This document shows positions 1-64,000 of a DNA stretch of 64,000 bases, one piece after another. Source of the DNA: Agarophyton chilense (lineage: Eukaryota > Rhodophyta > Florideophyceae > Gracilariales > Gracilariaceae); the NCBI GenBank assembly GCA_030374765.1, contig JARGXX010000099.1, forward strand, positions 2,170,001 to 2,234,000, written 5' to 3'. Numbering within the stretch: the stretch's first letter is position 1; each line of letters begins with the position of its first letter. A model generated the notes under the pieces. The model worked only from the letters and a program-made list of their open reading frames with translations, was not told the origin of the DNA and did no database searches. A program made the position numbers and the translations under genes.

Positions 1-52
1 TGACTGTTGTGCGAGGGCTTCCCGCAACCGCCCGCATTTCCTTCCATCTGTA

Positions 53-480
53 GAGACTTCGGCCTTCTGTGGAAAATGCAATGTATGTTTCAATTGTGCA
101 TTTGTTTTCTTATAATCCTTCGGACCTTGCTGCAGAAGGAGCCGCGGCTCACGGTTAACCAACGAGAATGCTATCTGAACTCTGCTGGAGTACAAAGGCT
201 CGACCTTGTTCCCTTGGCCAGAAAACAAGGAAACTTTCGCCCAATAGATGAGTGCTAGATTCCTAGAACTGAAAATTGCTGCTCTAAGGGATACATACTG
301 AGTGCAAAGCGTTTAAATAGTATGAGGAGCTAGCTAAAAGTTAAGAGAAGATGAAAAGAACATTCCAGGTTTTTCTCTTCTTTATTAATTAAAGTCTGCC
401 AACGATTTTCTCTTGAGTTGCTACAGATAAATCTTCGCATTTAAGCTCTTGTCGAATTGCAACTTTTGACAAGGCAGAAT
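53..480 (+). repeat. Left LTR-like terminal repeat of the old gypsy fossil
   Basis: This stretch aligns, with many substitutions and small gaps, to about 6100-6530. Shared landmarks are the GAGTGCTAGATTCCTAG block (about 250 and 6290), GCGTTTAAATAGT (about 308 and 6348) and a CTCGAGTTGC-like block (about 413 and 6450). Exact ends cannot be set because of divergence. Confidence 0.6.
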
Positions 481-853
481 GTTGGACATTTTGCCTGACC
501 ATGAAGGAGAAAAAACTGTTCATGATGACTTGGCACCCATTCCAACCAAAACTAAGACAATTACTGATACCATAAAAGCTCTTAGACTCAAATATGTCAA
601 TTATTTCCATTTCATTAAGTTCCAGAAGGCCAGAGCCAACTACGAGCGTAAAAGTCAATGAGGAAAACAAAGAGTCAGGTGTAAACATATCTTTGGCTTT
701 GCATCTGACCTCAAGAGACCGAAAAGTTCTCTCCACTTGAGAATTGACCGGGAGTACACCAAAATAATCTCCGTGTCTATGGTGACGGACTAAAACTTGA
801 TGAAACGAATTAAACGTCATTTCGAACACCCTAAAAAAAAATTCAAACTATCC

Positions 854-2247
854 TGTGGTGTCAACCAAACGGTAGCGTGAGAGTGATAGATCTGACGCTT
901 CTAGGGAGCACCCCTTGGGCTCGACCTAAGGAAGAAGATTGAGGATACCTATGAGGTCTGGTATCTCCAGCCACTGAAGTTTGGAACAGAAACGGCGGTC
1001 GTACTAAGACAATGTTCGTAGACAGTGATTCACAGCGCACGCGGATCCGGAAAACCGTACAGACACTAGAGTTACCTTGATGATCGACTGTGGACACCAA
1101 TAGTGGTAAAAGTAGTCTTTAAGGTGCTTCAATTGACAAAAGTGACCAATATGGCCATCCTTGGTGATAATTGTAGAACAATGCTTGGAGCCGAGACACC
1201 TCGAAGATGTTCGGGATTTTCCTCTCTTGAGAGACACGCCTCAAACGGAGGAGAAGCGTCCTAGCGGAGCACAGAATCAGAGCCACTCTGGAAAGGCACG
1301 ACGGAGTCGGGTGTAAGACCGAGGCCAATCCGACGGGATATACCTAGAGTGTTTAGGTGAGCACGGCACAGTCCGGGGTGTGACCAATCCTAGGCGAAGC
1401 AGTACCTCGGAGATCGTCGGAAAAGGAGCGAGGAAACACTCGTATGAGAGGGGCGAGCGGGGTGAGTGGGGCCGCCACTAACGAGAGCCAAAAAGGAGAA
1501 CAAGAGGAAAAAGGGGGAGAAACCCTATACAGGGGCGAGACTACGACAAGTGTAGGCGATTAAATATGAACCCAGGGTGGTGGTAGCACTCTGGTCGAAA
1601 GAGGGGTGGATGAACTAACATGCCACGGGCGTTCACGCAGTATGCGGCGAAGACGCGCCGAAGGCGAAAAGTTCAGAGCCAAGACTCCCTCCTTGGGATC
1701 TCCCAATAGATTGTTTACTGGGGAGCAGTTCCCAATCTCCTAAGTAGTGTGGCGCTCGGCCCTTGACAGTGGGCGTGTGCCCGGAAATAGACACTAAATA
1801 GCGATAGCGTAGCTAAATAAATACAAAAAATTACTAAATAATACTAACTATAAGGTAGAATCCGGGCCACGTGTGGCACGCCTCGCACTCGAGCGTCGGC
1901 ATCCGTGCAGTTCACGTGTTCTGCCCGTGTGCCTTTCCGGTCCTAACCGGCCGTCAGCATGCAATAGCGGTATAGCTTGTCATAGACCAAGCTGGTCTTC
2001 AAGCGAACGAAATCTCTAGGTCCTGGGAAGAAACCCCCTTGAAGATTGTCCTTCAAAAATATAGATCTCACTGGCCTTTTCACCTACGGTGGCGGTCTGG
2101 AAAATGTGGCTACGAGGAGGTGCATTTGAAGTGCGCCTTTGTATTTACTTATCTTTATTTGACAAATACTATATTTTCGAAATGATAATTTTTACCTAAA
2201 CCAGTAAAGTACACGGCGCATGCCGGCAACCATCCAGGTCCAACACA
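854..2247 (+). repeat. Solo-LTR-like repeat copy 1 (interrupted)
   Basis: The sequence at 861-1171 plus 2056-2247 aligns with about 4010-4510; an 884-bp insertion at 1172-2055 is absent from the second copy. It starts TGTGGTG and ends near CAACACA, LTR-like TG...CA termini. Copy 2 ends in CACCACA, the inverse of the copy-1 start. It is read as a solo LTR of an unrecognised family inserted in the old gypsy fossil. Confidence 0.5.
1172..2055 (-). mobile_element. Solo LTR related to the element B family, inserted in a repeat
   Basis: The reverse complement runs TG...CA over 884 bp and follows the same order of landmarks as the element B LTRs (922-983 bp at 45737 and 56839). These include blocks resembling the B LTR 3' end (about 1190-1330) and the 5' end (about 2020-2055). 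Flanking pentamers ATAAT (1167-1171) and AAAAT (2056-2060) match at four of five positions, consistent with a decayed target duplication. The uninterrupted copy at about 4300-4340 shows the empty-site sequence. No internal region is left, so it is read as a solo LTR formed by LTR-LTR recombination. Confidence 0.6.
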
Positions 2248-2879
2248 GGGCAGGATTAACTCATCGGTGAAGCTAAGTATACTACATATTAGACGTCGAG
2301 ACTGCCATTAAGAACGTTCGTATCCGGAGGATTATTCCTGGTGCAGATCTGCGGTGTGATAAGCTCGTCTTGAACTACAAACGTGTATTTGAAGTATCTG
2401 GGTACATCATTTCTCAAAGGGATGTCCCAAGAGTGCGATGGGCCACCTTCACAGTCGTCTTAAACCTACCATCGTGAAGGATATGATGGAAAATGATTTT
2501 GAGTAACAACATTCGAAGGGGTTACGCTGAAGAAGTTTCCGTTACTTCATCTATGAGCTGGTAAGAATTGCAGAGATTGTTAAAGAATCCAGTTCTTGTT
2601 GTAGCAGTGCTGATTTTGACCGCGGAATGAAAAACACGGATAAGAACCGATCTGATGGTAGGACGAAGACGGCCGGTGATTCTTTGAAAGCAATAGAAAA
2701 AATGTTGGAAGGTCCATTTCCATTATGTCTATATGGCGAGCGCAAGATCAAGTATATTCACCATCTCTTCAAAACCTGTCTCCATGTAAAATACAATTCG
2801 AAACAGAAACACAAGCTGATTGCGGTATATAGAAAAGAAAATGGTAGGAATCCAGAGAAACCGAGAGGTATGGAATTTT

Positions 2880-3310
2880 GGGGACTGCCTTCAAGGATGC
2901 GGAAAAGAATTGGATCACTTTTGAACAGGAGATTTTCGAAATTTATCAAGAGTTCAAACGTGGTGACTACCTGTTCTACAACGACCAACCTACCCATTTT
3001 TACAACGAATACATAAAAATTCTGTTTGTGTTTGCAACATCGGCCTTGGGACCAGCTCTGGGAAAGAATGTAGTAAACAGGGTCCAACGCTGGGCGTTGT
3101 ACTTCTCTCAGTTTATTTACATCATTGAACCTGTGGACTGCGAAAAAAACGCATTTGCGGACATATTGCCACGATGGCTGAAAGACTTAAAGACTATGGT
3201 TAAGCTAGCCCGCATCGACTGCATTGTCGAGTCACCTGTTCCTGAGCAGTTCATTCGGCCCGAAATCACCCACTTTAGAGATTCACGGAAACGGTATCAA
3301 GAAACATAGT
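2880..3310 (+). pseudogene. Ty3/gypsy RNase H / connection remnant (old fossil)
   Basis: The translation includes the pattern RVQRWALYFSQFIYIIEP followed by an NAFADILPRW block. This matches the end of the gypsy RNase H domain, where a Lys/Arg-x-x-RWA strand is followed by N-x-x-ADxLTRW. A fossil fragment of the 1-6530 element. Weaker pol-like sequence lies upstream at about 2300-2880. Confidence 0.6.
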
Positions 3311-3544
3311 ACCGTACCAAGCTCAATTGGGATAAAGAGAAAAATTTATGGAAGTAAGTAGATCGTATTTGGATTCCGAGCCCCGACCTCCTGCTTCAGA
3401 TGAAATTAATTTTCATCTCCCATTGCAGCCTTTGCGGTCATCGAGAAGCAGCACCATTTGAAATTATCTTGCGTGAATAATTCGCCTAGACCTCCATGGA
3501 AAAAGACGTCAAGGATTTTTTGGCGTCATATATTCATTGTATCA

Positions 3545-4545
3545 CCACTGCGATATAAACCTAAACGGTAGCAATGCTTGTGATACCTGACGGTTCTTGT
3601 AACGCAATTACTGGTCGGTCAGCGTACTGGTCTCAACCGGTGGATGCGTCGTAGAGCGGGTCCTAAGGTTCGAATCCTTGACTGCGGCACTCCTAGAGTA
3701 CTTGGTGCAATGGGCTGGCGTTTACTGCGTAGTCCTACATGCCAGAGCTACGGAGACGATGGCTTGAAGACCAATTGGTGGAACTTATGTACCAAATGGG
3801 GTAATTTAGTATCCCAACGCTGCCTACCTTGCTCTAGTGGACAAGCGTCACTTTAGCCAAGTAAATAGCAATGGCGAGGCGCTGGGATCTTCCTGGCACT
3901 GTAATGCTAATCTATTACACTAATTAAAATAAAATAATAATCTAAATGAGACCAGCTGAGGTTGGCCAGGCAACGTAGCGTCTGTAAGATACCTCAGATT
4001 CCGGCGGCTTACAGAGCTCAACCGTTATCGTTGCTCTTTCACAGTTCTAGAGAGCGCGCGATGGGTTCTCCGTAGAAGGATAAGATTGAAGATACCTGTA
4101 AGGTCTGGCAGCACCAGCCACTGAAGGGTGCAACAGGAACGGCGGACTTACTAAGATCGCGTTTGTAGAAGATGATTCACAGCGCACGCAGGTCCAGAAA
4201 CCCTTAAGGAAACTAGGCTTACCTTTATTGTCGACTGTAGAAACCAAAAGGGGCAAAAGTAGTCTAGTAGGTGCTTGACTTTACAATAGTGACCGGAATG
4301 GTCATTCTTGGTGAAGGTATACATCTCACCAGCCACCCGACCTACGGTGGCACACCTGGCGACATGGCCACGAGGAGGTGCACTTGAGGTGCGCCTCCCA
4401 ATGTAATTAATTCTATCTAAACAATACTAAATTATCGAAAAGCTACACTTATTTCTGATTGAACCACTGTACTACACGGTGCACGACGGCAACCATTAAG
4501 ATCCACCACATATCATCAATACCTAATCGGTATATCTCACTGTGC
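3545..4545 (+). repeat. About 1-kb insertion in the fossil integrase, including solo-LTR-like copy 2
   Basis: The integrase zinc-finger remnant ends near 3545 (an IHCITT block) and the next integrase block resumes near 4548, so the stretch between is read as inserted. Its right half (about 4010-4510) is the second copy of the repeat at 854-2247 and ends CACCACA. The left half (about 3545-4010) is unassigned and contains a perfect B-box-like GGTTCGAATCC at 3667-3677. Confidence 0.45.
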
Positions 4546-5700
4546 TACAACCACCAAAAATGGTGAAGTGATACTCCTGCCGCACTTCACCGCACTTCAT
4601 TGGACCAATCCGAACAAAGTACTTCAAATCGATTACTTTTACATGGGAGCAGGCATGGATAACATGAAATATGTTCTGTTGATAAGAGATGATATTTCGC
4701 CGTTCATCTGGCTTAGAGCTACAAGCTCAGCTAAAGCCGAATTGGCAGCTTTGGTAAAATCCGAATGGGTAGCTTCTGATGTAGGGAATACACTTAGAAC
4801 GCGGATAACTTGGTGAAGTGTAGACTTAAGTTCGTTTCTGGAGACTCAGTCATTATTCTCCTATTCTTTTATAGTGCCCTAAAGCACTTCTACTTTGTTC
4901 TAGAAGCACAGCATTTATTCTAATATAGTTCTTAGAGTTTCTACAATAAATGTTCTATGGAAGCTTTTAGATTCTTCTACACATTTCTAATTCAAAGAGA
5001 AGTTTCTAGTTGTTTCCTTAAGACCTTCTAGAGGTTTTTACAACAGCTTCATTTGGCGCCGTGCAGTGGATCGTACGTCATCAAGAAAGCCATTTTCTGA
5101 ACGTCCTACATGAACCCATATTCAAGAAGATTCGCTCGAGAAAGCTTTTCACCTCAGCATACAGTCCATATGGAACAGCACGGTGGAAAGGATCAATTGA
5201 GAAGTGCTGCGGACGTGTAAAGCATTGCTTTCCACGTGGGTCCTATCTAGCGTCACAAGATTGGCCTGCTTTGGTTGACTGTGTTCAGAGTGTGGGTAAT
5301 CAATCCCCATTACAGTTCCTTGGATCCAGTCGTCCAGGAGTACTCAAAACTCCCCCAGAGGTGTTTACTGCAATCAAACCCACTAGTCTACTGATGCGTG
5401 CTCTCCAGATGAACAAATACCCTGACGCATGCAGCGATGATCAAGTACGGTTGCAGCAGTTGATGTATATTGAGGCCATGCAAGAATCCTTAGATGCTAT
5501 GGACACAGATGTAGCTGAACTATGCCCGGCCGCGCGCGCTCGCAAAGACATCCTCCACTACAGTAATACCAATATGCTTCGGTCTAAATTTGCAGCTGGA
5601 GATATGGTGCTGGTCAGACGGGCCCAGGAAAGCCAGGGTCAAAAGCTTCGCTTCCTGCGGAAAAGGCTGGAACGGATAATGAAGGTGGTTAGCCCATAGG
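4545..5700 (+). pseudogene. Ty3/gypsy integrase core and C-terminal remnant (old fossil)
   Basis: Near 4600-4800 an integrase core start can be read (HWTNPNKVLQIDYFYMG with a later KYVLLIRDD block). A second stretch, about 5061-5700, shows the SAYSPYG block with the E-containing helix region and a C-terminal FAAGDMVLVRR block typical of the integrase tail. The fragments are interrupted and belong to the 1-6530 fossil. Confidence 0.6.
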
Positions 5701-6099
5701 TATTCGATGTAGAGAGTTTGCTGGATCGAAAAAGAGAAACCGTTCACGCTCGTCGCCTGATCTGGTATCGCACAGACCGCGAAGATCAGAAATTGAGTCC
5801 TGCTTTAGTCGCTCATGCAAAACACTCAGAGACAGTGTATCTCAAGATGTGAAAACCATTCAGGATATTCGAAGAGTAGACCTAACTTTGGAACGGCTTT
5901 TGGAAGGAAAAGAACTTCTTGCTGCTATAGACCGAACCTGGGAGCCCGTGATTCAGTTGGTTAAGTATGTTCCCGAACTGCTTAGCATTTTCTTGAAAAC
6001 TCTGCGTTAGCGACGCTTGAAAAACGAAGCGCTTAGAATCTGCAATGACTCTTTAAGCTCCAAATGAAGATCAAGATTCATGGGGCAATGTATCGACTT

Positions 6100-6530
6100 T
6101 GGCCTTCTGTCGGAACTGAAATGTATTTTTCAAATGTGCATATGTTTTCTTACGGATCTCGAACCTTGCTGCGGAAAGACTCGCGGCTCCATGTAAACAA
6201 ACTGGAATGCTATTTGAACGGTGCAGGAGTACAAAGGCTCGGCCCAGTTTTCTTGGCCCAAAAACAAGCACACCTTCGCGAAATCGATGAGTGCTAGATT
6301 CCTAGCACTCAACATCTTTATCCTAAAAGGTACCGAACGGGCGCAATGCGTTTAAATAGTCCGAAGAGCCAACAAAAAGTAAAGAGAAGAAAAAAAGGAC
6401 TTGCATGTCTTTTCTCGCCTTTACTCTTCCTAGTGTGCGAACTCTTTTTCTCTCGAGTTGCCACAAGTTTCAGTAGATTCGAAGGATCTATTCACAATAA
6501 TGTCAACACGGAAAAACGTAATAAATAAAG
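6100..6530 (+). repeat. Right LTR-like terminal repeat of the old gypsy fossil
   Basis: Direct-repeat partner of about 53-480, in the same orientation, lying downstream of the integrase remnant as a 3' LTR should. Divergence is high compared with the 98-99% identical LTR pairs of elements A-D, so this insertion is much older. Confidence 0.6.
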
Positions 6531-7876
6531 TTATACGAGGCGTTGTGAGCACAATCTGATTTGAATATGGACATCTGGATTCTATTTCGTTAAGACCGGG
6601 ATAGGTTAAACTTGCAGACCCACTAAAGAAAATGGACAGCTGCATAATCGTGGCGATAAAGCTAACTATTTTCACCGGAAGACTAACCATCGATCTTGCC
6701 GATGTTGTGGAAACGCGAAGCTCAGAAAAGCATTTTAGTTAAAAAGAATTGAGGAGGGATATGAATGTCGAGTAATATGCCCGAGTGATATTACTTAACG
6801 ACGGCCAAATTTGCTTAGCTGTAACAGGATTTGAATTTCGAGTAGTATACCCGGGAGATTGTACTTGACGACCACCAAATGTATTAAACTGCAAGAGGTC
6901 GTGCTACACGACAATAGAGATAGCAACATATAAGCTCTGCAAGAAACCTGCAGTAGGCATCTCACTATCGTACTGCAGCCATTTGCACCATCTAACTGTA
7001 TCAGGGATTCCCCGGTACGCTTATATCGATCAATACTTATCGACTCCCTGCTGATGTTGTTTTCGAGAGGTGCACTATCCATTCGATTTATACGAAGTTC
7101 AGTGAGAGTTTGAGCTTAAGCCTCAATTGCTACTTGTTGCTCTTGCAAGGCCCTTTTCTGCTGCTCAAAAATGGAGGCCAGTTCCTCCATACTGACCCCA
7201 AGAGAAGCCTGTGCTTGTCCTTGAGTTCTACTCGTCATCTTCTCTTTTTGAAGCGCAATTAGCTTCTGAGACCGATGTTGCCATGCTATCAAGTGTAAGA
7301 CTTTGGTCAACAACTTAGTATTTATTTCTTCTGCTTGCTCTCTCCTCCTCCTCGACATACTCTTCTTTCAAATCGTAAAGTAGTAACTATCCAATGCAAT
7401 AAACAATCGTCTCGTAAAAATACAAACCAGTGAACGGACGTGATTCGAATTTGAATCCCGTCCATCGAACTTGATCTCGGTTAAGTCCGAACAGCAAGAG
7501 ACAGTCCACTCTCTTACAGATTTTGCTATTGTTGTGCGATATTGGCGTTTGGCTTTTACAGTGCGCTCAATTTGAAGTACTGTGGTGATGCAGCACTATT
7601 GTTTCAGTTTTCATTTCCTAGGAAGCTGAAGGCCAAGTAGCTAGCACGGGTAGTATTTGAGATCATATCGGCGCGATACAGCAACAGTAAAATGTTAAAA
7701 GCTTCGGCGAAACAACTTCTGCATGTACGATATGACGTCTGAATAAAAACACCCAACTTCGAACTTGCATAGAAAAGAGACTGAAAAGCGAATGCAGTGT
7801 TCTGTTGAAACTGGGTCTTAAGAGAGGATCGACTTTCATAAAAATGCGTCCAAAACGAGCCTTTTTTAAAAGTAAC
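6531..7876. other. Spacer, no supported gene
   Basis: No convincing coding region. It holds an imperfect 70-bp tandem duplication (6757-6896) and a short minus-strand frame at 7116-7358, whose Arg/Glu/Gln-rich, coiled-coil-like composition could be a gag scrap but has no diagnostic motif. Probably more decayed repeat DNA. Confidence 0.4.
6757..6896 (+). repeat. Imperfect 70-bp tandem duplication
   Basis: Units 6757-6826 and 6827-6896 share the frame GGAT-TGAAT-TCGAGTA-TAT-CCCG-GAGAT-TACTT-ACGAC at about 75% identity by eye. No function is suggested. Confidence 0.6.
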
Positions 7877-8122
7877 TGTTGCATATACACGTGTTGGACA
7901 CACACGTGTAAGGGTCGGGCCTCTGATCGGAGGTTGCACGGCGGACGGCCAGCAGATACTTAGACATGTAGGCGAAGCACCGACCCGTGAAGGCGATGAT
8001 AGGATCGACAGATTCGTACAATTATCTAGCTTCTCTTTATAAAGCTACTCTGCATTGACAACCCCGACCGAACGTTGCTTCATTGGCACGCAGTCTACCC
8101 CTGTCAACCAGTAGTTTCAACA
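7877..8122 (+). repeat. Element D 5' LTR (246 bp)
   Basis: Direct-repeat partner of 12726-12971. It starts TGTTGC and ends TTCAACA, with perfect short inverted termini TGTTG/CAACA. Position 8010-8025 carries the sequence complementary to the primer site. No clear TATA box is seen upstream of 8010. Confidence 0.92.
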
Positions 8123-8137
8123 TAATTGTACGAATCT
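8122..8137 (+). promoter_or_regulatory. Element D primer-binding site, complementary to its own LTR
   Basis: ATAATTGTACGAATCT at 8122-8137 (first base is the last LTR base) is the exact reverse complement of AGATTCGTACAATTAT at 8010-8025 inside the LTR, 16 of 16 positions. This is where a tRNA primer site normally lies. The match predicts self-priming by the folded-back 5' end of the RNA, as known for Tf1 of fission yeast. Complementarity is seen directly; the mechanism is inferred. Confidence 0.7.
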
Positions 8138-8167
8138 CCGCAGCTACTCGTCCGCACCCACACAAAC

Positions 8168-11100
8168 ATGGAGAACCCGAGCGAGAGGAAGGATATGGGT
8201 AAGCCGCGAGAAACGGATCAACAAAATAGGGGCGTGGACCGAAACAGAAAACCAAACCGTGCAGGGTACTCAGAAGGTTTCCGTGGAGATCATAAAGATC
8301 TGCAAGGATTCGTGTACACCTACGATTCGACCGCGCGCGCTAACCAATACGACAAAACAACGAAGAAGATCTCTGAATGGGTCGAGAAGGAGCTTCCGTT
8401 CTCAAAAGACATCTGGAAGGCAATGGCCAAGCTTAAGGACCCAGAAATCGAATTCTGGAAACCCACAGCACCTGATGCGAACGAGCCCGTGAGTAAAATG
8501 GAAGAGTCACTCTTTAATGAAAAGATAAAGGAATACATGCTGAGAAAGCGAACTTACGAAAACAACACATTCAAGGTCTACTCAATTGTCCTAGGGCAAT
8601 GCTCCGGGGCCATGAAAGCCAAACTCGAGGGGCAGGACAATTGGACCGCAATACATGAAAAGCATGACCTGGTGAAACTTCTGAAGAGCATAAAAGTATG
8701 GATGCTCAACCAGCAGAGCGATAGAAGCCCCGTTCTGTCCACTTATTCTGCGATAACAGCATTGTTTAAAACACGCCAACAGCGCTATGAGGAACTACCG
8801 GAGTTCCGAAAGAGATTCGTGGCTGCCGCGGAGGTGCTACAACACATAGGGGTATCACTGGGTGGCGCACTCACGACCATAACAGACGGAATAATAGCCG
8901 ATGAACACAAATCAGAAAGAGAACCGGCGACAGCACAAGTGATTAAGAGTGCGGAAACGAAGGCTCTTGACAGGATGCTAGCGGTGGCTTTCATACAGTC
9001 AGCTGACAAGGCCCGCTACCAGCAGGTGGCCGTAAACCTCGAGAATGAGTTCCTCAAGAGCAATGACCAATACCCCTGTGACATAACCGCTGCATACAAT
9101 ATGTTGACGAACTGGAAACACACCGCGGTGTTAAGAGACCAACCAGTTACAGACGGGGTGAACTTCGCGCAGGAAACTGAGAGCAAAGAGACTGCGGGAT
9201 TCTTCCGCCCCAACAGGAAAGGGGCAAGGGACAGATCGAATGACATCTGCTGCAAGTGCGGAAAGCGCGGTCACCATGCCTGGGAGCGAACAAAATGCGA
9301 AGGTGGGGTGGCCGACCACGATGGATCGGCACATGCGATGGTGGAGGGAGGGATGTCTACAGCCAATCCCCAGGAAGACAGCAATGATGACTGCGATGTG
9401 GCTTTCTGCATGTCGGACCAGGCAGGCTCAGGCGAACTCCGCCGTGCCCACGGGGGGGTGTTCAGCAGCGTCACGACCAACTCGTTCAACAAGCGCCACG
9501 CACAGGTTGTCACAAAAGGAAGCATCGGGCTCGACAGCATGTCATCGGTCGACGTTTTCGCGGACAACCGACTGCTATACAACATCAGGACGGTGAACGA
9601 CACAATGCGCATCGTATGTAATGCAGGCGTGGTAGTAGTGAACAAGATAGGAGACTTTCCAGGCTATGGCCCTGTATGGTTCCATGAGGACGCGATAGCG
9701 AACATTCTATCGTTGAGCAACGTGCAGCGGCGTTTCCGGGTGACATACGACAGTAAGCGGGGAAACTGCTTCGTGGTGCACCGGCCAGACGGATCACGTC
9801 GAGTATTTACACAGACCGAAAAAGGGCTGTACACGTCTCCGGTCTTAGAGCAGCGGCCGAAACAGTCAAGCGTGCTACTCATCACAACAGTGGAAGGGAA
9901 TAAGCAGGCTTACACGAGGCGTCAGGTCAAGACGGCAGAGACCGCCAGGCGTCTACAGATCATAACGGGTAGGCCGAGTGATCGGCGGCTGAGCGAGATC
10001 ATGGCTGGCAGACTATTGAGGAACTGTCCAATAACCGAAGAAGATGTCGTCAACGCCCGGATGATATACGGCCCAGACGTTGGGGCGCTAGAAGGGAAAA
10101 CTGTCAGACGCAAGGCCGAACAAGTAGATCTAAGACTGTCGGTGGTCCCGTCCGAGCTGGCGCGGAGGCACAGAGAGGTGACAGTGTGCTTCGACATAAT
10201 TTACATCAACGGGCTCCCATTCCTCGTTTCGATAGCACGTGATGTCAAGTTCTGCACCGCCGAGGCGATCGCGAACCGTCGGGATGGAACCATAATGGCA
10301 AGTCTCATGAAATTCAAGGCAACATACGGGAGGCGAGGGTTCACGATGAGCCAGGCAGCTGGCGACAATGAGTTTGCGTCGCTGGAGACAGCGCTACGCG
10401 ACATTGGGATTTCGCTGAAAGTGGTCGCCCGCGATGAACACGTGCCGGAGATAGAGCGCCACATACGAACCCTCAAAGAGCGATGTCGCGCGACCTTCTG
10501 TGCTCTGCCGTTCAAGAAAGTTCCAGCGAGAATGCTGGTGGAGCTTGTATACGCCATGTCGTTCTGGCTACACGCATTCCCCGCAGCCGATGGGGTTTCC
10601 CCAACCATAAGCCCGAGGGAGCTCATCACCGGCGTCACACTGGAGGCGTCCAAACACTGCGTGGTGCCGTTCGGGGCCTACGTCCAGACACACGAACAGC
10701 ATGACAATACGATGCAGTCGCGGACGATATGCTCCATTGCACTTCGCCCAACCGGGAATGTGCAGGGGGCGCACTACTTCCTTAGTCTCCACACTGGGAA
10801 AAGAATCAGCCGCAACCATTGGACCGAGATCCCCATGCCAGCGGACGTGATACGGCGAGTACACGAGATGGCCGAAAGCAACGCGTCCAACCGCCTAGTA
10901 TTCGGTGATCGCAACAACACCGAGGGTACCGAGTCGGACGACGAGGCGTGGGAAGACGTATCGGTGGATAGCAACTCGTCGGCGGAACCGGAGCAGGCAG
11001 AGCGCGGTGGTACGGCCGAGGAAGAGCATACAACGGTGGAGGACAGAACGGTGCCATTGCCACCACAACCCGATCTGCACAACGCAAATACATTCGCTGA

Positions 11101-12680
11101 GGCAGATGAGGGAGTTGAACCCCTGCAGAGGGTGAAGAAGGCGAAGATCGCAACAGGGAAGCTGCTCAGGACGCGGGCGAAAATGAGGATGAAGCGAGCA
11201 CGCTTCTCCAAGAACCATACTCCGACGGAAACAAATCTAGCATGCATGAAGCAAATGAAGGCCAAAACGATGGTGGCGTCGCCCACGAGACTGGTGCCAG
11301 TCAGACCAGCGAAGACGCGGGCACCGGGACCGACTGTGGTGGCGAGACAAATGCCAGTGCGGAAACAAGAGGGCATGAAGTTGACAGCACTGCAGGGGCG
11401 TCGTACAGTGGCGATACAGCGGACAAGCCGTCACTGGCAGAGGAAATGGACCAGAAGTACGGAAATAGGGGGAGAAGCGGAATGCGAGCCAGAAAAGAGC
11501 GGACCTACGAGCACCTACACGCTCAAATCGTCGCTGCCGAAGAGAACGTTATTCCGCCCGCATTCGATGCCGCCACCCTAACAAGTGTGGGTGCGCCGCT
11601 CCAGCCGCTCGTCAGCATTATGTTCACGCAGTACGGTGTGAAGAAGGGGCTGCGCATGTTCGGTGAGCGAGGCGACAAAGCGGTGCGCAAGGAGATGCAG
11701 CAACTTCACAACTGCAAGGTGATTATGCCACGGCCTGCCTCGAGCCTCAGCGACGGAGATCGAAATGATGCACTGCAATACCTCATGTTCTTGAAGCAGA
11801 AGCGGGATGGATCGGTCAAGGGGCGGGGATGCGCCGATGGCAGAAAGCAGCGCCAACACATCGCCAAACAGGATGCGTCCTCACCCACCATATCAACGGA
11901 GGCAGTGTTTCTCATCATCGCCATTTCGGCCAAAGAGCGCCGCGACGTCGCAACAGTCGACATCCCTGGAGCGTTCATGCAGGCAGACCTTCAGGGAGAG
12001 CGCATCCTGGTCCGGTTCGAAGGGCGAGTGGCCTAACTTCTGGAGATGATCGACCCCAACTTATACCGGCCGCACGTAGTGGTCGAACGGAACAAGCTGG
12101 TCCTGTATGCAGAGTTGCGAAAGGCCCTCTACGGCATCCTGCAAGCCGCGCACAAGTTCTGGGAGCAGATCATCCAGGACCTGACATCGCTCGGGTATGA
12201 AGTCAATCCATATGACTGGTGCGTTGCCAACCAGGTTATAGACGGGAAACAGCACACCGTCGGGTGGCATGTGGACGATTTTGTCATGACGCACGAGGAC
12301 CCAGTGGTTAATGACAACCTCATAAGCTGGTTCCAGCAAAAATACGGTGGAATGGCTCCTCTCACTGTGCACAGGGGAGAGACGCACGACTATCTCGGCA
12401 TGACACTCGATACTTTCTGGAGGCGCAGGGTCATGAGGTGCGCGATAACGTGGTGTTCTAGGACAACCGCAGCGCAATACTGCTGGAAACAAACGGTAGG
12501 GGTTCCAGCAGCAAACGAACTCGCCACATCAACATCAGGTACTTCTTCATCACTGACCGCGTGCGCTCTGGCGAGCTCTCCATCAAGCACTGCGATACCG
12601 ACGCCATGCTCGGCGATTTCTTCACCAAGCCCCTCCAGGGAGGACAGTTTCGAAAGTTTCGGGACGCGGTTCTGAACACA
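8168..12680 (+). pseudogene. Element D gag-pol coding region (fossil)
   Basis: Coding starts at ATG 8168 (ACAAACATGGAG). In order: a gag-like segment (about 8170-9200), a zinc-knuckle-like CCKCGKRGHHAW block near 9250, a protease-like region (LDSMSSVDVFADN near 9530), and a divergent copia integrase. The integrase acidic residues sit in FDIIYING (about 10190), GDNEFA (about 10360) and an E-containing helix (about 10450). Reverse transcriptase follows (LYGILQAAHKFW near 12130, VDDF near 12275), then a short RNase H tail. Broken in several places; not expected to be autonomous. Confidence 0.75.
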
Positions 12681-12725
12681 AAATGAGGATGGCCGCGTCG
12701 TCAGGACGCCGTGACCACAGGAGCG

Positions 12726-12971
12726 TGTTGCTTATACACGTGTTGGACACACACGTGTAAGGGTCGGGCCTCTGATCGGAGGTTGCACGGCGGACGGCCA
12801 GCAGATACTTAGACATGTAGGCGAAGCACCGACCCGTGAAGGCGATGATAGGATCGACAGATTCGTACAATTATCTAGCTTCTCTTTGTAAAGCTACTCT
12901 GCATTGACAACCCCGACCGAACGTTGCTTCATTGGCACGCAGTCTACCCCTGTCAACCAGTAGTTTCAACA
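12726..12971 (+). repeat. Element D 3' LTR (246 bp)
   Basis: Partner of 7877-8122, followed directly by the target duplication GTAAC at 12972-12976. Preceded by a purine-rich AGGAG-type tract. Only 76 bp separate it from the target duplication of element C. Confidence 0.92.
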
Positions 12972-13052
12972 GTAACCCTTATCCTTTGTGGATTGTGCAA
13001 ACACAAATGAGATTTGTGAGTAGACTTTGTTTCCTGTTTTTCCAGGCGATAC

Positions 13053-13282
13053 TCTTGGAGAGGATACTCAGATCGAAACAAGACAAAGAGAGCTGAGGGC
13101 CATCGTCCATCAATGATGAACTTGCTGCCCTCATCTTTATAGACATAGATAGCACACGAGAGCATATAGAATTACTTTGTATGCTCTCGTAAATAATACA
13201 AATACGAAAAAGGTCAAAACGAACTGTCGTAAACAATACAAATACAAACGTGAACATTAGACGAGATTCAAAGTCACTGAGA
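13053..13282 (-). repeat. Element C 3' LTR
   Basis: In element orientation this is the downstream LTR, directly preceded by a GAGGGGGCG polypurine tract (plus-strand 13283-13291). Its match to 17505-17735 is nearly perfect. Confidence 0.9.
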
Positions 13283-16200
13283 CGCCCCCTCGACCATTAT
13301 GGGAGAAATATGGAGAGCTGTACGATGAGTATTGAGGAGATCACCAATCAGAGACTTTGTAAACATGTCAGCCCGGTTTTCCTCTGATGATACATGTTTG
13401 ATAACAACGACTCCATCGGCCACAGCATCAGTTACATGATGATGCCTTAGTTCAATGTGTCTGACTTTGCGCATGCCGAAATCGGTTTGCGTCCATGAAA
13501 TTGCTCCAAGGTTGTCCTGAAACAGTACAACAGGATATTCAAGAGGAAATCCGAGTTCCTGCATGACGTTCTTCAACCAACTGATTTGTTTGATACACTC
13601 AGAGAAAGCGTAGAACTCAGCCTCAGTCGTGGATAGAGCTGTGGACTTCTGTAGCTTGGAGCTCCAAATGACAGGAATGTCTCCAATAGTGATGACGAAA
13701 CCCCCCCTGGATCGCCGCTTGTCCAAGTCACGACCCCAATCAGCGTCAGACCACGACGTAACCGAGGAAGACGCATTACGAGGTATCTCCAAGCCGAAAT
13801 CCTTAGTACCAATCAAGTACCGAATGACTTTCTTCATGCATTGCCAGTGTTGTGGTAGCGGCTTAGAGGCATACTTGCCCAACATGGAGACAGCTGTAGC
13901 CAAATCAGGGCGCGTGCGTGTGCTCAAAGAAAACAGCCAGCCAAGCACCTCCTTATAGGGAACATTCATCATTTCCAAAGCCTCTGCTTGAGATGGGATT
14001 GTCATAGAATCATAAAGACAGTGTGATTGTGGCAAAGGGTTTGACAATGAAGTGGAGGAGTCCATTCGGGCAACACGGATAATCTTCTCGATAAGTGGGC
14101 GTTGATGAAGAAAGATGCTGTTTGTTTCTTCGGCAATAGAAACACCCAAGTAAAGGTCAGTTTTGCCCAAATCCAATACTTCATAATGTGCGCAGAGCTC
14201 AGATTTCACCCAGGCAGTGCGTTCAGGACGTCCGAAAATGCTGAGGTCATCTACATAAGCCAGGACAATTACGGTATCCGTACCAGTTCCATGTATGAAT
14301 ACACAGGGGGCGGATTGGAGCTTTCGAAATCCAATAGAACAAAGATATTGAGATATGTTCTCGTACCATAGTCGCGGTGCCTCCCTGGTGCCGTAAAGAG
14401 AGTTGACAGGTTTGACGATCCGTCCATCTGCTTCGCTGACATTCGGAATTTGTGGGAGCTTTATCCAGACAGGATTATCAACGGGCATTGAAGCATGTAG
14501 AAAGGCTCCTTTCACATCAATATGCTGGCGATCCCATTGCATAGCGGTAGAAAGAACCATCATAACGCGAAAATTTTCAAAGTTCAACACTGGAGCATAG
14601 AGACTGTCTTTGTCGTCAATCGTCTGAAAATTTCCTCTGGCAACAAGTCTGGCTTTAAACCGTTGTGGTTTACCTTCATGATCGCGCTTGAGGCGGAAGA
14701 TAAACCCAGAGGGGATAGGTTGTTCATGATCCGAAGTGGATTCTTCGTATGTGCCAAGATTACGGATGGTCTCAAATTCAGTTCGGATTGCTTCCGTCCA
14801 GTACTCAGATTCAGGCGATGAAAGAGCCTGACGTAAAGTGGGCTCATCAGACGTACTAATTTCGTCTGGTAGGGCTCGAGCGGTATTCGCCGATTGAGTT
14901 TCAAGGTCGGACAAGTAGCCACCTAAATCAGGGTCATATGTCGACGGTTTTTCTGGATAATGAGTCAGTCCACTGCTGCTGATCGTGGAATGTGGACTGG
15001 CGCATTGATCATCAGCTGTTTCGTCAGGATGGGGCAGTTGCGAAAGGGTGGCAGTGTTGACCACTGTATCATCTTCATCATCACTTGAATCATAAACGTG
15101 TTGGGGGCTGGATGGAGTGTGATCTGATGGAGACAGCATTCCAATTAGTGACAAGCCAGGAAATTGATCCTCAATGAAACGCACATGCTTCGTTGTGAAT
15201 GTGCCTTGACTTGTTAGAATCTTGTACATACCACCTTGCATATGACCAAGATTAATTCCTTCAACAAGACGAGGATGCATCTTCTTGCGACTTGTAGGAT
15301 CTCGTTCAACAAGGGTCCGGCAACCAAATGGGCGAAGATGTTTCACGTCATGAGGTGGTTCTTGAAGTAGATGGGTCAAAGGGATACGATCAGTGCTGCT
15401 GTGAATGTTAACATTTCGACACGAGACTACGTGAAGTAGGGCATTGTTACAGTATGAAAGTAGCAGATGGGCTTGTTCCAGGCATGCGCGTATCGGTCCC
15501 ATGGGAACAGCTATATTACGTTCAGCCAATCCATTTGATGAAGGTGTGTGGGTTGAGGTGGTGCTGATGATAACTCCCTTGCGTTTCAAGGTTTTCTGCG
15601 CTTTGAAGAACTCAGAACCACCATCGGAGTGCAGTGAAAGAACGGTTCGTCGAGATTGGCGTTCGAACCAATTCACAAATTCTATGATAGTGTCTGATGC
15701 TTCCGATTTTCGGACAAGGGCAGCCGCAAACAGGTACCTTGTACATTCATCGACAATTACAATGTAATATGCATGACCGCTTTCCGATTCAGTTCCAACA
15801 AATGTGATATCCGTGTGAAGATGGCCAGGCCTCGTTGCAGATGTTAACGAGCCTCCAAAACTTCGACGGAATTTACCACGGGCACAGGGCAGACAGTCAA
15901 ATGTTGCACTTCCAGTCTGGGGAAGTACTCGTAGTTGGAGTAGCTTCTTGACTTCTGTCTTAGCTGCAGTGTGTCCGAGGCGATTGTGCCACAAAGATAC
16001 GGCTGCAGGAGAAACGTTAAGCTCGGGTTGCTCCTCTGCAGAATCAATGGAAGTATCATCATCCATATCTGTCTCAGAATTGATTAGGCCTGAAATACGA
16101 GCCATCATCGCCGTCATTTGTGGAAATGTGTTAACACTGGTCGGCTCGGAAGGAGTTGAACAGTCAGCAGATATGTAATAAAGCCCATCATGGTGTTTAG

Positions 16201-16549
16201 GAGCACTGCCAATGATACGTAGGTTGTCTTCCAGATCAATGATGAGTGCGGCTTCTGGAAGGAAGAGTACTGCAATTCGTTTGGCTGTCAATGCAGGAAT
16301 CGAAAGGAGACTCATTGCTATGTTGTTAGAAACAAGAGTGTTGCTGAGAGTAACAGATGTGGTGGTCCCTTCATATGACCAGGTAACAGGTCTAGGTCCT
16401 CTTTCAGTGGCGGTGATTTCCGAGTCATCTCCCAGAGCGATCGGGACACAACATTTGTAGCTGCGTGATAAGTGATTTGAAGAGAACGTCAGATGGGTTG
16501 TTGAGCCAGAGTCCAACATCAACAGATTATCCGGAGCACGAGCTGCCAT
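13274..16549 (-). CDS. Element C pol polyprotein (protease, integrase, RT, RNase H)
   Basis: 1,091 residues from ATG 16549. Copia order is visible. The protease motif LDSGSTTHLTF is at about residues 12-22. Integrase has an HHCC zinc finger (WHNRLGHT...CLPCARGKF, about 185-230) and a catalytic block with HSDGGSEFF (about 310). Reverse transcriptase carries YVDDLSIFG (about 770). RNase H carries SDADWGRD and TTEAEFYAFSE (about 950-1000). The length is close to typical copia pol. It lies in the same frame as gag, an arrangement that in some Copia lineages (SIRE type) is expressed by read-through. It would be processed into enzymes acting inside virus-like particles. Confidence 0.9.
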   Translation of the reverse strand: MAARAPDNLLMLDSGSTTHLTFSSNHLSRSYKCCVPIALGDDSEITATERGPRPVTWSYEGTTTSVTLSNTLVSNNIAMSLLSIPALTAKRIAVLFLPEAALIIDLEDNLRIIGSAPKHHDGLYYISADCSTPSEPTSVNTFPQMTAMMARISGLINSETDMDDDTSIDSAEEQPELNVSPAAVSLWHNRLGHTAAKTEVKKLLQLRVLPQTGSATFDCLPCARGKFRRSFGGSLTSATRPGHLHTDITFVGTESESGHAYYIVIVDECTRYLFAAALVRKSEASDTIIEFVNWFERQSRRTVLSLHSDGGSEFFKAQKTLKRKGVIISTTSTHTPSSNGLAERNIAVPMGPIRACLEQAHLLLSYCNNALLHVVSCRNVNIHSSTDRIPLTHLLQEPPHDVKHLRPFGCRTLVERDPTSRKKMHPRLVEGINLGHMQGGMYKILTSQGTFTTKHVRFIEDQFPGLSLIGMLSPSDHTPSSPQHVYDSSDDEDDTVVNTATLSQLPHPDETADDQCASPHSTISSSGLTHYPEKPSTYDPDLGGYLSDLETQSANTARALPDEISTSDEPTLRQALSSPESEYWTEAIRTEFETIRNLGTYEESTSDHEQPIPSGFIFRLKRDHEGKPQRFKARLVARGNFQTIDDKDSLYAPVLNFENFRVMMVLSTAMQWDRQHIDVKGAFLHASMPVDNPVWIKLPQIPNVSEADGRIVKPVNSLYGTREAPRLWYENISQYLCSIGFRKLQSAPCVFIHGTGTDTVIVLAYVDDLSIFGRPERTAWVKSELCAHYEVLDLGKTDLYLGVSIAEETNSIFLHQRPLIEKIIRVARMDSSTSLSNPLPQSHCLYDSMTIPSQAEALEMMNVPYKEVLGWLFSLSTRTRPDLATAVSMLGKYASKPLPQHWQCMKKVIRYLIGTKDFGLEIPRNASSSVTSWSDADWGRDLDKRRSRGGFVITIGDIPVIWSSKLQKSTALSTTEAEFYAFSECIKQISWLKNVMQELGFPLEYPVVLFQDNLGAISWTQTDFGMRKVRHIELRHHHVTDAVADGVVVIKHVSSEENRADMFTKSLIGDLLNTHRTALHISPIMVEGASQ

Positions 16550-16606
16550 GGCTCGTGGACGTGTAACCGCTGCACGGATGCTAGTTCTCCTGGGTTCACC
16601 GTTGTT

Positions 16607-17380
16607 CTATTCATCTTGCTGGTTGGTTCGTTCGCCAGATTGTTGACCCCCGATTTCTCTGGATATCTCCGAATTAAATTTCAACTTGTTCTTAGGATTC
16701 AAAGGATTTAAATAGCAGCGACTTGTGGTGTGATTTTCTTTACTGCATAGTGCACACTTCGGTCTTGCAGCCGCAACTCGTTCAGAACGATGAGTTCCCA
16801 ATGTTCGTACTTCATTCAGTAAACGAGCTGATACAATGTCCCACGTAGTCTGCTCCGTAGAGAGTGTCTTGATCGCTGCACACACTTGATTTAGTTCTGG
16901 AGCAGTAACAGAGGACACCAGAAGGGCGACAGTGAGCTCTTCAGGTAGTTTGGTTTTCATGGAGGCCAACTGTTCAATGAAACTAGCCATTTTGTCAATG
17001 TAGCGACCCATGTTCTGGTTCGTGTCGGAATACCCCATGTTAATTAGTTCGCACATCTTTACAATACGAGACGCAGTTGAGGTGGATGCAAATCGTTCAT
17101 CCAATCTCTTCAACATTTTGCATGGGTTTCCAATATCACTTTGGATAACACGTAAGGCTTCATCAGAAAGAGCGGAGACAATTAAACCACTAGCTTTCTT
17201 CTTATTGAGCTCCCATCCGGCTTTCTTCTCTTCATCGCTACTGAAGGGATTCCGGTTCTGAGTTAAAACTTTTCCAATGCCTTTAGACTGGCAGGCTGCA
17301 TCAATACGAATTCTCCATAGTTTGTAATCATGCTTTTCGTCAAGGGGAAGGATACGAATCTTCCAACCGTCGGACTCCAT
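16607..17380 (-). CDS. Element C gag
   Basis: 257 residues, starting at ATG 17380. A copia gag of the UBN2/retrotran-gag style: an N-terminal KLWRIRIDAACQSKG region, a helical mid-part with LINMGYSDTNQNMGRYIDKM, and a CX2CX4HX4C zinc knuckle (CALCSKENHTTSRC) near residues 212-225. It is the capsid/nucleocapsid precursor of the element. Located between the primer site and pol as expected. Confidence 0.88.
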   Translation of the reverse strand: MESDGWKIRILPLDEKHDYKLWRIRIDAACQSKGIGKVLTQNRNPFSSDEEKKAGWELNKKKASGLIVSALSDEALRVIQSDIGNPCKMLKRLDERFASTSTASRIVKMCELINMGYSDTNQNMGRYIDKMASFIEQLASMKTKLPEELTVALLVSSVTAPELNQVCAAIKTLSTEQTTWDIVSARLLNEVRTLGTHRSERVAAARPKCALCSKENHTTSRCYLNPLNPKNKLKFNSEISREIGGQQSGERTNQQDE

Positions 17381-17490
17381 TGCAAAAGACGAAAGGCGTG
17401 AATTAAGACGAAGCAGTTTCTGATATCAACAAAGTTAATACTACGAAAGGAACAAATCAAGGAGAGAACGAGTTTGCAGGTTGACGAAAT

Positions 17491-17504
17491 CTGGGCCCAT
17501 AACC
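17491..17504 (-). promoter_or_regulatory. Element C primer-binding site of the half-tRNA(iMet) type
   Basis: Plus-strand CTGGGCCCATAACC directly abuts the LTR edge at 17505. This is the anticodon stem-loop sequence of eukaryotic initiator tRNA-Met (loop CCCATAA). The element RNA is therefore complementary to the internal anticodon arm, not to the 3' CCA end. Drosophila copia is known to prime from a 5' half of tRNA(iMet) cut in this arm; the site here fits that mode closely. Confidence 0.75.
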
Positions 17505-17735
17505 TCTTGGAGAGGATACTCAGATGGAAAAAAGACAAAGAGAGCTGAGGGCCATCGTCCATCAATGATGAACTTGCTGCCCTCATCTTTATAGACATAG
17601 ATAGCACACGAGAGCATATAGAATTACTTTGTATGCTCTCGTAAATAATACAAATACAAAAAAAGGTCAAAACGAACTGTCGTAAACAATACAAATACAA
17701 ACGTGAACATTAGACGAGATTCAAAGTCACTGAGA
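17505..17735 (-). repeat. Element C 5' LTR
   Basis: Upstream LTR in element orientation. Followed on the plus strand by target duplication GATAC (17736-17740). Confidence 0.9.
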
Positions 17736-17740
17736 GATAC

Positions 17741-18091
17741 TGACTGCATATTTTTGAAGTGAAGATGCTTAGGCATGTTGCCCAGGTGCGTAGATCGAAA
17801 ATCCGTAGATTGATATCTGAATGTTCGGGGCCGAGACCACGACTTGAAGTCGATACCGGCTCCAGTAAACAGAAGCAGGGCAGGCGACTGACCGTACCTT
17901 TCTTGAGTGCTCGCTCTCCCTCATCCTACGGCACTTTATATTCTATCACAATATGTAATTTGTGGACATATGTAGCGCCAAAGGCAGGTTTTCACAGTAT
18001 ACTAAGTTTACAAATTGGACAGTGCAGCACCAGAAACGAAGAACAACGGATGAAGCAAGGTGTGTGACGGGAAAATGCAATGGTTGCGCAA
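17741..18091. other. Spacer between element C and the first host gene
   Basis: About 350 bp. No gene, repeat or promoter motif that I can support. It probably contains the 3' UTR of the minus-strand gene at 18092-18961. Confidence 0.5.
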
Positions 18092-18961
18092 TCAAAGTCC
18101 AAGGCGAACAGCGGTTCGAAGAACATTCTCCTCGGCGCTGGTGACGTATCTGGCAGCAAACGCTGTGAAAGTCAAGTGCGGGGTATCAGAGGGTATTTGC
18201 AACGCTCGACGATAACGAGGACTGTTGACGGGCATGACGGAACGTGTGCAGCCACCTATCAAACGGCAGTAGGTTTTCATCATCATGACGTCACCGCGAT
18301 ATCGAACCATATGGCCGGCAGTGGCACAGCTTTGAAACGAATCGCATAAAACGCGTGCACTAACATGATTGCGATAGATGAGATGGTTTCGGTCAAGGTG
18401 GGCGAGCGATTTAGCTGCTATGCAAACCTCGGATGAGTCATCTCCTTGGTCACCTGACTCGGCGTTTCCATCTGTGGACAATGAAAGCTTAGCGAGACAA
18501 ATTCCGGAGGGTGAACCAACACATTGACGTCCCGAAGGACATTTGAAGGAGTCGTCACAGAAAACTGATCGAAGGTTTCCCGCTTCTATGTTTTCCCTTA
18601 TGGCATTTAGAGCGGCATTCTGGATATTCGAAATACAGATTCGTTGTTCTTCCCGGTGGCAAACTTCAACGTTGAAACAGTCATCATCGCCATTACACAC
18701 AGGAGATTCGGATTATCCATTAAAGGGGAGACATACGCAGTAAACAGCATTGCGGCCACAACCATCCTTGACAACATCTGAGAAAGTATCTATGTTTTCG
18801 AGTGTGATATCTTTGAAATCAAAGGCAATTTCACGGCATGCTCTTTCACCAACACAGTCTGAATTGGTTCGACAAGGCCCCAGAAATCCCTCCGTGGCTT
18901 GAGACGGAGAGAAAAGCAGTGCCAAGAGAGCGATGGAAAGTGCAACAGAAAAGAAGCTCAT
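18092..18961 (-). pseudogene. Secreted Cys-rich protein gene with one in-frame TAA
   Basis: ATG 18961 opens a signal peptide (residues 1-22, hydrophobic SVALSIALLALLF, cleavage near QATEG). Next comes a Cys-rich segment with Cys 30, 36, 42, 68, 75 and 77 (pattern CRTNSDCVGERAC...CVCLP). An in-frame TAA at plus 18713-18715 is codon 83. The same frame then stays open for 206 codons, with further Cys motifs (VCNGDDDCFNVEVC, CDDSFKCPSGRQC) and a compact C-terminus ending ETAVRLGL-like (TAVRLGL). The Cys spacing recalls Dickkopf-type/EB secreted modules. One stop interrupting continued motif-rich sequence suggests a recent nonsense allele, a sequencing error, or a small intron: a GTATGT donor-like site lies just upstream at codons 76-77. 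Function unknown; extracellular. Confidence 0.6.
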
Positions 18962-20081
18962 GGTGCTGGATCACAGTGGACAGCAGCAGCTGCAGATGCG
19001 AGGGCGGAGCGCTAGAGGAGATGTGGGGCTGGGGAAGGAGGGGATGGTGGGCGGATAACGTGGAGGTTAAATAAGGCGACGACGCGCGTAGCAGTTGTCG
19101 ACAGGACAAGCTCCATCCACATTGGCAGCAATGGTGCGTCGCTGGCGCTGTCAACATCTCTACTTCTGCGGTCAATAGGAGTTGAGCAACAACTCATCGT
19201 ACCAAGAACTAAACCTGCTAGATATCTGCAGCTAGTCTAGCCAGGGTTGGGACCGGGGGCCGCGGGCTACGAATTCGGCGCGTGCCATCGTGAGTTGCAT
19301 CACGTATTCGCCGCTGTCGCCCGAGCTGTACCGGCTAGCTACACGTAACTAGACAACAGTGCATGTACAAACGTAATCTCTACAACACTTTTGGTCTCGT
19401 ACAAGGTCGTACAGTAAGCCTTTGTGCTGAATTTTAGCTATTTTGATCACCTTTTCAACAAATAATCAGCTTCATCAGATTTGTACAACATGAAAGAATA
19501 AAACTGAAGGAATACAATGATGTAGAGTATATAGTTCACTGATTAGTACACTTTAGTAGTATATTAAACAGGCTTTTTCTAGTGCAAAAGCACCAGTTGC
19601 ATGCTGAAACTTCGTTCTGGAGCTGTGTATGAAACAGGAGCACCCTTGAAGAAAAAAAACAATTTCGAGCAGTTGCCCCGGTCCGATAGACACCCTGTGG
19701 GAACTCGCTACATTTGCAGTCGGCTTCACCCCTCCGGTCCGTGGCCGGGCCACACCTCGTGGTCCATGTACTGTTGTTACCTTCGTCCACATGACTGTCC
19801 AGCAAATAGCTGGCAACAAGGCAATCATGCAGCGCAGAGTGTCACCTTGATATGAAACGTGGGAGAGCCAATTGTCATTGTGCCATGTCACATCCGTCGC
19901 ACACGTGTGCCGGCGCGCCAAGCGCAGTGCTCCCTACCACTCGGCGACCGGAGCGAGCACAGCGCTTCATTTCTTCATTCATTGCTTCCACGACGCACGC
20001 AACACGACGCACACAACACGACGCACACACACACATCGCATCGTTCCATCGCCCAGCGTCCACGTCGCCTTCACCACCGCC
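18962..20081. other. Divergent promoter/5' region, no supported gene
   Basis: Lies between the start of the minus-strand Cys-rich gene and the plus-strand transporter gene, so it should hold both promoters. A purine-rich G tract sits near 19010-19050. A short ACGACGCAC(A) simple repeat (about 19990-20035) occupies what is probably the transporter 5' UTR. Frames crossing this region are low-complexity and lack coding character. Confidence 0.45.
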
Positions 20082-21311
20082 ATGAGTGTTTTCTTCGCTA
20101 CAGCGCCAAACTCTGCCACGCCGCCGCCCCGTCGCACCCGCTCCCCCTCCTTCATCGCCCCTGCCCTCTGCCTCCCGCTTCCCGCCGCATTCTGTCCGTC
20201 CCTGTCATCGCCCCTACGCCTGCCACTCCAGCACCGCTTCCGCCCAGCCCGCCATCTCTCAAACCCTCATTGCCAGCCTCCATCGCCTCTCAATCCTTCA
20301 AAATCTCGCCCTGTTACGGCCTCGATTTCCCGGCAGCCAACAACGCTGCCCGTCACCTTCTTCAACACAACATTCCATGTACCTGGTCGTCTCATCCTGC
20401 TCTGCGTTCCTGCCCTCTGGGCCTCGTACGGCGTCTGTATCAAATGCCTTTATACACTGCCTTGGGCTCTTTCGCCTCCCCTCTTCAACGTGCTTCGCTT
20501 AGCCGTCGGTTCGCTGGCCGGCCTCCCCGCGCTACTCGCCCACTTTCGCGCTGCAAGAAACCAAAAATCCTCCTTCATACGCCCTGCACTTTTGGCCGGT
20601 TTTGAATTAGGAGCCTGGACCATCACCACAAACGTGCTGCAGATGACTGCTTTGCGACATACAACCGCGTCCCGAGGCGCCTTTCTCAATCAAATGTCTA
20701 CCATCATCGTCCCGATTGCCGCCTACCTGTTTGGAATGGAGAAACGTCTCAATCCAAGCGTCATTTTTGCCAGCATTGTGTCCATTTTCGGCGTGGCTTT
20801 GCTCACATTGGATAATGTATCAGTTTCATTTTCAGTTTTGGGAGATGGTATCATGCTGTTCACCGCCTTGCTCTCCACCATGTTCATCCTACGTACCAAA
20901 GTGCATACCAAAATCGCCGAGAAGGGGCCACTGGTGCCTGCAAAGGTTCTAGGCCAGACTACGTTTGCAGCTGTTTATTTTGTCGTTTCCTCCTTGTTTG
21001 CGCCTTGTGCGTCCAAAAACGTTGCCAACATGTTCATAGGTGCCACTCCGATGCTGCTCATGGCCAATGTGGCAATGGTGCTCTGGGGTGGTATATTCAT
21101 TTCTTGGATGAGCACTGTGTTACAAGTGAAGGGACAGAAATTGGTTCCTGCTAGTGAAACCGTCATTATATTCACTAGCATGCCGTTGTGGGCGTCTATT
21201 TGGGCGTGGCCTCTTGGCGAGCGTTTCGGTCCGCGTGGAATTATTGGCGCCAGTTTGATTTTGGGCGCCACTGCCATCGCCGGTACCTCCGGGAAGAAGA
21301 AAGATGCATAA
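20082..21311 (+). CDS. EamA/DMT-family transporter, probably plastid-targeted
   Basis: 409 residues. I chose ATG 20082 because of its strong context (CACCACCGCCATGAGT); the frame is open further upstream, but that part reads as simple-repeat UTR. Residues 1-95 are rich in Ser, Pro, Arg and Thr with few acidic residues, like a plastid transit peptide. From about residue 105 to 400 there are roughly ten hydrophobic segments in two halves, the EamA repeat architecture. They include GFELGAWTITTNVLQMTALRH-type and ETVIIFTSMPLWASIWAW helices; the latter matches the conserved penultimate helices of plant and algal EamA proteins. The substrate cannot be told from sequence; relatives export metabolites or amino acids. 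Ends in a lysine tail (GKKKDA). Tandem with EF-G 609 bp downstream, each with its own upstream region. Confidence 0.8.
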   Translation: MSVFFATAPNSATPPPRRTRSPSFIAPALCLPLPAAFCPSLSSPLRLPLQHRFRPARHLSNPHCQPPSPLNPSKSRPVTASISRQPTTLPVTFFNTTFHVPGRLILLCVPALWASYGVCIKCLYTLPWALSPPLFNVLRLAVGSLAGLPALLAHFRAARNQKSSFIRPALLAGFELGAWTITTNVLQMTALRHTTASRGAFLNQMSTIIVPIAAYLFGMEKRLNPSVIFASIVSIFGVALLTLDNVSVSFSVLGDGIMLFTALLSTMFILRTKVHTKIAEKGPLVPAKVLGQTTFAAVYFVVSSLFAPCASKNVANMFIGATPMLLMANVAMVLWGGIFISWMSTVLQVKGQKLVPASETVIIFTSMPLWASIWAWPLGERFGPRGIIGASLILGATAIAGTSGKKKDA

Positions 21312-21920
21312 TATGTGAGCTCTGGTTTGAAGGAGCATTTTGCATACTGGTAGAATTTGAAGCCACGCAATTTACCCTATGTATTATTTTTGAGGTGGGT
21401 CGGAGGCGTGGAGTCGTGGAATCATGGGGTGTGATTCTCCCGGTTTGGAGACATTCTTCATTTCTTATAGAACGCTCCACATAATTTCAACATAGTTATT
21501 AGATATTCTCGAGTAGGCACGAAGAAACTAAACGAGCATCGCATTTGGCGCTTGGTTGTATCTGCTGCCTTCTCTCGAGGATCTCAAGCTGCGAATGGCA
21601 GAACGAATGGAGCACCATCAATCCGCCGCCCTGCGACCAATCACGTGCCGCAATTGTTCGAATATTGTCCCATTCGCTCTGCTTCGAGCGCGCTGCCGAG
21701 TCGCGTAAATAAAAGGACAAATTGACCGCAGACGCCAAAGGCGCCTTTTGTGCGGCCCACATCACACGCCGCCTCGCGAACATCCGTAGATCTCGCATGT
21801 GCGCACGTCCGTCGTCTTGAGCTCAGTCACCAGTCCGCGCGTCACCGTCGTCGTAGTTGCGTCGTTCCTTTTCGCCTTCGCTTTCGCGCAGCTGCTCGAC
21901 TTCGGCCTTTATTTCTTTTC
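21312..21920. other. Intergenic region with EF-G promoter
   Basis: No coding region. Contains the transporter 3' UTR, then promoter-like motifs at 21637-21716 and the EF-G 5' UTR. Confidence 0.5.
21637..21716 (+). promoter_or_regulatory. Candidate EF-G promoter: CCAAT, G-box, TATA-like
   Basis: CCAAT (21637-21641) directly abuts CACGTG (21642-21647). TAAATAAAAGG (21706-21716) follows about 60 bp later, 205 bp before the EF-G ATG. The order and spacing suit a light- or growth-responsive polymerase II promoter; motif matching only. Confidence 0.4.
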
Positions 21921-24212
21921 ATGGCGCCCGCTTTCTGCTTGTCTGCCTGCACGGGCAGTGTGTCGCAAACTCGTTCACTTCCTCATGTTTCTTCCCGTGC
22001 GTTTTCCGGTGCGCGCATTGGCGCTTCCACCATGCGCGGAAGAGCTGTTTTTCATGTTTCCCATAGTGCGCCGCGTTCTGTGCGAGTGACCCGTATGGCG
22101 CGCGAGACTCCTCTGGAAAGACAGAGAAATGTGGGGATTATGGCTCACATTGACGCGGGAAAGACCACAACCACTGAGCGAATTCTTTATTACACTGGAA
22201 AGAGTTACAAGATTGGTGAGGTTCATGACGGCGCCGCTACTATGGATTGGATGGAACAGGAGCAGGAAAGAGGGATTACTATCACCAGTGCTGCCACCAC
22301 CACATTTTGGGATGATCACCGTATCAATATCATTGATACCCCTGGTCACGTTGACTTCTCTATTGAGGTCGAGCGTTCGTTGCGAGTTCTCGACGGTGCT
22401 ATTGCAGTTTTTGACTCCGTGTCAGGCGTCGAGCCTCAAACAGAGACGGTGTGGCGTCAAGCGAACCGGTACGGAGTGCCTCGTATGTGTTTCTGCAACA
22501 AAATGGATCGTGTTGGAGCCGACTTTTTCATGACTGTTAAGATGATTGTTGAAAATCTTGACGCCACGCCAGCCGTGTTGCAGCTGCCAATTGGGGCGGA
22601 GTCTGACTTTGAGGGTGTAGTCGATCTTGTCGAAATGCGCGCCATTATCTGGGAGGAAGAAAGTCTGGGTGCCAAGTTCAGATACGACGAAATCCCGGCT
22701 GACCTTGTCGACCTGGCCAATGAGTATCGCGAGAAGCTTGTTGAGCTTGCCGTGGAGATGGATGATGATGTGCTGAACGCCTACTTGGAAGGGGAGGAAA
22801 TTTCTACAGAAACTCTCAAGAGTTGCATTCGCAAGGGTACCATTGGAAGTGTATTCGTGCCAGTGCTCTGTGGTACGGCTTTCAAGAATAAGGGTGTTCA
22901 GCCGTTGTTGGACGCTGTTGTGGACTACATGCCCTCGCCGCTTGATGTGGAAGCTATCAAGGGTATAGACGCGGATACTGGTGAAGAAATTGTGCGAAAG
23001 TCTTCCGACGATGAGCCGTTCTCTGCCCTTGCTTTCAAGATTGCCACTGATCCCTATGTCGGAAGCCTGACCTTTACCAGGATCTACTCTGGTGTTGTGA
23101 AACAGGGTGACACTTTGATTAATACGATGAAGGGCAGAAAAGAACGAGTGGGTCGCATGCTTCTGATGCACGCCAATGACCGTGAGGACGTGAAGGAGGC
23201 GCGTGCTGGAGATATTGTGGCTCTTGTGGGTCTAAAGGATACAACAACTGGCGAAACACTGTGCACGGCTGAGAGCCAGGTGATTCTGGAAAAGATGGAC
23301 TTCCCTGAGCCTGTGATCAAGGTTGCCGTGGAGCCGAAGACAAAGGCAGATACTGAAAAAATGGGCGAGGCTCTTGCAAAACTGGCTCAAGAAGATCCGA
23401 GCTTCAGGTTCTCTCGGGATGAGGAGAGCAACCAGACGGTGATTGAGGGTATGGGTGAACTTCATCTTGAGATTATTGTGGATCGGATGAAGAGAGAGTT
23501 CAAGGTGGAGTGCACGGTGGGCGCACCTACTGTGAGCTATCGTGAAGCAATTACGCGCAAGGGCTCGATCGACTACACGCATAAGAAGCAGTCTGGTGGA
23601 AGTGGACAGTTTGCGCGAGTATCGCTACAGTTTGAGCCGATCGAAGATACGGGAGAGAATGAGGGTGACAAGACAGAGTTTGAATTCGTGTCGGAGATCA
23701 AGGGTGGTTCGATCCCGAAGGAATACATCCCTGGTGTGCGTAAGGGTGTGGAAACGGAGCTGAGCAATGGAATCATAGCCGGGTTCCCAATGCTTAACTT
23801 GCGCGCGCGATTGGTGGACGGAGCGTACCATGATGTAGATTCTTCGGTGCTAGCGTTCGAGATTGCAGCGCGTGCGGCGTTCCGAGAGGGCGTGAGGAAG
23901 TGCGGGCCGAGGCTGATGGAGCCGATCATGCGGGTGGAGGTGACGACGCCAGATGAATCTCTGGGGGATGTGATCGGAGATCTGAACTCGCGACGTGGTG
24001 CGATCCAGGGGCTGGGCGAGCGTGGAAAGGCGAAGACAGTTGTGGCGAACGTGCCGCTGAGCGAGCTGTTCTCGTACGTGAGCAATTTGCGGTCGATGAC
24101 GAAGGGACGGGCGAGCTACAACATGTACCTGCACGGGTACGAGCTGGTGCCGCCGAATATTGAGCAGGAGGTGGCGGCGCAGTACGGCAAGGGCGCGGCT
24201 GTGGGCAAGTAG
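21921..24212 (+). CDS. fusA: Chloroplast translation elongation factor G
   Basis: 763 residues from ATG 21921. Residues 1-60 form an Arg/Ser-rich presequence starting MAPAFCLS, with the early Phe usual in red algal transit peptides. The remaining 700 residues are the normal EF-G length. GTPase motifs: AHIDAGKT (75-82), RGITI (118-122), DTPGH (139-143) and NKMD (193-196). The segment [20 protein letters not shown] matches plant chloroplast EF-G (SCO1 type). Domains II-V follow, with [14 protein letters not shown] and the C-terminal [11 protein letters not shown]. It catalyses GTP-driven ribosome translocation in the plastid. A mitochondrial location cannot be fully excluded, but the plant plastid orthologue is the closest match I recognise. 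No introns are apparent. Confidence 0.93.
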
Positions 24213-24237
24213 GAGAAGAGCTGTTAATGATCATTTG

Positions 24238-24319
24238 CGTAGAGGGGCGTAGATGGACGTAGATGGACGTAGATGGGGCGTAGATGGGGCGTAGATGGGC
24301 GTAGATGGCAGTAGATGGC
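24238..24319 (+). repeat. CGTAGATGG minisatellite
   Basis: Seven to eight imperfect copies of a 10-11-bp unit (CGTAGATGGRN), just after the EF-G stop. It lies in the 3' UTR or spacer; no function evident. Confidence 0.8.
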
Positions 24320-24730
24320 AAAGGACTAAAGAAGACCACGCGCGGCAGGCGGGAGATTAAAGCCTTGTTTGTGGCTGTGCAGCGGCGCGTATGGGCAGCC
24401 ACACGTGACGCTGCACTCACACGCGCCAAGCTGCAAACGTCCGCAGTGGGGCGCCGCCGAGCCACGCTGACCGCACACGCGTGCGCACCACCACCGCGCG
24501 CCGTGCTGCCTTGCGCTCCACCTTGCGCTCCACCTCGCGCTGTGCCCCGCGCTCCGCCGCCTGCGCTGCTGCGCTGCTGCGCAATCTCCGCCGCTTTGCT
24601 TATTTGCTTGCGCTCCGTTGCTGCCTCGCACACGACCTAAGGCTGTGCACCTGCGTGCGGCCGTTGCGTCTTTACCTCGGCACTTCTCTTCCCTTGGGAG
24701 CCTTTTCACGTCAGTTCCCTCTTGTCTTTT

Positions 24731-24800
24731 CCCACTCCCACTCCCCCTCCCCCTCCCCCTCCCCCTCTCCCACTCCCTCCCCCTTCCCCTCCCTTCTCCC
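24731..24800 (+). repeat. CCCCCT/CCCACT pyrimidine tract
   Basis: About 70 bp made only of C, T and a few A, with repeated CTCCCC units, ending about 50 bp before ATG 24853. Probably 5' UTR or core promoter of the dehydrogenase gene. Confidence 0.7.
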
Positions 24801-24852
24801 GCCGCCGTCGCCACTTCTTCCCTTTTGTGTGTCTCGCTTTCTTGTCTTTACC

Positions 24853-26541
24853 ATGCTGCGAGTCTCCGCGCGTTCCCTGCTTAGGGTGGCCGCCTCAGCG
24901 TCTCCGCCGCCCTACTCCGCCGCCGCCGCCGCCGCCGCCGCAGTGCGCGGCTGCGCGGGCGTTTCGCGCGGCGCTGCGCGCGTGAAAGCCGACAACTCTG
25001 CTCGTGGTGGATGGGGCTCACGGACCGCGCTTGCGGTGGGTGTTGGCGCCGCCTTGAGCGCCGTCGCCCTCTCGACGAATAATACCGCCCATGCGTCCGC
25101 GTCCGCGCTCGTTATGGAGCAGCGCGACGAGCGCGCCGCCTTCAAGCCCCACCTGGACGTGCAGTATCCTGGCGTGTACCGCGAGCTTGTGCGCGTTTTG
25201 GGCGAGGAGCGCGTCTCGCTGGACGAGGATGAGTTGGAGGGGCGCGGAAAGGAGGCTTCCGGCTATGCCACTCCGTCCAACCCACAGGTTGTTGTGTACC
25301 CGGAGTCTACCGACGATGTGTCTTCTATTATGAAGATTGCTAACTCGTTCAAGATCCCCGTTGTGCCGTATGCCGCTGGCACCAGCCTGGAGGGACATAC
25401 CGTCGCGGTCAGGGGCGGTATTTGTATTGACTTCCAGAAAATGAACAAGGTGCTCAAGGTTAACGTTGAAGACATGGATTGTGTTGTGCAGCCTGGTGTG
25501 CAGTGGATGGAGTTGAACGATTATTGTCGCCCTTATAACATGTTTCTCGGCGTTGACCCCGCTCCGGGTGCGTGTATTGGCGGCATGTGCGGCACATGTT
25601 GCTCCGGAACAAACGCGGTGAGATATGGCACAATGAAGGACCAGGTGTTGAATCTAACCGTTGTGCTTGCTGACGGCAAGGTGGTGAAGACCGGCCAGCG
25701 TGCCAGAAAGTCTTCGGCTGGCTACGACTTGGCGCGTATCTTTGTGGGCTCGGAAGGCACCCTTGGCATTGTCACGGAAGCCACGTTGCGGCTCCGAAAC
25801 GTACCGGAGCACATGTGCATGGCGCGAGTGACGTTCCCATCCGTGCATGCTGCGTGCTCTTCTGTGATTGAGATTCTGCAGAAGGGTATCCAGATGGGCG
25901 CCATTGAGATTATGGACGAGGAAATGGTGAGAGCGGTGAATAAGTACTCTGGTTTAGAGCTTCCGCTGAAGCCTACCATTCTGTTCAAGTTCACCGGCAC
26001 TGCAAGTCATGTGAAGGAGGATATTCGAGTTGTGAAGGAGATTACCAGCAAGCACACCAAGGAGGGGTACCGCTTCTGTCAGACAAAAGAGGAGAGTGAT
26101 GTGTTGTGGGGTGCCCGCAAGCATGCGTTCTGGGCGGCGCAGACGTACATAGATAACAAGGAAATCATGGCAACTGATGTGGCGGTGCCGATTTCCAAGC
26201 TAGCTGATTGTATCATGGCAACGAAGAAGGAGCTTGACGAAAGCTTCTTGTTCGCGCCAATTGTGGGACATGTGGGCGATGGCAACTTCCATACGGTTAT
26301 TGCATTTGACCCAAGCAATGAAAAGGAAAACCATGAAGCGCATCGACTGAACAACTTGATGGTGAACCGAGCGATTCGAATGGATGGCACTTGCACGGGT
26401 GAACATGGAGTGGGGATTGGAAAGAAGGAATATTTGATTCCTGAACTAGGGGAGGGCTCTGTCAAGTTGATGCAGACTGTGAAGAAGGCGCTGGATCCGG
26501 ACAATCTTTTGAACCCAGGAAAGATCATTGATATAGAGTAA
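24853..26541 (+). CDS. FAD-linked D-lactate / glycolate dehydrogenase, mitochondrial
   Basis: 562 residues from ATG 24853 (TTTACCATGCTG). Residues 1-80 look like a mitochondrial presequence: Arg/Ala/Ser-rich, starting MLRVSARSLLRVAA, with a poly-Ala run (23-30) and a hydrophobic segment (58-73). This is as in inner-membrane or intermembrane-space DLD enzymes. FAD-binding PCMH domain from about 143 (NPQVVVYPES; PYAAGTSLEGH 172-182). FAD-oxidase C-terminal domain with GHVGDGNFH (472-480), CTGEHGVG (513-520) and LDPDNLLNPGKI near the end. It oxidises a D-2-hydroxyacid to the 2-oxoacid, passing electrons to the respiratory chain. Related plant and algal enzymes act on D-lactate or on glycolate, and sequence alone does not decide. 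Its convergent neighbour handles glyoxylate, which makes glycolate worth testing. Confidence 0.9.
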   Translation: MLRVSARSLLRVAASASPPPYSAAAAAAAAVRGCAGVSRGAARVKADNSARGGWGSRTALAVGVGAALSAVALSTNNTAHASASALVMEQRDERAAFKPHLDVQYPGVYRELVRVLGEERVSLDEDELEGRGKEASGYATPSNPQVVVYPESTDDVSSIMKIANSFKIPVVPYAAGTSLEGHTVAVRGGICIDFQKMNKVLKVNVEDMDCVVQPGVQWMELNDYCRPYNMFLGVDPAPGACIGGMCGTCCSGTNAVRYGTMKDQVLNLTVVLADGKVVKTGQRARKSSAGYDLARIFVGSEGTLGIVTEATLRLRNVPEHMCMARVTFPSVHAACSSVIEILQKGIQMGAIEIMDEEMVRAVNKYSGLELPLKPTILFKFTGTASHVKEDIRVVKEITSKHTKEGYRFCQTKEESDVLWGARKHAFWAAQTYIDNKEIMATDVAVPISKLADCIMATKKELDESFLFAPIVGHVGDGNFHTVIAFDPSNEKENHEAHRLNNLMVNRAIRMDGTCTGEHGVGIGKKEYLIPELGEGSVKLMQTVKKALDPDNLLNPGKIIDIE

Positions 26542-27121
26542 GATGACTGGGATGCTCAGCGGGGGATGAAACGCTTTGTAGTGTGGTAATAATCGGAGGT
26601 TAGAGGCAATAAACATCAAGTGGCAAATGTGCGTATCTGTGCTACAGTTGGCCAATGATGCATTGAATGCATTTTTATTCAAGCTGCCAAAAGCATCGGG
26701 TGGTTGTTGAAACGGCTACACTGCAACTTGTGGTCGTGCGCACGGCGCGGGAGTGCGTTCGATGAAGCATCGCTGGCGAAATTCAGAGGCGGCGCCAGCG
26801 TGGGCGGCGCGGGCATGTTATAGGGGCTGTGTCATTCGCATGTGTGCCAGGCTTGCAGAGTGACAGCCACACGTTCAACCATGAGATGTGCGCCATGCAC
26901 GTGACGCTGCACGTGGCGCGCCGCCGCACATATGTCGGCGACCAAGTGTGGTTGGGGCACAAGTCAGCATTTACAAGAAACAGCGCTGGTGGCGAGCCGC
27001 AGCGTGTATGATAATACACGCGCTCTACTCGGCACAAGGAACGCTATTATCTCCGTCGCGCACAACATCAGTCCACGACATTACTCATCGACGTGTTCCA
27101 CGACCAAGTGTAGTGTACCTC
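26542..27121. other. Shared 3' region of two convergent genes
   Basis: 580 bp between the dehydrogenase and aminotransferase stop codons. It holds both 3' UTRs; no other gene supported. Confidence 0.5.
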
Positions 27122-28327
27122 TCAGGCGCCAAAGCCTTGCAACTTGAGCGCGTCCTTGAAGCACGCCAGCAAAACGGCCACGTTGTCCATGCGTGAGTTG
27201 AAGCCCATCAGTCCCACTCTCCACACCTTGCCAGCCAGCTCACCCAGGCCGTTTCCGATCTCGATCTGGTACTTGTCCAGGAAGTGCTTTGTGACTGCCT
27301 TTGGGTCTACGCCGTCCGGCACCTTAACCGTGGTGAGTGACGGCAACCGGTGCTCCTTGGCAACAAGACATTCTAGTCCTATTTCCTCGAGCCCAGCCCA
27401 GAAGGCCTCGGACACCTCGCGGTGGCGCGCCCAACGCTTTTCCAAACCCTCCTCCGCTACAATTGTCAGCGCCTCACGGATGGCGTAGCACATTGAGATG
27501 GGCGCCGTGTGGTGATACGAGCGAGTGGCACCCTTGCCGCCCACAAGATAACTGGCAACCATCTTCATGTCCAAGTACCAGTTCTTGACCTTGTCTTCCC
27601 GCGCCATGAGTTTGTCCATTGCGCGCTTGGAGAAGGACAAAGGCGCCACACCCGGGGGGCAGCTAAGGCATTTTTGAGTACCGGCGTACGCGGCATCCAC
27701 ACCCCACTTGTCCAGGTGACACGGAACGCCAGAGATGGATGTGACGCAATCAGCCACAAGAAGTGCACCGTTGTCATGGCACAGGTCGCCAACACCTTCC
27801 AGAGGCTGGGCGGCGCCGGTGGAGGTTTCGGCGTGCACCAGTGCGACGATGGCGGGCTTGTGCTCTTCAATAGCAGCCTTGATCTCGTCGAAGGAGAAGA
27901 CAGTTCCCCACGGGCGCGAAATCTTGACCACTTCGGCGCCGTAGCGAGAAGCCATGTCTGCCAAACGCAGGCCGAAGTAGCCGTTGCAGCCGATGAGCAC
28001 CTTGTCGCCGGTGGTGACGAGGTTGGCCATGCAGGCCTCCATGGCGGCCGATCCGGTGCCGGAGACGGGGATGGTGAACTCGTTGTTGGTCTGCCAGGCG
28101 TAGCGGAGCAGCGTCTTGATGTCCTCCATCATGGAGATGAAGGCGGGATCGAGATGGCCGATTTCCGGGAGCGCCATGGCGGCGTGCACGCGAGGGTCAG
28201 CGTTGCCGGGACCCGGGCCACAGAGCAGGCGGTGCGGGGGGTTGAGGTGGCCGACGTTGGGCGGCGTGGCAATGGCCGAGCATTCGTAGTCGACAAGCGG
28301 ACCGGTAAGGCCTTCTGTGGAACCCAT
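27122..28327 (-). CDS. Alanine(serine)-glyoxylate aminotransferase, class V PLP
   Basis: 401 residues. ATG 28327 chosen: context GCGCCATGGG is strong, and the open frame extending to 28399 has no upstream ATG. Class V aminotransferase features: GPGPGN (37-42) near the N-terminus, SGTGSAAMEA (about 89-98), HAETSTG (165-171), ADCVTS (192-197, the Asp that contacts the PLP ring), and the Schiff-base Lys219 in GTQKCLSCPPG. It transfers an amino group from alanine or serine to glyoxylate, giving glycine, a peroxisomal or mitochondrial photorespiratory step. The C-terminus is GFGA, so there is no SKL-type peroxisomal signal. No obvious long presequence either, leaving location open. Tail-to-tail with the dehydrogenase. 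Confidence 0.9.
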   Translation of the reverse strand: MGSTEGLTGPLVDYECSAIATPPNVGHLNPPHRLLCGPGPGNADPRVHAAMALPEIGHLDPAFISMMEDIKTLLRYAWQTNNEFTIPVSGTGSAAMEACMANLVTTGDKVLIGCNGYFGLRLADMASRYGAEVVKISRPWGTVFSFDEIKAAIEEHKPAIVALVHAETSTGAAQPLEGVGDLCHDNGALLVADCVTSISGVPCHLDKWGVDAAYAGTQKCLSCPPGVAPLSFSKRAMDKLMAREDKVKNWYLDMKMVASYLVGGKGATRSYHHTAPISMCYAIREALTIVAEEGLEKRWARHREVSEAFWAGLEEIGLECLVAKEHRLPSLTTVKVPDGVDPKAVTKHFLDKYQIEIGNGLGELAGKVWRVGLMGFNSRMDNVAVLLACFKDALKLQGFGA

Positions 28328-28941
28328 GGCGCAGACGAGGTAGACGGTGTGCAAGCCGGCAACAAAAGAAGGAGGGGATGAGGGAAAGAGAACGGCCAAA
28401 CAGGTGGAACTGGCGCAGTGTGGAAGACCGAAGATAGGCGCCAGCGGCAGTGGCGGTGTTTAAGTAGCGCAGATTGACGCGCGCTCGCGAGCACACGCGC
28501 ACCACACAGGCGTGTGTGCCGTCTGCGCTGCCTGCGCCGCCTGCGCCGCCTGCGCGCCACACGTTCCGACGCACCTGCGCCGCGCGTGCTTTGCGCACCG
28601 TTGAGCTTCGCTTGGCCCTCGTGTAAGGGTTAAGTCTTTGTTGTGCGCTTTCATTCGTCTTGCGCGCTCATTGGCGCGCGTGGCGCGCGAGACACGCCCA
28701 CGCGTGACGCGCGCGTCGCCGCCTCTGCCCCGACCGTTTCTATCCGCAGCGCTGCTTGCCCCTTCGTCTCCCTTCCGACAGCGCCGAATGTACCAAACGG
28801 TAGAGCCTTGCTTTTCGCTTGTACCCGCTTGCGCTTGGGGGCTTGCGCTTGGGGGCTTGCGCTTGGGGACTTGCGCTTGGGGACTTGCGCTTGGAGACTT
28901 GCGCTTGGGGACTTGCGCTTGGAGACTAAAGCCTCGTCGCC
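28328..28941. other. Bidirectional promoter region, GC-rich with tandem repeats
   Basis: 614 bp between two divergent starts. It contains a 9-bp (CTGCGCCGC)-type run at about 28527-28557, a CCAAT motif on the minus strand near 28670, dense GCGCGC stretches, and a 14-bp tandem repeat (28828-28925). Open frames here are products of the repeats. Confidence 0.5.
28828..28925 (+). repeat. 14-bp x 7 tandem repeat upstream of an orphan gene
   Basis: Seven head-to-tail copies of CTTGCGCTTGGGGN, with a G/A variable end (units at 28828, 28842, 28856, 28870, 28884, 28898 and 28912). It ends 16 bp before ATG 28942. Unit length is not a multiple of three. Five units carry four or more consecutive G on this strand, so structure in the 5' UTR or promoter is possible. 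Confidence 0.9.
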
Positions 28942-30216
28942 ATGCGCGCGCTGGAGGCGCCGGCGCCGCCGTCGCTCCCGCGCGCGATGCGCGCGGCGCG
29001 CTCAGCAGTGCCAACGGACATGACCGTGCGTGCGCAGCGCGCCCCCGTCGACGTGTCCGTGGCGCGTGTGGACGTGCCGTTCGACATATACCATCGCTTA
29101 GTACCGCGACTGTTCACCATCGACGGCGATCCGCTTCAAAACGACGACCAAAACAATCACATGAGCTTGTGTGATGCTCCACATGCCCCCGTTGTGTGTC
29201 ACATTCAAAACTCCGTCTTCAATCGCGCCTCTTTGGCGCACGCTTTGTACGGCTTTAGCTTTCAGACCGCTGCTCATGTGCGCTGCGAGCTCACACGTCC
29301 CGCTGACGCTCCTGCTGATGCTGCCGAGGCCGCTGGCGGCCCGCGTCGCTTCGCGGAGTGGTCGATGGAGGCCGCGCAACTGCAGCGCAACCTCATCTCC
29401 TGCAACCTCGTCGCCATTGCAAACCTGCTCAACATGCCCTCCACCTGGACCTTCACCCTTCATCTTCACTCCAGTCCCTACTTTGGCTTTGCTGGCCTTG
29501 AGGCGCGCGTCGTGCTCTTCTCGCCCGAGTTCAACTTCCTGTCCTTCCATCTTCTGGGCATCTCCGACCCGCACACCGACGTTCCAAATCTCCTTCTTTT
29601 GCTGCGCACGCTGTGTCCAGACGTCCATCGCAAGCTCATGGGCGTCCAGATCCACCTCACTCACGAACAGCACCAAACCATGATTGCAGCATCCGCCTCT
29701 CGCGTCTTGGCAGCATTCTACAGGCTGGCCCCAGCAAAGCCCCTGTTTTTCACCCCGGATGTGCAGCAAGCCGTGCCCGAACCCCCCCTGCTCCCGCACC
29801 ACCTTGCCGCCCTCAGTGCTCACCAAATCAACCAACTTGTTCACCAGTACCAGCCCCGCCTGCAGCTTTCATGGACTCAGTCCCAAATCAATCAAGTTGT
29901 GCGTGATCTCTCCGCTCTTTCTCGGTCCACCCACCTTCCACCCGTTCCACAGCATGGCACCCACCTCTCTTTTGAGCGATCGTGGGCTTTTGCCCAACGT
30001 GACTACCGCCAGTTGCGCTTGTTCGTTGGCGGTTTGGCTACTGCCTTCTTGTACAAGACCCCTCAACCAGATCGCGTGAGCATCACCGCATTGGAACTCA
30101 CCTCCAAGAATGCTGCCCAAGTGTCTGTGGTTGCCGATGTCATCTTGCAAGCGCGCCAGTTTATGCAGCTTCGACGTTTTGTGTCGCCTCACTCATTTCA
30201 CCAAATGTCGCACTGA
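28942..30216 (+). CDS. Hypothetical protein, 424 residues, unrecognised
   Basis: ATG 28942 (CGTCGCCATGCGC) opens a single frame of 424 codons in a good start context. I do not recognise the family. Residues 1-45 are Ala/Arg/Pro-rich and could be a targeting sequence or disordered. The middle contains short strand-like stretches (VVCHIQNSVFNRASLAHALYG; TFTLHLHSSPYFGFAGLEAR; FNFLSFHLLG). A His/Gln/Pro-rich linker lies at about 235-320. The C-terminal region again looks folded (RQLRLFVGGLATAFLYK; ITALELTSKNAAQVSVVADVILQARQFM). No transmembrane segment or catalytic motif seen. Codon and composition resemble neighbouring host genes, supporting a real gene. It shares an intergenic region with the divergent aminotransferase. 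Confidence 0.65.
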   Translation: MRALEAPAPPSLPRAMRAARSAVPTDMTVRAQRAPVDVSVARVDVPFDIYHRLVPRLFTIDGDPLQNDDQNNHMSLCDAPHAPVVCHIQNSVFNRASLAHALYGFSFQTAAHVRCELTRPADAPADAAEAAGGPRRFAEWSMEAAQLQRNLISCNLVAIANLLNMPSTWTFTLHLHSSPYFGFAGLEARVVLFSPEFNFLSFHLLGISDPHTDVPNLLLLLRTLCPDVHRKLMGVQIHLTHEQHQTMIAASASRVLAAFYRLAPAKPLFFTPDVQQAVPEPPLLPHHLAALSAHQINQLVHQYQPRLQLSWTQSQINQVVRDLSALSRSTHLPPVPQHGTHLSFERSWAFAQRDYRQLRLFVGGLATAFLYKTPQPDRVSITALELTSKNAAQVSVVADVILQARQFMQLRRFVSPHSFHQMSH

Positions 30217-31610
30217 TCACACTGCAAGTTTTCACTTTGTACACCATCGTCGCTGCTTCCTACACGAAGTGTTGCTTCAAACACCATGACGGAGAGTCCC
30301 AATTTGAGAAAAAGCGCACTCTCAGATTCAAACGCTTCACGCACACGACTACTCTATTACAAACAATTAAGCTCAGATCCCACCAGAATCCAACGCTGCA
30401 TGGAAGGTATCGTGTCGACTCACCAGTGTTTTTTGTCTGCCTGATTGTGTATTGGTTTTCCTACTAGGGTGAGAACACTTCTTATAGCAGAAACTTTCTG
30501 CGCTTCGCTGTCCGAGAATCGGATAAGGATAAACAATTTCCCGTCTGGAACCCTTTTTCTGGTCGTTGCGCTGCATCTCTAGCCTGTTCTTCAGGCAGAC
30601 GTCTCACCCATGCTTGAGCTCAAACAGTGTAACCGCTTTTCATAAATACACTGCTTGTGGCCATTGCGCGAAGCTGTGATACACACTACGAATAACACTC
30701 AGCTCATCGCGCTTCTCGAAGAAGTCATATCACACAGTTCCCCATTACGGTTTTGAGTCAAAGCCTGGCAATTTGTTTCAAGGAAAACAGTGGTCTTCAA
30801 AAAGAGCACAGTGACAAGCCCATCTTTCGACGACGTGTTGTAACAGAAGCCGAACACACTAACCGTCCATTCACTGAATCCACAGGGCCCGAAAAGTTGG
30901 GTGGACAATTTCGTTGAAACGACTATAAAGACTCTCAAAATCACATCCCTCGCGCAAATATTCCAAAAATCGACGTTTTGGTTGCAGTAAAACTAACAAA
31001 ATCAGTGTGAAAAAAATTTCATGTAAAAATACTGTTTCAAAAACATAACCTTTATTGCATACTTTTTATTCTAACGCGAGTTCAGTAGTTCACTTTTGCT
31101 CCTTTAGGTGTAACACTTATACAATGCTTTGGCATTGATTATATAAAAGAATTGATAGCATTACTGTCAATCTTCTCCCACGCGTTGATACACTTTTTTA
31201 AATCAAAAATTATATCAAATTGCCTTTTTTGCTGTTGAGGACGTCTCACGAGAGAAGAATGTAGATTTTTAACACGCAATCTGTTTCAGATAGCTGCGTA
31301 GGTTGCACTACAATTCTGACTAGCGAACGTTAAATACACACAAAATAGACTTTTTAATTTGAATTAGTAGTCTAGTTTAGTAGACGTTCAATTAAAATGA
31401 AGCTGCTTACTAGGCGTGGTAGAGACCCACACCAAGCTCCCAGCCACTATAAAAGAGATCGGAACAAGAGAAATACCTCTCTTGTCTGACATCAATCCCC
31501 TAAACGACTGATAATCTCTTCCACAACAAATTCTCCATCATTATCACCGCCCTTCTTTTCCGTCTTGCTCCGCACCGCCGCTTTTTACGCCGATTCCGCC
31601 GATTCTGCCG
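30217..31610. other. AT-rich intergenic region with possible transposase scrap
   Basis: No supported gene. A minus-strand frame at 30699-30944 contains LFGPCGFSEW, loosely like the start of a Tc1/mariner catalytic domain. It is too short and out of order with the fragment at 31620-31971 to call. About 30960-31480 is AT-rich and nothing further is seen in it. Confidence 0.35.
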
Positions 31611-31619
31611 CGTTCTACA

Positions 31620-31971
31620 ATGCTTATATCGAATCATCTTTTGCACAACACTTGCCCATAAACCATTTGGGCCAACATTCTCCAAATGTTTTCGATAGGG
31701 TCAAAAAGCGCGTAAGTCATTCCGGAACTGACATATTTACACTATTAAACCACTGTTTCATAGAATTAGACTTACGCACAGGTGCATTCTCTGGCTGAAA
31801 AATGAATTCTTCTTCGTGCATACAGTATGCAAAAGATAGAAGATGGTGGTCTAGAACCTCAAAATACTTCCCAGAGTTCATAGTAGATTCAAGAAAAGCC
31901 ATGTCAGTTGCTCCTTTCGTAAAGATTCCAGGCCAAACCATTACTGATGCTCCTTTTGAATGCGTAGTCAC
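31620..31971 (-). pseudogene. Tc1/mariner-type DDE transposase fragment
   Basis: Minus-strand translation shows GASVMVWPGIFTKGATDMAF, then IFQPENAPVRKSN, corresponding to the GG-x-VMVWG block and the Q-x-DNAPxH block of Tc1/mariner transposases. The usual second catalytic Asp is Glu here. After an in-frame stop near 31717, a shifted frame continues with FDPIENIWRMLAQMVYG, the conserved block with the third catalytic acid. The N-terminal DNA-binding part and first Asp are missing upstream of 31971. A plain dead DNA transposon relic. Confidence 0.75.
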
Positions 31972-31989
31972 AAATTATTTCTTTTCTTT

Positions 31990-33004
31990 TGGTAGACGAT
32001 GGACTACCGCACGAAAGAACATCGCCCGAACGACCGCCGCCCTCAGATTTTTCTTTTCGCCATCTCCGAAGCCATTGCACCTACCAACCCACCCGTATTT
32101 AACAACACCTACACAAAACACTACCAATCGCCACTGCCACCACCACTACCACCAACGAAACTTCCATATCCCAGACCATTCAAACAACTTCCGGGGTCTC
32201 AAACCTCAATTTCGCTTTTGCGGCTCCAACTTCACTTCAGACAAGTAAAAAAATCACATTCGATCTGATCACTCCGACGCCAATGATCGCCGTAAAAAGT
32301 ACGCCATCCGCACTCCGTCCTTTAATCGACATATTGTATATGAGCCCGCCCCGCCACCCTCAGGTCCAATTTCCTCCAATTCTGTCGTCGTCATGAGGCG
32401 CTGCCCGTGCGATGTTTGTGGCCAACCCTTTTCCACAACCAGCATTCGTAACCAAAACGTCAGAAAAACCCATCAAAGTGATCTTTCGAACAAAGGAATT
32501 CATCCCAAAACAATTGTAAAGAATAGGTATACTAGTATCCGCGATAGAAAAGGACGATCGCTTAGGGATTCTTTGCGAACAGATAACGAAGGAGTTCGGC
32601 GGAAAGATCAAATGGCCCGATATGTTTATGGAAACGGTAACAATGTACGCGGCGGTTTGGGAGATTATAATCGCGGACCCGATGGACAGTTAAACGAGAG
32701 AAAGAGACCTGGGGAGCATGGGCGCGACAGCGGACCTTACATTTGCGTTTCATTGTGTTGTAATCGTGCGTGATGTATGTCAGGGTGCTTGGGATACTTC
32801 GGAGTTGGCGACGACGGTGTCGGGGGTGGTTGGTGTGTTGCTATGTGGAGAAGCGTGGTACGCATTTGGTGGAAGACGCGAGACTGAATTGGACAAAGTA
32901 CTAACTTTTGTATGTCATAATATGCTTTGAATTTGTGAATTTTTTCAGGGACAATGATTTTGGTTGGAAATGGTGTGGACGGTGTGGGTTGTGTTTGTTG
33001 TACG
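31990..33004. other. Spacer before element A, no supported gene
   Basis: A frame at 32393-32773 starts MRRCPCDVCGQPF and carries a CX2C pair, but it has no complete zinc-finger pattern and loses coding character. It could be a repeat relic. The last five bases (33005-33009, ATTGT) are the element A target duplication. Confidence 0.4.
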
Positions 33005-33009
33005 ATTGT

Positions 33010-33924
33010 TGTAGAGCAACGCCCAGTTAGGGGATACTTGAAGATGCAACTCATACAATGAGGATTGAACCCTCCGAGGGTTATGACTATGATCCCCTCT
33101 AAGGTGTGCTGAGGTGGCACTGTTTTCTGGTTAGAATTCGCCCATAAGGGAAGATTCGGATGGCCCATGGTTGGATTGGCCCCGTGATACACGTGGCTTA
33201 ATTTTGGCACCGATTTTCGGATATTTGTTAGAACGTTGGACTTTTGGGCCCTGACAGTGGGATCTCCACGTGTATGGCCCTGAGCAGGTGTGCACTACTG
33301 TAGAGTTTAGTTAGTGGGCCCTACTTAGGGAGATGAGATCGGACAGTCCGAAGCTCAGAGTAAATGGTAACCAAGGTTGGTCTTCGATACCTTTAGAGGT
33401 TCTTCGTCGCCATCGTTTCGGCCTTACAACCCGGAACGGGCTCTGGTTAGCAACGCCTGCGTAGGGACACGACTCCACTTGGACAGTGCCCAAGTTTGGG
33501 TTCCGTGCAACCACCCCCTTGGGACCGCTCAGACGACCTGCGTGCACGATACCCCGTGGGGGTTCTGCTTACTTGTTGCGTGCTTTTTGTGTTTCCTTTC
33601 GAGGACAGGTTTTCGCCCCTGTATTGGGTTTCTTTTGTTGTTTCGCCCCTTTTCTGGTTCTCGGGTCCGGTGCCTGTTAGTGCCCGACCCTCGCCCCTTT
33701 TTTCCTCTTCGCCGGATTTTCCCCCATTCTTTGGGATACCCAGACCCATTCCCGACCCAACGGTTTCTACCCCTCACCTCCGTCGGTACTGCCGGAATCC
33801 CCCGTGGGAGTTACACCCCACACTACGGGTGGAACGGAGGGCTCTGTCTCTGAGTCTGCCTCCCCCCGGGAGCAAGGCTTCGAACACCTTGAGAGCACTT
33901 CCCGTCGCCGGGTTTTGCTCCACA
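33010..33924 (+). repeat. Element A 5' LTR (915 bp)
   Basis: Pairs with 43846-44760 at identical length. Ends CCACA. A candidate primer site follows, starting TGGTCCCCCGAAC at 33927; the tRNA was not identified. Confidence 0.93.
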
Positions 33925-34152
33925 AGTGGTCCCCCGAACTTAGAATCCGTTCTCGAACTTTTGGGTTGGTCATCCACGTGTTGGAATATCTCTTGGAAGA
34001 GGAAGCACCGTCGTGAAGATTTGTTGTAGTGGTCCCCTTTGGAAAGGGTGGAATTGGTTTTTATTTTTGTTTTGTGTTACGTCATCCGTTCTCCGGGAAT
34101 CTCGTGATCGAATTTCATCGTTACCCCGAATCGTCGGTGTCGTTTCTGCAGC

Positions 34153-36183
34153 ATGCCGCCGCCTACCCGTGGTTCCAGGACTGGATCGAACCGTCAAGCG
34201 GATTCAGTGCCCCCGGCCCCGCCTAGGCCGAGGAGCTCAATTCCCGAAGGTCGGAACGATTCCGGTATCGATCCGGACACTCGGAGAGCACCCTCAGTGG
34301 TTTCAGGTCCTCGAGAGGTCGTGGCTGTGGGCCCAGCTCCAGTGGTGGAGACCCCCTCAGCAGCACCCCGAAGTCGGGGCGACCCTGAATTACAGCGCCT
34401 GGAGACTCGAATCGATATCGCCAACGCGGCTCACGTCGAGCTCCTTCAGGAGGTTACTACCCTCCGCCTCAAGGTGGAGGATGCCCCGGTGCGGGGAGTC
34501 GCCGATGACCTTCGTACCCTGAGGAGGGATGTGAACTCCCTTTTGGAAAGCTTTGGTACCCCTGGGGTCTTTATCCAGGAGTACCGGAGCCTCGTGGAGG
34601 AACACCGCGTGCAAGCGGAACGCTTCCGAGCTCGGCTGGACACCCTCGAGGCCATTATCCGTATGGACGGAGACACAGAAGCCTCGAAGGATAAACCCGA
34701 CGTTTCGGAAGACGAAGAACACCGCTCTGCTAAACGGGACCGCCGCAAGTCCAAGAAGAGGGTTCACCTCCAAGAGGATATATCGGATTCCGATCCCAAT
34801 CGCTCGTCATCGAGTTCGTCCTCCGAATCTTCGGATAGTGAAGATGGACGCCGGTCATCCCGGGCGACTCGGTCGAAGGCTACTTACACCTCTCAAGGGG
34901 CAATCCGTACCCGGAAGAAGGGTAGGAAACACCTTGGATTAAGGGAGCTGAAGCCGACGAATCCTCTCTATCGGAAGCTGCTATCGTACCGCTATTACCG
35001 GTTGGATAACCCTTCCGGAGATCGAACATCCCGCGGAACGGGTAAGGTCAAGGACTACATCAAAAGGCTGAGCATCACCCTACAGAAGAGGGAGTTCACA
35101 GGAACAGACCCAATTCTGGTGCTCGATTTCCTTGCGAGGTTCGTCCAGGAGGCTGACATCCTCGGTATGAGTGAAGCGCAAGCGTATCTTGCATTACCCT
35201 ATTTCTTAAAGGGGATGGCTGAAGACCAGTTCAACTCCGTCCGTGGATCATCCCGAGCCTCGGAAGGGGGAGTCACGTGCTGGCCCGAAGCGGTGCAGTA
35301 CCTCTTGAGGTCATACGCTACTGGAAATGCGATTCAGGAAGCAATCCTTGCATTAAGAGATACGCGGCAGAAGCCAATGGAAACCGAAACGGTGTATTCA
35401 ACTCGCTTGAATAAAGCGTTTCACCGATGCGGGAAGGTATTCCCCGCCTACGAGAGATGCACCATGTTTGTGGATGGTTTGGACCCCTCGATAAGGGCAT
35501 TGGTTGCCCGACATCGGGAAGAGAAGCGCAAGCTGACCTACTTCGAACTGGTTCAGTACGCCCAGACTGAGGGGGATACTCTCCGTGCCCGGCAGAACCG
35601 AAAGACTCGGCCGACACGTGCACTCCTCGCCGATGGAGGTAACTCGTCTTTGTCACTCGCAGGAGGCCCTGCCCCTGTGAAGGTCAATGATAACATTCAC
35701 TTCATGGGAAGTAACCCCGAATCTATGGGTACGTCTGAGTTGCCGTCGACATCCGCTCCGACTACGGATGAAGACCCTGCGCTCTATACCCAAGGACGGA
35801 GGGTGCCAGCCGCATCGCTACCTTTTGCGAATACCACTGCTCGGTTCTCTCGCCCTGGATGGAGGGATACAGCACCACGTCGCGTGGATTCACGTCCACA
35901 ACCGAACCCAGCAGAGCTGATTTGCTATTTGTGTTACCTCCGTGGTCACAAAGCACCAGACTGCACATTTCCCCTGCGGGAGGGCTCACGAATTATCGCT
36001 CAGTACGAGGCTCTGACCCCTGAGGAGAAAGCTCGAGTCCCGAGTGGGTCCTATGAAGAACAAAGGATACTCCGAGCTCACCTTGCTGACAGGGATACAG
36101 AACTTGTACCCGCGAACGGGGAACAACCGGTCCCCTTCGAGGCAGCTGCACCGAATTCGGTGGGGTCCGCTTCGAAAAACTAA
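34153..36183 (+). CDS. Element A gag
   Basis: 676 residues from ATG 34153. Pro/Ser-rich N-terminus, a helical segment (about 80-170), a Ser/Asp/Glu-rich stretch with Arg/Lys clusters (about 180-250), then a capsid-like region (YRYYRLDNPSGDRT through ILVLDFLARFVQEADILGM and CWPEAVQYLLRSYA). A CX2CX4HX4C zinc knuckle (CYLCYLRGHKAPDC) lies near residue 590. Clearly homologous to element B gag in the same order. Structural precursor of the virus-like particle. Confidence 0.88.
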   Translation: MPPPTRGSRTGSNRQADSVPPAPPRPRSSIPEGRNDSGIDPDTRRAPSVVSGPREVVAVGPAPVVETPSAAPRSRGDPELQRLETRIDIANAAHVELLQEVTTLRLKVEDAPVRGVADDLRTLRRDVNSLLESFGTPGVFIQEYRSLVEEHRVQAERFRARLDTLEAIIRMDGDTEASKDKPDVSEDEEHRSAKRDRRKSKKRVHLQEDISDSDPNRSSSSSSSESSDSEDGRRSSRATRSKATYTSQGAIRTRKKGRKHLGLRELKPTNPLYRKLLSYRYYRLDNPSGDRTSRGTGKVKDYIKRLSITLQKREFTGTDPILVLDFLARFVQEADILGMSEAQAYLALPYFLKGMAEDQFNSVRGSSRASEGGVTCWPEAVQYLLRSYATGNAIQEAILALRDTRQKPMETETVYSTRLNKAFHRCGKVFPAYERCTMFVDGLDPSIRALVARHREEKRKLTYFELVQYAQTEGDTLRARQNRKTRPTRALLADGGNSSLSLAGGPAPVKVNDNIHFMGSNPESMGTSELPSTSAPTTDEDPALYTQGRRVPAASLPFANTTARFSRPGWRDTAPRRVDSRPQPNPAELICYLCYLRGHKAPDCTFPLREGSRIIAQYEALTPEEKARVPSGSYEEQRILRAHLADRDTELVPANGEQPVPFEAAAPNSVGSASKN

Positions 36184-36189
36184 ACTTGG

Positions 36190-39100
36190 GAGTCTCCCCT
36201 GCGGGAGGGGCGTCTTCTACGTCGGAGTTGAAGACGCCCGAGGCGCTCCAGCTTCGCTCCCCAGCTGTGACTATACTTTCAAGGAGAACGGCTGACACCG
36301 ACGTTAACTCGGGATACTTTAGTGTCCTCCGTCGCCCGTGGATACGGTCCCGTAATCTCCGTATTCCGGATCGAGTTATGGTAATTGCCAAGCGGAATTA
36401 TAAAGTATTCGCCGACTTCGGCCTGTCCAACCAGTTTATGGTTCGTCAAATATCTGTCCTGGATACAGGAGCCGCTCCTAACTTAATTCATGTTGAATTG
36501 TTACCCCCGCTGCTCCGGGTCCAAGTTCGTACCGGTCCACGTTTGGATATCGCCGATGCGAACAACATCCCGCTACGGACACTGGGTACAATTTCCCTCA
36601 CGGTGAGGTTAGGCTCCTATCTCGTTCAGCTAGATTTTATTGTATGCAAGTCACTTGCAGCACCAGTCATACTGGGTTGTGACTTTTGCGACCGCTTCGT
36701 GGAAGCCATCCGTTCTCGGAATAGAACTGTGGAACTCGAAGACGGGTCTACGATCCCAATCGTTCGTAAACCCTTACAGGGAGCAGCGCGAACACGCGTT
36801 CCTCTCCCTGTCGCGCAGGAATCTGTGAAGAAGGACCCGGTGTCTACACGGGTAAAGGTTGCGAAGTCAGTGGCTATCCCGCCAGAAATCCAGGTTTGGG
36901 TCACAGTTGTTACCAAGCAAATTGGTGTGCATGTGGTACAACCGAACCCGTCTCTGTATACGCGGCGTCAACTCGCCCTTGCGAATGGGGTTGTCTCCGT
37001 GGAACCGGATAAACCTTTCAAGGTTTTGGTAGCCAACTTTGGAAAGACAACGCAGCATTTGGTCAAACACCAGATCCTGGGTTCTGTTCTTCCACACCCG
37101 CATGCTGTCGTACCTACAAAGATCTCTATCGCAGAGGTCCTTGGTGTGGCGGACCCTAAGGAGGGGGAGGACACTGCCGAAATCGCGGAAGACGGTGAGC
37201 ATACGACTGCAGCTCCACACGCTGAACACTTTAAACCTCAGGAGGTTACGGCCCCTATCACAGGAGCAGACCAGATGGATCCTGTTCAGAAATTGGAGAA
37301 ATGGGATCTCAACCATGTACCCGCATCTCATCGGGAGAAGCTGAGGCATGCTTCGTGAATTTACCCCCATGTGGAATGGTTCCCTTGGAACTATTGGGAT
37401 TACAGAACACCGCATCGACTTGTTACCGAACACTCGGCCTATTGCCCAACACCCTTACAGGGCTGGACCGAAAGCTCGGGAAGAGGAGAAATCTCAGGTG
37501 GAGAAGATGCTTAAAACGGGCGTAATTGAACCTGCCCAGTCCGCTTGGGCCTCACCAGTGGTGTTAGTTCCGAAACCGGATGGATCGTGGCGTTTCTGCA
37601 TCGATTACAGACGCCTGAACGAGGTAACCATTAAGGATGTGTACCCGATCCCTCGGATGGACGAATACATCGACTCCCTTGGGAGCGCTACTGTTTTCTC
37701 TACCCCGACGCCAATTCGGGCTACTGTCAAGTCCCTATTAGGGAGGAAGATCGAGACAAAACGGCTTTCGTGTGTCATCAAGGGCTTTTCCGATTCCGGA
37801 GGATGCCTTTTGGGTTGACAAATGCCCCCGCAACGTTTCAACGGGCGATAGACATTCTGTTGGCTCCCTTCAAGTGGAGGACGTGTCTAGTGTATTTAGA
37901 CGACATTATTGTCTTCTCCAACAACCTGGATGACCACCTCAAACACGTCAGGGACGTAATGAAGATACTCCGCAACGCGGGAATCACCTTGAAACTCAAG
38001 AAATGCGAGTTTTTCACCGAGTCGGATAAATATCTGGGTCATATCATCCGTCCCGGACAGCTTTCAATCTATGAAGTACGAGTGAAATCCTTGAAGGAAG
38101 CAAAACACCCGAAAACTCAAACGGAGTTGCGATCCTTCTTAGGTCTGTGTAACGTGTATCGCCGATTCGTCCCGAACATTGCGGATATTGCCACCCCCCT
38201 CAACAGGCTCCTGACGAAGGGACAACCAGTTGAACTGGAACCTTTTGGCGACGCGGAAGCGTCTGCCTTCACGGCACTGATGAATGCCGTAACATCACCG
38301 CCAATCTTGGCTCTACCCAATCCTGGGCTCCCTTACGAAGTGGACACCGATGCTAGTGCAAACCAAGTAGGGTGTGCACTGTTCCAATCCTCTGAGGATG
38401 GTGAACGTCACCCTATTGGGTACTGGTCACGTTCCCTGAATGTCCATGAAAGGAACTACTCGGTCTCCGAGAAGGAATGTTTAGCCGTTGTGTGGGCCTT
38501 AGCTACACTTCGCCCCTATCTGATGGGTACTCGTTTCAAAGTCCATACGGACCACGCATGCTTGCGTGGGCTCCTGGAGATCTCCGAACCCTCGGGCCGC
38601 CTTATGCGCTGGCGTCTCCGACTGTCGGAATTCGACTTTGAGATCCTGTACAAGAAAGGGGAGCTGAATACTCAGGCTGATGGACTATCCCGCTTGGAAA
38701 CCACAGCGAAAACGGAACCCTACGAGGACGATGACATCCCATGCTTTATGGTATCGGACCTCGAGGGATGAGCTCAACCGCTGACGGATGATGTTTGTGA
38801 CGATATACTCGTCAACGAGAGTCTGGATTCGCCGACCGGCTCTTTTATACCTATCTCTCCAGAGGAGATGATACGCGAGCAACAGCTAGACCCATTCTGT
38901 ACACGGATTCGGGCTCGCCTCAACGGAGGATTTCAGTTACCTTTCGAGGACGACGATCAGGGTTACCTAATCAGGACCGTTGGACCTCGCCCGAGGATAG
39001 TGGTGCCGCACACCCTACAACAGAGGGTATTACACCTCACTCACTATGTGAAGGTTGGCGCCCACCCCGGGGGAAGAAAACTGTACCTCACGTTGAGAAG

Positions 39101-40590
39101 GGACTTTTACTGGCCGGCAATGGCATTCGATTGTTACGCCGTCAGACGGGCCTGCGCCAATTGCGCCAAGAATGACGTCAAACTTCGGAAGCACTCTAAG
39201 AAGTTGACGCTGTTCCCGGCACGGGCTCCACTCGAATTCGTGGCCATAGACATCCTAGGGGAGTTTATCAGGACGCCCCGAGGTCATCGGTATCTGCTTG
39301 TCATTTCTGACAGATTCTCTAAGTTAACGAGAACTGTGCCGCTGAAGCGGATCACCGCCTCTACCGTCGCGCAAGCGTTCGTGACCCATTGGGTGTTCGT
39401 ATATGGACCGCCGGTGCAGTTGTTATCCGACAACGGAGGGCAATTCGCATCAAAGTTCTTTCAGGATGTATGTCGAATCCTTGATGTAAGGAATTTATTT
39501 GTTACTACGTATCACCCTCAGGGGAATGGCCAGGTGGAGAGGTTTAACCGCACGATACTCAACGCTTTGAGATCGTATGTTGCGGATCACCCCAAAAATT
39601 GGGACTTGTACACAGACGCTATCACGTATGCATACAACACCCAGGTACATCGGGTTACATCGTTATCCCCATTCGAACTGGTACTGTCGAGGACACCGCC
39701 GCCGGTCGCCATTGAGGCTCAACCGACGCTGTCGACGTACCCGTCACCGGGATTGTACCCAGAAGCCTGGAAGGAGTGGCTTACGAAGATGATGCCGATA
39801 GCCCGGAAAGCAATGGACAAAGCTCAACGCGCCTACACGAAGGACTTTGAAAATTGGGTTCGCAAACCTCTACCTCAGGTGAAGCCCGACGACTTCGTCT
39901 TCCTTCGAAAGGAATACTACAATCCTGAAAAGGAACGTAGGCCCAAGCTTTCGCCAATTGTGGACGGACCCTATCGTGTGGTTTCTGTAGACCCGGACAC
40001 GGTGGTATTGGATATCGCTAACCGCCACGAACGGATCTCCAGGGACCGCATCACACGAGCGCCCAACCCAAATGTGGAAGTGGTGTCGGCACCAACGCCC
40101 TCCACAGGGGATGATTCAACGGAAGTTAACCCGTCAGGCGGAGATTCGAACACCCGCCCCGTTATACTTCCGCACCCGGAACGTGGTTTAACCGACCTAC
40201 CGAAAACTTCGGATACTCCCGAACCTGGGCCCGCTCCCTCAAGGGCCCAGCCAACGAACTCTTACAGAGTTACTCCCCCACTGAAGGTAATCAAGCCTCC
40301 TGGCTCTCCGCCTAAGGAGGGGGAGGAGGACTTAGTTCCTTCGCAGGACGATGCTTCGGCGTCAGCCAGTCGCCCTAACAGGGAATCTAGTTCTCACAGT
40401 GAGACGGCGAGCCCGACCGAGCCGGCGACAGAGAAGTCACAACCCCAGCGTATGGGTAGCGACATCACCGCCGACCCAGCCGAGCACGACGTCAGAAAAG
40501 ATGACGAAAACCCTCCTAGGGAGATTTGTGTGGAGAACTCCGCACCCGGAACGCCTACAGAGGCGACGATCACCCACCGCTGTGGATGAG
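36190..40590 (+). pseudogene. Element A pol region: protease, RT, RNase H, integrase
   Basis: Ty3/gypsy order. Aspartic protease (VLDTGAAPNLI near 36460); reverse transcriptase (ILVPK-type start near 37560, YLDDIIVF near 37890); RNase H (DTDASANQVG near 38345 and HTDHACLRG near 38550). Integrase has a zinc finger (H...H, CANCAKN near 39160) and a core with FVAIDILGEF (about 39240), LLSDNGGQF (about 39425) and the E-containing GNGQVERFNR block (about 39525). A long linker follows before the chromodomain. Several breaks; fossil. Confidence 0.85.
36194..36207 (+). promoter_or_regulatory. Hairpin at the gag-pol junction of element A
   Basis: CTCCCCTGCGGGAG folds as a perfect 5-bp stem with a 4-nt loop. 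The equivalent position of element B has the same stem with a different loop (48961-48974). Its location at the gag-pol junction makes a recoding or RNA-structure role possible. Confidence 0.4.
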
Positions 40591-41265
40591 ACTCTGAGGT
40601 GTCGCACACTCAAACCCCGCTTTCTCGGGAACGAGCTGTGTCAGCGGACCCGCACGGGGAAGATCTCGACGACGAGGTTGACCAAATTTGGCTCTCCGTT
40701 ATGGAATGAGAATAGGAACTCCTATGGAGACACTGGAACCCTCAGAAATGGGAAAGAAATGAGTGAGACCCGTCGGGGAAAGCTCAGGAGAGTGCTAGCG
40801 CGTGTCGAAAGCACCACCTCACATCCACTTGTGGAGTGGCAACCGGCGCCCGCGCATTTATGTGGCACACGTCGAATGGCACCGAGCCAATCAAAAGGCT
40901 CTCACGACCAACCGTCGCGCAAACCGCCTCCGTCGCACGGCGCGTTGCACAAGAGCAACCTTCGTCCCCGTAGCTCGGGTTGACGTTGAAGTCTTACCCC
41001 ACTGAGATTGGAGACACTACCGCGTCGCGGTTTCTCAACCGTCACGGAATCTAGGAACAACGTTGTTATCGGGAAGATCTCAGCTTTAAGAAGAACCCAA
41101 AACTGGGCCGTTTTGACTCCGTAGACGGAAGTTACAGCGTAGCCCACAGGCCACTTGGCGCCGTTTGGACGAAGTGCTGAGACCCGCTCGCAACAAGGAA
41201 AAGAACCCACCGGGGTGTGTCTAGACCCTACGTTGACACCCTAAAGGGAACTAGAGCGTTCCAAG

Positions 41266-41505
41266 ATGGAAGAGAAGCCCGAACAGGGAAAAGTGTACCC
41301 GCAGGAATTCGTTATCGATCGCATCGTGCGTCACATCTACACCCCCGAGGGAGAAGTCCGCTACCAAGTCCGATGGTACGGATTCTCGCCTGATGAGGAT
41401 ACAGTGGAACCCATTGAGCACCTTCCGAGGTCTAAGGTTTTATCCTATCAGCGACGCGCTCGGGTAACCTTGCCTCCAAGTCTGGATCGTGCCCAAGTCG
41501 GGTAA
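41266..41505 (+). CDS. Element A chromodomain
   Basis: About 80 residues with the chromodomain pattern YPQEFVIDRIVRHI, YQVRWYGFSPDEDTVEPIEHL: aromatic positions Y, W and Y/F plus the W-x-x-W-x-x-x-x-like TVEP-E-L end. Chromodomains at the integrase C-terminus define chromoviruses and steer integration to marked chromatin. Element B carries the same module. Confidence 0.8.
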   Translation: MEEKPEQGKVYPQEFVIDRIVRHIYTPEGEVRYQVRWYGFSPDEDTVEPIEHLPRSKVLSYQRRARVTLPPSLDRAQVG

Positions 41506-41669
41506 GCCACCACGGGAACTGGTGTGGATGCGACCTCGAAGTGAGGAAGATGTTGGACCTCTGAAGAGGAATTGAGGAGAGTATCCCGAAGAACACGTAT
41601 TGAGAGGGAATGTCTACTGGCCCTCGGCCTAGCGCCGTTAACCGGGGAACACAACACTGGTTATCGGGA

Positions 41670-41850
41670 CAGTTTATGATGAAAAAAATGGAAAAGAAGA
41701 CCCACGAAGTGGAGAAGAAGATTAAGAAGAAGATTGGACCCTAGGAAGGGAAGAAGATGAAGACGAAGATGAAGAAGATCCTAAGAAGGAAGAAGAAAAG
41801 AAGTATAAGTTAAGATCCTAGGAAGGAAGAAGAAAAGAAGTTATGCAAAT
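41670..41850 (+). repeat. Purine-rich GAAGAAGAT tract in element A
   Basis: About 180 bp that is nearly all A and G (GAAGAAGAT/AAGAAGAAG units), lying between the chromodomain and the end of the antisense ORF. Element B lacks it. On the antisense transcript it would be a long pyrimidine tract just past the stop codon. Confidence 0.75.
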
Positions 41851-41907
41851 ATCAGAAGTTTACTATTTTCGCCAAGCTATGGACTCCACAATTGCCCGAA
41901 GGCGCAA

Positions 41908-43764
41908 CTACGGAAAGCCCGAGGAGGGACCCGCCCCACCGTTGGGATTCTGACCCTGATGGTACGCCGAGGCGAAAGCCAACATCTGGCTCACATCCGT
42001 CATACCCGGGGGAATCGGAATGCCCGCGTTCACGAGGCCTTGTCGCACACTATCCGCTTGCGGAGTGGCAACCGGCGCCTGCGCAAGGGTGTTCACACCC
42101 CACCCGGAGGGAGCAGATGGACCGCCACCGGATGCATTCGCCGCCGCAGCTGAGGTCGTTCCCACTGGTTGGAAGGGTGGAGATGGCTCCACAGGGAGTA
42201 CTCCACTAGGAGCTGGCATGTCGTTATCCAACGCTGGATCGTCCAGGTCTACTGGAGGCTCGTACTCGTAATCGTCGGTATAAATGAACCCCGTCGGGGG
42301 TCCCACTGGCATCGGTCGAGGCGAGTCCATCAGCGCCCGTGCTTGCGCCGCGCTGATGCGAACCCCTTCGAAGGGATTGTAATAGACCCAGTTACCGGAG
42401 CCCGGATCGTACCGGCCAAGAGACTTGTCTCGCGCGGATCCTTTCCCTGCGGGCTGATTTTCCACTGGAACTCGATCCCATTGGGTGTTGTCGATCACGT
42501 CCAAGATTGGATACAGGTCCTGCACGCTGCTGGCCGAACCCAACGCTGTGACAAGTTCAATCTGACGCATGATGGTCCGTAGCATCGGAGGAATATACCA
42601 GATACGGAAATGGTCATGAGCATCCCAGAGGAGGTGCGCCGCTACGCGGGCTGCCCACTCGGCTACAACGAGGGCCCAGTATCCCGAGTTCGGGTCGTGC
42701 ATCAAACGAGACCCTATATAGTAGATGTACGGGGGCAGTTCAGCAAAGCACTCTCGGGGGACTTCGACCTTACTCCACCAAGCTGGAAGGGGCACGCATC
42801 GCCCAACCTTCGCCGTGTTACGGATACGCTCCAGTTCCACGTGAGGATACGGGACAAGGAACCCGAAACGGGAGCGCGAGCGGCGCTCGAAACGCACGCG
42901 TCGATCGAACCCATACTGGGTAAACTGCCGTTGAAGGTACTTGAATTCAGCCCGAAGGATGGGACGACTCCATTGGAGCATATCTTCTCGGAGAAGATAA
43001 CCCGGTCCGCGGAACTCGGCTTCGGGAAAGGCTGCCAGCTTATCCCCGTAGGAGACCTCACCGTACGTGCGGTAATAGGCGACATCGAACCCGTACTCCG
43101 AGGGAACCAGATGGTCAAAGCGTGACCTCTCCAATGGCTGATAGGCCAGAGCCGCCATCGCTGCGCGCACCTTGTCCAGGGACTCCCCGCGACCACGGTA
43201 AAGATACTGAGGCTCTATGGCTACCCGCGCCCTCCAATCGGGAGAACATACAACCTCGACAGGTAGGCCACCCGGCAATAAGCCGTTTTCCACGTAGGAG
43301 TCGATGAGCTCATCGTCGCGAACCGCTGTCGGATGGAACTACGGAGCGCGGGAATATATCCCCGGATCGGTAAGGGGACTCCACCTTCGAAAGGATTCGT
43401 TTGAGATCCAACCTCTTGAGTTTGCTACCAAGGGCATCGCATGAGCGGAGTTCCACGCCACCGCGTTAATGTCCAAATCCTCCTGAGGATGTCGGTTGCT
43501 CGCCGAGGCGGAAGGTTCGGTACCTGACGGAGCTGCATACAAACCGGATAAATATCCACCCTGCTGGGGAGTTTCGTTGTCCGCCGGCGCAGAGGCCGAC
43601 GGCCCCGAGAGTGGGTTGATGACGTATGGGTTCATTCCCTTAAGAGGGCTGGTTGATACTGCAGTTGCGAGAAGTTGCTTATCGCCGAAAGTCGGAGGAG
43701 TAGAAGAAAGCTGTACCGACGTGCCGGTTTTGTGGCGATCCTCAGAAGTGGTGAAGGACCCCAT
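41908..43764 (-). pseudogene. Element A antisense ORF region, unknown conserved protein
   Basis: The minus strand holds a long frame (main part about 460 residues) of non-simple protein, read opposite to gag-pol. It is homologous to the element B antisense protein. Shared blocks include RPILRAEF, RFERRSRSRFGFLVP, WWSKVEVPRECFAELPP, DPNSGYWALVVAEW and an LW...D..R.W..P..LR stretch, about 45% identical over about 145 residues. An N-terminal GYLSG(L) motif and a Gly/Pro-rich ending (NPNGGAGPSSGFP) are also shared. First ATG near 43764. Looks broken (about one break). No recognised domain, membrane segment or signal peptide. Confidence 0.75.
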
Positions 43765-43832
43765 TGGGAGAGCAGTATATATAGTGACCGGAAAGCGAGA
43801 CACCCGCGGCTCGGAATGTTCTTCCTCGTCTT

Positions 43833-43845
43833 AAGGAGGGGGAGA
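43833..43845 (+). promoter_or_regulatory. Element A polypurine tract
   Basis: AAGGAGGGGGAGA directly abuts the 3' LTR, the expected plus-strand primer. Confidence 0.8.
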
Positions 43846-44760
43846 TGTAGAGCAACGCCCAGTTAGGGGATACTTGAAGATGCAACTCATAGAATGAGGA
43901 TTGAACCCTCCGAGGGTTATGATTATGATCCCCTCTAAGGTGTGCTGAGGTGGCACTGTTTTCTGGTTAGAGTTCGCCTATAAGGGAAGATTCGGATGGC
44001 CCATGGTTGGATTGGCCCCGTGATACACGTGGCTTAGTTTTGGCACCGATTTTCGGATATTTGTTAGAACGTTAGACTTTTGGGCCCTGACAGTAGGATC
44101 TCCACGTGTATGGCCCTGAGCAGGTGTGCACTACTGTAGAGTTTAGTTAGTGGGCACTACTTAGGGAGATGTGATCTGACAGTCCGAAGCTCAGAGTAAA
44201 TGGTAACCAAGGTTTGTCTTCGGTACCTTTAGAGGTTCTTCGTCGCCATCGTTTCGGCCTTACAACCCGGAACGGGCTCTGGTTAGCAACTCCTGCGTAG
44301 GGACACGACTCCAATTGGAGAGTGCCCACGTTTGGGTTCCGTGCAACCACCCCCTTGGGACCGCTCAGACGACCTGCGTGCACGATACCCCGTGGGGGTT
44401 CTGCTTACTTGTTGCGTGCTTTTTGTGTTTCCTTTCGAGGACAGGTTTTCGCCCCTGTATTTGGTTTCTTTTGTTGTTTCGCCCCTTCTCTGGTTCTCGG
44501 GTCCGGTGCCTGTTATTGCCCGACCCTCGCCCCGTTTTTCCTCTTCGCCGGATTTTCCCCCATTCTTTGGGATACCCAGACCCATTCCCGACCCAACGGT
44601 TTCTACCCCTCACCTCCGTCGGTACTGCCGGAATCCCCCGTGGGAGTTACACCCCACACTACGGGTGGAACGGAGGGCTCTGTCTCTGAGTCTGCCTCCC
44701 CCCGGGAGCAAGGCTTCGAACACCTTGAGAGCACTTCCCGTCGCCGGGTTTTGCTCCACA
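43846..44760 (+). repeat. Element A 3' LTR (915 bp)
   Basis: Partner of 33010-33924, followed by target duplication ATTGT. Confidence 0.93.
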
Positions 44761-44765
44761 ATTGT

Positions 44766-45731
44766 GGTCAGAAGCTTTGTACGTATGAAATCAAGTATTA
44801 TAAGTTCAACTGAGTGGAGTACTGACATGTGTGTTACTGATCCTTATTTGGATATGCGACTTTACAAGATGTGTTGCAATTTAAGGTATCTGCGGAAAGG
44901 AACAACATCATCACGTTGTTGTTGTTTCTTTTCTACTTTTCTATTAAGAGGGCTGATGAATGGCAGACGCATTAGCTAAACACGGTGGTGGACGGCACGG
45001 TGGACCCATGGCGCTCCCTACCGTGCCGTCAGGTGATGGGTTTGGACGGTTCCCACGCTGCCGAGGAGAAGGTAGTGAAGTAGATTAGAATGATTAGAAA
45101 CCTGCTCCAGATGGAGAGTAGTGAAGTTTTGTAATCATCACGAAACTAGCGTAAGTGGAAAGATGGGCAGTTTAAACTGCAGCGCGAATCTAGCGCGTTT
45201 GAAAAAGTACCAGTAAAGACTTACAAAAGAGAACTAGCGCGGATGAAATGTATGCTACAAGATGCTACGGCGAAGAGACTAGAATGACCGGAATAAGTTT
45301 TAGTTAATGGTTTACAAATAAACTAGCGGAACCTCGCCAAAAATCAGGCGCTTTGTTAATGGAGATGCAGGGAATTTTTCAAAAAACTAACTGCGTGTCC
45401 CTCTGTAAAAACTAACGGAACCTCGCCAAAAACTCGCATTCCGGAGACACTGACGAAGGGTAGGTGGGACGGTTTTTGGAGCTGGGAGTAGGGGGGTTGA
45501 TGGGGAAGAGGAAAAGGAGGAAGGAGGGTTTGTAGCGGGGATTGCGGGGAGTGGGGAGGAGGAGGAAGGGTGCAATGGGACGGTGGAAGAGACCAGGTCA
45601 TATTGTGGATGGTGGTTTTGGGAGGTATCATTGTGATATGGGTTGGTGTGAGGGTATTTGAGCCAGACCTTTGTCATTCACATCTAGCGTTTGGCATCGA
45701 AATATAGACGGTACACTAGCAGGGGCTTCTA
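44766..45731. other. Spacer between elements A and B, no supported gene
   Basis: Contains a short block reading MADALAKHGG at about 44958, reminiscent of the end of a LINE RNase H, but too short to call. A 21-nt near-identical pair lies at about 45318-45342 and 45406-45431 (CGGAACCTCGCCAAAAA). A G-rich tract lies near 45480-45570. Last five bases (45732-45736) are the element B target duplication CATTC. Confidence 0.4.
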
Positions 45732-45736
45732 CATTC

Positions 45737-46658
45737 TGAAGTGCAACCCTCGTGAGGGCCGTTTTCCAGGACTTGGTTGTTTTTCCGCCTCGGGCGATAC
45801 TTGTGAGATCTATGAGTAATACCGCTACTAGCGGGCTGGCGTAGCCAGGTGTATACGCGTTGTACGCGAAGTGCACTGGCGGCCGTGCGCCGTGGCCCCG
45901 ACTCGGGTGTGACTTACCCACGTGTACCACGGGTGGCCCAGGACAGGTTGGCACAGCATAGCTGGATATTTCTCTATTTATTTAGCTTTATTACTCTAGG
46001 TTAGGGAGCTCTTTACAGTATTCTACACTATATAGTGCCAGGGCGATCTCGCCCTGACACTCAGTAAACCTCCCCAACCAGGGTTCTTGGCTCTAAGTCT
46101 TTTTCCGCTTTCGCGCGTCTTCCACACTCTACGGAGGTGAAGCCGCGTTACTAACGGTAGACTTATCCACCCTGCGTCAACAGGAGACTCACCGCTGTTA
46201 GCGTGTATATCCTTCATACCACTGCCATGTTCTCGCCCCAGTATTGGGTTTGCTACATATTTCTTTTGGCTCTCGTGGCCCATGCCCCCGATCGCCCCCA
46301 CTGGGTGGTCCCCCCTTTATCGCTTACCCACTCTCGTGGTAGCTCCCCCTTTTGCTTTGTGGTTGGTTATTCGTGCCGCTCGCGCGGGTGCCGCGCGCCG
46401 GCTTACCGTGGTTACCGCCACTCCTGTGGGTGCATTACTCGATCTCGAGACTTGCCCACTCCCGTGGAATACAGCTCATACCTGGTCTGCTCCCTTCTAG
46501 CATCTCGCACTCTCCCCGCTTGGCGTGCCGGTGAACCTCGGCCTTACACCCCGACTTAGTCGTGTTCACTCCGGAGAGGCTCCGTCGCCGTGCTACCCTC
46601 CTTGGAGGAAGACTCGGACATCTTCGTGTGTTTCTGCCGCCCTTGGCGTTGCACTACA
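45737..46658 (+). repeat. Element B 5' LTR (922 bp)
   Basis: Pairs with 56839-57821. Ends GCACTACA; a candidate primer site starting TGGTCTCCCGAC begins at 46662, resembling that of element A. The tRNA was not identified. Confidence 0.93.
46026..46037. promoter_or_regulatory. Palindromic TATA element in element B 5' LTR
   Basis: CACTATATAGTG is a perfect 12-bp palindrome containing TATATA. In this LTR it would drive the sense genomic RNA; gag ATG lies about 780 bp downstream. Confidence 0.5.
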
Positions 46659-46818
46659 AACTGGTCTCCCGACTTAGAAGGCTAGGGGGACCTGGTTTGG
46701 TTGTTTTTCACATTGCTGTGCTGTCTTCTCTCGTCGAGATCTGCTTTTCAATTTCTTGGTTTGGACCCACTTGGTGGATGCTTTTGTTGTCCTATTCTTA
46801 GTGGTCAACGCTACAACC

Positions 46819-49077
46819 ATGTCACGACTGCCGTCGGAAGCGGAACCCGCGATCACGCGGAGCCGTTCCGTCAATGACGTGGTGCCTGCGGACCCTGGAA
46901 GGGTTCCCCCGCCGTTACCTCAAGCCGCTCCGAAAGGCAAGAGTAAGGGGTCGAACTCCTCCAAGAACAACAAGCTCCCGCCTAAGGCGTCGAAGAATGG
47001 ACCCAATTCTGGTGCTGGACCGGCCACTGCCGTGGATGACCCGGCTCCTGCCGACGAAAAGGCCCAGAAAAACGAGTTCCACATCGACACCAACTCAAGT
47101 GTGAGGCAGCAGATCCGCGTAATGCGGGAAGCACACAATGCCTTCGTGGAAGAGTTCGAAGCCCTGCGTTCCAGGTGTGATGGCTCTTCTATGAAGGAAG
47201 TGGTTGACGACCTCCGCTTGTTGCGGGCGGACGTCAACACCCTGTTGGAATGTTTTGGTGGTCCCGCCGCATACGTGAAAGGTGTCGAGACCCGATTCAA
47301 TCGTGTTAGCGCCCGTCTCCAGACGTTAGAGCAAACCATCTTGATGGAAGACGTCCCGGAGAAGCCGGTTGCTGTGTCGCACCAAGCGAAACACGAGAGG
47401 AAAAGGGACGATACCAGCCGTCGGCGTGGAAAGCGTGACAGCGATGACTCGGACTCGTCGAACTCCTCACGGTCGTCGCGTGGCTCTCACCATTCAAATG
47501 GGTCGGACTCGTCAGATTCGTCTTCTGAAGATGGCCATCGCAGGCGTTCATCTCGTTCTAAACGGTCGTCTGCCACCCAATGTGTGATCCGCGCCCGCGA
47601 GAAGGGAAGGAAACACTCCGGGTTGAAGGAGCTGAAATGCACCAACCCCCTGTACAAGAAGTGGGTTTCTTACCGATACTATCGGCTAGAGAACTCCTCT
47701 TTGGATCGCACGCCCCGTGGCACGGGTAGAGTGAAGGATTGCATAAAGCGTATGCAACTGTCCCTCAGGAACCAGAACTTTTCGGGAGAAGACCCCATTT
47801 TGGTGTTGGATTTCCTTGCGAGGTTCGTCGCCGAAGCGGATATTCTCGGTATGACCGAAGGACAGGCGTTTATTGCACTCCCGTACTTTATGAAAGGCCT
47901 CGCCGAGGATCAATACAACTCTGTAAGAGGTTCGTCTAGAGCCTCCAAAGGAGGGGTAACCTGCTGGCCAGAAGCAGTACAACACCTCTTGAGGTCCTAC
48001 GCCACTAATCACGCGATTCAGTCGGCCATTCTCGCTCTTCGCGATACGCGCCAGAAGTCTGGAGAATCGGAAACCGAATTCTCGGTGCGCCTGAACAAGG
48101 CTTTCCACCGTAGTGGGAACGTACACTCCGCCGGAGAGCGCTGCACCATGTTCATCGATGGACTGAACCCCGCTATCCGAACACTCGTGGCCCGTTACCG
48201 GGAAGACCGAAGGAAGACCACGTATGTGGAGTTGGTCCAACACGCGCAAGCGGAAGGTGACGCTTTAAGAGCTCGTGCCCCCGGACACAGGTCGCGAACC
48301 TCCAAGGCGTTGGTGATGGAAACAAAGTCGCCATCCCTATCGCTGGTTGCGATTGAGCGCCCCCAACAGGAGTATGACAACGTACACTTCGCCCGAAGCG
48401 ATATCCATTCGATCCCGACAACCGAACTACCGTCTACGACGGACGACTCATATGACACGGCCCAGGATGGACCCCTGCTGTACGCAGACTCTTCCCGTGT
48501 TCACGGACCTCACATCCCGTATTCAAACGGTGCGCTCCGACAGAGTCGCCCTGGATGGAAGGATACCCGCCAAGCGGTGAAGTTCACGGATGCTCGCTCC
48601 GGTTTGCAGCCCTCACGCCCGGGACTCATATGCCACATATGCTACGAACACGGTCACATTTCACCGGACTGTATCCTCACCATGAGGGAAGTAGCCCGAG
48701 TAATAGGTAATTATGAGGCGTTGACCCCAGTGGAAAAGCGGATTGTTCCGATGACGTCGTATCTTCGAGCGAAGATCGATTTTCCACGGAGTATTCCGGA
48801 GGCGAAACCGCGCAATGCATTCCTTTACCCTGCCGAGCAGGCTCCCGACCATCGCCCCGTTCCTTCAAACCCCGCCGCTGGCGCCCCATTGCTAGTGGTT
48901 CAGGATTCTGAGGCCCCGCCCCAGGCGGATGGGACTCAGAAAAAAACTGATTTCGGGAGTCTCCCCTTCGGGAGAGGCGTCCCCAACAGTGAGGTTGACG
49001 ACGCCCGAGGCGTCTCCGCCTCGCTCCCCGGTCACAATCCTCACGAGGAAACAGGCCGTCTCAGACGTGGACTCTGA
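46819..49077 (+). CDS. Element B gag
   Basis: 752 residues from ATG 46819 (ACAACCATGTCA). Same architecture as element A gag: basic/Pro-rich N-terminus, coiled-coil-like helical segment, Ser/Asp/Arg-rich stretch, capsid-like region (YRYYRLENSSLDRTPRGTG, ILVLDFLARFVAEADILGM, CWPEAVQHLLRSYA) and a CX2CX4HX4C knuckle (CHICYEHGHISPDC) near residue 605. The 3' end overlaps the start of pol. Confidence 0.88.
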   Translation: MSRLPSEAEPAITRSRSVNDVVPADPGRVPPPLPQAAPKGKSKGSNSSKNNKLPPKASKNGPNSGAGPATAVDDPAPADEKAQKNEFHIDTNSSVRQQIRVMREAHNAFVEEFEALRSRCDGSSMKEVVDDLRLLRADVNTLLECFGGPAAYVKGVETRFNRVSARLQTLEQTILMEDVPEKPVAVSHQAKHERKRDDTSRRRGKRDSDDSDSSNSSRSSRGSHHSNGSDSSDSSSEDGHRRRSSRSKRSSATQCVIRAREKGRKHSGLKELKCTNPLYKKWVSYRYYRLENSSLDRTPRGTGRVKDCIKRMQLSLRNQNFSGEDPILVLDFLARFVAEADILGMTEGQAFIALPYFMKGLAEDQYNSVRGSSRASKGGVTCWPEAVQHLLRSYATNHAIQSAILALRDTRQKSGESETEFSVRLNKAFHRSGNVHSAGERCTMFIDGLNPAIRTLVARYREDRRKTTYVELVQHAQAEGDALRARAPGHRSRTSKALVMETKSPSLSLVAIERPQQEYDNVHFARSDIHSIPTTELPSTTDDSYDTAQDGPLLYADSSRVHGPHIPYSNGALRQSRPGWKDTRQAVKFTDARSGLQPSRPGLICHICYEHGHISPDCILTMREVARVIGNYEALTPVEKRIVPMTSYLRAKIDFPRSIPEAKPRNAFLYPAEQAPDHRPVPSNPAAGAPLLVVQDSEAPPQADGTQKKTDFGSLPFGRGVPNSEVDDARGVSASLPGHNPHEETGRLRRGL

Positions 49078-52000
49078 ACACTTTGGTGTTCTACGTCGAC
49101 CGTGGAAACGTGTTCTTAACCGCCGGTTCCAGGATAGAGTCTTAGTAATGGCCAAGCGCAATTACAAGGTTTATGCCGACCTTGGCCTTTCTACCCAGTT
49201 TATGGTTCGAGTCCTTACTGTTTTGGACACAGGTGCTGGTCCGAATTTCATCGTGGAGTCGCTGCTGCCCCCGCCCTTGCGGTCTCAGATCCGCCTTGGC
49301 GTGGCGCCCGACGTCGCGGACGCGAATAACAACCCGTTGTCAACGGTTGGAACCGTCGCTGTCGTCGTTCGCTTGGGCTCCTTCGTGGTGAAACTCGTCT
49401 TTATTGTATGCCAGAAATTGGCTGCCCCCATCATCTTGGGATGTGACTTCTGTGACAGATTCGTTGACGCCATAAGGCCCCGCTTAAAGCCTGTTGAGAT
49501 GGAAGACGGCTCGTCGGTCCCGATTGTCCGTCGTCCGCTGCGGCGTGCCTCCAAGAAGCACGTACCGCTCCCCGCCGCGCAGGAACCTCCACCCGCTTCT
49601 CGGGAGTCTACCAAGCTCCGCGTGGCTGCGTCTGTCCGAATCCCGCCAGAGTCCCAAGTATGGGTGCGTGTCACTTCCCGTCAACACGGTTTACGAGTCA
49701 TTCAGACTCACTCATCTCTGTACGATGGATATCAACTCGCTGTGGCGAATGGAGTCGCGCAGATTGTCCCAGACAAGCCGTTCATCGTGCTCGTTGCCAA
49801 TCTGGGCTCCACCCCCCAGTCACTGGTGAAAAACCAACTTATTAGATCGGTAATGCCTCACCCCACCGCGATGGTCCCCACTAGGCTGACCGCTGCCGAA
49901 GTCCTCGGTCTCGTTCACTCTAAGGAGGGGGAGGAAGCTGCCGTCCAATCACCGAATGATTCGGAATCGCAACCTGCCGAAACAGAAAAGAAGCCCGTTC
50001 CGACGAGTTACGACCGGGTAGACCCCGTGAAAGAACTCGAGAAACTCGACCTCGGTCATGTACCGGAGTCACACCGTGAAAGTCTGCGTGAGATGTTACC
50101 GGAGTTTACCACAATGTGGGATGGCTCTCTTGGTGTGATAAATACAACGGAACACCGGATAGATTTATTGCCGAACACCCGACCGGTGGCTCAACACCCT
50201 TACAGGGCAGGCCCCAAGGCTCGAGAAGAGGAACAGTTCCAAGCGGACAAAAGGCTCCGAGCTGGAGTGATCGAACCGGCTTAGTCACCGTGGGCATCCC
50301 CAGTGGTACTGGCTCCGAAACCCGATGGGTCCTGGCGCTTTTGCATAGACTACCGTCGCTTGAATGATGTTACCGTCAAGGACGTGTATCCGATCCCACG
50401 AATAGATGAGTACATCGACTCTCTCGGCACTGCTACCGTGTTCACGGCTTTGGACGCCAATTGGGGATATTGGCTGGTTCCCGTTAGGGAGGAGGACCAA
50501 GATAAGACTGCGTTTGTCTGTCACTCGGGACTCTACCGTTTCAAACGGATGCCTTTTGGTCTAACCAATGCTCCCGCTACCTTTCAGCGTGCTATCGACA
50601 TTTTGTTGGCCCGCTTTAAGTGGCATACTTGCCTCGTCTATTTGGACGATATCATTGTATTCTCAGACAATCTGGATGACCATCTCACCCATGTCAAGGA
50701 CATAATGACCACGCTACGTGATGCTGGAATAACCCTCAAACTGAGGAAATGTGAGTTCTTTACCGATACTGTGAAGTATCTCGGGCACATTATCCGTCCT
50801 GGACGTGTAATGATCGAGGAAGCTCGAGTGAGGTCCCTTCGCAAGGCGAAAGAACCCGCTACCCAGACGGAACTGCGCTCCTTTCTAGGATTGGTCAACG
50901 TCTACCGACGGTTTATCCCTAACTTCGCTGACATCGCGGCCCCCTTGAACGCGCTTCTGCGGAAAGGTCAACCACCTAAACTGGACCCCTTTACGTCCGC
51001 CCAGACGGATGCTTTTAACTCCCTTAGGGAGGCTGTCACATCAGCACCGATTCTATCGTTACCGAAACCCGGACTACCGTTTTCCGTGGACACGGACTCT
51101 AGCGACTACCAGGTAGGCTGTGCGCTCTTTCAAACTACTCCCGAAGGAGAACGCAAACCCATTGGGTACTGGTCACCCTTGCTCAATGTCCACGAGCGGA
51201 ACTACTCCGTGTCGGAGAAGGAGTGCCTCGCAGTTGTGTGGGCCCTCTCTACACTCCGCCCCTACCTCATGGGTGTGCACTTTACCGTTTACACGAATCA
51301 CTAGTCCCTACGATGGCTCATGACCATCTCGGAGCCGTCAGGCCGCTTAATGCGTTGGAGACTCCGCCTCGTGGAATATGTCTTTGAAGTGATCTACAAG
51401 AAGGGCACTCAGAACGCGCAAGCGGACGCGCTCTCGCGTTTACCCACGAATGGGGAAGCTCTAGCCGTCGATGACGAGGATATAACTTGCTTCGTCGTAG
51501 ACGATGGAACACCGGGGGACCCGGATTGGTTACACGATAAATGGAACGAAAGCCCGGAATCGGATGATGATATTGACGCATTGCTCGTCTCGGACGATTC
51601 AGAGAAACCCCCGCCGGGTAATTCTGTGCCGATACCGCCGGAGGAGATGGTCAGAGAACAGCAGGGTGACCCCTTCTGTACGAAGATTCGCGCCTGGCTT
51701 AATGGCGGTGCACAACTCCCTTTCGAGGTGAACGATCTTGGATACCTCGTCAGGACGGTTCAGTCATCCCCACAAGTCGTGGTGCCGCATACTCTACAGT
51801 CTAGAGTTTTGCATCTATCGCACTATGCGAAACTTGGTGGACACGCCGGTGGACGGAAGCTCTACCTCACTTTGCGAAGGAATTTCTACTGGCCCGCCAT
51901 GGCGGTGGATTGATACGCAACGGTGCGGTTTTGTACCGAATGTGCTAAGAATCGGGTGAAACTTCGCAAGTACTCAACGAAGTTGAAACTATTCCCGGCA

Positions 52001-53110
52001 CGGGCTCCTCTCGAGTTTGTCGCCATTGACATCCTCGGTAAGCTCCTCACCACACGACGTGGACATAAGTTTTTACTCGTTATCACGGATCGTTTCTCAA
52101 AACTGGTTCGGACCGTACCTCTACGGAAGATATCCGCTTTCACGGTTGCACAAGCATTTGTAACCCATTGGGTATTCGTCTACGGCCCGCCGGTTAATCT
52201 TCTATCCGATAACGGAAAACAGTTCGCATCGCGATTCTTCGAGGACGTGTGCAGGATTCTTGACATCAAGAACCTGTTCACAACGACCTATTAACCCCAG
52301 GGTAATGGGCAAGTGGAGCGGGTTAACCGAACGCTATTAGCGTCTCTCCGTTCTTACGGGGCCGACCACCCAAAGACATGGGATTTATATACCGACGCCT
52401 TGACGTTCGCGTACAATACGCAGGTACACCGTACTACGGGCTTGACTCCATTCGAACTGGTCTTGTACCGCCCTCCGCCCGCTGTCGTGTTAGAACCCCA
52501 GCCCACGCTGGATGCGTTCCCTTCCGTAAAGGATTATCGCCACAGGTGGAAAGAGTGGCTTACGAAGCTGATCCCGCTCGCCCGAAGCTCGATGGCTCGT
52601 GCCCAAGCCGCTTACAAGCGTGATTTCGACTCTCGCGTATGCGGTGAGGCCCCGCCAATCAAAGCCGGTGTCTTCGTCTTCGTCCGTAAGGAGTACTGGA
52701 ACCCTGAAAAGGAAAAGAAGCACAAGCTTTCTTCCGTCGCGGACGGTCCTTACAAGGTCATTTCGGTGAAAGACGACACCATCGTGGTGGAAATTGTCAA
52801 CGCTCATGAGCGGATCTCCCGCGACCGCGTTGTACTCGCCCCGCCACCGACGTTGGAAGTAACCGAAATGGGTCAACAATCCCTCTCTGAGGATGATGGT
52901 GCTCGGCACACAACAGTGGCTCAGCCCACTGCCGTGGTTTCCAGACCTTCTGCGTTACCACACCCTACCCGGGGACTCTCTGACTTGCCGATCTTATCGG
53001 ACCAAGGCCAGAATGGCCTCTCTTCTCTCACGCCACGGCGCGGTGTCTACCCCCGCCCATTCAACTACTCCCCATGCCGCTCCGTCTCAGGAGGGGGAGG
53101 AGGCTCATAA
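48930..53110 (+). pseudogene. Element B pol region: protease, RT, RNase H, integrase
   Basis: Protease VLDTGAGPNFI near 49225; RT with YLDDIIVF near 50640 and FGLTNAPATFQRAI near 50560; RNase H DTDSSDYQVG near 51090; integrase core FVAIDILGKL near 52015 and LLSDNGKQF near 52200, with the GNGQVER block near 52305. Highly similar to element A pol in order and sequence. Several breaks; fossil. Confidence 0.85.
48961..48974 (+). promoter_or_regulatory. Hairpin at the gag-pol junction of element B
   Basis: CTCCCCTTCGGGAG: the same 5-bp stem as element A (36194-36207), with the loop changed. Confidence 0.4.
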
Positions 53111-54459
53111 CTCTCGTCGAGAGACGGAAACCGCTTCGTCGCGTCATGACAACCGTGGTGCACGGACTCCTGGACACACCAGCAAGAACAACGGTGATCC
53201 GGACGTCCCGTCTACCGACGTGCCATCTCCGCATTTGCGCGCTACAGCCGTTGCTGAACCCTCTATGGGAAGCGCCACTGCATCTGCGTCTGATCGCACT
53301 CCCCACGGGGACCCTACTCGACAGGACGCACCACGTAGTGGAAACCCTCTCGCCGAAGCGAAACCGGAATCGTCGCAGGATGCTGCTCGCCCTCGCGATA
53401 TTGGACCGGCTATGCCGTCGAGAGTTGACCCGCAGCCCGTGGGTCACGGTTCGTCGACACCAGCTACGCTGGAATACTTAGAGCACGCACTCGCAGGCCC
53501 CTCTAGGCCGAATCGTTCGGAAGTGGTCCCTCGTATTGTACGGCAGGACACACCGGCTAAGCCGGGCAAGCGCACCGTAGCAGACGGGATATTCACACCC
53601 AGCACGCTTGATGCTGGTTCACAACCCGCGCGCAGTGGCGGAGGCACTCCAAGTGTCTCGGTTGACCCCGATAGCGTTGTCGAAGGTGCACCGGTCACCC
53701 CGGAGAGTGTGCCCGTCAAGGACGGAAGCACCTCGTCGCCGAGTGAAGTTGAACCCTCGCAAGGGATAGTTGAGGACGAACTCGCTCCCCGCAGAGGTTC
53801 CTCGCCGCACACTTCGCCGCCCGTTGGTGAGGAAGGCACGGATGATTTGGAGTTGCACGCCCGTCGCGGTACTTTGTCGCCCAAGTGAGCAGACATACCG
53901 GCAGCGCCGTTGCACACGCCCCCACTTGAGGAGGCAGAACGTAGCACGGCGCGGAGTACTCCCAGCCATCAGCCCGACGTATCACGTGACCAGACGACAC
54001 CCAGCTCGGGAGATACGCCAATCAACGCCTAAGGCGGCTCACCCGGCAAGGCACGACGCGCCGTGATGAAACCGCATCCCGCGTCAAGTCCAGCACCGTC
54101 GCGACGGATTTCACCCCGACAACTCGCGGAACGCGACCGCGAAACCCAGCCTTGGGATGAGTCCGCGTTCCCCCGAAGGGTGGCCTCGGCGCGAGAACTC
54201 TCGGAAAGCATTCTGACCCAAAAACTGGGAGAATTGCCCCACGGGAAGGCCTCCGGCCAAAGCCGTCGAACTGACGCTCTTCGTCATGACGCCTTGGCGG
54301 AAGCAGCCCGCCAAGCGGCCAAGGCAACCCGGAACCCGGTTCGTTCCCCTACCCAGGGCATGGAAAGGCAACGCCAACCCATGGACCCCTCGGGGGAAGG
54401 GCACAGTAGCCCACACGCACCTGCGGACGTACACCGGTTTGGTCCGGTGACGCGTACAC

Positions 54460-54719
54460 CGCAAGGGCGGGAAGTCTACGAGAAGGAGTTCGTGGTCGAC
54501 CACATAGTGGAGCACTCATACCATCTGGATGGTTATATTCAATTCCTCGTCTGTTGGTACGGTTTAGGGCCCGAATGGGATTCGGATGGGCCGATGGAAC
54601 ATCTCCCACGTTCGAAGGTGGTGTCATATCACCGCAGAACGCGTACGAGAATCCCTGCATCGGTTGTTAAAGCCCAGATGGGATTACACCCACCTCGGTG
54701 GAAGAGAAAAGAGAAGTAG
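54460..54719 (+). CDS. Element B chromodomain region
   Basis: Reads GREVYEKEFVVDHIVEHSYH, then a FLVCWYGLGPEWDSDGPMEHLP block: the chromodomain pattern, homologous to the element A module (shared HLPRSKV-SY). Preceded by a long Pro/Ser/Thr-rich linker from the integrase (about 52900-54400). Likely C-terminal tail of the integrase polyprotein. Confidence 0.75.
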
Positions 54720-54865
54720 GTTTGCTTGAGAACAGGCTAGTGAAGGAAGGTTTTGGGTTACACAAGTCACTTGGTTTTTATTCGAAGCTATCGATGGAAT
54801 ATCGAGCACTCGGGATACTACTCTAAGTCACAAAGGAAAACTCCCCATCGGGATCGCGTGCCCCG

Positions 54866-56803
54866 TCACGGGTTCGGCTCACCGCCCCCGGGTTGGTTAC
54901 CTCCCTGGAGGCGGGTGATCAAGGCCTCGCGCATCGCGGCAACATCGCCACTCGCTGCGTTGGCCCCCAGCCCCACCTGTCGCAGGAACTGGGAGATCAC
55001 GGCCGCTTGACCCGCCGGAGCGGAGCTCGCATCGCCTGGGGTGGACGCCCCACCACTTGGGAGATTCACCGGTGGAACCGGAGGTGGTCCAGCTACCGCG
55101 TACTCCGACCCAGCCCCCGCGGGGTTATCCAAATCCACGTAAGGCGTGGCTGGCGTCCCCGCGTTATAGGAACCTTCCGCTTCGGATCCCTCGACCTCCG
55201 CCTCGGCGTACGCTTCCCCGTCGTCTGGTTCGGTGTCCACCATTGGATCGTCGCCGTCGTACACGTGGTAATATTCATCCGCGTCCACGAAACCGATCTG
55301 ATGCCCCTCGGGGATATGGCGTGGTGCAAACCGGAGTTCGTTCGCTTCCTCCGCGGAGATTTCGTGCCCTTCCCAATGGTCAAAGTATACGAAATCACCT
55401 CCCAAGGGAGTACGCCTTCCTGGTGACAGGTCCTGACCCCGGCTACCCACGGTGCGCCCGCTTTGTTCAATCGGAACGGTGGTCCAGTCCAACTGGTCGA
55501 GGTAATCGAGAAGACCCGCCACTTCTTCGGCGTTGGTTACTCCACCAAGTGGGATGCTCAGGTCCAGGCTGCGAATGGCGGACCTCAACTGGAACGGGAG
55601 GAACCACAGTCTGTACTGGTCATACACCTCCCAGAGGATGAACACCGCCGCGCGGACTGTCCATTCGGTAATCACCACGGACCACAGTCCGGACTCGGGA
55701 TCCTCGATGGGGTACGAACCGTAATACGTGATGACTGGTGGCAGCTCGATGTAACAGCCCCGGCAGGCCTCAAGGTTCGACCACCACGGTGGAATGAGGA
55801 CATAGCGACCCCGTCGGTCGGCCACGCGAAGGCGTTCGATCTCCACGTTCTGAGACGGGACCAAATACCCGAATCGGGATCGTGCTCGACGCTCGAAGCG
55901 GATCAGGGCGAGGAAGTTGGCCCGCGCAAGTCGACGCATGTAGCGGAATTCTGCCCGGATAATCGGTCGCGTCCAGCACATGGCCTCTTGCCGTGCTATC
56001 GGGATGCCCCTCCACGAGAGTGTTTCTAAACCCGCCAGGCGGTCGACGTAACCAATCTCACCTTGAGTGCGGTAAAGCCGAATGTCGGTGCCGAGACCAT
56101 CGGGGATGGGATATTCGAAAGGAGCCCGGCGAAGCCGTTGATGGCCAAGAAGGACGAAGGCCGCATGAGCGGAAGCCGAGGTTTCACTACCCCTGCGCGC
56201 CACAGCGTGAACCGGAACCGCTACGCGGCGTCGCCAATCCAACGAAGTTGTCGCCACGGCCGGAATATCGCCCGGAAGCATCCCGTTTCCATCGGTGTAC
56301 ATCGCTATGAGCGCTTCTTTTAACACTGCAATCGGGTGGAACCACGGCGCAAGCCGGAGAACGGACGCATGATGCCCAGGATGGCGCCCGACAAGCATGT
56401 CGTAGGGCGGCCACCCTCTCGGGGGGAACATTCCGTACGGAGCAGCAGCCGCGTTCGTGATAGGAATCTGGGGCGCAGCCGATGACGCGCTTTGCGGAAG
56501 CGGAGCCGACCGGAAGCCGGAGAAGTACCCCGCAGGGAGACGGTTGGGTTGATTGTTTTGGTTGCTCATCGGTGAGCGAAGAGGCCAGATGACCGGAAGA
56601 GGAGACCGGCGAAGCGAAAGACGATGCCGAGGAATCGGAGGACTGGCACGCAAGGATGCGGATTCGGTCGAGATGGAACGTTGAGAACGGTTGTTGCCAG
56701 GAGACTGGAGTTTGGCCGCACTGCGTTTGTTGGCATCGGATGAAGTGGATCCCAGCGAGCTGGTTGCACTCTTATGCATTCGTCTCGGCGCGTCGCCCAC
56801 CAT
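54866..56803 (-). CDS. Element B antisense ORF, 645 residues, unknown conserved protein
   Basis: Opens at ATG 56803, 36 bp inside the 3' LTR edge, and runs antisense to gag-pol, stopping about 150 bp past the chromodomain end. A second in-frame ATG at 56569 (MSNQNNQPN) is an alternative start. N-terminal 80 residues basic and Ser-rich; GYFSGF motif near residue 93; a folded, Trp/Arg-rich core of about 250 residues (DWRRRVAVPV through LDQLDWTTVP). An acidic, then Gly/Pro-rich tail (EAEVEGSEAEGS; GGNQPGGGEPNP) follows. The core is about 45% identical to the element A antisense protein over 145 residues. No transmembrane helix or signal peptide, so not envelope-like. Function unknown. Confidence 0.8.
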   Translation of the reverse strand: MVGDAPRRMHKSATSSLGSTSSDANKRSAAKLQSPGNNRSQRSISTESASLRASPPIPRHRLSLRRSPLPVIWPLRSPMSNQNNQPNRLPAGYFSGFRSAPLPQSASSAAPQIPITNAAAAPYGMFPPRGWPPYDMLVGRHPGHHASVLRLAPWFHPIAVLKEALIAMYTDGNGMLPGDIPAVATTSLDWRRRVAVPVHAVARRGSETSASAHAAFVLLGHQRLRRAPFEYPIPDGLGTDIRLYRTQGEIGYVDRLAGLETLSWRGIPIARQEAMCWTRPIIRAEFRYMRRLARANFLALIRFERRARSRFGYLVPSQNVEIERLRVADRRGRYVLIPPWWSNLEACRGCYIELPPVITYYGSYPIEDPESGLWSVVITEWTVRAAVFILWEVYDQYRLWFLPFQLRSAIRSLDLSIPLGGVTNAEEVAGLLDYLDQLDWTTVPIEQSGRTVGSRGQDLSPGRRTPLGGDFVYFDHWEGHEISAEEANELRFAPRHIPEGHQIGFVDADEYYHVYDGDDPMVDTEPDDGEAYAEAEVEGSEAEGSYNAGTPATPYVDLDNPAGAGSEYAVAGPPPVPPVNLPSGGASTPGDASSAPAGQAAVISQFLRQVGLGANAASGDVAAMREALITRLQGGNQPGGGEPNP

Positions 56804-56827
56804 CGCAGATGTCGTACTCGCGCCTCA

Positions 56828-56838
56828 GGAGGGGGATA
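56828..56838 (+). promoter_or_regulatory. Element B polypurine tract
   Basis: GAGGGGGATA-type purine tract (AGGAGGGGGATA) directly before the 3' LTR at 56839. Confidence 0.75.
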
Positions 56839-57127
56839 TGAAGTGCAACCCTCGTGAGGGCCGTTTTCCAGGACTTGGTTGTTTTTCCGCCTCGGGCGAT
56901 ACTTGTGAGATCTATGAGTAATACCGCTACTAGCGGGCTGGCGTAGCCAGGTGTATACGCGTTGTACGCGAAGTGCACCGGCGGCCGTGCGCCGTGGCCC
57001 CGATTCGGGTGTGACTTACCCACGTGTACCACAGGTGGCCCAGGACAGGTTGGCACAGCATAGCTGGATATTTCTCTATTTATTTAGCTTTATTACACTA
57101 GGTTAGGGAGCTCTTTACAGTATTCCA

Positions 57128-57139
57128 CACTATATAGTG
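57128..57139. promoter_or_regulatory. Palindromic TATA element in element B 3' LTR
   Basis: Same CACTATATAGTG palindrome as 46026-46037. On the minus strand it lies about 325 bp upstream of the antisense ATG at 56803, so it is a candidate antisense promoter. Confidence 0.45.
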
Positions 57140-57371
57140 CCAGGGCGATCTCGCCCCGACACTCAGTAAACCTCCCCAACCAGGGTTCTTGGCTCTAAGT
57201 CTTTTTCCGCTTTCGCGAGTCTTCCACACTCTACGGAGGTGAAGCCGCGTTACTAACGGTAGACTTATCCACCCTGCGTCAACAGGAGACTCACCGCTGT
57301 TAGCGTGTATATCCTGCATACCACTGCCGTGTTCTCGCCCCAGTATTGGGTTTGCTACATATTTCTTTTGG

Positions 57372-57493
57372 CTCTCGTGGCCCATGCCCCCGATCGCCCC
57401 CACTGGGTGGTCCCCCCTTTATCGCTTACCCACTCTCGTGGCCCATGCCCCCGATCGCCCCCACTGGGTGGTCCCCCCTTTATCGCTTACCCA
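57372..57493 (+). repeat. 61-bp tandem duplication in element B 3' LTR
   Basis: Two copies of a 61-bp unit (CTCTCGTGGCCCATGC...), with a partial third match at 57494. The 5' LTR has a single copy. Confidence 0.9.
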
Positions 57494-57826
57494 CTCTCGT
57501 GGTAGCTCCCCCTTTTGCTTTGTGGTTGGTTATTCGTGCCGCTCGCGCGGGTGCCGCGCGCCGGCTTACCGTGGTTACCGCCACTCCTGTGGGTGCATTA
57601 CTCGATCTCGAGACTTGCCCACTCCCGTGGAATACAGCTCATACCTGGTCTGCTCCCTTCTAGCATCCCGCACTCTCCCCGCTTGGCGTGCCGGTGAACC
57701 TCGGCCTTACATCCCCACTTAGTCGTGTTCACTCCGGAGAGGCTCCGTCGCCGTGCTACCCTCCTTGGAGGAAGACTCGGACATCTTCGTGTGTTTCCGC
57801 CGCCCTTGGCGTAGCACTACACATTC

Positions 57827-59147
57827 GTTTCCCATTCATAATGTGCATATTTTTAATAAAGAATCGAAAGCCAAAACTAGCTGGCACTCTGAAAAACTAA
57901 CAGAACTTGCCTCTACATCCGCGATCCGTCGATTTTCGCAGATGTTTTGCCCGATATCTTCCAGCATACTAATAAAGCTGCTAATACTATCTTTCCGAGA
58001 ACACAAACCCCCTTATAGGGATGAATGAGACATGCTAAGTTAGCATGTCCCACTCATCTCTATAAAGGGGCTGTATTTCTTCTATCAAGTCAATTAAACA
58101 CACCACTTCCGCATCATCAAACCCGCTTCTTCTGGAAGACACCGCCGAACATGCCTTTCCAGCTGCACCTTCCCGTTCTTTTTTTGTTCTGCTTATAGTC
58201 GGAGTCGTCGGTGGAACGCTAAACGATGGCCCACCAAATCCCTGATGGTCATGTCACAGGAGAAGGGAAGCCCTGTTGGACCTGTAAGTATGCGTTCGCC
58301 CTGGATGCTTGGGCGAAACTGCGGGAGGAGGCATTGAATTTGCAGATGGGCTTGCAGAAAATGCCGGTGGTGAGTGCGTCAATTTTTATTCTTCGTCGGG
58401 TGCATCGTCGGAAGCAAAATGAATTGGGTTTACAATTTAAAAAGCAGGAGTAGCAGCCGAGTTCTCGATATTGGATTCAGGGTATCCCTAGAACCGGCCA
58501 GGGAAAGGGAGGTTCGCCATCAGGATGAGAGTGGGGGGTAAGGAGAGGGAAGGGCTGCGATCTCAGATCGCTCTTCCGATCGACATTGAGAAACCGGGTC
58601 GTGATTTGCGGTTTGAGTCCTGGAGCTAATCTGTGCGAATAATTCACACCTCGCACAATATGCCTCATTTGGTTCCACCAAAATCTTCTGTAAGGGGAAC
58701 CAAAGAACTAAATTGAGTTCGATCAAGTTGGTATTTTGGACTTCAGGTTCAACCCATTTCTGAAAGTACCTGTGAGGAGAATTGAGGAGAAAGCATCTAA
58801 TTGGTAGCGATATCGTGAGATCAACCCCATCAATAAAATAAATCCCTATCTAATCCAAATTTTAGACCTATTTGGACAGAGTTTGTACCTCACCGGCTCC
58901 TAAAAACTAATCCAAAGTTTAGAAATGGACTAGACCAAAATCGTTGAGCACCAAATCCCAATCCAAAAAGGGCCGATTTGGATTGAGTTCACACGGTCCA
59001 AAAGAAATTCTAATCTAAGTCCATTTTGAACGCTTGCATTTTATTGGCCCTCTCGACTTTTTGACTTTCCGCCAACACTGCAAAAACCGAAACACCTTCA
59101 CACCCACAGTGCTGTTATTCATCAGCACATCTAATCACAATCCTCCT
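57827..59147. other. Spacer with hairpins, no firm gene
   Basis: Contains a near-perfect hairpin (58010-58072), a short palindrome GCGATCTCAGATCGC (58557-58571) and a small stem-loop (58959-58985). A 75-residue frame at 58226-58453 (good ATG context, GTAAGTATG donor-like site inside) is not recognised and could be the first exon of something or chance. Confidence 0.4.
58010..58072. repeat. Long snap-back hairpin
   Basis: Left arm 58010-58040 and right arm 58042-58072 are inverted copies with about 4 mismatches and an effectively 1-nt loop (GCTAA-G-TTAGC at the tip). Could be a tiny MITE-like foldback or a small-RNA hairpin. Confidence 0.75.
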
Positions 59148-60191
59148 ATGACCCAGTTACGTTCACTTCAGCAACAATTGAATATAAAACAGGGAAAACG
59201 CTGGACAAAAACAGAAATCCTACTGGCATTCAAAGCTTATTGGAAGCCTCAGAAGACACGAAAAGAGGCCACCCCCACAAAAACTAAATCCTTTGATGGT
59301 CGTGTTTCCCAAGCCTTCCAACGCCTTGGTAAACTAAATAAAAGCAACGAAAATACATACCAGAGCTAAGAACGTTCTGTATCCTCTGTCTCTCAGATAT
59401 TTCCATTCACTAAAGAACTAAGGTTCGTTTTTGAAGGATGCTACCAAAAATTGCTAGCTCTTGAACTGAGCAGCTACCCGACGAAAAGACACATGATACA
59501 GGCCCCCACCGCATTGTACAACCAACGCCTTGAAATATGAGAAGAAACGAAACAAATATGCAGATATTTTGGTTCCGATGGAGCACATGCAGGTACCCCT
59601 TTCATATTTTACTTTGTTATTTGTGGCTGTGATATACGAACTTTTAGATGATGTTGGTACACTTCGTGGAAGAAATTCGAATTAATAAAGAGAAGATGGA
59701 ATCGAGTGAGTCAATAAATGAAGGAGAAAGTGGAACCGAACTCTACTCCGCAACTTAGTTTAAACGTTCTTGGTTTCGATTCGCGAGTAAATAAACGTAG
59801 TAGTGCTCCATCGATTATAGCCGATGAAATTAGAAGTAAAGCAGTTTCGAGAAAGAGTTCTTAACACAGGCCTCCGCTTGGAACAAAACGAACGGTGCAA
59901 ATCACGAAAACTAATGAGGCATGGGACCGCGTGGCACAAGCTTTAGAAGGTCCTGTACAGGAGTGCAGGAAGGGAAACAAAATATCTGAAGAAGCGCTGG
60001 CTGTTCAGGAACGTAACTCTTGTATCAACTTATTTACTATGCCGCACACAAGCCCAGAACTCGTAAAAAAGTTTATGGATCTCGAACAGCAATTTGTGCT
60101 TCGAAAGATAGAAAACAAGGAGAAACAAAGTATTACGACTAGTGCTCATAGGGCAAGAGCGAACAGATCCACCGATGTAGTTTCCTTTTAA
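59148..60191 (+). pseudogene. Myb/SANT-like accessory ORF remnant of a PIF/Harbinger transposon
   Basis: From ATG 59148 the frame reads LNIKQGKRWTKTEILLAFKAYW, a Myb/SANT-like start. After 59369 a further stretch (about 59390-59530) reads as CYQKLLALELSSYPTKRHM followed by LYNQRL, fitting the next part of such proteins. A last open piece (59895-60191) is helical (HTSPELVKKFMDLEQQFVLRK). At least two frame changes or introns separate the pieces. PIF/Harbinger elements usually carry a Myb-like partner for the transposase. The opposite-strand transposase next door supports this reading. Confidence 0.5.
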
Positions 60192-60559
60192 CATTCCGTT
60201 GCAGTGCCACGCACACAGCAAAAGCCTGACGGCCATTCTTTGGAAAATGATCCGGAATGTATTCTCGTTGTTTCAATGGAGTCCAGCATTGATTCCAACT
60301 CTGCTCCTTACATTTTTTCCGATGCCAATGAAGTGGACGATGCCCAGACCGACTGCTCAAAGATGTGCTTGGACCTTCTTGTACACAAATAATTACGGAC
60401 TCTTAAGGGATTTGGTTTCCGTATTAGGAATCGATATCTAATCAAACATGGCATTCTTGAGCCTGATGATCTTCGAAACGCTTCTTATGTTGGATGGCGG
60501 TGAAAGGTTTTCGAGTCTGTTTAAAAATGTCCGTTCATTTCATCGTTCGTACCACCACT

Positions 60560-61620
60560 CTCTGCTCTTGGTTCCCTGCATCATTGCAATCGTCAAATAA
60601 ACTATCTCCTCCCGTATACCCAACGCCATTTTCTAGAAACTGTGCTTTTCTTTCTTCCACAAATATGTACTGTACTACGCGACAAGCAGAAAGAATAGTT
60701 CGTCAGTCTTTGAAATATCAAAACTTGGTGGGAACCCAAGTTACATTGAACCTCTTGAAAAAAACACCGAACACCCTCTCCACGCTTATAATCGTAGCCT
60801 CTTGAACAAATGCATACTTAATGGCTTTCTTCGCATTGCTAGTCGATGTTGTCATAAATATTTTTCTCTCCGGGTATGTTCCGTCGCATAGATGATAAAA
60901 CTAATCGAAATGCTCTCCCGAGAGACTGCAGTTAGCTTTAGCAGGGGGAAAGGTACCCGCAATTATGTTTAAGAAAGTGAGGACTCACTTCGAGAATGTT
61001 AAGGTCATTCATTGACGCCGCGAATCCAAACGCGAGATCCCAGATCTATAAATCTAGATCCCAAATAACCTCCATTTGTATCGTGGGCCTCATCTCCTTC
61101 CCATTCATAATCCCTTGTAATACTTTCGGGCGAGAATCCCAATCATCCTGCACAGTCCACGCAAACTATGCACCCAGGAAATCCAAATGCTGCAAAGGAC
61201 TTCTCAATATTCACGAAAAATTCCAGTGTAGGAGAACGCGAATAGTTGTCGCCATAATGTGTGATTATAGCGCTGTAAAATTATTTGACAGACTTCGAGA
61301 CAGTTGTCTCACTTAACCTCAATGACTCATCGAGACTGTCTGTGGCACATTCGTATGCAAGATATCGAAGAGCACATACTACCTTTTGGAGAGGACAGAC
61401 CCCAAACTTGCCTGTGCAATCTGGTCGCAGCCCTGCCCGCAAGTATGTGCTCTTGCTGAAGACGACGCTGAATAATCTTTCGAACATGAACTTTGGGATC
61501 CTGAAGCGTCGTTCGAAATGCACATCAAAGTAGACGGGCCCAACTTCATTTGAACCATCATTTTTTTCTCTATCTATATTCTACAAGTAATCTAGCATTA
61601 ATCGCTTGGGCGCGACAGCA
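60560..61620 (-). pseudogene. PIF/Harbinger transposase remnant
   Basis: The minus strand gives HFERRFRIPKFMFERLF and PLQKVVCALRYLAYECATDSLDE (61281-61560), the Harbinger N-terminal region. Then, in changed frames, GFPGCIVCVDCAG (about 61170) and DLAFGFAASMNDLNILEVSP (about 61000), matching the catalytic blocks with the G-x-xDG and NDinvl motifs. Then DGTYPERKIF (about 60880) and QEATIISVERVFGVFFKRFN (about 60770), matching the C-terminal ERaFGvL block. The order is complete from N to C terminus, with several stops and frame changes. Convergent with the Myb-like remnant. Confidence 0.75.
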
Positions 61621-63470
61621 AAGTCACGATTGATGTTGGCACTTTTTCCCGTGTGCGATCCGCCAGCGACTTTATCCTTTAATGCAACTGCGATAGTCAT
61701 CATCTCCATTTGTAGCCACAGTGTTGCGGTGATCTCGGTGTCACTGTCGAAACAGCGGTCTACAATGTCTACAACATCTACGATTTTAGAAATATTGGGT
61801 GTCAGTATTGATTGTTTCATGGCACCAATCAGATGTTAAGAACAATTGAGACTGATATTTAGGTCGCTTCTTAATTTCCAGGAATTTTATGATATTGGAA
61901 ACTTAAAAGAAAAAAACTGTTTTTCACTAAGATGACCGAGGATATCGTGATTAAGAAAATCTTAGGCGTTCGGACACATCTTCAAGGCAGGCAAGTTGCA
62001 CGGTGGTCATGTTGGCGTGAGGGGCTGAGAGTATAGGGGTGTGTCCGTTTTTTAGGTGGAGGTAAGGCGAATTATTAGAAAATAAAAGCAGGCTGCGCTG
62101 GAAGAACCTGTTTTAAGGATGCGAAACGCCAAAGCCGAGCACCAAGACAGTGGGTGCTTTCGAAGGTGATCTCAGTGGCGCGGGTGGGCCCGCATTCCGC
62201 GAAGGGTGGCGGTGGTATAGTAGAGGTGGTTTGGTGGGGGTAAGGAAAAGTGTTTGACGAGAAAGCTCGCTGCGTCAGCCGAAGGCCGTGTGGCGTTGCG
62301 GGGCGCGAAGACGGAGCGCCGAGACAGTGGGTGGCGGCGGGAGTGTTTTCAGTGGCGCGGTTGGGGACGCATGGCACGGGGGGTGATAGGGGCGGGCGGG
62401 TGGTGGTCAATGGCATTGCGCATAAGTTAGAAGCTTGCTGTGAACTTATGTCGAGCCTGATGGGAACCCGCCGGTTGGGAAAGGATAGCAGTTTTCATCC
62501 ATTCCAGAAATAATTGGACGTGTTCCTTTTCTTTGAAATGGATAAGTCGTTCGGCCAATAAACGCACTACACGTTTTGAAATAATTGTAATTTGAACACT
62601 ACAGATGGAGCTGCTCTAAGGCCGTGAAACACGACTTCCAAAAATTTATTGCTTTCTCCCAATGTCACGGCAATAAATGACGATAAATGCAAATGCGCCA
62701 ACAGTCAGCAATACGAAGAAGTGCGTGAAAGAATTTACAGGTACAATGCCTTCCTTTCCCTCTCTACATTACCAAATGTACGCCGATTATCATTGGAACA
62801 AGCCGAACGGCGACAATACTGGGCGTATTGGAAATATATTTCGATTGTCAGATATGTGAGCGGCAATGAAGGAAAGTATTTCGGAATGCGACACTTTCAT
62901 GACAACTTCGTTCGACGTATTTGTTTAAAACGCGTTTATCCAGACTATTGTGGAGCCCTTTTCAAGAAAGTTCATCCTGAAGAGCTGCAAACGATTTCTA
63001 GCAGCACACATCACTCTGGTCCCCTACCAAGTAGTAGCAGTTAACCCTACGAGCGTCTTCTAGTTCTCGCGTTTGCCACAGATCTTTTCAAACTAACTCA
63101 TTACTTACTGTCTCTATCTTATGTTTTCTACTCTTTTCTTTCTGCACGATTACTACTTGATTTCAGAATTAAATCCCTATCACCAAAAGACTAAAGATGC
63201 TCGTCACGTTCTGCAATCTGCCGCGCTTGTTGTCCACTATCATATTCCATTTCCGGACCCATCTCGTCTCCTTCCACCGCCGCGCGGTGGCTGTCCGGTT
63301 GTCTGTTTGTTCGTCGCTTGACTCCGTGTTCGCCAGTACTGCTCGTTTGCTGTATCGCCTTTTGAGGGCGTTTAACTTTGTGGGCTCTGTGAACGAAAGT
63401 CAAAAACGTTCTGCAATGCGCTCTTTAACGATGTTGAGAGACCACTTAGTGGCGGATTTGGAGAAGCCAC
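61621..63470. other. Spacer with a 176-bp tandem duplication, no supported gene
   Basis: Apart from the duplication at about 62075-62415, a 131-codon open frame lies at 62649-63044 (SGNEGKYFGMRHFHDNF). It lacks a nearby upstream ATG and any family match I know, so I do not call it. Confidence 0.4.
62075..62415 (+). repeat. Imperfect tandem duplication, period about 176 bp
   Basis: GAGCACCAAGACAGTGGG near 62137 recurs as GAGCGCCGAGACAGTGGG near 62313, each followed by TCAGTGGCGCGG. The two units also share flanking sequence at lower identity. Confidence 0.6.
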
Positions 63471-63479
63471 TCTCATAAT

Positions 63480-63680
63480 CTTTACCGATGACTGGCAATG
63501 TAATGAGTCCTATCTTCTAAATCAACGTCAATGACATGCATACTGTTCAGGACCTTCTCGTTCTCGTTAATCGCCGACTCTCAGGCAGTACTCAGTCACT
63601 TCTCAACCGGATGTATGTAGATGACGTCGTAGTCATCACTGACCCCAACGATGCACGTCGAAAGTACGTACGATGAATAT
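63480..63680 (+). pseudogene. LINE-type reverse transcriptase scrap
   Basis: Reads GNVMSPIF, then INVNDMHTVQDLL, then RMYVDDVVVITDPNDAR. This is the spacing of the G-x-x-SPxLF...NDL block and the catalytic (F/Y)xDD block of non-LTR reverse transcriptases. At least one stop interrupts it. Only this catalytic core is recognisable, so the element type beyond LINE-like is open. Confidence 0.5.
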
Positions 63681-63689
63681 CCGCAGCGG

Positions 63690-64000
63690 AAGGCGCACAA
63701 ATGCACAACGTGCACGGCGACCCACCATTCGGCATTCCAAAGAGTCATTGGTGGGTAGAACGAAGAAAAAGAAAGCTGATGCCCCAGATAGTTCTTCTTT
63801 TGGACCACTGAGTCTTCAAAATGTCATCGGAAGAGTTATGTATTGCATCAGAAGTGCTACTGATCACGGTCGAGTAAAAAACTCCCCGTACGCTATGGCC
63901 AGTGATTCTATTGTCCTTGTTCATGAAAACGTGTCTAAACATTTGAAATCTCCACCGTCTTGGAAATCGCAAACAGGAACACAAAGCAAGTCAAACTAGC
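63690..64000. other. Right edge of window, no supported gene
   Basis: A 108-codon frame (63673-63999) runs to the edge. It is basic and Ser-rich and lacks motifs; it may be more of the LINE relic. Confidence 0.35.

Follow-up and report, generated by a model that had tools for sequence, protein, structure and literature searches.

A conserved antisense gene between chromodomain and 3' LTR in red-algal chromoviruses

Chromoviruses in the genome of the red alga Agarophyton chilense carry a protein-coding gene on the strand opposite gag-pol, flanked by the chromodomain on one side and the 3' long terminal repeat (LTR) on the other. Purifying selection has kept the gene in at least four divergent families of elements, termed A, B, C and D, in all of which it is found in the same place and orientation. 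Elements A and B are situated in the window, by which is meant the whole stretch of 64,000 nucleotides that was analysed (contig JARGXX010000099.1, positions 2,170,001 to 2,234,000). The protein family is new to the libraries searched, and the general kind of gene, the aORF-3R of Grande, RIRE2 and Retand, is already known.

The antisense gene and its host elements

The antisense gene of element B, recognised from the list of open reading frames, homology to element A, and the frame and omega tests, comprises 645 codons (54866..56803, minus strand) and starts with ATG. It is separated by 146 bp from the chromodomain reading frame, which ends at 54719, and by 35 bp from the 3' LTR, which starts at 56839; the original prediction of a frame opposite gag-pol that fills this space is thus borne out. 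The LTRs of the element (45737..46658 and 56839..57821, plus strand) were delimited by LTR alignment, and a polypurine tract (56824..56838, plus strand) adjoins the 3' LTR. Gag (46756-49077), RT/RNase H (50303-51304) and two integrase pieces (51320-51913 and 52313-53110), all on the plus strand, are split over several frames in the window copy (46756..53110). A six-frame count finds 6-22 stops in each of the five other frames of the element B stretch, and the antisense frame is the single open one of six in one representative each of A, B, C and D. An open frame antisense to gag-pol in the interval between pol and the 3' LTR is also the layout of the aORF-3R (eORF-3'R) genes.

The elements possess RT, RNase H, integrase and a chromodomain, features shared with chromoviruses, in the Ty3/gypsy pol order with the chromodomain at the C-terminus of the integrase. 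The chromodomain of element A (41278..41502, plus strand) scores 35.5 bits against Pfam Chromo and lies above the cut-off of 25.1, while those of element B (54453..54716, plus strand; 15.5 bits) and of family C (17.2 bits) lie below it; that of family D was recognised by tblastn to B (65%) and contains stops in the copy L062. Many among the closest pol relatives carry Pfam Chromo. The carriers form a lineage of chromodomain-bearing Ty3/gypsy retrotransposons.

Element A, bounded by LTRs at 33010..33931 and 43846..44769 (plus strand, from LTR alignment), holds a homologous antisense frame at the same place, as originally proposed. Homology to B identifies the core and C-terminus at 41908..43293 (minus strand), and the N-terminal part follows in the same frame at 43339..43803 (minus strand), the two being split by a premature stop; some copies of element A elsewhere in the genome have open antisense frames of 640 codons. 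The resemblance of the two proteins, first put by eye at about 45% over about 145 residues, extends on computation to 40% identity over 357 residues (E 3e-82). The DNA of the antisense genes gives no blastn match between A and B although the protein aligns, and blastn matches between the LTRs, described earlier as no longer aligning well, do not exceed 23 bp. Within gag and pol, some stretches of the two elements remain alignable as DNA, at 66-69% (blastn).

The genome assembly (80 Mb, 135 contigs) was searched with four protein queries, which yielded at least 68 scored places with B, at least 92 with A, at least 71 with P0001 (plus at least 54 rows that are C-terminal pieces), and at least 98 with P0002, among which the A and B places recur. 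The matched stretch is free of stops at 25 of the 68 B places and at 52 of the 71 P0001-like places among the matches listed. The P0001-like places, 57-71% identical to P0001, constitute family C, and family D consists of L062-L064, three copies inspected in sequence. The antisense gene had been attributed to two families; A and B stand, and the number has risen to at least four.

The arrangement of the antisense gene and the chromodomain is convergent, or tail-to-tail. The chromodomain is on the opposite strand and on the expected side in all 60 fetched A and B loci, which are the 30 of each best by similarity to the query protein and were found via the antisense protein itself. At 63 of the 71 C places it is found on the opposite strand no more than 3 kb away, the other 8 being without a listed partner. 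No chromodomain on the same strand was found at the 60 fetched loci or, among the matches listed, at the 71 C places. In the copies L061 (C) and L062 (D), the integrase is likewise on the strand opposite the antisense frame. From the side of the chromodomain, 63 of 150 C-type places have a listed antisense match, among the matches listed on both sides. We also note that six family C places with a stop-free chromodomain match (C16, C71, C12, C75, C86 and C98) sit in a continuous 1847-codon open frame, presumably gag-pol, an indication that family C has probably been active recently.

Selection on the antisense frame

Selection between families was measured under the GY codon model over 540 codons with a grid of omega values, using ten open sequences picked from 66 loci and an alignment built on the protein in the antisense frame. 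The antisense frame has its peak at omega 0.2, with a log likelihood of -8808.4 vs -9069.5 at omega 1 on the same tree (2 delta lnL 522). This comparison is free of the choice of loci by best similarity that affects the within-family tests, and it confirms the selection for the antisense product that had been deduced from the conservation of the protein. The five other frames peak at omega 1.5, 2.5, 1.5, 0.3 and 2.5. The apparent value of 0.3 belongs to sense f1, in which 208 stop codons had to be masked in 10 rows, and is a shadow of the antisense gene because the third positions of the two frames coincide. Between families, pairwise dS is 1.70-3.77, in most cases around 2 or higher and in one too large to estimate, and pairwise dN is 0.39-0.76. 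Differences between B and D (L062) by codon position amount to 0.36, 0.30 and 0.62, and are thus mostly at position 3.

Comparison with the C-terminal part of the integrase in gap-free columns reveals a similar conservation among B, C and D, where dN is 0.40-0.46 for the antisense protein vs 0.34-0.39 for the integrase part. Pairs involving A give 0.69-0.75 vs 0.37-0.42 (0.70 vs 0.42 for the A-B pair); the antisense protein has moved faster on A's side.

Variation within the families is mostly a picture of dead insertions. The dN/dS check among copies that the original prediction had named gives a divided outcome, in which private variants are nearly neutral in B, and shared variants include fewer amino-acid changes and stops. 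For singleton variants, omega is 0.91 among 29 of the 30 B loci and 0.63 among 28 of the 30 A loci; the remaining loci, one of B and two of A, were excluded as differing in length. Near neutrality of the private variants in B is expected of dead insertions; their synonymous excess has p 0.13 and alone would not show selection, nor would the pairwise omega of 0.46-0.53 within C and D. Shared variants within families have omega 0.34-0.80; 72 of 159 are synonymous vs 47.3 expected (p 2.5e-5) and one is a stop vs 5.8 expected (p 0.02), in a test whose loci were chosen for highest similarity to the query protein, a bias towards synonymous differences.

The protein and its relatives

Four regions can be distinguished in the B protein, with limits of our own choice: a basic Ser/Thr/Pro-rich N-terminus (residues 1-130), a conserved core (131-515), an acidic linker (516-600), and a short C-terminal motif (601-645). 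The core has a mean majority fraction of 0.72, compared with 0.55-0.63 in the other regions, and is the site of most invariant residues, with Trp, Arg and Glu frequent among them. The 130 residues of the N-terminus include 17 Lys/Arg and 3 Asp/Glu, and the linker contains no Lys/Arg and 17 Asp/Glu. An acidic stretch is present in representatives of all four families; the basic N-terminus is clear in B and D only, and weak in A and C. Kyte-Doolittle hydropathy, averaged in 19-residue stretches, reaches at most 1.44 in the window copy and 1.08-1.74 across the 10 aligned members, the value of 1.74 coming from a stretch of L062 past the usual frame end, followed by 1.61 in L066. None of the 10 members has a convincing membrane segment by this measure, in agreement with the earlier view that the protein is no envelope. 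Together with the antisense orientation, this led to the rejection of an envelope-like protein.

The statement that no known family matches the protein holds for Pfam, PHROGs, the PDB and a database of 5.8 billion proteins, save for three red-algal or Logan proteins. The scan of 10 members against Pfam returned a single row, TetR_C_31 in one member (E 0.29), which is taken as noise; three proteins scanned against PHROGs and a search of the PDB sequences gave no match. Viral and prokaryote collections gave 7 and 30 pattern matches, respectively, none of them confirmed. No recognised DNA-binding or nuclear domain was found in the Pfam, PHROG and PDB sequence searches. Two domains of plant antisense genes were considered and rejected, as none of the 10 members matches Transposase_28 (PF04195) at E up to 10 or the plant mobile domain (PF10536). 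Genome searches for the same two domains were without a match; the control queries were likewise silent, so this carries little weight.

A profile of 10 members retrieved three proteins from the 5.8 billion, with 8000 candidates scored: one from Gracilariopsis chorda (BWQ96_03215), one from A. chilense, and one from a Logan contig. The same kind of search with the C polyprotein gave 1291 proteins at E 1e-10 or better, the best 120 of which include five from Chondrus crispus at 46-51% and one from A. chilense at 54%. From this distribution, the gene may either have been gained in the Gracilariales branch or be diverging too fast for word searches. No single-copy host homologue was recognised in an overview of the matches listed. 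The literature searched, outside of which most subscription papers fall, yielded no description of the protein family or of its chromovirus or red-algal setting.

The closest known genes are the aORF-3R/eORF-3'R genes of the plant Tat clade, namely gene23 of maize Grande, that of rice RIRE2, and TRP28 of Silene Retand. The precedents named at the outset for antisense genes near a 3' LTR, Grande and HBZ, are supported by the literature (PMC7264820, PMC10186651). Grande, RIRE2 and Retand are elements of flowering plants, and Retand is described as a non-chromovirus (PMC11963269), in contrast to the red-algal chromoviruses that carry the gene here. The Transposase_28 domain of Retand TRP28 and the plant mobile domain of Ogre further set these apart from the present protein. 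A survey of green plants places extra reading frames mainly in OTA non-chromoviruses and SIRE; unlike the elements here, a conserved antisense gene of a chromovirus is absent from the available passages of that survey (PMC6317226). The Boty-like elements of Botrytis cinerea have an additional antisense gene, brtn, likewise in LTR retrotransposons outside plants (Boty in passages of PMC7264820, brtn in passages of PMC8365987); it is fungal, and our homology search named nothing fungal. HBZ of HTLV-1 also adjoins a 3' LTR, from which, as described in part of PMC10186651, it is expressed and lowers sense expression. HBZ, which has spliced and unspliced forms, differs in its bZIP domain, for which the antisense protein has no match in Pfam.

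Start, promoter and possible role of the gene

Of the 30 fetched B loci, 28 have ATG at the start codon (56801..56803, minus strand, in element B). A stop in the same frame, 7 codons before it, is likewise present in 28 of 30, and stop and ATG occur together in 26. At the aligned Met of A, 22 of 30 loci have ATG, 2 another codon, and 6 are out of frame; the A. chilense gene model P0003 begins at the Met of family D. The polypurine core that marks the LTR edge precedes the antisense ATG by 33 bp in B, 79 in A, 45 in C (L061) and 33 in D (L062). Given the 35 bp between ATG and LTR in B, an unspliced antisense transcript would begin in or beyond the 3' LTR; the transcript of the gene would thus start within the 3' LTR, unless splicing brings in a more distant start. 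This differs from Grande, in which the promoter is situated in the region upstream of gene23 according to passages of PMC7264820, in that only tens of bases are available here between the ATG and the LTR edge. The short distance of 33-79 bp in four families, together with the upstream stop in B, suggests that a putative antisense promoter within the 3' LTR drives the gene.

Alignment upstream of the ATG revealed no antisense TATA common to the LTRs of the four families. TATA-like sequences occur at -333 in B and directly before the ATG in A, and none was found within 700 bp upstream of the ATG in C or D. A sigma-70 scan of the LTR gave nothing, and its bacterial promoter model is not applicable to a eukaryote. 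All four families (C represented by L061, D by L062) have a block GCCA(C/T)(C/G)TGT at a distance of 227-270 bp from the antisense ATG, and C has a second copy at 203 bp; the block is common to A and B, whose LTRs otherwise do not align, and may belong to a promoter on one strand or the other. In element B, the 3' LTR (56839-57821) exceeds the 5' LTR (45737-46658) in length by about 61 bp, and the overlapping LTR alignments suggest that the extra length is probably one more copy of a tandem unit.

Anatomy, precedent and composition lead us to favour, at a little under an even chance, an antisense accessory gene that would be read from the 3' LTR and whose product would be a nuclear trans-acting regulator. 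The predicted regulator would bind nucleic acid or chromatin, and would adjust sense transcription or silencing of its own family. By analogy, such a role resembles that of HBZ in HTLV-1 and the proposals for the antisense proteins of Grande and Retand; gene23 of Grande is described as nuclear in passages of PMC7264820 and PMC11963269. The acidic stretch in four families, the basic N-terminus in B and D, and the lack of a convincing membrane segment count for a regulator, while the lack of a shared antisense TATA and the weak basic N-terminus in A and C count against it, as do the 6 of 30 A loci without the aligned start in frame and the failure of the Pfam, PHROG and PDB searches to recognise a DNA-binding or nuclear domain. 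A wider proposal, held with slightly less conviction still, is that a new family of antisense trans-acting proteins would have been kept through a radiation of red-algal chromoviruses with bidirectional LTRs, as an independent counterpart of HBZ that sits beside the chromodomain and controls silencing or expression.

The protein might instead serve the particle or the pre-integration complex, in packaging, nuclear entry or integration beside the chromodomain, which we consider rather unlikely. The constraint on the gene in B, C and D, about that of the C-terminal part of the integrase, would suit such a factor, as would its constant place next to the chromodomain and the nuclear entry of the pre-integration complex that passages of a review name as a possible role (PMC7264820). 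Nevertheless, the protein has no relatedness to gag, capsid or integrase found by sequence, and a separate antisense transcript would be an odd supply route for a particle protein. Improbable to the same degree is a factor that counters silencing of the element by the host. More than 200 scored A, B and C places in a genome of 80 Mb could draw silencing, and the fast yet constrained evolution on A's side fits an arms race; faster evolution on one branch is weak evidence, however, and the Pfam, PHROG, PDB and protein searches found no similarity to any described family.

Passive carriage of a gene captured from the host or another element, with no function for the element, appears quite doubtful. 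No source outside these red algae was found, and the origin could lie in a gene that is unsequenced or evolves fast, but the gene is kept under constraint in four families with saturated synonymous sites, and the matches listed contain no recognised single-copy host homologue. It is very improbable that the antisense RNA alone matters and that the open frame is without significance: LTR elements have antisense transcripts that can function at the RNA level (PMC7264820), and the private variants of B are nearly neutral, but omega is about 0.2 in exactly the antisense frame, the start codon is kept in most B loci, and the protein is alignable where blastn gives no DNA match. The RNA could have a role alongside that of the protein. 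The chance that a captured sense-strand or env-like gene has been read backwards is negligible, since no sense frame is intact in any of the four family representatives, the low omega of sense f1 is accounted for by the shared third positions, and the 411-codon sense frame open in the C representative is sense f0, which has an omega peak of 1.5 and contains 6-9 stops in each of the other three representatives (A, B and D).

The regulator reading and its rivals concern one protein family kept at the same place in at least four families over saturating synonymous divergence. The question of the function of antisense genes becomes directly testable by RNA, localisation and reporter work, and several related families in a red seaweed, a group for which the literature searched has little on element biology, provide a clean case for learning their role.

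Other features of the window lie upstream of elements A and B. A pair of 246-bp direct repeats, 99% identical, at 7877-12971 flanks a frame of 1151 codons (8126-11581) that has no Pfam match at 0.001 and shows, by eye, a zinc knuckle and copia-like gag-protease-integrase features. A Copia element with RVT_2, integrase core and copia gag is located on the minus strand at 13052-17663, between 98% repeats. Apparent host genes for an EamA transporter, elongation factor G, a FAD-linked oxidase and a class-V aminotransferase occupy 19872-28399, and the aminotransferase has one other, weak match in the genome.
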